Of a stretch of 41,034 nt of DNA, positions 1 through 41,034 are shown in pieces. The position numbers were made by a program, and so were the translations under genes. This DNA comes from Dysgonamonadaceae bacterium. Lineage in GTDB: Bacteria > Bacteroidota > Bacteroidia > Bacteroidales > Azobacteroidaceae. The notes under the pieces were generated by a model that ran no database searches, was not told where the DNA came from, and was given only the letters and a program-made list of their open reading frames with translations. The stretch lies in assembly GCA_031270075.1 (NCBI GenBank), contig JAISYG010000112.1, forward strand, positions 1 through 41,034, in the 5' to 3' direction. Each line of letters opens with the position of its first letter. Position 1 is the stretch's first letter.

Positions 1-411
1 TTGACGTTCGGCGAATCGGGATTGGTCGTTTACAGCAGTGAACAGATTCCCGACGAGTTGAATATCCAGCTTTGGGTTATCGAATCGGACACGGATATCC
101 GCGAATTTGCCCTCGATGCTGATCAGGTGCTCGACAGCGCCGCCTTCAAGGGGTTGTTTGCTGCGGTGGAAGTAGCATTAGCTGTAACCAATCCGATCGT
201 TTCCGGTGCGATAGCGGTAGGCGGCGTAGTAACCGACCTGCTTCGCCGAAAACTGCGAGCCAATAAAGATGACTTAGTCGGCTACTGGCAAACCACGCTG
301 AACCGGGCGGAACATTACCCGCACGGAGTACGCGACAAACAGGATGTGTACGATACGACCGGGAATATATTAGTGGATTATACCCTGTTCGGCTATGAAA
401 ACGCAGTCTGA
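1..411 (+). CDS. hypothetical protein, possibly truncated at the window edge; hydrophobic central segment
   Basis: ORF open from the first base (TTG) to TGA at 409-411; no family recognised. Confidence 0.45.
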   Translation: MTFGESGLVVYSSEQIPDELNIQLWVIESDTDIREFALDADQVLDSAAFKGLFAAVEVALAVTNPIVSGAIAVGGVVTDLLRRKLRANKDDLVGYWQTTLNRAEHYPHGVRDKQDVYDTTGNILVDYTLFGYENAV

Positions 412-414
412 TTT

Positions 415-595
415 TTGTCCCGTCAGGGACAATCGTTCGGTAAAAACCCCGCGCCACCTCCCCCACCGTCCCGGATGGGACGGAATGTGGGTAGAAAAAA
501 GCCTGTTTATGCCAACACGTTCCGTCCCTGACGGGACGGAAAAGAAGATCCGCGCTTGTGTTTTTTCTACCGAGCGATTGTCCCTAACGGGACAA
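415..595. repeat. cluster of four REP-like short palindromes (GTCCC-NNNN-GGGAC cores) in nested inverted arrangement
   Basis: TTGTCCC-GTCA-GGGACAA (415-432), CCGTCCC-GGAT-GGGACGG (466-483), TTCCGTCCC-TGAC-GGGACGGAA (520-541), TTGTCCC-TAAC-GGGACAA (578-595); flanks of the first and fourth are also inverted copies. Confidence 0.85.
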
Positions 596-720
596 AAGGA
601 CGCAAATGACGCGAATTTTTCTTTGCGCCCTTTGCGGTTCAAACACCCATCCTCCGCTGGTGCGGGTCGAAAATGAAGATGCTTTTTAATGATTGAATGA
701 ACGTCTAATTTAATTTTTGA

Positions 721-987
721 ATGAAGAGGACCCCTTTACAAAAAAAGAAGCCGGAAGCCCTCCCGCAGGAAGGGGGGACACTCTCCGGCATGTCCGGTGC
801 AGGCGTTGCGCCTGCCGGCAAGCATGCACCGAAACAGCCCTATGTGGCTCCCTCTTTTACGACAACCGATGTGGACATCGAACCCTTCTGTGTTGTGACT
901 TCCGCGAGGATAACTCCCTCCACTCTTCTGATTGAGGAAGAGGAAGACGGCGGTAACATTAACAATATGGAAATTAACTGGATGTGA
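721..987 (+). CDS. short hypothetical protein with a 'YVAPSFTTTDVDIE' core, like small Bacteroidales proteins near fimbrillin-type genes
   Basis: 88-aa ORF, co-directional and just upstream of the fimbrillin-like gene. Confidence 0.5.
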   Translation: MKRTPLQKKKPEALPQEGGTLSGMSGAGVAPAGKHAPKQPYVAPSFTTTDVDIEPFCVVTSARITPSTLLIEEEEDGGNINNMEINWM

Positions 988-1049
988 AAGGAATAGCTTA
1001 TAGCTAATGGCTTAAAAAAAATTATATCATCTTTAAACAGTAAACGGAT

Positions 1050-3071
1050 ATGACTACTCAATCCTTATCATTTGTTTTGGCCGCTTTTCTATCGGCGGTA
1101 GTATTTTCTTTCTCTTCCTGCTCGGAGGACGAAGGGGGCGTTTCCGTTTCCGGCAAGGCTTCACTCCACATCAGCATTGCGGGGATTTCCGCCGGGGGCG
1201 AGGAATCGCTGACGCGCGCCGCCCTCGAACCCGAAACGGTCGTGCTGACTGCCGACGACGGCACACCCGTGGAGTTCACCCTCTCGGTCGACCCTGCTTC
1301 CGTAACACGCGCGGCAAACCCGATGGACACCGGCAAAAAATACCGTGTCATCGCCTACAAGTCCACCGATAACTCCTACGCGGATGAAAAGTTGTTTACG
1401 GCGGGCACCAATGATACGCTTATCCTTCCCCCGCTGGCTTCCGGATACTATAAGCTGGTTGCCATCTCCTACAACACGACCGCCGACCCGGGCGCTGTCG
1501 GTTCGGATGCCGATGGCGACGGCAATGTCAATACCATCACCGTCGACCCGTCCAACGACCTGCTGCATTGGGTGGGCGGAGCCGCGGGTAACGGTGCGGC
1601 GGGGATTCATGACACCCCCATCACGTTCAAGCACCGGTTTACGAAACTGACGGTGCGTGCCACTTCCACGCTGACGGGCAATAACATCACCGGAGTGCCG
1701 GCTTCGGCTACACTGACTCCCGGATACCAGGGCCGGCTGACCCTGCTGACGGACGGCGCGCCCGCCGAATACGGGACTGCTTCGGCGCAGACCTTCGCCT
1801 TCAATACCACTAATAACGACACGGTGGCGGCGAGCACGACCACCCGCTATGTGTTCACGGGTGATGACACCCCTGTCACACTGACCTTTTCCGGCACGCT
1901 GACGGTGAACAACAAGACGCTGAGCAACCCCGTGGCGAAGTTCGCCCAAACGGGCGGCCTGCTTTCGGGTTACTCCTACACGCTGACCATGCGGGTGGAG
2001 GCGGGCAAGGGCGACTTCTATCCGATTGTGGGCGGTTCGGCTTACGAGGTGACCATTCCTTTGGGAGATAACCGTACTTACACTTACACCAAAGCAAACG
2101 GCACTGTTGTTACCGGGCAGACTACACTGACTTTCCTGCGTTACAACCTCGGCGCCGACCCAAGTATGACGCCGAAGGAGCAGATGGCCTACCCGTACAT
2201 CGACATCGAGAATATCCGGGTGTATGGCGGTTTGTGGCAATGGGGGCGGAAGGATGCCGGTCACTCTTTTCGCGCCCCGAAGACGAAGACTACGGACAAC
2301 GAGAACGTCAACTTCCAAAACTCGTCCTATAGTTCCTATAATCCTGCAACTGACACGAAGTTTGTCTGGGGTACCTCTGACTATACGTGGCATGATCCCG
2401 ATGTGCATGACTCTAATATGTGGGGTAACGGCAAAGGGCTTTCCAACCAGACGGACTTCCGTCCTTCACAGGCCACAATAACTCCGCTTCTCACTGCCAA
2501 CTCTTACAATCCCTGTCCAAGTGGTTACCGCGTTCCTACGGAGCACGAATGGGCCTTGACACTGAACGAAGGCGGTTCTTCTACTAGCGATACTAATGAC
2601 CGGATTTTGACGGACTACTCGTATTATGTTGCTTATAAAGGTACTACCTGGTATGTTCCTCTGAGTAACGAGAATGTTGTTTGGGTTCGTGTGACCGACG
2701 GGAATCCTTCCACTACTTTTACGGCATACTCGATATACAACTCGATGAACGGTTGGGCTATATATAGGAAGACTGATATAACATCTGACACTGACCCTAC
2801 TTCTGCTTACGATACGGCTTTCGACACAGATAATGACCTCACGGACGGCTCTGCCCCTAATCCTCTTATGTTCCTGCCTATCGCGGGCTACCGGATCGGC
2901 AGCGACAGTGCTGGTGCTGCTTCTGTAACCTATACGGGTTCCAAGGGCCAATACTGGAGCAGTACGGTTGTGAACACCGGCGCGTACGCACTGACAATCA
3001 ACTCCAACATGGTGTACTTGGGCTCCGCCAATCGCGTGGACGGGATGTCGGTACGCTGCATTAAAGAATGA
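1050..3071 (+). CDS. fimbrillin family-like lipoprotein with C-terminal FISUMP-like domain
   Basis: Signal peptide with lipobox (FSFSSCSEDE); N-terminal fimbrillin-like sequence; C-terminal 'YNPCPSGYRVPTEHEW...GQYWSST...GMSVRCIKE' typical of FISUMP domains. Confidence 0.75.
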   Translation: MTTQSLSFVLAAFLSAVVFSFSSCSEDEGGVSVSGKASLHISIAGISAGGEESLTRAALEPETVVLTADDGTPVEFTLSVDPASVTRAANPMDTGKKYRVIAYKSTDNSYADEKLFTAGTNDTLILPPLASGYYKLVAISYNTTADPGAVGSDADGDGNVNTITVDPSNDLLHWVGGAAGNGAAGIHDTPITFKHRFTKLTVRATSTLTGNNITGVPASATLTPGYQGRLTLLTDGAPAEYGTASAQTFAFNTTNNDTVAASTTTRYVFTGDDTPVTLTFSGTLTVNNKTLSNPVAKFAQTGGLLSGYSYTLTMRVEAGKGDFYPIVGGSAYEVTIPLGDNRTYTYTKANGTVVTGQTTLTFLRYNLGADPSMTPKEQMAYPYIDIENIRVYGGLWQWGRKDAGHSFRAPKTKTTDNENVNFQNSSYSSYNPATDTKFVWGTSDYTWHDPDVHDSNMWGNGKGLSNQTDFRPSQATITPLLTANSYNPCPSGYRVPTEHEWALTLNEGGSSTSDTNDRILTDYSYYVAYKGTTWYVPLSNENVVWVRVTDGNPSTTFTAYSIYNSMNGWAIYRKTDITSDTDPTSAYDTAFDTDNDLTDGSAPNPLMFLPIAGYRIGSDSAGAASVTYTGSKGQYWSSTVVNTGAYALTINSNMVYLGSANRVDGMSVRCIKE

Positions 3072-3113
3072 TCCGACTATTTTGACTATTCCCATTTTCC
3101 GGCAGTTTTCCCT

Positions 3114-3158
3114 TGCCCCCGCTCGACGAAGGCTGGATCCTTCGCCGAGCGAGGGGCA
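3114..3158 (+). terminator. strong imperfect hairpin after the fimbrillin-like gene; candidate terminator or REP-like element
   Basis: TGCCCC-C-GCTCG-a-CGAAGG-ctggat-CCTTCG-c-CGAGC-G-a-GGGGCA; no U-tract. Confidence 0.45.
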
Positions 3159-3347
3159 TCATCATGACCATTCTTTTCCGTAGCGCTTTTTGGACGTACC
3201 GGCGGTTTGGCCACAATTGTTTTTCCATCCGGTGGGCGAAATACTAATCAATCGCCGATTGGGCCACTTCATTCGTTTTCTGCGTACTTTTTTTTAAATG
3301 ATATAGCCAATTAATCGTATTTTAATTAAATATTAATCACACGACTT

Positions 3348-3355
3348 TATCTTTG
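3348..3355 (+). promoter_or_regulatory. putative Bacteroidetes -7 element (TATCTTTG) upstream of the PUL
   Basis: Matches TAnnTTTG, 23 nt before the GH92 ATG; -33 element not clear. Confidence 0.5.
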
Positions 3356-3377
3356 CAACCAAATAATTAAAAATATC

Positions 3378-5636
3378 ATGAAAATACGAATGATTTTTAC
3401 GCTTTCCTGTATGTCCGTATTCTTCCTTTCCTGTCAGGAAAAAGGACTTGATTCATACGTTAATGTTTTTATAGGAACAGGCGGGCACGGCCATACTTAT
3501 CCGGGTGCGACGGTTCCGCACGGAATGGTACAACTCAGCCCCGATACCCGTACCAACGGCTGGGATGCCTGTGCGGGTTATCATTATGATGATACCACTT
3601 TAATCGGATTTAGCCATACCCATTTGAGCGGAACGGGAATCGGCGATTTGGGCGACGTGCTGTTCTTGCCTTATACCGGTGAACTCCGGTTAGTCGATCC
3701 GAACGGGGATGATAAGGAGCTTCGATTCGGTTCTGCCTTTTCGCATGAAACAGAAAAAGCAACGCCCGGTTATTACAGCGTACATCTCGACAGTTATGAT
3801 ATTGATGTGGAATTGACCGCTACCACTCACGCCGGTTTCCATCGGTATACATTTCCGAAAGCAGACCATCCCGGCTTGTTTATCGATTTGACAAGAACCA
3901 TCTACGACCGGCCATTCGTGCAATCGGCCATCACGATAGTGAACGAGCGGGAGATTCAAGGAATGAAGCAGTTGCAGGGCTGGGCGCCCAACCGCTACAT
4001 TTATTTTTATGCACAGTTTTCGGAACCTTTTTCCTGTCAGACGGAAGGGAATGCAAAGGCTTACTTAGTGTTTGATAAAACAAACCAAGGAAAACAAATT
4101 TTAGCGAAAGTAGGGATTTCTTTTGTCGACGAAGCCGGCGCAAGAAACAATCTGTTGACGGAAATCCCGGATTGGAATTTTACTAAGGTAAGAAAATGCG
4201 CTCAAAAACAATGGAACAAGGAATTGTCGAAAATTAAGATCGCTACAAAAAACGAAAAAGACCGTATTATCTTCTATTCTGCGCTGTACCATACCGCTTT
4301 GGAACCGATAATCAGTTCGGATGTGGATGGCCGTTACCGCACCATGGATAACCAAATTGCGGAAGATAAAAATTATACTAATTATTCTATTTTTTCTTTG
4401 TGGGATACATTCAGAGCTTTACATCCGCTGAATACCATTCTTTCGCCGAAGGAAAATCAAGCGATGATCCGTTCGCTGATACGGAAATACGACGAGGGCG
4501 GTTTGTTGCCGATGTGGGAACTCCATTCCAATTACACGGGATGCATGATTGGCTATCACGCTGTTTCCGTTATCGTAGATTCGTATATGAAAAACCAACA
4601 GGATTTTGATATTCACAAAGCGTATGAAGCCGCTAAAAAATCGTCATCTTACGATACAATCCATGTTTCGCCGACTATCGACCGGGGTATTCTTCACCAT
4701 AATTTAATGCCCGTTGGTAAATATTATAAAAATACCATTGGCTATATTCCTGCCGAAGTGGAAAAACAATCGGTTGCCCGCGGTTTGGAATATGCTTATA
4801 ATGACTGGCTTATTGCTCGTATGGCACAAGCGATCGGCTATGAAGAAGATTATTTGAAATACATGGAGTTAAGCAAGAATTACAAACATTATTACGATGC
4901 TTCTACCGGATTTATGCGGGGAAAGATGGGCGACGGTTCGTGGCGGACGCCTTTCGATCCACGCCATTCCGACCATAACAATGATGATTATTGCGAAGGA
5001 AATGCATGGCAATGGACTTGGTTTGTTCCCCACGATATCGAAGGGTTGGCTGCGCTGATGGGTGGACGCGAACGGTTCATCGTCAAATTGGATTCGTTGT
5101 TCTGTGTATCATCCGAAATATCCGGAGAAAACGCCTCGGCCGATATTTCCGGTTTAATCGGGCAATATGCTCACGGAAACGAACCCAGTCATCAGACTAT
5201 TCATATATATAATGTGGTTGGACAGCCTTATAAATCGCAGAAATTAACGGATGAAGTTTTGCAAACGCTCTATTTCAACGATCCAAACGGTTTGTCGGGC
5301 AATGAAGACTGCGGCGAAATGTCGGCTTGGTATGTCTTGAACAGTATGGGATTTTATTCGTATTGCCCGGGTATTCCTTATTATTCTATCGGCCGGCCTT
5401 TATTTGACGAAGTAAAAATCAATCTCGAAAACGGAAAAGTTTTTGAAATAAAAATCATTAACAACAGTCAGGCAAATAAATACGTTGAATCCGTCCGGTT
5501 AAACGGAGTAAACTTGGATGTTCTTTTCTTTCAGCATAAAGATTTGATGGAAGGCGGATTGTTGGAAATAAAAATGACGGATAAACCGGTTGTATCAATT
5601 ACAAATAAGATCACAGGGTATGAAGCGGATGAATGA
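3378..5636 (+). CDS. GH92 family glycoside hydrolase (alpha-mannosidase family), lipoprotein
   Basis: Lipobox FFLSCQ; 'DSYVNVFIGTGGHGHTYPGATVPHGMVQLSPDTRTNGWDACAGYHY' and 'GNEDCGEMSAWYVLNSMGFYSYCPG' are GH92 hallmarks. Confidence 0.93.
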   Translation: MKIRMIFTLSCMSVFFLSCQEKGLDSYVNVFIGTGGHGHTYPGATVPHGMVQLSPDTRTNGWDACAGYHYDDTTLIGFSHTHLSGTGIGDLGDVLFLPYTGELRLVDPNGDDKELRFGSAFSHETEKATPGYYSVHLDSYDIDVELTATTHAGFHRYTFPKADHPGLFIDLTRTIYDRPFVQSAITIVNEREIQGMKQLQGWAPNRYIYFYAQFSEPFSCQTEGNAKAYLVFDKTNQGKQILAKVGISFVDEAGARNNLLTEIPDWNFTKVRKCAQKQWNKELSKIKIATKNEKDRIIFYSALYHTALEPIISSDVDGRYRTMDNQIAEDKNYTNYSIFSLWDTFRALHPLNTILSPKENQAMIRSLIRKYDEGGLLPMWELHSNYTGCMIGYHAVSVIVDSYMKNQQDFDIHKAYEAAKKSSSYDTIHVSPTIDRGILHHNLMPVGKYYKNTIGYIPAEVEKQSVARGLEYAYNDWLIARMAQAIGYEEDYLKYMELSKNYKHYYDASTGFMRGKMGDGSWRTPFDPRHSDHNNDDYCEGNAWQWTWFVPHDIEGLAALMGGRERFIVKLDSLFCVSSEISGENASADISGLIGQYAHGNEPSHQTIHIYNVVGQPYKSQKLTDEVLQTLYFNDPNGLSGNEDCGEMSAWYVLNSMGFYSYCPGIPYYSIGRPLFDEVKINLENGKVFEIKIINNSQANKYVESVRLNGVNLDVLFFQHKDLMEGGLLEIKMTDKPVVSITNKITGYEADE

Positions 5637-8600
5637 TATTAAAAAAACAGTTATTTGTGTTGGGATGATTTGGGCAGGTATTTACGCTTGTGCACAAGAT
5701 CCTGCTTATAAATGGGAACTTATAACGCCTCCATATGCGGTAGCCGATGCTTTTGTGGCCGCACTGAATGTAATGGACTACGGAGCCGATCCGACAGGCG
5801 CGACCGACCAGACGGCTCTGTTTCAGGGCCTGCTGGATTTTTTAGGTTCCCGCACGAATAACAACGGACGGAAAAACGACGGTACGCCTAATGGCGGAAC
5901 GCTTTTTTTGCCGGAAGGCAAATATCTGATTAGTGGAGTTTTAATTCTCCCCAAAGGCGTAACCATCCGCGGCGAATGGGAAAAACCGGTGAAAGGTCAA
6001 CCCATCAAAGGAACCATTATTGTGGCAGATAATCCATCGGCCAGAGGACACGACTGTACATTGCTTCCGAATGGATTGCCGGGAACGTCTTATGAAGCGC
6101 AATCGACCATTATCATGCAGCCTTCTTCTGCTGTACGAGATCTGGCTTTCTGGTATCCCAACCAAGACCCGAATAACATTGTGGCCTATCCGCCTGCCAT
6201 TCTGTTCGGACAAGCCAGTTATTGGGGAAATGATTATTGTTTAGCCTCCAATATTACATTGGTTAATGCTTTCGACGGAATTATTTTCTCGCGGCGCACC
6301 GGTGGCGGCGCTCCCAACTGCTATGGGATTTACGGAACGCCGCTTCGCAGAGGCATCGAAATCGACAATATTGCCGAAGTAGGACGAATAGATAATGTAG
6401 ATTTTTCCGCCGATTATTGGGCGGGATCGGGTTTGCCGGGTTCGCCTTCAATAGATGGGCCTCACAAGCAATACATTCGTGAAAATGGGACAGCGGTTGT
6501 GATGCGCCGCAACGATTGGTCTTTTATCGGTAAAGTCAAAGCGGAAGGTTATCATATCGGTTACCGTTTGGATTTATCTTACAATGAGGATTCTAACGGC
6601 AATCATACGGCTCCTAACGGCCACAATTGGGGAATGGAATTTACCGATTGTAAATATGGTGTGTATGCAGCAGCCGTCGCCGGCGCAGGGATGATGTTTT
6701 ACGGTTACAAATTGACCGGTTGCGATTATGGTTTCTATCTGGATCGCGCACCCGGCGGCGTCATTCAAATGCAGGGATGCGAATTGGATACCAAAATAGC
6801 TTCCATCTATGCGCCCGAAACGAATAACACCAAACTTTTGTTGAATCAAAATACCTTCAACAAAGGCCCGGTAGATATTCGCGGCGGAATGGTTTCTATT
6901 GTCAATTGCGATTTCAACGACGATACCAACCCGATTGTTTTGGGCGCTAACGCAAGAGCCATTGTTACGGGAAATCGTTTCCGGCAAGAAGCCAAAATAA
7001 AAAATGTATCTATGTACCCGTGCATTATCGATCATACTCCCATAGAAATGACCGAATTGCCGGTATTTCCCTATAAAAATCAATACGATTTTGTACAAAA
7101 ACCAAGTGGAAACGCTTTTTATGTAGCCGATGCTACCCATGGCGTAAGCACGACAGCCGACGATAATTCCGATGCTTTGCAGAGTTTATTGGAGCAGTCG
7201 AAAACGGATGGCGGAGGAATTGTTTTCCTGCCTCCCGGACATTACAATTTCCGGAAACCGCTGACGATTCCTTCCGGTGTGGAACTGAAAGGCTCTGTGG
7301 ATGTTCCGAGTTTGCCGACAGGACCCGGCAGCGTGATGGAAATCTATGCCGGAAAAGGAGATGAAAACGGAACGCCTTTTATTACGATGGAACAGGGCAG
7401 CGGTATCCGCGGATTAGTGATGAACTATCCCGAACAGCTGGTTCAATTGCTGACCGAACCGGAACGCAACGGCGGCGATGTTTATCATTATCCCTACACC
7501 ATTCGCGGAAACAAAAACGTTTACATTGTGAATATAGCCTTTCGGACGTCTTATCATGGAATAGACCTTTTTACCAATCCATGCGACAATCATTTTGTGG
7601 ATTATCCTTCCGGACATGTTTTCAAAACCGGTATTCGCGTGGGTGGCGGTTCCAAAGGCGGACATATTTATAATGCGCAATTCAATCAAATTGCTTACGG
7701 TTCGGGCGGCGAAACCAAATTCGGAGCATGGCCTAATTCGCCCGATAACACACAGGCCGACCAAGATAAATACAAGAGAGAACACGACTTGGCGTATGCT
7801 TATTGCTGGAATAATCTGCATTTTCTGATTATAGAAGATTGTGAAGACCAAGTGTTGTACAATAATTTTGACTTCGGCTCCAACCGCGGCTTGACCCTCC
7901 ATGACGGCGCCAACGGTATTTGCCTGGGGCAAGGGATTGATCAAGGAATGAATTCATTTTATATCAATGGAATAGGAAATAACGGCTTTCACTTTATCAA
8001 TACACAGATCGTAACGACCGCTCCCGGAAATCCGGGCGAGGTAAAAGACGAATACAAACAAAACAACCGTTATTTTCAGACTACTTCAAACTTTACCGGC
8101 AAAGTAAGCTTTTTCGGCGCCGATTTTTGGGGACAGCCGCAAAATATTTCCAATGATATCCAAAACGGAACCCTCGAATTGCAAGCCGGAAATTACGACA
8201 ATTCCGGACAACGGAACTTCGGGTCCATTAGTTCGACCGGCACATTTGACATTATAGGCTCTAATATTAACAACATCAGTTCGTTGCTGACAGCCGGTTC
8301 TGCTCCGCAATTTTTTGTTCAATCATCCATGCTGAATCAAGGGAATGTCAATCCGAATGACTGCGGATTGTGGCTGAACAATCTGGGCTTTTCGGCAAGC
8401 GTAAGTCCGGATGCAGGCGCATTTATTCCAAGAACCGGATGGATTGCCACGGCCTCCACTTACAACGACGATGCCCAGAAAAGTCTGGATGGCGATCTTG
8501 CCTCTCGTTGGTCAACGATGAGCGATCGCCAGAAACCCGGACAGTGGTTTATGGTTGACATGATTGAAAATCAACTATTTAATGGAATTTATCTGGAGGC

Positions 8601-9051
8601 TGGTTCCAGCTCTTACCGGCCGGTTTCGGTCAAAGTATCGGTTTCTACCGATGGTGTAAACTGGACTCAGGTGGCAAGCGGCAACAATGCCACACTGTGC
8701 ACTTTCGACAAGCAAGTGGCTCGCTATATTCGCGTCGAACAGACCGGTACCGGCAGTAGTTCGTGGAGAGTGGCCGAATTTTACGTTGCAAATACCGAAC
8801 CGGCAACCGGTATAAGAAAAATCATCGACCGGGAAGAAGTTTATATCTGGTTATCTTCCAACAGACTACACATATCCGGACTGACTGGAATTTCAACGGT
8901 AACCATATACAACGTTTCCGGGCAAGTGGTTATACCCTCGATACAAATGCACGAATCGGGATCGGCCAACCTCCCGCCGGGAATTTATATCGCCGTAATT
9001 TATAATAACGGGCATATTTACAAAAGAAAATTAGTTAAAAATTCAAATTAA
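5620..9051 (+). CDS. large secreted protein: two pectate-lyase/GH28-like beta-helix regions, F5/8 type C (discoidin) domain, T9SS type A sorting domain
   Basis: 'VMDYGADPTGATDQTALFQGLLDF' and a second 'ADATHGVSTTADDNSDALQSLLEQ...GGGIVFLPPGHY'; discoidin 'AQKSLDGDLASRWSTMSDRQKPGQWFMVDM'; C-terminus 'VTIYNVSGQVV...LPPGIYIAVIYNNGHIYKRKLVKN'. Start placed at ATG 5620, overlapping the GH92 stop. Confidence 0.85.
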   Translation: MKRMNDIKKTVICVGMIWAGIYACAQDPAYKWELITPPYAVADAFVAALNVMDYGADPTGATDQTALFQGLLDFLGSRTNNNGRKNDGTPNGGTLFLPEGKYLISGVLILPKGVTIRGEWEKPVKGQPIKGTIIVADNPSARGHDCTLLPNGLPGTSYEAQSTIIMQPSSAVRDLAFWYPNQDPNNIVAYPPAILFGQASYWGNDYCLASNITLVNAFDGIIFSRRTGGGAPNCYGIYGTPLRRGIEIDNIAEVGRIDNVDFSADYWAGSGLPGSPSIDGPHKQYIRENGTAVVMRRNDWSFIGKVKAEGYHIGYRLDLSYNEDSNGNHTAPNGHNWGMEFTDCKYGVYAAAVAGAGMMFYGYKLTGCDYGFYLDRAPGGVIQMQGCELDTKIASIYAPETNNTKLLLNQNTFNKGPVDIRGGMVSIVNCDFNDDTNPIVLGANARAIVTGNRFRQEAKIKNVSMYPCIIDHTPIEMTELPVFPYKNQYDFVQKPSGNAFYVADATHGVSTTADDNSDALQSLLEQSKTDGGGIVFLPPGHYNFRKPLTIPSGVELKGSVDVPSLPTGPGSVMEIYAGKGDENGTPFITMEQGSGIRGLVMNYPEQLVQLLTEPERNGGDVYHYPYTIRGNKNVYIVNIAFRTSYHGIDLFTNPCDNHFVDYPSGHVFKTGIRVGGGSKGGHIYNAQFNQIAYGSGGETKFGAWPNSPDNTQADQDKYKREHDLAYAYCWNNLHFLIIEDCEDQVLYNNFDFGSNRGLTLHDGANGICLGQGIDQGMNSFYINGIGNNGFHFINTQIVTTAPGNPGEVKDEYKQNNRYFQTTSNFTGKVSFFGADFWGQPQNISNDIQNGTLELQAGNYDNSGQRNFGSISSTGTFDIIGSNINNISSLLTAGSAPQFFVQSSMLNQGNVNPNDCGLWLNNLGFSASVSPDAGAFIPRTGWIATASTYNDDAQKSLDGDLASRWSTMSDRQKPGQWFMVDMIENQLFNGIYLEAGSSSYRPVSVKVSVSTDGVNWTQVASGNNATLCTFDKQVARYIRVEQTGTGSSSWRVAEFYVANTEPATGIRKIIDREEVYIWLSSNRLHISGLTGISTVTIYNVSGQVVIPSIQMHESGSANLPPGIYIAVIYNNGHIYKRKLVKNSN

Positions 9052-9106
9052 TCCGGTTTTAATTGAAAATTAAGGGAAAATTAATAAATGTTTAATGTTA
9101 GAAAAA

Positions 9107-9114
9107 TAACTTTG
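9107..9114 (+). promoter_or_regulatory. putative -7 element (TAACTTTG) upstream of susC-like gene
   Basis: TAnnTTTG 21 nt before the SusC-like ATG, in an AT-rich intergenic gap. Confidence 0.45.
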
Positions 9115-9134
9115 GTCATCTTAATTTAGTAAAC

Positions 9135-12100
9135 ATGAAAAAGCGAAGTATTTTACTTGTATTATTATGTTTGTGTTTTTGTAGCGGCATACATGCACAG
9201 AAAACAATCACAGGCACAGTACGGGACGTATCGAATGAAACGTTACCGGGTGTTTCGATTACAGTCAAAGGTTCTCAACGCGGAACAACTACCGATCGCA
9301 ACGGAAAATATTCCATTGATTTTCGGGCAAGTGATAAAGAACTGGTTTTTTCTTATATCGGGATGAAACCTCAGACTGTGTCCGTAGGAAATAAAACAAC
9401 CATAGATGTTGTTCTGGAAGAAAACGCAGAAATGCTGAACGAAGTGGTCGTTTCGGCTTTAGGTATCAAACGTGATGCAAAATCGCTCCCTGTAGCTCAA
9501 CAACGGGTCGATGCCGGAACGATTTCCGAAGTGCGCGATGCCAACCTGGTTTCCTCGCTGGCCGGTAAGATAGCCGGTGTGATGGTTACGCCGCCCACCA
9601 GTTCGACCGGATCGGCGCGTATCGTGATCCGCGGCAACAGTTCGTTTACCGGCAACAATCAGCCGCTTTTTGTGGTGGACGGTATGGCCATTGATAATAG
9701 CGACGGTAGTCAGGGTGTAAATACCAACGGCGGTTTGGATATGGGGAACGGAGCATCCGACATCAATCCGGACGATATCGAAACCATCGATGTGTTGAAA
9801 GGCCCCAACGCAGCCGCTTTGTACGGTTCGCGCGCGGCCAACGGCGTAATTATTATTACGACCAAAAAAGCGAAAGAAAACCGCTTTAAATTAGCGGTCA
9901 ACTCCAACACCATGTACCGGTATATTACCCAGTGGCCTGCGTTTCAAAATTCGTTCGGACTGGGGCATACGACCCGGATGGTGGGCGGACATTCCGAATG
10001 GCTGCTGCAAACGGACGCCAACGGCAACAGCTATCCGTATCCGGGTATTCCGTCCATTGAACTGATTAGCACCGATCAGGGCGGACGCTCCAACGGAGGG
10101 CCGATGATTGGCATCCCTTATCTGGGTCTGGACGGGCAGATACATACTTATTCGCCCCAGCCCGACAATGTGTATGCTTTCTATCAAAAAGCGTCTACTT
10201 ATACCAATAATATCAGTGTGGAAGGGGGCAATGCAGACAACAACTACCGCGTGTCGTTGACCAATTTCACCGCCGACGATGTGGTGGAACGACAGAATCT
10301 GGTAAACAAAAACACATTGAACCTCCGCTTTTTCAATACACTGACGAAAAACCTGACCTTGGATACCAAATTGACGTTTATCGACGATGATACGAAAAAT
10401 CGCCGTTATGCCAATCAGAGCAGTTTCAATCCTTTATACATGTATATCAAGTTGGCGCGCTCCATGAGTCTGGACGAATTGAAGTATTACAAAACGCCGG
10501 CCGGCACGGAAACGGTGAAAGTGGGCGGCGATATTCACAATCCTTACTGGACCATCAACGAAACCGGCAACGAGGATAAGAAAATGCGCATAATGGGTAA
10601 TTTCGATTTGTCGTATCAGATTTTTCCTTCTTTGAAAGCCTCTTTGAAGTACGGACGGGATTATATAAGCACCAACAGTACGGAATACCGCAATAAGGGA
10701 GCTTTGGGCGGCGGTACGGATGCGGCAGGATATTATCGTCGTCAATACAATATTCTGGACAATTCGCATTACGAGTGGCTGTTGCTTTTCAATGACCGGT
10801 TCTTTAACAACGATGTTTCGATTTTGGGAACGTTGGGAGGTCAGCAGTTGAATTATTCCGGATCATGGCTCAATGCTTCGCTGGTATCTTTGAAGCAGGC
10901 CGGTTTCCAGCATATTTCCAACAGCGACGAGCGTCCGCAATCGGATGAAGACATTCTCAGCCGGAAACGCATCAATGGTCTGTACGGTTCGCTGTCGGTG
11001 GGCTTCAAAGATTTTATTTACATGGATGTTACCGGACGTAACGATTGGAGTTCGACGCTGCCTCCGGAAAACAATTCCTATTTTTATCCGTCGATCGGTA
11101 TATCGTGGTTGCCTACCGAAATGGTTGGTATATCTTCCGACAAATTTTACGGAAAACTGCGTGCTTCCTATGCGCAGGTAGGGAACGATACGGATCCCTA
11201 TCGCTTAATGCCCTACATGAATCTGGGTAGCGGCAATATCTACGGCGGATATAAATATGTATCTTTACCGGGGACCGTACCCAACAACCATCTAAAGCCG
11301 GAACGTACCCGCTCGCTGGAATTGGGCGCCGACATTCGCTTGTTGAAAGGTCGCTTGAATTTCGATATCACATACTATCAAGCCAATTCGTTCGACCAGA
11401 TTGTGGAAGCCGATATGTCGATTTCGTCAGGTTATGAAAGGCGGGTGTTTAATGCGGGCGAAATCCAAAACAAAGGATGGGAAGTGGCGGCGAATACGAT
11501 TCCCGTTCAACTGAAAAATTTTCAATGGAACATGGATTTCAACTTTACAAAAAACGAATCCGAAGTGCTCAGTATGGTATCCGGCCTCGACCAGATCCAA
11601 CTTGGCCAGATTTACGACTTCTATAATGTGCTCCGCGTGGGATTGCCTTATGGCGCCATGTATGGGAGCCGGTGGGTAACCGATCTGCAAGGACGCCGGA
11701 TGGTAACTTCCGACGGTAAGCCCGTTAAAATAGCTTACGATTATCTGGGCAATTTCAACCCCGACTTCATGTTCAGTATCAGCAATCGTTTCAGATGGAA
11801 AGATTTCGACGCTTACATGTTGGTGGATATGAAAAAAGGCGGCAAACTTTACTCCGGAATGATGCGATATACTATACGTAATGGCGTTATAAGCGGCGAC
11901 GAACAGCAAAGGGAATCGCATTGGAAGCGGACGATCATTATGGGCGATTCGGGTGGAGCCGACGATTTGTGGGGCGGTACCCTGCTGGAAAATGCGTATA
12001 TCTACGACCCCGCCCAATACGACAACGTAAATGATATGAATACCATTGACCCGAATTATGTACCTGAACAATTTACAGGATATATTCTGCCGGGCGATGT

Positions 12101-12389
12101 AGGATACTTTGCCGACGACTTTTGCAGCGAAGTGTTGTATGACGCCTCCTTCATCAAACTGCGCGAATTAAGCATCGGCTACAACCTGCCGAAAGCATGG
12201 ATATCCAAACTGCATATGAGCCGGGCGCGTATTTCTGCCGTTGGGCGTAATTTATGGATTATTTATCAGAAAACCCCGAAAGGGATTGATCCCGAAGCGG
12301 CTATCAATGCCGGTAACGGACAGGGCATGGAATTTGGTTCTTTGCCGCCCTCCACTACTTTCGGATTGGATATTAAAATCGAATTTTAA
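9135..12389 (+). CDS. SusC/RagA-family TonB-linked outer membrane transporter
   Basis: N-terminal carboxypeptidase-like domain (TITGTVRDVSNETLPGVSITVKGSQRGTTTDRNGKYSI); plug 'PLFVVDGMAIDN', 'IDVLKGPNAAALYGSRAANGVIIITTKKA'. Confidence 0.97.
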   Translation: MKKRSILLVLLCLCFCSGIHAQKTITGTVRDVSNETLPGVSITVKGSQRGTTTDRNGKYSIDFRASDKELVFSYIGMKPQTVSVGNKTTIDVVLEENAEMLNEVVVSALGIKRDAKSLPVAQQRVDAGTISEVRDANLVSSLAGKIAGVMVTPPTSSTGSARIVIRGNSSFTGNNQPLFVVDGMAIDNSDGSQGVNTNGGLDMGNGASDINPDDIETIDVLKGPNAAALYGSRAANGVIIITTKKAKENRFKLAVNSNTMYRYITQWPAFQNSFGLGHTTRMVGGHSEWLLQTDANGNSYPYPGIPSIELISTDQGGRSNGGPMIGIPYLGLDGQIHTYSPQPDNVYAFYQKASTYTNNISVEGGNADNNYRVSLTNFTADDVVERQNLVNKNTLNLRFFNTLTKNLTLDTKLTFIDDDTKNRRYANQSSFNPLYMYIKLARSMSLDELKYYKTPAGTETVKVGGDIHNPYWTINETGNEDKKMRIMGNFDLSYQIFPSLKASLKYGRDYISTNSTEYRNKGALGGGTDAAGYYRRQYNILDNSHYEWLLLFNDRFFNNDVSILGTLGGQQLNYSGSWLNASLVSLKQAGFQHISNSDERPQSDEDILSRKRINGLYGSLSVGFKDFIYMDVTGRNDWSSTLPPENNSYFYPSIGISWLPTEMVGISSDKFYGKLRASYAQVGNDTDPYRLMPYMNLGSGNIYGGYKYVSLPGTVPNNHLKPERTRSLELGADIRLLKGRLNFDITYYQANSFDQIVEADMSISSGYERRVFNAGEIQNKGWEVAANTIPVQLKNFQWNMDFNFTKNESEVLSMVSGLDQIQLGQIYDFYNVLRVGLPYGAMYGSRWVTDLQGRRMVTSDGKPVKIAYDYLGNFNPDFMFSISNRFRWKDFDAYMLVDMKKGGKLYSGMMRYTIRNGVISGDEQQRESHWKRTIIMGDSGGADDLWGGTLLENAYIYDPAQYDNVNDMNTIDPNYVPEQFTGYILPGDVGYFADDFCSEVLYDASFIKLRELSIGYNLPKAWISKLHMSRARISAVGRNLWIIYQKTPKGIDPEAAINAGNGQGMEFGSLPPSTTFGLDIKIEF

Positions 12390-12395
12390 TTTTTT

Positions 12396-14234
12396 ATGGA
12401 TATGAAAATGAAAAAACAATATCGATCGGTTATAGCCGGCATCCTTGCATTACTTACAATGAATGCCTGTACGGAAAGTTTTGAAGAAATCAATACCAAC
12501 CCCAACCGGATTACCGCTGCCGAACCGGAATTTATATTTGGGTTAAGCCCGGTAAGCACCTTGCGGACAATAGGAGGAGCAGGCAATAACGCCACTCGCG
12601 CCAACAACTGGTTTATTTTCGGTAATTACAGCCAGATGTGGGCGGTGGAAGGCGGCGGCGCACCGCACTTTTCGGCGGACGGAAGTTCCGACGATCTTTG
12701 GAACAGTCTTTATTCCAATTCATTGAAACCGCTGTTCAATATCATCAACAATTACAGCGATAACCCCGGATACAAAAACCGTGTAGCGCTGGCCAAAATT
12801 TGGCGTTCGTATGTATTTTCCATACTGGTAGGGATGTATGGACCGCTACCCTATACCGAAGCCTGCAACGGCGAGGTTTCGGCCAAGTATGACAAGGAAG
12901 AAGATATCTACCTCGGCATTCTGGCCGAATTGAAAGAAGCTTATGAAGCCATCGACACCAAAAGCGTTACCGATAAATATCCGGTAACGGCCGAGCCATT
13001 CCTGCAATCCGACCTGGCGCGCTGGGCGCAGTTTGCCCATTGCATCCGTTTGCGGACAGCCATGCGGATTGCCGGTTGCGACGTCAATCATCCGGACAAA
13101 TCCTGGTTACAGTCGCTGGCGGCAACGGCCAAAGCCGTAGTAGCGGAAGAATTGAACCATGCGGATAATGGTTTGCTAATCAGCGCCAATACCGGTAATT
13201 TCTACATGACTTTCGACAATAACGACCTGAACACGAGAAATCCCCTGTTTTTCATCGTTGACCAAATGACGCCGGCCGAAAAGAAAAACCAGTTAGGAAA
13301 CCTGCCCGTGCTTCACGAATCGTTGATGATGTGGATTAAGCCGGCTACCTACAACGACCCGGTTTTGTCGGTCTATGTAAAGCCGGGAAACGGAGGCACT
13401 CGTCCCCGTCCGGTAAAGGACACCTATCTGGGACGTCCCAATTCGATGGGAGCGCCGACAGATTATCGCTGGACTGACGGTTGGGTAAGTCCTTATGCCA
13501 ATGTAGATGATTATCCCAATTATGCTACCATCGGTACGGAATTTCTCAAATCGGATGCGCGGTATTATCTTTTCAATTACGCCGAACTCTGTTTTATTCG
13601 CGCCGAGGCGAGCCTGAAAGGTTTCTGGGCAGGCGGGAAAACAGCGGAACAATATTATTACGACGGCATCGACGCCCGTTGCCTGAAATACGCCAGCGTT
13701 ACACAAGCGAAAGTCGATACTTATAAAAACACTGCCGGAATCAAATGGAGCACTCCGACCGATCTCGAAAAACAGGGAGTTGTAGTAACCGAATTTCTTG
13801 ATTATTTGGGTGGATTTACTCATAGCATACTTGGCGGCGAGGAAGACAATCTGAAACGGATTGTGGTGCAACATTGGATTTCCCTCTTTGGTCAGAACAT
13901 TGATGCATGGATTCTTTTGCGTCGCACGCAAGCGATTCAATTCAAGCCGAATTTCAATGCCAGTCAGAACGATGGTTATGTAAACGGCACCTGGGCCTAT
14001 ATTCCGGAACGCTTGTCGTATCCCGGACGGGAACGCAACATCAATACGGATGAAACACAAAAAGCAATTCAGGAATATCTGTATGACAACACCTTGCATG
14101 ATACGCAAGACCGCGTTACTTTCCGTCTGATTTTTGCGGCGGATAATCCCGGTTTGCCGGCGCCTACGGAAGAAACACCCGCTTATAACTCGTTCCCGTA
14201 TCCGCTCCCTAACCTCGCATTCAATCGTAAATAG
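12396..14234 (+). CDS. SusD/RagB-family nutrient-binding lipoprotein
   Basis: Lipobox LLTMNACTES; 'FEEINTNPNRITAAEPEF'; position immediately after SusC. Confidence 0.93.
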   Translation: MDMKMKKQYRSVIAGILALLTMNACTESFEEINTNPNRITAAEPEFIFGLSPVSTLRTIGGAGNNATRANNWFIFGNYSQMWAVEGGGAPHFSADGSSDDLWNSLYSNSLKPLFNIINNYSDNPGYKNRVALAKIWRSYVFSILVGMYGPLPYTEACNGEVSAKYDKEEDIYLGILAELKEAYEAIDTKSVTDKYPVTAEPFLQSDLARWAQFAHCIRLRTAMRIAGCDVNHPDKSWLQSLAATAKAVVAEELNHADNGLLISANTGNFYMTFDNNDLNTRNPLFFIVDQMTPAEKKNQLGNLPVLHESLMMWIKPATYNDPVLSVYVKPGNGGTRPRPVKDTYLGRPNSMGAPTDYRWTDGWVSPYANVDDYPNYATIGTEFLKSDARYYLFNYAELCFIRAEASLKGFWAGGKTAEQYYYDGIDARCLKYASVTQAKVDTYKNTAGIKWSTPTDLEKQGVVVTEFLDYLGGFTHSILGGEEDNLKRIVVQHWISLFGQNIDAWILLRRTQAIQFKPNFNASQNDGYVNGTWAYIPERLSYPGRERNINTDETQKAIQEYLYDNTLHDTQDRVTFRLIFAADNPGLPAPTEETPAYNSFPYPLPNLAFNRK

Positions 14235-14257
14235 TAAATAATTAAAATTGAAATACA

Positions 14258-15493
14258 ATGAAAAAGATATTAGCTATATTAAGTATTTCCGTCTTGACGG
14301 CGCTGATTTTTAATGCTTGTGAAGACCGTCCGGATGTATATGATTTTCCCGTGGACGAATATGTCTACGACATCCCGGATGTACCCGTAACGGAAGACTA
14401 CGTTGTCGGCGTTGCATACGATGTGAAACGACGCGATACGCTCCAGCATGTATGGTGGGACAATACAAACAAAAAGCAGCAACTTTATACCGGAACGCCC
14501 GTATTGGGCGAATACGACCTGCGCGACGACGCAAACGTTCTGCAACAACATTTGGACTGGGGAAAGGAAGCCGGCATAGACTTCTTTGTCCTGAACTGGG
14601 GAGGACACGGCTATAACGATACCATCCTGATGAATTGGGAACAATTGTATGCGCAGGATAATGCCCGCCCGAAGGTAGTCATCCGTTTCGACCCGGGCTA
14701 TCGTTTCGGAATTGCAGCGGATCCTTTGCAATTAAATGCTTTACGCATGGATTCCTTGTGCTATGATTTGGATTCGCTTTATACGCACGTGATGAAACAT
14801 GATTTTGTGTATAAGAAAGCCGACGGCAAACCGGTAATGGTGTTCTGTAATTTTACAAATGCCGTTCAGATACCTCTTGTGAACGACTTTATCGCTTTCC
14901 TGAAAAATTCCACCACCATTCATAACAATATATGGTTGATGGCGGATTTGGGAGGAGGCTGGACGTCGCCCGAACGCTGGGGTTATCATGCCGCCAACGG
15001 TTACAACGGACCAACCGCAGGGTATGTGAAACCGGATTCCATCAAGCCTTTCGATGCGTTCTTCATTACCGATATTTCGCATAACAACTACGACCGGTAT
15101 TATTCGCAGTATTCTTACCTGGATTACAACTACCGCTACTGGCAGGAATGCATGAAACCGCTGGGAAAGGAATATATTCCGACCGTACAGCCGGGTTTCG
15201 ACGACCGCGTGAATACTCCCTCCAGCGACCGTTATTTTATTCCGCGCTGGAAAGACGGCAAAGCATACGTGATAAGTTCTTTACTCGAAGGAAGTAACCA
15301 ATACGATTTCAGTAGTTTTACCGAAAATCCGTATAAAAAATGGGCGAATGTGGCCAAGCGAAATGTGGGTAACAGCCGCATAATCATGATATATAATTGG
15401 AATGATTTTACCGGCGGCAGAAATCTGGAGCCTGTAACGGAATTTGGAACGGATTACTTACAGTATACAAGAGAATTATTTAAAAAACGATAA
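14258..15493 (+). CDS. GH99-like (WbsX-like) domain lipoprotein, candidate endo-acting glycosidase or glycan-binding protein
   Basis: Lipobox FNACED; 'HLDWGKEAGIDFFVLNWGG' and 'MIYNWNDFTGGRNLEP' resemble GH71/GH99-like TIM barrels. Confidence 0.65.
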   Translation: MKKILAILSISVLTALIFNACEDRPDVYDFPVDEYVYDIPDVPVTEDYVVGVAYDVKRRDTLQHVWWDNTNKKQQLYTGTPVLGEYDLRDDANVLQQHLDWGKEAGIDFFVLNWGGHGYNDTILMNWEQLYAQDNARPKVVIRFDPGYRFGIAADPLQLNALRMDSLCYDLDSLYTHVMKHDFVYKKADGKPVMVFCNFTNAVQIPLVNDFIAFLKNSTTIHNNIWLMADLGGGWTSPERWGYHAANGYNGPTAGYVKPDSIKPFDAFFITDISHNNYDRYYSQYSYLDYNYRYWQECMKPLGKEYIPTVQPGFDDRVNTPSSDRYFIPRWKDGKAYVISSLLEGSNQYDFSSFTENPYKKWANVAKRNVGNSRIIMIYNWNDFTGGRNLEPVTEFGTDYLQYTRELFKKR

Positions 15494-15496
15494 TCT

Positions 15497-15563
15497 ATTT
15501 TGGGTAGGGCTTAATGGACTTCGGCTTTACTCAAAATTATATAACAAATTAAATGGAAGTCCA
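15497..15563 (+). ncRNA. predicted cis-regulatory RNA hairpin/H-type pseudoknot in an intra-PUL intergenic region
   Basis: 15-bp stem (15497-15511 with 15523-15537, four G-U wobbles); loop 15515-15522 TGGACTTC is fully complementary to 15556-15563 GAAGTCCA. Confidence 0.5.
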
Positions 15564-15592
15564 ATTTCTAATCTTTTTAAATGGTAATATTT

Positions 15593-17404
15593 ATGAAATT
15601 CAATTACTTTTTGAAGTCATTGGCGTTGGTAACACTGATGGCATTAGTAGGGAATGTAAAAGCAGCCGATATCCGTGTTGCCAATGGAGCTACGGATACT
15701 CAATTAGCTGCTGCACTGGAGCAAGCACAAACCGGCGACGTGATTTGGATTGATGGTATTGTAACGATGAATGCCAAGGTACAAATTACAAAAAATGTAA
15801 CCATTAAGGGTGGTGTTGATCTTGCTTATTTTGACGGAGGCGGCTTAACTCGTTTATTTGAAATTGAGCCGGAAGAAATTGACGGAGCGAAGTTGGTTCT
15901 TGAAAACCTGGGTTTTACCGGAGGGAATGCTAAACAAACCGAAACGGATGGTGATGGAGGTGTTGCACGGATTTTCAAAGGCGTAACGGAATTTGTGAAC
16001 TGCTGGTTCGATGACAATGAAGCCAGACGCGGAGGAGCTTTTTTTATCGTAAGAAATGAAACGGCAACAAAAACCACATCGGTTACTTACAAAGGCTGTG
16101 AAGCTACAAACAATCTGGCATCCGACGGTGGCGGCGAAAGTCGTGGCGGCTATATCTTCACCGACGGAGATACCGACATTACCCACGAATACTGTAAAAT
16201 ATCGAGCAACCAATCCATTGGCGGTCGTGGTGGAGCGCTCTGCCTTTTTGGCGCCGGTACACGCCGGTTCTACTACACGATTCTCAGCGATAACAAAGGC
16301 GGCAACTGGGACGATACCGGAAACATCGGCGATGGCGAATACGAAGGCGGGCTTGCTTTTATTACCGGCGGCGCTACAACATTTGAATCGTGCGGTATTG
16401 TTGCTAACAAATCCTGGAGCCATGGCGGTCTGATCCGGGGTTGGGGCAATGCGGCTACAAGTGTAACGTTCATTAATTCGACCGTAACAAAAAATCAAAG
16501 TATGACGAATAAACCTCCCTTGTGGATTGGCGGCGAAGCTACCTATACTTTCGTAAACAGTTTGTTTGTTGAAAATCAAGGATCCAATGAAGGCAACGGC
16601 GCCGGATTCGATTTTGATGGCGGCAATATGAAACTGCATATTTTTAATTCTGTTTTTGCACGTAATATTTGTAGCAGTAATGAAGGCACAGCGGCGGTAG
16701 ATATCAGCGGCGGTTCAAACTTGGCTACTCAGTTGACCGTCAAGAACTCGCTTATCGGTTTGATTAAAGGCAACGATACCGGTGTGGTACCGGTTGACAA
16801 TGCAAACATTCCCACCAAATCCAATACGAGAATGTATAAGTTGACCGATCAGGAAACTTATCAAGTGGCTTATGCTTCGCTGGATGACTCCGGAATTGAT
16901 TTCGGTCAGGGAATAAGATACAGTAAATCGTTCGGAATGCCTTATTATCTGTTAACTGCCGATAGTAAGATAACAAAATTGGGCGACCCCGCTTTGCTGA
17001 TCGATTACGATATTGATACCGATCTGTTTGGACAAAGCCGTCCGGTTGCCGCCGATGGCTCTATCACAGCCGCTCCAACCTTGGCTTCTGTTGCAGATGA
17101 ATACGACGATACCGATTGGAAAAATAATATTACAGGAATCGTTGCACCGGGTATTTCTCTTCCAAAAGAAAATATCCGTATCATCGGTACGGTTGAAAAC
17201 GGTATTTTAGGCGTGGATTTCGGCAATGTAAAAGGTTTGACTAAAGGCGATTTGATTTCCCTTTCCGGACAGGTTGTTGAAAATGTATTCAATATCAATG
17301 TAGTAGGTAAAGGTTACTACAGTGTGAATGTACAACCGGGCATTTATCTGCTCCGCATTACCAACAACGGAAATATGTATACTCAAAAGGTCGTTGTTAA
17401 ATAA
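15593..17404 (+). CDS. right-handed beta-helix / polymorphic-outer-membrane-protein-like secreted protein with T9SS sorting domain
   Basis: Signal peptide MKFNYFLKSLALVTLMALVGNVKA; repeated 'GG.../N..F..N' helix rungs; C-terminus 'YYSVNVQPGIYLLRITNNGNMYTQKVVVK'. ORF track start is 15581; ATG 15593 fits the signal peptide better. Confidence 0.8.
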   Translation: MKFNYFLKSLALVTLMALVGNVKAADIRVANGATDTQLAAALEQAQTGDVIWIDGIVTMNAKVQITKNVTIKGGVDLAYFDGGGLTRLFEIEPEEIDGAKLVLENLGFTGGNAKQTETDGDGGVARIFKGVTEFVNCWFDDNEARRGGAFFIVRNETATKTTSVTYKGCEATNNLASDGGGESRGGYIFTDGDTDITHEYCKISSNQSIGGRGGALCLFGAGTRRFYYTILSDNKGGNWDDTGNIGDGEYEGGLAFITGGATTFESCGIVANKSWSHGGLIRGWGNAATSVTFINSTVTKNQSMTNKPPLWIGGEATYTFVNSLFVENQGSNEGNGAGFDFDGGNMKLHIFNSVFARNICSSNEGTAAVDISGGSNLATQLTVKNSLIGLIKGNDTGVVPVDNANIPTKSNTRMYKLTDQETYQVAYASLDDSGIDFGQGIRYSKSFGMPYYLLTADSKITKLGDPALLIDYDIDTDLFGQSRPVAADGSITAAPTLASVADEYDDTDWKNNITGIVAPGISLPKENIRIIGTVENGILGVDFGNVKGLTKGDLISLSGQVVENVFNINVVGKGYYSVNVQPGIYLLRITNNGNMYTQKVVVK

Positions 17405-17434
17405 TGGATCAAATTATTTATTAAGGTGTAAATT

Positions 17435-17464
17435 GTAGAGACGTTGCACGCGCGGCGTCTCTAC
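17435..17464. repeat. intergenic palindromic repeat GTAGAGACG-N12-CGTCTCTAC
   Basis: Perfect 9-bp arms in the gap between the beta-helix and GH3 genes. Confidence 0.8.
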
Positions 17465-17481
17465 TTTAATCGTATCAATCA

Positions 17482-20172
17482 ATGAATAAAAAACGAATCT
17501 GCATCTATCTCAATTTTATTGTAATCATTCTTTTTACAGCAAGTTGTAATAAAACACCAGCCTATAAGGACGCTTCTTTACCGGTAGAAAAACGGATAAG
17601 TGATTTACTTTCCCGCATGACCCCGGAAGAAAAAGCGGCGCAATTGGATATGCTTTCCGCCAACGATATCCTTATCGACCCGGAAACCTTATCACCGGAA
17701 CAGGTTCATTTTTTTATTGATTCCATGAATATGGGAGCCATCCATGATTTTTACCCCAAATCGGCGGCTTTGGCTAACCAACTGCAAAAACATTCCATCG
17801 AAAATTCCCGGCTGGGAATACCGATTTTATTTATTGAAGAAGCCTTACACGGTTATCAGGGCGCCGGTGCAACTACCTTCCCTATCCCGCAAGGCAACGC
17901 TTCTACATGGGATACAACCTTGATTTACAAGATTGGACGCGCCATTGCATCCGAAGCGCGGGCGCATGGCGTTCATTTTGTATTGGGTCCCAATCTCGAC
18001 TTGGCTCGCGAAATACGTTGGGGACGAGTGGAAGAAACCTTCGGCGAAGATGTTTATCTGACTTCGCGCATGGGAGTTAATCTAATCAAAGGTTTGCAAG
18101 GCAACCGGTTGTCGGATGACAATGCCGTTGCCGCCGAACCCAAACATTTTGCCATACACGGCTCGCCGGAAAACGGAAGCAACGAAGGCCCCGTTTACAC
18201 CGGCGAACGCGAAGCCCGCGCTACGGGACTTTATGTTTTTGAAAAAGCCGTAAAAGAAGCCAATGCCCAAGGGATTATGGCGGCTTACCACGAGATGGAC
18301 GGCGTACCCACCGTAGCAAACCATTGGCTACTTACCGACATTCTTCGCAACGAATGGGGTTTCGACGGATTTGTCGTAACCGATTTGGGAGCTGTCAAAA
18401 AACAAATCACTACACATTATACAGCAAACAACGCGGAGGAAGCTATTCTCAATGCGCTTTCGGCCGGCTTGGATATGCAGTTTTATGATTTCCCGCACAA
18501 CGAGTTCCAACAAACCATTGCCAATGCAGCGAAAAAAGACAAACAGGTACGGAAAGATTTAGACCGCGCCGTAAAAGGTATTCTGCGGGTAAAATTTCTG
18601 CTGGGGCTGTTTGATAATCCTTATACCGACGAAACGCTTGCCGAAAAAACCATGCACAACGCCGAACATCGGGCTTTGGCTTTGGAAGCGGCTCGGCAAT
18701 CCATTGTATTACTGCAAAACGAAAACGACCTGTTACCGCTGTCTTCTCCCAAACGCATCACGCTGACGGGCAATCTCGCTAATTCTAAATATACCGGCGG
18801 TTATTCGCCTGCCGGTGCGGAAGCTATATCTGTTTATGAAGCCCTGAAAGAAAGATCCTCCGGTAAATTTACGCTTGATTATATCAACAGCGAAGTATCC
18901 GACCGGTTTTCCGCTATTCTTCCGGACTTCATGTCGCCCACGGTGAACAGCTCCGAAAGCGGATTAAAAGTAGAATTTTTCAATAATCCGGAATTAAGCG
19001 GCCAGCCGGCTTATACCGCCATCGACGATAACCTGAATCCTTATTGGCACAATCTGAGTCCGGCGCCCGGAATCAATCCGGACGGTTTTTCGGCGCGCTG
19101 GTCGGGATATATTACCGTTCCTGCCGCGGGCGTTTACGAAATCGATTTCCGTGCGGCCAATTACGGCAGGTTGTTCATCAACGGCAAACTTCTCCTCGAC
19201 CATTGGAATGAAGAATGGAAAGACCGGGGCGAAAAGGTTCAAATCCGCCTGGAAGCCGGAAAGAAAATCCCTTTCCGTATCGAATACGCCAAAACAGACG
19301 GCAATGCCGGTGTATGGTTGAAATGGCGGCTGACGCAAGTAAACTCGTTGAGTTTGTATGCCGATATTACCCGTTCGGCGCAAAAATCCGATGCAGTGAT
19401 TGTTGTCATGGGCGAAAGCCGGGAAGAGGTAGGCGAAAGCCGCGATAAAAGCGACCTGAATCCGCAAGCGATGGATATGGAAATAGTGAAAGCCGCCGCC
19501 AAAGCAGGAAAACCGGTTATTACCGTCATGCTTACCGGACGGCCGCTGATTCTGACACAAGTCTGCGAATTATCTCAAGCGCTATTGCAATGCTGGTTCC
19601 CCGGCGAAGCGACGGGAACGGCTATCTGCGACGTCCTCTGGGGCGATTACAATCCTTCCGGACGATTGACCATCACTTTTCCGAAAGCTCAGGGACATCT
19701 GCCAATGTATTATTCGCGTAAACCTTCTTCACACAGAAGATATGTTGAAGGGCTTGCCGAACCGCTTTTCCCCTTCGGCTACGGATTGAGTTATTCCCGT
19801 TTTGAATATAAAAACTTGAGCATTACACCTGAAAACCCCACAACGAACGAGTCTGTTACCCTTAGCCTGGATGTAACAAACACCGGTAATGTGGATGGAA
19901 CGGAAACCGTACAGTTGTATATCAACGATAGGGTCAGCAGTATCGAAACGCCTGTCATGGAATTGAAAGGCTTTGCCAAGGTATTTCTCAAAGCGGGGGA
20001 AACAAAAAAAGTTACATTGTCTTTGAGTCCCGAACATTTTTCACTCATCAACAAAGAAATGAAACGAACGGTCGAACCCGGTGATTTTGAAATGATGATC
20101 GGCAGTTCATCCCGAGATATTCGCCTGCAACAAATAATCACCGTAGGGGATCACCTGCGTGTTCGTCCATGA
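17482..20172 (+). CDS. GH3 family beta-glycosidase with inserted PA14 domain, lipoprotein
   Basis: Lipobox FTASCN; 'RISDLLSRMTPEEKAAQLDML'; nucleophile region 'GFVVTDLGAV'; PA14 'ARWSGYITVPAAGVYEIDFRAANYGRLFINGKLLLD'; fibronectin III-like C-terminus. Confidence 0.93.
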   Translation: MNKKRICIYLNFIVIILFTASCNKTPAYKDASLPVEKRISDLLSRMTPEEKAAQLDMLSANDILIDPETLSPEQVHFFIDSMNMGAIHDFYPKSAALANQLQKHSIENSRLGIPILFIEEALHGYQGAGATTFPIPQGNASTWDTTLIYKIGRAIASEARAHGVHFVLGPNLDLAREIRWGRVEETFGEDVYLTSRMGVNLIKGLQGNRLSDDNAVAAEPKHFAIHGSPENGSNEGPVYTGEREARATGLYVFEKAVKEANAQGIMAAYHEMDGVPTVANHWLLTDILRNEWGFDGFVVTDLGAVKKQITTHYTANNAEEAILNALSAGLDMQFYDFPHNEFQQTIANAAKKDKQVRKDLDRAVKGILRVKFLLGLFDNPYTDETLAEKTMHNAEHRALALEAARQSIVLLQNENDLLPLSSPKRITLTGNLANSKYTGGYSPAGAEAISVYEALKERSSGKFTLDYINSEVSDRFSAILPDFMSPTVNSSESGLKVEFFNNPELSGQPAYTAIDDNLNPYWHNLSPAPGINPDGFSARWSGYITVPAAGVYEIDFRAANYGRLFINGKLLLDHWNEEWKDRGEKVQIRLEAGKKIPFRIEYAKTDGNAGVWLKWRLTQVNSLSLYADITRSAQKSDAVIVVMGESREEVGESRDKSDLNPQAMDMEIVKAAAKAGKPVITVMLTGRPLILTQVCELSQALLQCWFPGEATGTAICDVLWGDYNPSGRLTITFPKAQGHLPMYYSRKPSSHRRYVEGLAEPLFPFGYGLSYSRFEYKNLSITPENPTTNESVTLSLDVTNTGNVDGTETVQLYINDRVSSIETPVMELKGFAKVFLKAGETKKVTLSLSPEHFSLINKEMKRTVEPGDFEMMIGSSSRDIRLQQIITVGDHLRVRP

Positions 20173-22460
20173 AAAAACCTGCAATCTTGTTTATCGTTTT
20201 ATGGGTCGGTTTTTCAGCGGCATTCGGGTACGAACAGACTCCTTCCGGCGTGAAGGTCGGTATCAATGGATATGATATAGAAATCCGGTTTTATTCGCCG
20301 CAAATAGTTCGTATTATCAAATGGCCTGCCGGAAAAACCATTCAAGAAGAAAGTCTTTCAGTCGTCAAGCAAGCGGAAAAAACGCCTTTTACACTGACTC
20401 AAACAGGCAATAGGGTTTGGTTGAAAAGCGAAGCAATAACAGCCGAACTGAATCTTCTGACCGGAAATATTGATTTTTCCGCTGCAAACGGACGTCCTTT
20501 ATTAGCCGAAAAAGAACATGCCGGACTTTCCCAGACGTTTCGCTTAGACGAGCAAGAACCTGTCTATGGATTGGGGCAACAGCAGGAAGGCCGGATGAAC
20601 CGACGGGGAGAATCCGTTTGGCTGGTGCAGGAAAATATGCGGATTGCTATTCCTTTTTTTCAATCCGTTAAAGGATACGGCGTATTTTGGGACAATTATT
20701 CGGCAACACAATTTACCGACAATCTCAATGGCGCTACTTTTGCCTCCGAGGCGGGTGATGGCATTGATTATTATTTCCTTTATGGGAAAACAATGGACGG
20801 CGTCATCGCCTGTATGCGCGACTTGACCGGGCAAGTTCCGCTCTATCCGCTCTGGGCATGGGGTTACTGGCAATCGAAAGAACGCTATACCAGCCGGAAA
20901 GAATTGGTCGGAACCGTTGAACGGTACCGCAAAGGGGGTGTCCCCCTGGACGGCATTATCCAGGATTGGCAATACTGGAGCGTCGATAATGCTTATTGGA
21001 ACGGTTTGTCGTTCGGCAATCCCGAATTTCCCGATCCCAAACAAATGATGCAAGACATCCACCGGCTACATGCCCATGCGATTATTTCCGTGTGGCCGTC
21101 GTTCGGGACAAAAACCGAACCGTACCGGATTTTTAAGGAAAAAGGCCTGTTACTTGATTTAGAATCTTTTCCGCAACAGGATTCCGTCCGGGTTTACGAT
21201 GCTTTCGATCCGGAAGCGCGCAGTATTTATTGGGATTGGATGAATAAAAATATTTTTTCTGCCGGAATCGACGGTTGGTGGTTAGATGCTACCGAACCGG
21301 AATATTCCAACCTGACGGAAGCGCAATTAAATCAATTCACCGCAATGGGTTCATTCCGGAAATTTCGCAACGCCTTTCCGTTGTTGAGCGTAAAAGGGGT
21401 TTATGAACATCAACGGGAAACGACTGACGACAAACGAGTGTATATCCTGACTCGTTCCGCTTTTGCCGGGCAACAACGCTATGCAGCCAACTCCTGGTCG
21501 GGCGATATCGACGGAAATTGGGAAACTTTTCGCAAACAAATTCCGGCGGGATTAAATTTTTCGCTTTGCGGCTTGCCCTATTGGAACACCGATATCGGCG
21601 GATTTTGGGTGCGCAACGGCAGTTCGGCTGACAACGATTACAGGGAGTTATATGTCCGTTGGTTACAATTCGGCGCTTTCACTCCGATGATGCGCTCGCA
21701 TGGAACCAATACGCCGCGCGAAATATGGCAATTCGGGAGAAAAGGCGACTGGGCCTACGATGCCATTGAAAAATATATCCGCTTGCGATATCGCTTATTG
21801 CCCTACCATTATTCCCTTTCGTGGCATGTAACCTCCGAAAGCGGTTCGATAATGCGGCCGTTAGCAATGGATTTTCCGAACGATAAAAAAGTTTGGAATA
21901 TGGGTAGCGAATATATGTATGGCCGGTCAATTTTGGTTGTTCCGGTTACTCAATCTTTTTATTCCAAAGGCGAAAAAGCCGCTTCGACAGTGGATTTTTC
22001 ACAAACCCAAACCGTTCCGGTTTATTTGCCGGAAGGCGCCGGTTGGTACGATTTTTGGACGGAAGAAAAATGGGACGGAGGAACGGAACTTCGACGGGAA
22101 ACGCCTGTTGATATTTTGCCGCTTTACGTGAAAGCCGGCTCCATTATTCCTTATGGAACCGATGTGCAGTATGCCGCTGAAAAAAAATGGCAAAATCTTG
22201 AATTGAAAATCTATCCCGGAAAGGATGCGGAATTTATTTTGTATGAAGACGAAAACGATAATTACAATTACGAAAAAGGCGTTTACTCTACAATCACAAT
22301 CCGCTGGAACGACGCCGGCCGCACGCTGACTGTTGAAAATAGGCAGGGCAGTTTTCCCGGAATGTTGGAAGAACGCACTTTTCAAATTACATTTGCAGGA
22401 AATAACGAAAAAACAATTATTCAATATAACGGACAAACAATAAAAACGAAAATAGATTGA
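20169..22460 (+). CDS. GH31 family alpha-glycosidase (alpha-glucosidase/alpha-xylosidase type)
   Basis: 'LWAWGYWQSKERYTSRKELVGTVERYRKGGVPLDGIIQDWQYW', nucleophile 'DGWWLDATEPEY', 'NSWSGDIDGNWETF'; 4-bp ATGA overlap with GH3. Confidence 0.93.
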   Translation: MKKPAILFIVLWVGFSAAFGYEQTPSGVKVGINGYDIEIRFYSPQIVRIIKWPAGKTIQEESLSVVKQAEKTPFTLTQTGNRVWLKSEAITAELNLLTGNIDFSAANGRPLLAEKEHAGLSQTFRLDEQEPVYGLGQQQEGRMNRRGESVWLVQENMRIAIPFFQSVKGYGVFWDNYSATQFTDNLNGATFASEAGDGIDYYFLYGKTMDGVIACMRDLTGQVPLYPLWAWGYWQSKERYTSRKELVGTVERYRKGGVPLDGIIQDWQYWSVDNAYWNGLSFGNPEFPDPKQMMQDIHRLHAHAIISVWPSFGTKTEPYRIFKEKGLLLDLESFPQQDSVRVYDAFDPEARSIYWDWMNKNIFSAGIDGWWLDATEPEYSNLTEAQLNQFTAMGSFRKFRNAFPLLSVKGVYEHQRETTDDKRVYILTRSAFAGQQRYAANSWSGDIDGNWETFRKQIPAGLNFSLCGLPYWNTDIGGFWVRNGSSADNDYRELYVRWLQFGAFTPMMRSHGTNTPREIWQFGRKGDWAYDAIEKYIRLRYRLLPYHYSLSWHVTSESGSIMRPLAMDFPNDKKVWNMGSEYMYGRSILVVPVTQSFYSKGEKAASTVDFSQTQTVPVYLPEGAGWYDFWTEEKWDGGTELRRETPVDILPLYVKAGSIIPYGTDVQYAAEKKWQNLELKIYPGKDAEFILYEDENDNYNYEKGVYSTITIRWNDAGRTLTVENRQGSFPGMLEERTFQITFAGNNEKTIIQYNGQTIKTKID

Positions 22461-22494
22461 AGTTCAAGTATATAAATCAATAGTTATCAACAAT

Positions 22495-24207
22495 ATGAAA
22501 AATTTATTATTTACCGGCTTTATAAGCCTTTTCCTTTCCTGTAACGCCTGTGGGCAACAGGTAGAAAAAGAATTTGTCTACACCGGAAACCCGATTGTAA
22601 GGGATATCTATACAGCCGACCCGTCGGCGCATGTTTGGACGATTGACGGCAAGGAACGCTTGTATGTATATCCATCCCACGATATAGACCCGCCGAGCGG
22701 TTGCGACCGAATGGATAAATATCACGTTTATTCAACCGACGATATGGTGCATTGGACCGACCACGGGCAAATCCTTGAAGCCTCACAAGTGTCTTGGGGT
22801 GTACCCATCACCAACGCATCTTCCGGCGCAACCTTTATGTGGGCGCCCGATTGCGCTTACCGCAACGGCAAGTACTATTTCTATTTTCCTCATCCCTACG
22901 GCCCTACATGGAACGACACCTGGCGTATCGGTATTGCCGTAAGTGACGAGCCGGCCGCTAATTTTCAGGTATTATCGCATACGCTTATCGGCTTACCCGA
23001 CGAGGGACACATCGACCCCTGCGTATTCATCGACGACGACGGGCAGGCGTATTTTTACTACGGAGGCGGTAACCACTGTTTTGGCGCCCAATTGAAAGAA
23101 AATATGATTGAACTTGACGGCTCCTTACAAGCCATGACCGGTTTGATTGACTTTCATGAAGGAGCATGGGTCTTTAAACGGAATGGCGTTTATTACCTTA
23201 CTTACGCCGATAATACCGGTGGAGCCAATCAGTTGCGTTACGCAACCGGCGATAATCCATTGGGCCCATGGTCGTACAAAGGCGTTTACCTGACTTCGAC
23301 GACCAGCGATACCAGCCACGGTTCGGTGGTGGAATATAAAGGTCAATGGTGGGCGTTTTACCACACGGCCGATCTGTCCGGAACCGGTTTGTTGAGAAGT
23401 ATTTGTGTGGATTCGCTGTTTTTTAATGAAAACGGAACCATCCAAACCGTTGCACAAACCAAAGATAAGGGTACGCCATACAAGGGAATTGAGCGAACAG
23501 CCCCCGGTACGATTGAGGCGGAAGATTACAACGAAGGCGGACAGGGAATTGCTTATTGGGACACAACGGAAGGCAATCCCTCTTTGGAATATCGCAGGGA
23601 AGATGTGGACATCAGCAAAGACCGCCGCACAGGTATTGTATATGTAACCAATACCGCCAATAAGGAATATCTGAATTACACTTATGAAGTGTTGAAAGAC
23701 GGTGTTTACAACATCGAATTTCGTATCGGAGCCGTATCCGGCAGTCCGGCAGTGAAGTTCTATTTGGAATACGACGGGAAGAAACTGACGAATCCTTACC
23801 GTTATACAGTTCCAACTGCCTCTGTATCCGATTTGGCAACCGTTATTGCTTCGAATATTGCACTGACGAAAGGCAGGCATACCATTGGGTTTTATCCTTC
23901 GGGAAATGTGTATTTCGACCGGTTTACTTTCGTGAATACAGCCACTGACATTCGGGATATTGGAATCCATCCGGTATCGGTATATCCCAATCCTTCCAAT
24001 GGCGTTTTTCACGTACAAAGCAACGATAAAGTAAATTCCGTATCGGTTTTCGACGTCAGCGGAAAAAATATTTTACAGGGGAAAGGCGGCGATTCCAATC
24101 TGAAAATTGATTTGTCGAAACAAATGCCCGGTATTTATTTCCTTACTTTACTGACCGACGAGAGGATGTACCGAAGTAAATTAGTAAAAAACAGTCGACA
24201 GCTATGA
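22495..24207 (+). CDS. GH43 family glycosidase with CBM6-like module and T9SS type A sorting domain
   Basis: Triad motifs 'TADPSAHVW', 'HIDPCVFIDDDG', 'FHEGAWVFKRNGVYYLTYA'; CBM6 'GTIEAEDYNEGGQGIAYWD'; C-terminus 'VYPNPSNGVFHV...MPGIYFLTLLTDERMYRSKLVKN'. Confidence 0.9.
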   Translation: MKNLLFTGFISLFLSCNACGQQVEKEFVYTGNPIVRDIYTADPSAHVWTIDGKERLYVYPSHDIDPPSGCDRMDKYHVYSTDDMVHWTDHGQILEASQVSWGVPITNASSGATFMWAPDCAYRNGKYYFYFPHPYGPTWNDTWRIGIAVSDEPAANFQVLSHTLIGLPDEGHIDPCVFIDDDGQAYFYYGGGNHCFGAQLKENMIELDGSLQAMTGLIDFHEGAWVFKRNGVYYLTYADNTGGANQLRYATGDNPLGPWSYKGVYLTSTTSDTSHGSVVEYKGQWWAFYHTADLSGTGLLRSICVDSLFFNENGTIQTVAQTKDKGTPYKGIERTAPGTIEAEDYNEGGQGIAYWDTTEGNPSLEYRREDVDISKDRRTGIVYVTNTANKEYLNYTYEVLKDGVYNIEFRIGAVSGSPAVKFYLEYDGKKLTNPYRYTVPTASVSDLATVIASNIALTKGRHTIGFYPSGNVYFDRFTFVNTATDIRDIGIHPVSVYPNPSNGVFHVQSNDKVNSVSVFDVSGKNILQGKGGDSNLKIDLSKQMPGIYFLTLLTDERMYRSKLVKNSRQL

Positions 24208-27050
24208 AAAAAGGAATAATCGTCTTATTGCTTCTTGTTTATTGGCCGGGTAGCGCACAAACCATCCGGAAATACGATTCTTATAAAGGCTTGGCAATGG
24301 CAGGTTATCAGGGATGGTTCAGTTGTCCGGGCGACGGCTCCGACCGGGGTTGGTATCATTATTGCGGAAAAGACGATAAATTTCATCCGGGCAATTGTAC
24401 CATTGATATGTGGCCTGATGTATCGGAATATGAAAAGATTTATAAAACCGATTTTGTTTTTGCCGATGGACGCCCTGCGTATGTGATGAGCGAATACGAC
24501 GAATCGACGGTTCAAACGCATTTTCGTTGGATGCGCGAATATGGCATCGACGGTGTCTTCGTCCAGCGTTTTGTGGCGGAAATCAAACGTCCCAAAAGTT
24601 ATAATCAACTGAATAAAGTCTGGAAATCGGCTATCCATGCCGCTAATACCAACCATCGCGCCATCGGTATTATGTACGATTTGAGTGGCATGTTGCCCGG
24701 CGACGAACAATTGGTATTGATGGACATCGACTCCATTGCCAAGCAATATGATATTCGGGAACGCATCTACAATCCGTCCTATTTGCATCACAACGGCAAA
24801 CCTTTGGTTGCCGTATGGGGCGTTGGATTTAACGATCGTCGAAAATATGGCTTCCGTGAAGCAGAAATCATTATCGACGCTTTAATCGAACGCGGTTACA
24901 GTGTACTGATAGGTGTTCCCACTCATTGGCGAAAACTGGAAGACGATACACTCAATGACCCTGAATTACACCGCCTGATACGAAAATGCGATATAGTGAT
25001 GCCCTGGTTTGTTGGCCGTTACAACGAGCAAACGTTCCCTCGCTACGAAAAATTAGTAAAGGAAGATATGGAATGGTGTAAACAAAACAATGTGGATTAT
25101 GCGCCATTGGCTTTCCCCGGATTTTCGTGGGTAAATATGAACAAAGGCTCGAAGCCGATTCCCCGAAATCGCGGCAGCTTTTACTGGCAACAACTGACAA
25201 GCCATATCCATCAGGGAGCGGAAATGTTGTATCTGGCTATGTTCGACGAGATAGACGAAGGTACGGCTATCTTCAAATGCGCAACCGAGGTTCCGGTTGG
25301 CAAAAGTTATTTTCTTCCCTTAGACGCCGACTTGGGAAACGATTATTATTTGGTTTTGGCAGGAAAGGCAAGCCGGATGTTGAAAAAAACACAGTCGGAT
25401 AATAACCGGATTATAGCCAATCCCATGGATTTGAATTATCGTTTTCAGTTTGATGAGCCGTCGCGCAGGGAAGCTGCCGATCCGGTTTGCGAATATTTCA
25501 ACGGGAAATATTACTTATTTGCTTCTAAATCGGGTGGATACTGGAGTTCGCAGGATTTGGTGAATTGGAACTATATTCGTTGCACCACTATTCCCGTACA
25601 GGAAAATTATGCCCCGACCATTTTGGTTTGGGAAGGTAAATTGTATTATTTTGTAAGCGGTTCGACACGAATTTTTTATACCGATAATCCGGATATCGAC
25701 CAATGGAAAGAACTTACACCCTCACGTTTTGAATATTCGGTAACCGACCCCGCTTTTTTCAAAGACGACAGCACCGGTAAAGTCTATATGTATTGGGGTT
25801 GTTCGGATAAAGACCCGATTATGGGTGTGGAAATCAATCCCGCCAACAACTTCCAAGCCGTTGGAACGCCTCTGGTATTGATCGAACACAATGTGGATAA
25901 ATACGGATGGGAAGTTCCCGGAAACAACAATGAAGAAAACCGGACCGGCTGGAACGAAGGACCTTGCATGATTCAATACAAAGGCAAATATTACCTGCAA
26001 TATGCAGCGCCGGGTACACAATACCGGATTTACGGCGACGGTATTTATGTGGGCAATCATCCGTTAGGCCCATTTACTTACATGGAAAACAGTCCTTTTT
26101 CTTTCAAACCCGGCGGTTTTATCGGAGGTGCCGGACATGGACATACTTTTCAGGATAAATATGGAAATTATTGGCATGTAGCCACCATGCGGATTTCACA
26201 ACGCCATTCTTTTGAGCGACGACTGGGCTTGTTCCCCGTTTATTTCGATGAAAACGACCATTTGTGTGCACATACGGTTTGGACGGATTATCCCTTTGTT
26301 GTTCCCGACGAAAAAACAGATCTGAAAACAAACGACGGTTCTTTGCATTGGAATTTATTGTCGTACAAACAACCGGTTACTGCATCGTCGGTCTATGCGG
26401 AATATATTCCGGAAAATGCCAACAACGAAGCAATAGAAAACGGGTGGTCGGCGCAAACCGGAAATGCAGGCGAATGGTGGCAAATTGATTTGGGAAAAAC
26501 CATGAAAATAAATGCCATACAAGTCAATTTCGCCGATCAGGATGTTACAGTTAAAGCACCCGATTCATACGTGGTTTACCAATATTATATTAAAACATCC
26601 AACGATGGCAAAAACTGGGTGTGGTTCAGCGACCGGACACACAATACGGTTGACCGGCCACACGAACTGCTTGTGGCCGATACAGCTCAAACGGCAAGAT
26701 ATATTCGGATTACCAATGCAAAAAACAGGAATGGAAAATTTTCCCTGTCGGGATTTCGTGTTTTCGGCAAAGGAAACGGTGAAATTCCTCCGGAAGTAAC
26801 CGGTATACAGATTCATAGAAATGAAAACGATCCACGCCGCTTCACTCTGACGTGGAATAAGCAAGAAAACACAACCGGCTATGTTGTACGTTGGGGTGTG
26901 AACGAAAATCAATTAACCCATGCGAGCATGGTGTTTTCCAATCGCTTGGAAGCCGGTTATTTCAATCGCGATTCGGAATATTATTTTTCAATTGACGCAT
27001 GGAATGAAAACGGAGTAACAGCAGGAAAGCAGATTTATCACAACAAATAA
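24204..27050 (+). CDS. multidomain protein: N-terminal GH71/GH99-like barrel, GH43-like five-bladed propeller, F5/8 type C domain, FN3-like C-terminus
   Basis: 'YKGLAMAGYQGWFSCPGDGSDRGWYHY...GIDGVFVQRFV'; then 'AADPVCEYFNGKYYLFAS...ENYAPTILVWEGKLYYF...VTDPAFFKDDSTGKVYMYWG...WNEGPCMIQYKGKYYLQYA'; then 'EWWQIDLGKTMKINAIQVNF...ARYIRITNAKN'. Confidence 0.8.
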   Translation: MKKGIIVLLLLVYWPGSAQTIRKYDSYKGLAMAGYQGWFSCPGDGSDRGWYHYCGKDDKFHPGNCTIDMWPDVSEYEKIYKTDFVFADGRPAYVMSEYDESTVQTHFRWMREYGIDGVFVQRFVAEIKRPKSYNQLNKVWKSAIHAANTNHRAIGIMYDLSGMLPGDEQLVLMDIDSIAKQYDIRERIYNPSYLHHNGKPLVAVWGVGFNDRRKYGFREAEIIIDALIERGYSVLIGVPTHWRKLEDDTLNDPELHRLIRKCDIVMPWFVGRYNEQTFPRYEKLVKEDMEWCKQNNVDYAPLAFPGFSWVNMNKGSKPIPRNRGSFYWQQLTSHIHQGAEMLYLAMFDEIDEGTAIFKCATEVPVGKSYFLPLDADLGNDYYLVLAGKASRMLKKTQSDNNRIIANPMDLNYRFQFDEPSRREAADPVCEYFNGKYYLFASKSGGYWSSQDLVNWNYIRCTTIPVQENYAPTILVWEGKLYYFVSGSTRIFYTDNPDIDQWKELTPSRFEYSVTDPAFFKDDSTGKVYMYWGCSDKDPIMGVEINPANNFQAVGTPLVLIEHNVDKYGWEVPGNNNEENRTGWNEGPCMIQYKGKYYLQYAAPGTQYRIYGDGIYVGNHPLGPFTYMENSPFSFKPGGFIGGAGHGHTFQDKYGNYWHVATMRISQRHSFERRLGLFPVYFDENDHLCAHTVWTDYPFVVPDEKTDLKTNDGSLHWNLLSYKQPVTASSVYAEYIPENANNEAIENGWSAQTGNAGEWWQIDLGKTMKINAIQVNFADQDVTVKAPDSYVVYQYYIKTSNDGKNWVWFSDRTHNTVDRPHELLVADTAQTARYIRITNAKNRNGKFSLSGFRVFGKGNGEIPPEVTGIQIHRNENDPRRFTLTWNKQENTTGYVVRWGVNENQLTHASMVFSNRLEAGYFNRDSEYYFSIDAWNENGVTAGKQIYHNK

Positions 27051-27057
27051 TTACAAT

Positions 27058-28947
27058 ATGAAAACAATTTTATCAGGTATATTGGCTATTTGGGGAACAC
27101 TATCTCTCTTCGCCCAAAACGAAGAATGGCTTTTTTCGCCGAAAGGAATTGCGGAAGTACGCATCACTTTGTCGGATGGTAAGAAAACAGAGGATATAAA
27201 AAATGAAAAGCACGATCCGGATTACGCCGGAAAATTGGAAGCGACTATGCGTATTTCCAATTCAACGATGTCCGGATATTTGGAGGAAGATTTTTATAAC
27301 GGGAAAATTCTGATTGAAGGCAGGGGAAATACCACGTGGGGTGTTCCCAAAAAACCCTATAATATCGATTTGATACAAGAAGACGGAAACGAAAATCCGG
27401 TGGCGCTATTGGATATGCCGGAATCCGAAGAGTGGTGTTTGCTGGCATTCTGGCACGATCGGAGCTTAATGCGTATTCCGTTGGCAATGTATTTGGGACA
27501 ACATCTGGATCATATTCAGTGGACTCCCCGCATGCGTTATGTGGAACTTTGGGTAAATAACGATTACAGAGGATTGTATTGTTTATCGGAAAAAGTTCAG
27601 AGAGGCGATAATAGAATAAAAATCAAGAAATTAACAGATGCAGAGGAAGATCAGGTAACGCCTCGTATTTCCGGAGGTTATATCCTGGAGGCTTCCTCTC
27701 CGGATAAGCTCGACGAGAAAGAAAAAGCTGTACAGTTTCAGACATCCACAGATATTAATTTTTCTTTTAAATATCCGAAAGCCAAGAACGTAACGCCGGC
27801 GCAAAGGGAATGGATCAGGGATTATATCAATGAATTTGAATCCGTTTTGTGGGATGATAACAAGTTCAAAGATTTGGTCAATGGTTTTCGGAAATACATT
27901 GATATTCCCAGCTTTATAGATTGGACTATTTTACACGAGCTTTCAAAAGGTTGCGACAATTTGTTTCATGCCAGCATTTTTGTTCATAAAGAAAGGAATG
28001 AAAAACTGAATATGAGCGCTCCTTGGGATTTTGATCTTTCATTCGGAAATTCCGGCATTTATACGGAAGATGGAAATTGGATAAGAGATCACCGGTGGTT
28101 TCACCGTTTGTACCGGGATGAAAATTATGCTGCCCAATACAACAGCCGCTACGAGGCATTGCAACCTCTTGTTGAAAAAATACCGGGTATTTTGCAGGCC
28201 AACTACCACGCATTGGAAGAATCGGGCGCTATTGAACGGGAAAAGAATAAATGGCCGCAAATATTGTCGGAATACCGTAGTCAGGACGGCTTTGTAACTC
28301 CTAAAAGCCACCAAGCCCATGTGCAATATTTGAGCGAATGGATTCTGTCACGAAATACATGGAGTTATATTTCTTTGGGATTGAATAATCAGGAAAAAGG
28401 GAATCGCATGAAAACCATTCGGCCGATTATTCGGCTAATGGATCCCGAAAGTATGCAAGCCGGGTCAGGGTTCGATGTGAAAGTAATGAAAAGCGATGAA
28501 AATAACAATAAATATACCTATAGCTGGAATGATGGAACGTTTAATAACACCTCATCCCGCCGGATTTCACAAAAAGGAAAATATTGGGTGAAAATAAAAG
28601 ACGAATGGGGAAATAGCAGTTTGGCCTCCGACACGCTCTATTTTGGCGTTGAACCCCCGACCGGAATAGCCGCTATGGTACCGATAATTCCTTCTATCAC
28701 ACACAACAATCCTGTAAAAGATTTTTTGCATATCTATTATTTTTCCACCAAAGCATGCAATAGCCCTTTTCAATTGTTTGATATAAGAGGAAAAATAGTT
28801 CTAAGCGGCTCATTTCAAATACATTCCGGAAACAACGATATAATCATCCCCGTTTCCGGTTTAGAAAATGGAACGTACATTCTGCACTTATATACAGAAG
28901 AAAGACTGATTGCACGAAAAATTATTATAAACAACCCATTTGAATAA
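27058..28947 (+). CDS. CotH kinase-like family protein with T9SS sorting domain
   Basis: 'ILIEGRGNTTWGVPKKPYNIDL', 'WCLLAFWHDRSLMRIPLAMYLGQ', 'YVELWVNNDYRGLYCLSEKVQRGDNRIKI', 'MSAPWDFDLSFGN' are CotH signatures; C-terminal T9SS-like domain 'FDIRGKIVLSG...LENGTYILHLYTEERLIARKIII'. Confidence 0.85.
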   Translation: MKTILSGILAIWGTLSLFAQNEEWLFSPKGIAEVRITLSDGKKTEDIKNEKHDPDYAGKLEATMRISNSTMSGYLEEDFYNGKILIEGRGNTTWGVPKKPYNIDLIQEDGNENPVALLDMPESEEWCLLAFWHDRSLMRIPLAMYLGQHLDHIQWTPRMRYVELWVNNDYRGLYCLSEKVQRGDNRIKIKKLTDAEEDQVTPRISGGYILEASSPDKLDEKEKAVQFQTSTDINFSFKYPKAKNVTPAQREWIRDYINEFESVLWDDNKFKDLVNGFRKYIDIPSFIDWTILHELSKGCDNLFHASIFVHKERNEKLNMSAPWDFDLSFGNSGIYTEDGNWIRDHRWFHRLYRDENYAAQYNSRYEALQPLVEKIPGILQANYHALEESGAIEREKNKWPQILSEYRSQDGFVTPKSHQAHVQYLSEWILSRNTWSYISLGLNNQEKGNRMKTIRPIIRLMDPESMQAGSGFDVKVMKSDENNNKYTYSWNDGTFNNTSSRRISQKGKYWVKIKDEWGNSSLASDTLYFGVEPPTGIAAMVPIIPSITHNNPVKDFLHIYYFSTKACNSPFQLFDIRGKIVLSGSFQIHSGNNDIIIPVSGLENGTYILHLYTEERLIARKIIINNPFE

Positions 28948-28958
28948 ACCAATAAATA

Positions 28959-28990
28959 TTTGTGAAAGTGAAAAATTCCGGCTAAATTTG
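28959..28990 (+). promoter_or_regulatory. Bacteroidetes-type promoter TTTG-N20-TAAATTTG for the regulator gene
   Basis: TTTG 28959-28962 and TAAATTTG 28983-28990, about 48 nt upstream of the GTG start. Confidence 0.65.
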
Positions 28991-29037
28991 CAGAGATAAT
29001 AATTTATATAGTAAAAAGTTAATTAAGAGGTAAACTC

Positions 29038-31593
29038 GTGAGGAACTGCGATCGAAACATCTTTTATTTTAGTCTGTTGACGTTTTTCTTCATGGCAGGT
29101 TCTGCTTACGGGCAATTTCTTGAAGGGGGTTTATACTTTCATTCGCATCATCAAAATATAGATGGGAGAACTTCATTGATTTTGAATAATAACAAGCCTT
29201 ATGTATTGGATAATCAAGATGAATTTACAATGGAATTGGACGTTTTTCTGAGGAATGAAGATATTAAATTCGGCTATGTTTTTAGAGTAATATCAAACAC
29301 CGGCGAAAATTTCGACTTCATTGTGAATAATGAATTAAAGGCTTTTTTTGTAGTCAATAATCATGACTTTCAATTAAAAACAATATTGAATCCCGAACAG
29401 TGGATTCATATGGCTTTTACCGTCAATAAAAAGCAGAATTGTATTTCTTTCCGGTTCAACGATGAAATCATTCATTGTCATCCCCATGAATTGAAGAACA
29501 TTAAGAACCTGAATATCTGCTTTGGGAAATGTGATTTCAAAAATTTCCTGACAAACGATGTGGCTCCCGTTATCATGAGAAATATTCGCATTTATTACAA
29601 CAACAAGGAATTACATCATTGGATATTGAACAAGCACGGAACAAATATTGTTTTTGATGAACTGAGAAATATGCCTGCCATTGCTTCCAATCCTTTCTGG
29701 ACAATGGATAATCGGGCGTATTGGAAAAAAATAGCTGAATTTCAATCTACATTATTTCCCCAAATTACTTTCGATTCGATTCATAATCTTATTTATATTT
29801 TGAATAGTAATGAATTGATTTCTTATTCTTTATCAACCTTTTCCACAAAAAGGATCAAATGTAATTCCGAAATACGGGGGAAATTTTATAATCATTTGTT
29901 ATTTGATCCGGTTTCTTCCCGGCTGTTTTTTTACAGTATTGAAAAAGAACAAAATTACTATTATGATTTTGCCGGCAATTCTTGGACAGGATACCAACCG
30001 GATGAAGATGAACCTACTCACGCTCACCAGAATCGTTATATTTCCAACTGCGATTCATCGCTGTATCTATTCGGCGGATATGGTTTTTATAAATATAAAA
30101 GTGATTTTTTTAAAATTAATTTGAAAACCGGCGAAAGGAACTGTTACGATTTTTCCCATACCATAACGCCTCGCTATTTAGCGGCTATGGGAGGAAATAA
30201 TGGCGGAGATAAAGTTTATATTTTAGGAGGTCGCGGATCGGAAATGGGAAGACAGGAACTGTCGCCGAAAAATTTTTCGGATTTGTATGAAGTAGATTTG
30301 AAAACATTGAAAGTTAATTATTTATTCGACATAGACAAAGATGGCGATAAAGGTAATGTTTATTCCAACAGTTTAATTGTGGATGAGAACGATAAAAATA
30401 TTTATGTCTTGGTTTATCCTAATAAAACATATGCTTCCTCCATAAGTCTGATAAAAATCAATCTTGAAACACAGAAAGAGGAAGTATTAGCCGATTCCAT
30501 CGAGTTTTATTTTCAGGATATTACATCGTTTTGTGATTTGTATTATTCTGAACAATTATCCCAATTAGTAGCAGTTGCCTCTTACTCCAAAGATCAGCAA
30601 ACATCGTGTATTCAAGTGTACACGTTAGATTATCCGCCATTAAATCAACAAGATGCAATACAACATATATCCGTAAACCGGATAAATAAATTGTGGTTTT
30701 TTGTAGCGGGCGCTTTGTTTCTTATGATTATTTTCCGAATCATAAAGAAAAATGTAAGAAAGCAATCGAAAAAGAAAAACGAAACGAACCAAGAGAAACC
30801 GGAAATGGACAGTAATCCAGAAGATATACTGAAAGAAAAAGCCTATTACGATTTTAAAAAGAAATCCATTTTATTCCTTGGCGGTTTTCAAGTGTTTAAT
30901 AAAAACGGTGAAAATATAACCGGCGAATTTGCACCTACATTAAAGTATATTTTGGTGTTGATGATTCTCTACTCCAATCAAAAAGGAATATCCTCGTCGA
31001 AATTGCAGGAATTATTATGGTTCGATAAAACGGAAGAAGCCGCCCGGAATAATCGGAATGTAAACATCAGTAAATTGAGAGTTATCCTTCAAGAATTGGG
31101 CAATATCGACATAACCAATCAAAACGGTTACTGGACAATTGTTTTTCCGGACGATATATTTTCCGATTATAAAGAAACGCTGAGGCTGATAAACAAAATC
31201 CAAAATGAAACAATAACCTCCAAAGAGGATTTATTACGGCTTTTATCTCTTCTTGATTACGGGCCAATGCTCCCGAATATACAATTGGAATGGATAGATA
31301 ATTTTAAGACGGGTTTTACAAATTCCGTCATTGATACGTTGATGTATATTGTCGACAATAAAAACAATTCATTTTACAACAATCAGGACATTCGTTTAAA
31401 AATTGCCGATTCGCTCTTAAAATTGGATTCCATTTGTGAAGAAGCGATAAGTATCAAATGCAAAGCCTTTATCCAAATGGGTAAAAAAAGTTTGGCTAAG
31501 GTTACTTTCGATAATTTTACTAAGGAGTATAAAGCTTTATTGGGTGAGCCTTATCCGGGGTCAGATAAAAATTTTTGTAATTATTCGGTCTGA
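29038..31593 (+). CDS. transmembrane one-component regulator: signal peptide, LamG-like and kelch-like ectodomain, TM helix, SARP-like winged helix plus BTAD
   Basis: LamG-like 'FTMELDVFLRN...WIHMAFTVNKKQNCISFRFND'; kelch-like 'YLFGGYGFYKYKSDFFKINLKTGERN', 'KVYILGGRGSEMGRQ...SDLYEVDLKTLKV'; TM 'LWFFVAGALFLMIIFRII' (30691-30744); wHTH 'LQELLWFDKTEEAARNNRNVNISKLRVIL'; BTAD-like 'LDSICEEAISIKCKAFIQMGKKSLAKVTFDNFTKEYKALLGEPY'. GTG start. Confidence 0.75.
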   Translation: MRNCDRNIFYFSLLTFFFMAGSAYGQFLEGGLYFHSHHQNIDGRTSLILNNNKPYVLDNQDEFTMELDVFLRNEDIKFGYVFRVISNTGENFDFIVNNELKAFFVVNNHDFQLKTILNPEQWIHMAFTVNKKQNCISFRFNDEIIHCHPHELKNIKNLNICFGKCDFKNFLTNDVAPVIMRNIRIYYNNKELHHWILNKHGTNIVFDELRNMPAIASNPFWTMDNRAYWKKIAEFQSTLFPQITFDSIHNLIYILNSNELISYSLSTFSTKRIKCNSEIRGKFYNHLLFDPVSSRLFFYSIEKEQNYYYDFAGNSWTGYQPDEDEPTHAHQNRYISNCDSSLYLFGGYGFYKYKSDFFKINLKTGERNCYDFSHTITPRYLAAMGGNNGGDKVYILGGRGSEMGRQELSPKNFSDLYEVDLKTLKVNYLFDIDKDGDKGNVYSNSLIVDENDKNIYVLVYPNKTYASSISLIKINLETQKEEVLADSIEFYFQDITSFCDLYYSEQLSQLVAVASYSKDQQTSCIQVYTLDYPPLNQQDAIQHISVNRINKLWFFVAGALFLMIIFRIIKKNVRKQSKKKNETNQEKPEMDSNPEDILKEKAYYDFKKKSILFLGGFQVFNKNGENITGEFAPTLKYILVLMILYSNQKGISSSKLQELLWFDKTEEAARNNRNVNISKLRVILQELGNIDITNQNGYWTIVFPDDIFSDYKETLRLINKIQNETITSKEDLLRLLSLLDYGPMLPNIQLEWIDNFKTGFTNSVIDTLMYIVDNKNNSFYNNQDIRLKIADSLLKLDSICEEAISIKCKAFIQMGKKSLAKVTFDNFTKEYKALLGEPYPGSDKNFCNYSV

Positions 31594-31703
31594 GGAATGA
31601 ACTCACAACCATATCCGATAGCAGGGAATTCAATTAGAAAGATTTTCTCATCAAATATATTAAATTTTCCGGTTGGGAGTTATGCCGTTTCCAAAAAATA
31701 TAT

Positions 31704-31711
31704 TATCTTTG
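31704..31711 (+). promoter_or_regulatory. putative -7 element (TATCTTTG) driving the rpsH-rplQ transcription unit
   Basis: TAnnTTTG about 145 nt upstream of rpsH; no clear TTTG -33 box. Confidence 0.5.
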
Positions 31712-31855
31712 CAACCCCTTTTGTACGCATTATTACAAAAAATGCATATAAAACGGGTTGGTTTTCAGGGAATAAAACAATATTCCATTGTAGAAATCAA
31801 GTGAGAGTGTTAAATATTGTCCGGACAGACCGGATCAATTTAATTAATTAATAAT

Positions 31856-32251
31856 ATGACAGATCCTATTGCAGATTATCTGACACGATTACGGAATGCC
31901 ATCAAAGCGAAACATCGCGTGGTGGATATTCCTGCGTCGAATTTGAAGAAGGAAATCACAAAAATCCTCTTCGACAAAGGCTACATCTTGAATTACAAGT
32001 TTGTAGAGGAAGGTCCTCAAGGCTCGATTAAAATTGCCTTGAAATACGACCCCGTGAATAAAGTGAACGCCATTAAAGCCCTGAAACGTATTTCTACGCC
32101 GGGGTTGCGTCGGTACACCGGTTACAAAGACATGCCTCGCGTATTGAACGGTTTGGGTATTGCCGTACTGAGTACTTCTAAAGGAGTGATGACAGACAAG
32201 GAAGCCCGCGACCTGAAAATCGGCGGCGAAGTTTTATGTTATGTTTACTAA
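31856..32251 (+). CDS. rpsH: 30S ribosomal protein S8
   Basis: MTDPIADYLTRLRNA...GLGIAVLSTSKGVMTDKEA. Confidence 0.98.
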   Translation: MTDPIADYLTRLRNAIKAKHRVVDIPASNLKKEITKILFDKGYILNYKFVEEGPQGSIKIALKYDPVNKVNAIKALKRISTPGLRRYTGYKDMPRVLNGLGIAVLSTSKGVMTDKEARDLKIGGEVLCYVY

Positions 32252-32267
32252 ATAAGGAGGAAAACGT

Positions 32268-32819
32268 ATGTCAAGAATAGGAAAATTACCCATCACGTTG
32301 CCCGCTAAAGTAAGCGTGTCGCAAAAAGACAATATAATTACGGTGAAAGGCCCCAAAGGCGAGTTGTCGCAATACATCAATCCGGCTATCAAAGTAGAGA
32401 TAACCGATGGCGTATTGACCGTATCGCGTCCCGATGACGAACGTCAAAATCGCGCCATGCACGGTTTATACCGCGCATTAATTAATAATATGGTGGTCGG
32501 CGTATCGGAAGGATATAAGAAAGAATTGGAATTGGTCGGTGTCGGTTACCGCGTGTCGAGTACCGGCAATGTACTGGATTTTTCGCTGGGTTATACGCAC
32601 AATATCTATTTGCAGTTACCTCCGGAAATCAAAGTAGAAACTAAGATGGAACGGAATAAGAATCCCATGGTAATTTTAGAATCGGCCGATAAACAACTCA
32701 TCGGACAAGCTTGTGCGAAAATCCGTTCGTTCCGGAAAGTAGAACCTTATAAAGGTAAAGGTATCCGCTTCGTGGGTGAGGTGGTTCGTAGAAAATCTGG
32801 AAAATCGGCAGGTAAATAA
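32268..32819 (+). CDS. rplF: 50S ribosomal protein L6
   Basis: MSRIGKLPITLP...VTVKGPKGEL; preceded by AAGGAGG. Confidence 0.98.
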   Translation: MSRIGKLPITLPAKVSVSQKDNIITVKGPKGELSQYINPAIKVEITDGVLTVSRPDDERQNRAMHGLYRALINNMVVGVSEGYKKELELVGVGYRVSSTGNVLDFSLGYTHNIYLQLPPEIKVETKMERNKNPMVILESADKQLIGQACAKIRSFRKVEPYKGKGIRFVGEVVRRKSGKSAGK

Positions 32820-32837
32820 TCGAAAACTGGAATTATT

Positions 32838-33182
32838 ATGACAACAAAGGAATTAAGAAGAATTAAAATAAAACAGCGGGTGCGCAAGCACGTTTCAGGC
32901 ACAACCGAACGTCCTCGCTTGAGTGTGTTCAGAAGCAACAAACAAATCTATGCCCAAGTGATCGACGATCTAACTGGCCGGACGCTGGCTGCTGCTTCTT
33001 CGCTTGGAATAACGGAAAAAGCGCCGAAAAAGGAAATCGCAACCAAAGTAGGCGAACTGATTGCCCAGAAATCAAAAGAAGCAGGTATCGAAACCGTCGT
33101 CTTCGACCGGAACGGGTATTTATACCATGGCAGAGTAAAAGAATTGGCAGAAGCAGCCCGTAAAGGCGGACTTAAATTTTAA
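32838..33182 (+). CDS. rplR: 50S ribosomal protein L18
   Basis: [20 protein letters not shown]...[28 protein letters not shown]. Confidence 0.98.
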
Positions 33183-33188
33183 TAAGAA

Positions 33189-33704
33189 ATGGCAATAAAC
33201 AATAAAGTAAAGTCAACGAACGACTTGGATTTGAAAGACCGCTTGGTAGCCATCAACCGCGTAACGAAAGTTACCAAAGGGGGGCGAACCTTCAGCTTTG
33301 CAGCTATTGTAGTAGTTGGAAACGAAGACGGGATTGTCGGCTGGGGTTTAGGTAAAGCCGGTGAAGTAACGGCCGCTATCGCCAAAGGCATAGAAGCGGC
33401 TAAAAAGAACTTAATTAAAGTTCCAATCTATAAAGGAACCATTCCTCACGAACAAGTCGCCAAATTCGGCGGAGCGCAAGTGTTTATCAAACCGGCTACC
33501 CATGGTACCGGGGTGAAAGCAGGGGGCGCCATGCGTGCGGTATTGGAAAGTGTCGGAGTAACCGACGTTTTGGCTAAATCGAAAGGCTCGTCCAATCCTC
33601 ATAACCTGGTGAAAGCAACCCTCGCCGCTTTGAGTGAATTGCGCGACCCGGCTATGGTGGCTCAAAACAGAGGAATATCGGTAGAAAAAGTATTTAAAGG
33701 TTAA
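33189..33704 (+). CDS. rpsE: 30S ribosomal protein S5
   Basis: [44 protein letters not shown]. Confidence 0.98.
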
Positions 33705-33720
33705 TGAGGAGGATACAGAT

Positions 33721-33897
33721 ATGGCAACAATAAAAGTCAAACAGGTAAGAAGTCGCATCGGATGTCCGAAAAAGCAAAAGCTCACTTTGGATGCTTTGGG
33801 ACTGAGAAAAACAGGCCGCGTGGTAGAACACAACGATAATCCGGCCATCCGGGGTATGATTGAAAAAGTTAAACATTTAGTTGAAGTAGAATTATGA
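33721..33897 (+). CDS. rpmD: 50S ribosomal protein L30
   Basis: 58-aa ORF below the track cutoff: [58 protein letters not shown]. Confidence 0.96.
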
Positions 33898-34340
33898 ATT
33901 TATCCAATTTAAAACCGGCCAAAGGTTCCATAAAAACCCGCAAACGCATCGGTCGTGGACCGGGTTCGGGCTTGGGAGGCACTTCCACCAGAGGGCATAA
34001 AGGTCAGAAATCCCGTTCGGGTTATTCCCGGAAAATCGGGTTTGAAGGCGGCCAGATGCCTATTCAACGGCGTTTGCCGAAATTTGGTTTCAAAAACATC
34101 AACCATATTGAATACAAAGCAATCAATTTGAATACTTTGCAAGAATTGGCAGATGCACAACAGTTGACGAAAATCGGCATCGAAGAATTGAAGAAGGCCG
34201 GATTTGTTTCGTCTAAACATTTGGTGAAAATCCTTGCTAAAGGAACCCTTACTTCCGCTTTGGAAATTACCGCCCATGCGTTTTCCAAAACAGCCGAAGA
34301 AGCGATTACGAAAGCAGGAGGAAAAGCCGTAAAACTCTAA
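33894..34340 (+). CDS. rplO: 50S ribosomal protein L15
   Basis: [43 protein letters not shown]. Confidence 0.98.
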
Positions 34341-34344
34341 TCCG

Positions 34345-35685
34345 ATGAGAGCAATTGATACTGTAAAAAACATTTGGAAGATAGAAGATCTGAAAAACCG
34401 GATCATTCTCACTTTCCTATTGATTATTGTTTACCGCTTTTTGTCCGTCATCACGCTTCCGGGAATTAACCCGGCCGATTTGAGCGCGTTACAGGCCCAA
34501 ACCCAAGGCGGATTGATGAGTTTGTTGGACATGTTTTCCGGAGGAGCTTTTTCAAATGCATCGATTGTAGCTCTGGGAATTATGCCGTACATCTCGGCGT
34601 CTATCATGATACAGCTGTTGGCGATTGCAGTGCCCTATTTCCAGAAACTGCAACGCGAAGGCGAAAGCGGCAGGCGGAAAATCAACCAATATACCCGTTA
34701 TTTAACGATAGCTATCCTGATACTTCAGGCTCCGACTTATTTGGTGAACCTCAGCGTGCAAATGCGACAGGCGGGAGCGATGCTTCCCAGTGGTATATGG
34801 TTTACGATGTCTTCGACCATTATTCTCGCAGCCGGTTCGATGTTTGTGCTTTGGTTGGGAGAAAGAATCACCGATAAAGGTATCGGCAACGGCGTTTCCT
34901 TCATCATCATGGTGGGGATTATCGCGCGTTTGCCGGAAGCGTTGACCCAGGAATTTATCTCGCGTATGAGCGAAACGGCGGGCGGTCTGATTATGATGCT
35001 GGTAGAAATTATTATCTTGTTGGCCGTGATTGCTGGTGCTATCCTGCTGGTGCAGGGAACGCGGCGAATACCGGTTCAATACGCCAAGCAAATGATGGGC
35101 AACCGGCAATACGGCGGCGCACGACAATACATTCCCTTGAAAGTGAATGCTGCTAATGTGATGCCGATCATCTTTGCGCAGGCCATTATGTTTATTCCCG
35201 TGTCGGTGATGGGCTTCGGCTCCAATGCGGACAGTTGGGCTTTCAAAGTATTCGGACCGCTGACTGATATGTATGGTTTCTGGTATAATTTTATAGATGT
35301 AGTACTGATTATCATGTTTACCTATTTTTATACGGCGATTACAATTAACCCGAAACAGATGGCGGAAGATTTGAAACGTAACAACGGGTTTATTCCGGGC
35401 ATCAAGCCGGGCAAGAAAACCGCTGAGTATATCGATGAAATCATGTCGCGGATCACACTTCCCGGATCGTTGTTTTTGGCGCTGGTAGCTATAATGCCTA
35501 CGTTCGCCAATCTGTTCGGAATCCAACAGGGCTTTGCTTCTTTCTTTGGAGGAACATCACTGTTGATTCTGGTCGGTGTGGTTCTGGATACTTTGCAACA
35601 AGTGGAGAGCCATTTGTTGATGCGTCATTACGACGGATTGTTGAAATCAGGAAGAATTAAAGGCCGTTCGGGTCAGATGTATTGA
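34345..35685 (+). CDS. secY: preprotein translocase subunit SecY
   Basis: Polytopic membrane protein with SecY signatures at the canonical operon position. Confidence 0.98.
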   Translation: MRAIDTVKNIWKIEDLKNRIILTFLLIIVYRFLSVITLPGINPADLSALQAQTQGGLMSLLDMFSGGAFSNASIVALGIMPYISASIMIQLLAIAVPYFQKLQREGESGRRKINQYTRYLTIAILILQAPTYLVNLSVQMRQAGAMLPSGIWFTMSSTIILAAGSMFVLWLGERITDKGIGNGVSFIIMVGIIARLPEALTQEFISRMSETAGGLIMMLVEIIILLAVIAGAILLVQGTRRIPVQYAKQMMGNRQYGGARQYIPLKVNAANVMPIIFAQAIMFIPVSVMGFGSNADSWAFKVFGPLTDMYGFWYNFIDVVLIIMFTYFYTAITINPKQMAEDLKRNNGFIPGIKPGKKTAEYIDEIMSRITLPGSLFLALVAIMPTFANLFGIQQGFASFFGGTSLLILVGVVLDTLQQVESHLLMRHYDGLLKSGRIKGRSGQMY

Positions 35686-36461
35686 TGATTTATCTAAAGA
35701 CTGACGAGGAAATAGAGTTGATGCGAGTAGCTAACCATTTGGTCGGAGCCGCTTTAGCAGAAGTGGCGAAACACATCAATCCGGGAGTTACCACGCTTCA
35801 ATTAGATAAAATAGGCGATGCATTTATCCGCGATCATGGAGGAATACCGTTGTTTAAAGGATACAGGGGCTTTCCCAATGCGCTCTGCATTTCGGTCAAT
35901 GAGAATGTCGTTCACGGCATTCCGGGCGACTACCGCCTGAAAGACGGCGATATTGTTTCGCTCGATTGCGGAGTAAAAATAAATGGCTATTGCGGCGATT
36001 CGGCCTATACATTTGAAGTAGGCGAAGTCAAATCCGAAGTAAAAAAGCTGCTGCAAACAACAAAAGAAGCTTTATACGTCGGAATCAATGCAGCCGTGGA
36101 AGGAAAACGGACAGGCGATATCGGGAATGCCATTCAGCATTATTGCGAAGACAGAGGTTACAGCGTAGTCCGCGATTTGGTAGGACACGGTATCGGCAAA
36201 GAGATGCACGAAGCGCCGGACGTTCCCAATTATGGAAAAAAAGGGTACGGAACACTGTTGAAAAGCGGAATGTGCCTCGCCATCGAGCCGATGATTAATA
36301 TGGGAAAGAAGCAAGTGAAGATAGAAAAGGACGGATGGACCATTCGTACCGCCGACCGCCGACCTTCCGCCCATTTTGAACATACGGTCGCAATCCGGCA
36401 AGGGAAAGCGGATATTTTATCCACTTTCGAGTTGATAGATCAGGTTTTACAAAAAAAATAA
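35685..36461 (+). CDS. map: type I methionine aminopeptidase
   Basis: MIYLKTDEEIELMRVANHLVG...NENVVHGIPGDYRLKDGDIVSLDCGVKINGYCGDSAYTF; ATG 35685 overlaps the secY stop. Confidence 0.97.
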   Translation: MIYLKTDEEIELMRVANHLVGAALAEVAKHINPGVTTLQLDKIGDAFIRDHGGIPLFKGYRGFPNALCISVNENVVHGIPGDYRLKDGDIVSLDCGVKINGYCGDSAYTFEVGEVKSEVKKLLQTTKEALYVGINAAVEGKRTGDIGNAIQHYCEDRGYSVVRDLVGHGIGKEMHEAPDVPNYGKKGYGTLLKSGMCLAIEPMINMGKKQVKIEKDGWTIRTADRRPSAHFEHTVAIRQGKADILSTFELIDQVLQKK

Positions 36462-36464
36462 TAT

Positions 36465-36683
36465 ATGGCTAAACAGGCAGCAATCGAACAGGATGGTACT
36501 ATTGTAGAAGCATTGTCGAATGCAATGTTCCGGGTTGAACTGGAAAATGGGCATGAAATTACCGCCCATATTTCAGGAAAGATGCGGATGCATTATATTA
36601 AAATCCTTCCCGGCGATAAGGTGAAAGTAGAAATGTCACCCTACGATTTGTCTAAAGGCCGTATTTCGTTCCGATATAAATAA
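36465..36683 (+). CDS. infA: translation initiation factor IF-1
   Basis: [67 protein letters not shown]. Confidence 0.98.
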
Positions 36684-36697
36684 AAAAATTTAAGAAT

Positions 36698-36814
36698 ATG
36701 AAAGTAAGAGCTTCAATTAAAAAGCGTGGCGCCGATTCGAAAATTGTACGTAGAAAAGGGCGCTTGTATGTGATCGATAAGAAAAATCCTAAATTTAAAC
36801 AACGTCAAGGATAA
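36698..36814 (+). CDS. rpmJ: 50S ribosomal protein L36, cysteine-free form
   Basis: 38-aa ORF below the track cutoff: [38 protein letters not shown]. Confidence 0.95.
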
Positions 36815-36845
36815 TTTTATTAATTTTGCTAAAATTTTCAAATAA

Positions 36846-37229
36846 ATGGCAATAAGAATAGTAGGGGTGGATTTGCCCCAGAATAAAAGAGGCGAAATAG
36901 CGTTAACTTATATTTACGGTATCGGTCGCAGTTCAGCTAATAAAATCCTTGAAAAAGCAGGGATTGACAGAGATATTAAAGTGAAAGATTGGACGGATGA
37001 CCAAGCCGCAGCCGTGCGCGAAGTCATCGGTCAGTATTACAAAGTGGAAGGGGATCTTCGTTCTGAGGTTCAGTTGAATATCAAACGTTTGATGGATATC
37101 GGTTGCTACCGCGGCGTGCGTCACCGTATCGGGCTCCCCGTGAGAGGTCAGAGTACTAAAAATAACGCCCGTACAAGGAAGGGCAAGAAAAAAACGGTTG
37201 CAAACAAGAAAAAAGCAACGAAAGGTTAA
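36846..37229 (+). CDS. rpsM: 30S ribosomal protein S13
   Basis: [31 protein letters not shown]...[25 protein letters not shown]. Confidence 0.98.
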
Positions 37230-37241
37230 TTAAAAAAAGTT

Positions 37242-37631
37242 ATGGCAAAAAAAACAGTCGCAGCGAAAAAAAGAGTAGTAAAAGTTGACGCAAACGGTCA
37301 GCTACATGTTCACTCTTCATTCAACAACATCATCATTACCCTTGCGAACAGCGAAGGACAGGTGATTTCATGGTCTTCGGCCGGTAAAATGGGTTTCCGG
37401 AGTTCCAAGAAAAACACGCCTTACGCCGCCCAGATGGCCGCACAGGATTGTGCGAAAATAGCCTATGATTTGGGTTTGCGCAGAGTAAAAGCGTATGTGA
37501 AAGGGCCGGGCAATGGCCGCGAATCGGCTATCCGAACCATACACGGAACCGGAATCGAAGTAACGGAAATTATCGACGTTACGCCGCTTCCGCACAACGG
37601 TTGCCGTCCTCCCAAACGAAGAAGAGTTTAA
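37242..37631 (+). CDS. rpsK: 30S ribosomal protein S11
   Basis: [43 protein letters not shown]...[13 protein letters not shown]. Confidence 0.98.
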
Positions 37632-37652
37632 CAATCAATTTACAATAAGAAA

Positions 37653-38258
37653 ATGGCAAGATATACAGGCCCCAAAACAAAAATTGCGCGTAAATTCGGC
37701 GAAGCGATTTTCGGACCCGACAAGGTTCTCAGTAAAAAGAATTATCCTCCCGGACAACATGGTAACGGACGGAAGAAAAAAACTTCCGAATACGGTATCC
37801 AGTTGCGCGAAAAACAGAAAGCGAAATATACCTACGGCGTTTTGGAAAGACAATTCCGGAATTTGTTTGATAAAGCTTCCCGCTCGAAAGGCATTACGGG
37901 TGAAGTGCTTCTTCAATTACTGGAATCGCGTCTTGACAATATCGTTTACCGTATGGGATTGGCGAAAACACGGGCAGGCGCCCGTCAGTTGGTTTCCCAC
38001 CGCCACATTGTTGTGGATGGCAAAGTGGTAAACATTCCTTCCTATTCCGTAAAACCGGGACAAAGGATAGGTGTACGTGAAAAAGCGAAATCTTTGGAAG
38101 TGATTCTGGATAGTGTTACAGGCGTTAATCATAGCAAATACCCCTGGATTGAATACGATCAATCTTCGATGAGCGCCAATTATTTGCATATTCCGGAAAG
38201 GGCTGATATTCCCGAAAATATCAAAGAACAGTTAATTGTAGAATTATATTCTAAATAA
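37653..38258 (+). CDS. rpsD: 30S ribosomal protein S4
   Basis: [17 protein letters not shown]...[27 protein letters not shown]. Confidence 0.98.
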
Positions 38259-38268
38259 TCCGGTTATT

Positions 38269-39261
38269 ATGGCAATATTAGCATTTCAAAAACCCGATAA
38301 AGTATTAATGTTGGAAGCGGACAACAAGTTCGGTCGATTTGAATTCCGTCCGTTGGAACCCGGCTATGGAATTACCATCGGAAATTCCCTGCGCCGCATC
38401 CTTATCTCTTCTTTAGAGGGCTATGCCATTACATCCATTAAGATTGATGGCATCAATAATGAGTTTGCCGCACTGCCGGGCGTTTTGGAAGATGTTACCA
38501 ACATCATCTCCAAGCTGAAGCAAATCCGGTTCAAACAAACTGTAAAAGATATTGAAACAGAAAAAGTTACCGTTAATATTTCAGGCGTGGAAGAATTCAA
38601 GGCTGAAGATATCGACAAACAATTAGCCGGTTTCGATATATTGAATCCGAAGTTTGTTATATGTCATCTGGATAAAAGTGCGCATCTGAAAATAGAGTTA
38701 ACTATCGGTAAAGGGCGTGGCTATGTGCCGGCCGAAGAAAACCGGACGGAAAATGATGATCTTGAACAAATAGCAATCGATTCGATTTTTACGCCGATTG
38801 TGAATGCAAACTACGTGGTCGACCCTTTCCGTGTGGAACAAAAGACGGACTACGAAAAGTTGACCTTCGAAATTACTACCGATGGTTCAATTCATCCGAA
38901 AGAAGCTCTGAAAGAGGCGGCTCGCATTCTGATTTATCATTTTGCCTTGTTTTCCGACGAAAAAATTCATTTGGAACAAACCGGTTCCGAATTGAATGAC
39001 GAGTTCGACGAAGAAATCCTTCACATGCGTCAACTGCTGAAATCGCGCTTGACAGATATGGATTTGTCGGTTCGGGCGCTCAACTGTCTGAAAGCGGCGG
39101 ATGTAGAAACTTTGGGCGAACTTGTGCGGTATCAGAAAAATGATTTGTTGAAATTCCGTAATTTCGGCAAAAAATCATTGACCGAATTAGACGAACTACT
39201 TGAGCGCCTGGATTTGAATTTCGGTATGGATATCAGTAAGTATAAATTAGATAAAGAATAA
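38269..39261 (+). CDS. rpoA: DNA-directed RNA polymerase subunit alpha
   Basis: [38 protein letters not shown]...C-terminal alpha-[24 protein letters not shown]. Confidence 0.98.
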
Positions 39262-39266
39262 TAAAA

Positions 39267-39881
39267 ATGCGACATAACAATAAAATCAATCATTTAGGAC
39301 GTACTTATTCTCATCGGGCGGCGATGCTCTCCAATATGGCTGTTTCGCTCATTATGCACAAAAGAATATTTACAACATTGGCTAAGGCGAAAGAGCTTCG
39401 CAAATATGTAGAACCACTGATTACCAAATCGAAAAACGATACAACCCATTCGCGGCGCGTGGTATTTCAGGAATTGCATAACAAATACGCCGTAACGGAA
39501 TTATTCAAAGAAATTTCGCAAAAAATCGGCGATCGTCCGGGAGGTTATACCCGCATCATCAAAACAGGTAACCGTTTGGGTGATAATGCCGAAATGTGTT
39601 TCATCGAATTGGTAGACTACAACGAATTGATGCTGAAAACGCTGAAGAAAGCGACTACGAAAACACGTCGTTCTCGTAAAGGTTCCGGAAAAGCGGACGC
39701 AACCACAGCAGAAACCGTACAGTCGCCTTCTGTAACAGTCAAACCGGCTGCCACAGTGGAAGAAAAACCGGTTGAAGCGGTTGCTGTTGAAGAACCTGTT
39801 GAAACCGTAGAAACAGAAGAAGTTCCGGTAGCGGAAGAGGCTCCGGAAACTGCGGACGATATTACTCCAAAAAAGGAATAA
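39267..39881 (+). CDS. rplQ: 50S ribosomal protein L17 with acidic, low-complexity C-terminal extension
   Basis: [57 protein letters not shown]-terminal V/E/T/P/A-rich tail of about 60 aa. Confidence 0.97.
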
Positions 39882-39911
39882 AGCTTTTCTGTTATAAAAA
39901 AGAGGGTGCTG

Positions 39912-39946
39912 AGTTTGCGAATCGGTAGGGTTCGCAAACTTTTTTT
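39912..39946 (+). terminator. Rho-independent terminator downstream of rplQ
   Basis: AGTTTGCGAA-tcggtaggg-TTCGCAAACT followed by TTTTTT. Confidence 0.9.
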
Positions 39947-40056
39947 ATATATATCTTTGAGATATTAAGATAGGCACGTTTACACTTAAATGACGGCAAA
40001 AAACAAAAGAGAACCGGAAAACAAAAAAGTCCGACTTTTATCCGTTCTCCGGTTCT

Positions 40057-40823
40057 AAATTTTACCTGTTTAGCGAAGGTGCCTATGTAGAACTTGAAAC
40101 ACCGCGCTTGTCGGCTCTGCTTTCAGGAACGCCCAAACAAGTTTCGGCACTCATTCCCAACGCCGAAAACGGCTTATTCAGTCGCTTTATATTCTACTAT
40201 ATGAATATCTTACCTGTTTGGAAAGATGTATTTTCAGGCAACAATAATACAACATTTGATGATTATTTCAGGCATTTGGGCGACCGATTTTTTGACTTTT
40301 ACAAAACCCTGCAATGCTAATCCGAGCCGTTGCGCTTTTGCCTCACGGCAACGCAGCAATAGCAATTCAACGCCCATTTTGCACAAGTACAAAACCAATA
40401 CTTGTATCTCTGAGGCGTTGATTACCTCGCGACCATCAGGCGTTTGGGCTTGATAATTTTTCGTATAACGATGATTTTAACCGCGCTACGAATAATTGAT
40501 ATCGGGCATATTGCAACCCCAATGATTTGCAGCGACTCCGATTTTCAAACCGTGTTAGAATTAGGCAAAATACTGAATCAATATGCTGCAAAGGTTTTCA
40601 GCGATTTGCCCGCCGAGCAGGAAACAACCAAACAACCTAATCAAAAGCAACTATTTTTAGAAGCATTGCCGCCCGAATTTTCGTGCAAGGCGAACACAAA
40701 CCTAACTTGTTCGAGTTTGTTGAGCCGCAGCCGAAATTGCGCAAGTAAAAGCACATTGCCAAATTCACGCAAAGCGGCTTAATCAACCACTTTGCGTACG
40801 ATAAATACAGAAAAAGACAGTAA
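40057..40823 (+). pseudogene. decayed DUF3987-type (primase/helicase-like) mobile-element gene
   Basis: One frame reads 'SEGAYVELETPRLSALLSGTPKQVSALIPNAENGLFSRFIFYYMN...FYKTLQC*SEPLRFCLTATQQ*QFNAHFAQVQNQYLYL*GVDYLATIRRLGLIIFRITMILTALRI...KQPNQKQLFLEALPPEF', with stops TAA 40318, TAG 40360, TGA 40411; a frameshifted end reads 'KFTQSGLINHFAYDKYRKRQ*'. Confidence 0.8.
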
Positions 40824-40850
40824 AAACACTGTCCTTTTTTTCTCATAATC

Positions 40851-40869
40851 TTTGCGACAGTGTCGCAAA
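40851..40869. repeat. perfect palindrome TTTGCGACA-G-TGTCGCAAA
   Basis: 9-bp perfect arms around one central base, downstream of the pseudogene. Confidence 0.85.
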
Positions 40870-40902
40870 CTTTTTTCTGTTGATGTTCTTTTTTGTTTTT
40901 GA

Positions 40903-40932
40903 TTGTTAATTCATAAAAAAGTAGTAATTTTG
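40903..40932 (+). promoter_or_regulatory. Bacteroidetes-type promoter TTG-N19-TAATTTTG directed out of the window
   Basis: TTG 40903-40905 and TAATTTTG 40925-40932 with 19-nt spacing. Confidence 0.6.
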
Positions 40933-41034
40933 TGCCGTTTTTCTGACAATTCTAAACATTAAAAGTCAGAATAAATGTAATAGATTGATTTACAAATAAA
41001 TAATAAAATGTAACGCTATGTTGTTCGGTAGTAG

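Follow-up and report, generated by a model that had tools for sequence, protein, structure and literature searches.

A gene in the DNA stretch analysed here, 41,034 nt from a Dysgonamonadaceae genome (the window), very likely encodes a transmembrane one-component transcription activator of the adjoining PUL, with an output module of the SARP type. The predicted protein would sense its ligand outside the cytoplasmic membrane and would bind and activate the promoters of the PUL on the other side of it, through a single transmembrane (TM) helix. This view is supported by the domain structure and topology of the protein and its relatives, by their linkage to PULs, and by a phased TTAA array found at the PUL promoters and in most of the family's genomes that encode the regulator. 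The features of the window are collected in Table 1.

Table 1. Coordinates of the regulator gene, its domains, the PUL and the predicted operators in the window
Feature	Coordinates	Strand	Basis
Predicted target PUL: GH92, RHGA-like, SusC, SusD-like, WbsX-like, 607-aa protein, GH3, GH31, GH43, GH43, CotH	3378..28947	+	domain scans
Predicted operator before GH92: TTAA at 3311, 3322, 3333 (11-bp phase)	3311..3336	+	motif scan
-7 box TATCTTTG of GH92 promoter, 15 bp from last TTAA start	3348..3355	+	sequence
Predicted operator before susC: TTAA at 9048, 9059, 9070, 9081, 9092 (11-bp phase)	9048..9095	+	motif scan
-7 box TAACTTTG of susC promoter, 15 bp from last TTAA start	9107..9114	+	sequence
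Regulator's own promoter: TTTG (28959-28962)-N20-TAAATTTG (28983-28990), without TTAA array	28959..28990	+	sequence
Predicted transmembrane SARP-type regulator gene, 851 aa, GTG start	29038..31593	+	open ORF, full-length relatives, AlphaFold
Predicted signal peptide (about aa 1-26)	29038..29115	+	helix 3-23 in model; hydrophobic N-terminal stretch in 58/60 relatives
Predicted all-beta, LamG-like domain (aa 46-217)	29173..29688	+	AlphaFold; Laminin_G_3 E 0.076 by sequence
Kelch beta-propeller (aa 242-540)	29761..30657	+	Pfam, AlphaFold
Predicted single TM helix (aa 551-576), then basic linker	30688..30765	+	AlphaFold, K/R flank counts
OmpR-type winged helix (aa 610-702)	30865..31143	+	AlphaFold, PDB fold match, Pfam in relatives
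BTAD helical domain (aa 705-846)	31150..31575	+	AlphaFold, PDB fold match, Pfam in relatives

A preliminary description of this DNA, made from the letters alone, had read the frame as a signal peptide, a LamG-like region, kelch-like repeats, a TM helix, a winged helix and a BTAD-like tail, and this layout holds up. The frame is open, and its product has relatives over the full length, with identities of 61%, 47% and about 20-35%. The AlphaFold model built with 60 relatives has a mean pLDDT of 90.5, with a disordered linker after the TM helix. The kelch repeats are detected by Pfam in the window protein itself (E 4e-10), and 10 of 10 relatives have matches to kelch families. For the LamG-like region an all-beta domain is predicted, but its sequence match is weak. 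A ConA/LamG-like sandwich is plausible for this segment of the model, likely but not proven. Conservation across the family is highest in the winged helix and lowest in the TM helix and linker.

The C-terminal part shows the SARP fold, an OmpR-type winged helix followed by a BTAD domain, both of which had been proposed from the letters. Folded alone, it reaches a pLDDT of 94, and among all PDB chains only AfsR (8hvr, 8k60) and EmbR (2fez, 2ff4) match the model at E<=1e-3, with a TM-score of about 0.6. Among 68 relatives, Pfam recognizes BTAD in 7 and Trans_reg_C in 6, while no domain passes the Pfam threshold in the C-terminus of the window regulator itself. By sequence, the profile of the C-terminal part finds only PhoB-family winged-helix proteins in the PDB (E 0.0014), and the whole regulator finds nothing significant there. 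The Pfam scan revealed no histidine kinase, receiver or AraC domain in the regulator, and its membership in the HTCS, SusR or ECF types is ruled out by the absence of their domains. Lysine and arginine are more abundant on the C-terminal than on the N-terminal side of the TM helix in 58 of 60 relatives (mean 5.2 vs 1.7). This places the C-terminus in the cytoplasm and agrees with the earlier view that the ectodomain lies outside and the DNA-binding domain inside. With a signal peptide, one TM helix, and extracytoplasmic and cytoplasmic DNA-binding domains on one chain, the modelled domains are those of a one-component transmembrane regulator (TTR).

The regulator belongs to an expanded family, with about 60 relatives of full length. 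The preliminary picture of the protein stands, but not as that of a lone oddity, and HTCS-type regulators are encoded in the same genomes. The closest named relative found (L014, 61% identity) comes from a Dysgonamonadaceae MAG. Within the taxonomic family, 23 of 48 genomes encode the regulator, with up to 7 copies per genome. It is rarer in the order (8 of 149 genomes, its own counted) and in the phylum (18 of 396, its own counted, some weak kelch-only matches being among them). Some relatives keep only the TM and SARP parts under other ectodomains, such as L025 with a clear LamG (E 1.3e-19) and L130 with a TPR region, and the effector module seems to be reused with different sensors. The L130 protein (L130:994-2880, from a Bacteroidota genome) represents a further architecture of the SARP type, in which the TPR region is followed at the C-terminus by Trans_reg_C and BTAD, both exceeding the Pfam cut-offs. 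Tandem or split regulators occur at three loci (L127:7325-11819, L128:8849-12573 and L129:8902-11459), either as a full-length and a shorter copy or as N- and C-terminal halves in separate ORFs. The host genome itself (G000, a 2.43-Mb draft) contains a second regulator N-terminus of 136 aa, cut by the end of its contig (C117, L026:1-408), and no second array was found genome-wide.

The LamG-like/kelch ectodomain is placed in the periplasm, as supported by the topology analysis, and it probably binds a product of the glycan targeted by the PUL. LamG-like domains and propellers are both common as ectodomains of Bacteroidota glycan sensors. One blade of the propeller contains the motif GGxGxExGxQELSPxNYYDLY (window 30217-30291, aa 394-418), strongly conserved family-wide although the PUL contents differ, hinting at a common ligand or partner. 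Directly upstream of the regulator lies a gene for a T9SS-tagged CotH-kinase-domain protein (window 27058-28947), and the same arrangement is seen in the close relatives L081, L082, L083 and L085 (about 60% identity). Both observations, together with the fact that kelch propellers often bind proteins (as do the top PDB matches of this propeller), would suit another reading, in which the ligand is a protein partner or an envelope signal, such as the secreted product of the neighbouring CotH gene or a common cue, and not the PUL glycan. CotH is not adjacent to most other members of the family, and we consider this reading possible but rather unlikely.

The regulator gene lies 3′ of the PUL and is transcribed in the same direction. 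The PUL genes scanned include no other regulator, in agreement with the preliminary description. The association of relatives with PULs, on which that description had made its reading depend, was also found, at a frequency far above chance: a same-strand susC is the next gene downstream in 12 of 57 relatives, compared with 2 of 189 control genes taken from these genomes (Fisher p 6e-7). SusC alone was counted here because the window SusD is too divergent to find other SusD genes. The regulator-susC pairs are spread over separate clades of the tree, including one from a lineage of another order (L121). Relatives are encoded together with SusC/SusD and glycoside hydrolases, as PUL regulators are. 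Homologues of GH92, RHGA, GH43 and CotH are richer near the regulator than in control stretches, although the control is small (0.29 Mb). An orthologous PUL is present in another taxonomic family (L015), with identities of 73% for GH92, 65% for RHGA and 66% for SusC. It runs divergently from the adjoining regulator, 47% identical to that of the window, and carries arrays of 4 and 5 copies at the same two promoters. The GH92 gene of that PUL is divided into two ORFs (L015:5861-8161) by a frameshift or an assembly error.

Ribosomal genes from rpsH onward follow the regulator in the window. The PUL and the regulator occupy the site where rpsN would precede rpsH (window 31594-31856), so that the ribosomal operon spc is interrupted. 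rpsN stands directly before rpsH in G545 and G555, while other DNA is found at that place in G554, G552, G573 and G579; the splitting of spc therefore recurs in the genus.

Both promoters that had been named earlier as targets, those of GH92 and susC, carry TTAA repeats at an 11-bp period, which we regard as predicted operators. In the host genome, TTAA-N7-TTAA-N7-TTAA occurs only at these two promoters of the window PUL, and allowing a 12-bp spacing reveals no further array. When the two promoters were dinucleotide-shuffled, the observed chains were attained in 0 of 500 cases. Over the 1.06 Mb of 65 regulator loci, 12 arrays have the 11-bp spacing and 26 the 12-bp spacing, and 45 are counted when either is allowed; the control stretches (0.29 Mb) have 0, 0 and 1, respectively. 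Periods of 9, 10 and 13 bp yield 2, 0 and 0 arrays in the regulator loci. The repeats had first been noticed by eye in promoters used for the first counts, and the genome-wide and presence/absence scans came later. Nearly all arrays of the regulator loci lie just upstream of susC, GH92, RHGA, GH43, GH3 or regulator genes, and in 17 of 21 exact cases the -7 box (TAnnTTTG) follows the last TTAA at a distance of 15 bp. Units of the 11-bp class have G or T at position +4 in 92% of cases and never C at -1. Since the units show no palindromic symmetry beyond TTAA, they form direct repeats oriented towards the gene. The -33 TTTG of the regulator's own promoter, where the promoter-like sequence recognized earlier proved to have the Bacteroidetes -33/-7 form, is missing from the GH92 and susC promoters.

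This is the geometry known for the binding sites of SARPs, which are direct repeats spaced by 11 or 22 bp, with the 3′ copy 8 bp from the -10 element. These sites commonly overlap the -35 region, and AfsR, as a side-by-side dimer, docks sigma region 4 (PMC10936776). In the window the direct repeats are also 11 bp apart, and the last TTAA starts 15 bp before the -7 box, which leaves 8 bp if the heptamer is read as TTAATNN. Footprinting by alignment of regulator-susC gaps gave little signal. The exact TTAA chains in some single gaps (L090, L097, L101 and L114) are not significant; the signal lies in the set. A loose scan for three copies at 11 bp in 15 relatives was noisy and near its reversed control in several genomes, and this noise was removed by adding the -7 box to the motif.

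The resulting composite motif, three phased units and a -7 box 15 bp on, was searched in the 48 genomes of the taxonomic family. It is present in 19 of the 23 genomes with the regulator, four of which lack the exact motif, and in 0 of the 25 without it. The corresponding Fisher p of 8e-10 is descriptive, because the genomes are related and the counts are not independent, and regulator-less genomes may also be poorer in PULs, a possible confounder of the pattern. The reversed composite pattern is absent from all 48 genomes. No array is present in G581, which has 6 Y_Y_Y matches and lacks the regulator, and none was found at 20 susC promoters away from the regulator. Many motif sites lie on contigs without a regulator, and the assemblies are fragmented. 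Outside the family the motif is seen at 5 sites of G030, L015 and L016 among them, and next to the regulator of G133; otherwise it is about as rare there as its reversed control. The spacing of 11 or 12 bp is distributed by clade: it requires 3 changes on the regulator tree, compared with a mean of 7.5 for shuffled labels, and none of 500 shuffles had as few. This suggests that the spacing evolves with the protein. Contig C1 of G548 has seven full operator-promoter motifs over about 49 kb (36613-85288) and a single regulator (39357-41879), and it represents, by its sequence, a candidate multi-operon regulon.

Theoretically, the arrays might be read by another regulator, such as an unlinked HTCS or a nucleoid-type protein, while the transmembrane SARP controls something else or only itself. 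HTCS-type proteins are encoded in most of these genomes, and the direct repeats of known HTCS sites are separated by about 21 bp, near two helical turns (PMC3878776); the many arrays on contigs without the regulator would also fit. This possibility is improbable, primarily because of the presence/absence pattern, G581 included, and the match between spacing class and regulator tree. Moreover, only the regulator-adjacent PUL bears the motif in the host genome, other susC promoters are array-free, and the geometry is the one known from SARP sites. Alternatively, the regulator could be a repressor that holds the PUL promoters off and releases them on ligand binding. The position of the arrays immediately upstream of the -7 box would be compatible with that, but they stand in for the -33 box and overlap neither the -7 box nor the start site, in promoters that, unlike the regulator's own, lack the -33 TTTG. 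SARPs of the same fold and site position are activators (PMC10936776, PMC10972967), and because of this analogy and the position of the arrays we consider repression highly improbable. That AT-rich promoters merely yield functionless TTAA repeats by chance or base composition, as the loose scan might imply, is hardly credible in view of the shuffles, the scarcity of other periods, the fixed distance to the -7 box and the tracking of the regulator by the motif.

Activation by the transmembrane SARP may therefore be pictured as follows. The periplasmic ectodomain would bind a product of the PUL glycan, and the signal would cross the single TM helix to the cytoplasmic SARP module, probably via an altered oligomeric state. 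Several modules may then sit side by side on the phased TTAA units of the observed arrays. The promoter-proximal one, 15 bp from the -7 box, would take the place of the -33 box and recruit RNA polymerase to the GH92 and susC operons; the geometry is seen at the promoters, and activation we infer from AfsR. The regulator has an ordinary promoter of its own, from which it would be expressed, so that the sensor can be present before induction.

The regulator shares with the SARPs of Streptomyces and Mycobacterium (AfsR, EmbR, ActII-ORF4 and RedD) the winged helix followed by BTAD and, as predicted here, a direct-repeat operator of 11-bp period near the -10/-7 element that replaces the -35/-33 element (PMC10936776, PMC5930380). 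In contrast, the characterised SARPs are soluble, actinobacterial and mostly devoted to antibiotic clusters, whereas here the output module stands at the C-terminal end of the chain, behind a periplasmic sensor and a TM helix, and is found in Bacteroidota and at PULs, and the predicted operator is TTAA-based, with a 12-bp period in some clades. TTRs of the CadC/ToxR type (PMC10269533) also combine an extracytoplasmic sensor, a TM helix and an OmpR-like DNA-binding domain on one polypeptide, but in reverse order: the present regulator has its sensor N-terminal and its DNA-binding domain C-terminal, with BTAD added. The text of that TTR survey names no SARP, BTAD or kelch (PMC10269533). The HTCS of Bacteroidota PULs are similar in their periplasmic, propeller-containing sensor, PUL linkage and direct-repeat sites. 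The regulator is shorter than these, without their histidine kinase, receiver and AraC domains, and its predicted arrays have 3-5 repeats at 11-12 bp, where the HTCS have two sites separated by about 21 bp (PMC3878776). SusR, with sites 67-77 bp apart (PMC3878776), and the ECF-sigma/anti-sigma pairs are likewise PUL-linked and membrane-associated in their signalling; they differ in fold, and the regulator presumably binds DNA directly and does not release a sigma factor. In the open-access literature nothing relevant was found on SARP or BTAD at Bacteroidetes PULs, and closed papers may differ. The parts, that is, the SARP module, transmembrane regulators and PUL regulators, are known; their combination and the operator appear to be new.

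Transmembrane SARPs are thus likely to be a further class of PUL regulators beside SusR, HTCS and ECF/anti-sigma, in which a periplasmic kelch sensor would signal directly to arrays of membrane-tethered activators and the spacing of the arrays co-evolves with the protein. In them the SARP output, its operator geometry unchanged, would serve a membrane sensor and the use of carbohydrates in a phylum other than the actinobacteria. If true, this would add not only a class of PUL regulators but also an operator rule by which regulons may be predicted in these genomes, and it would raise the question of how membrane-anchored activators line up on 3-5 adjacent repeats by the promoter.
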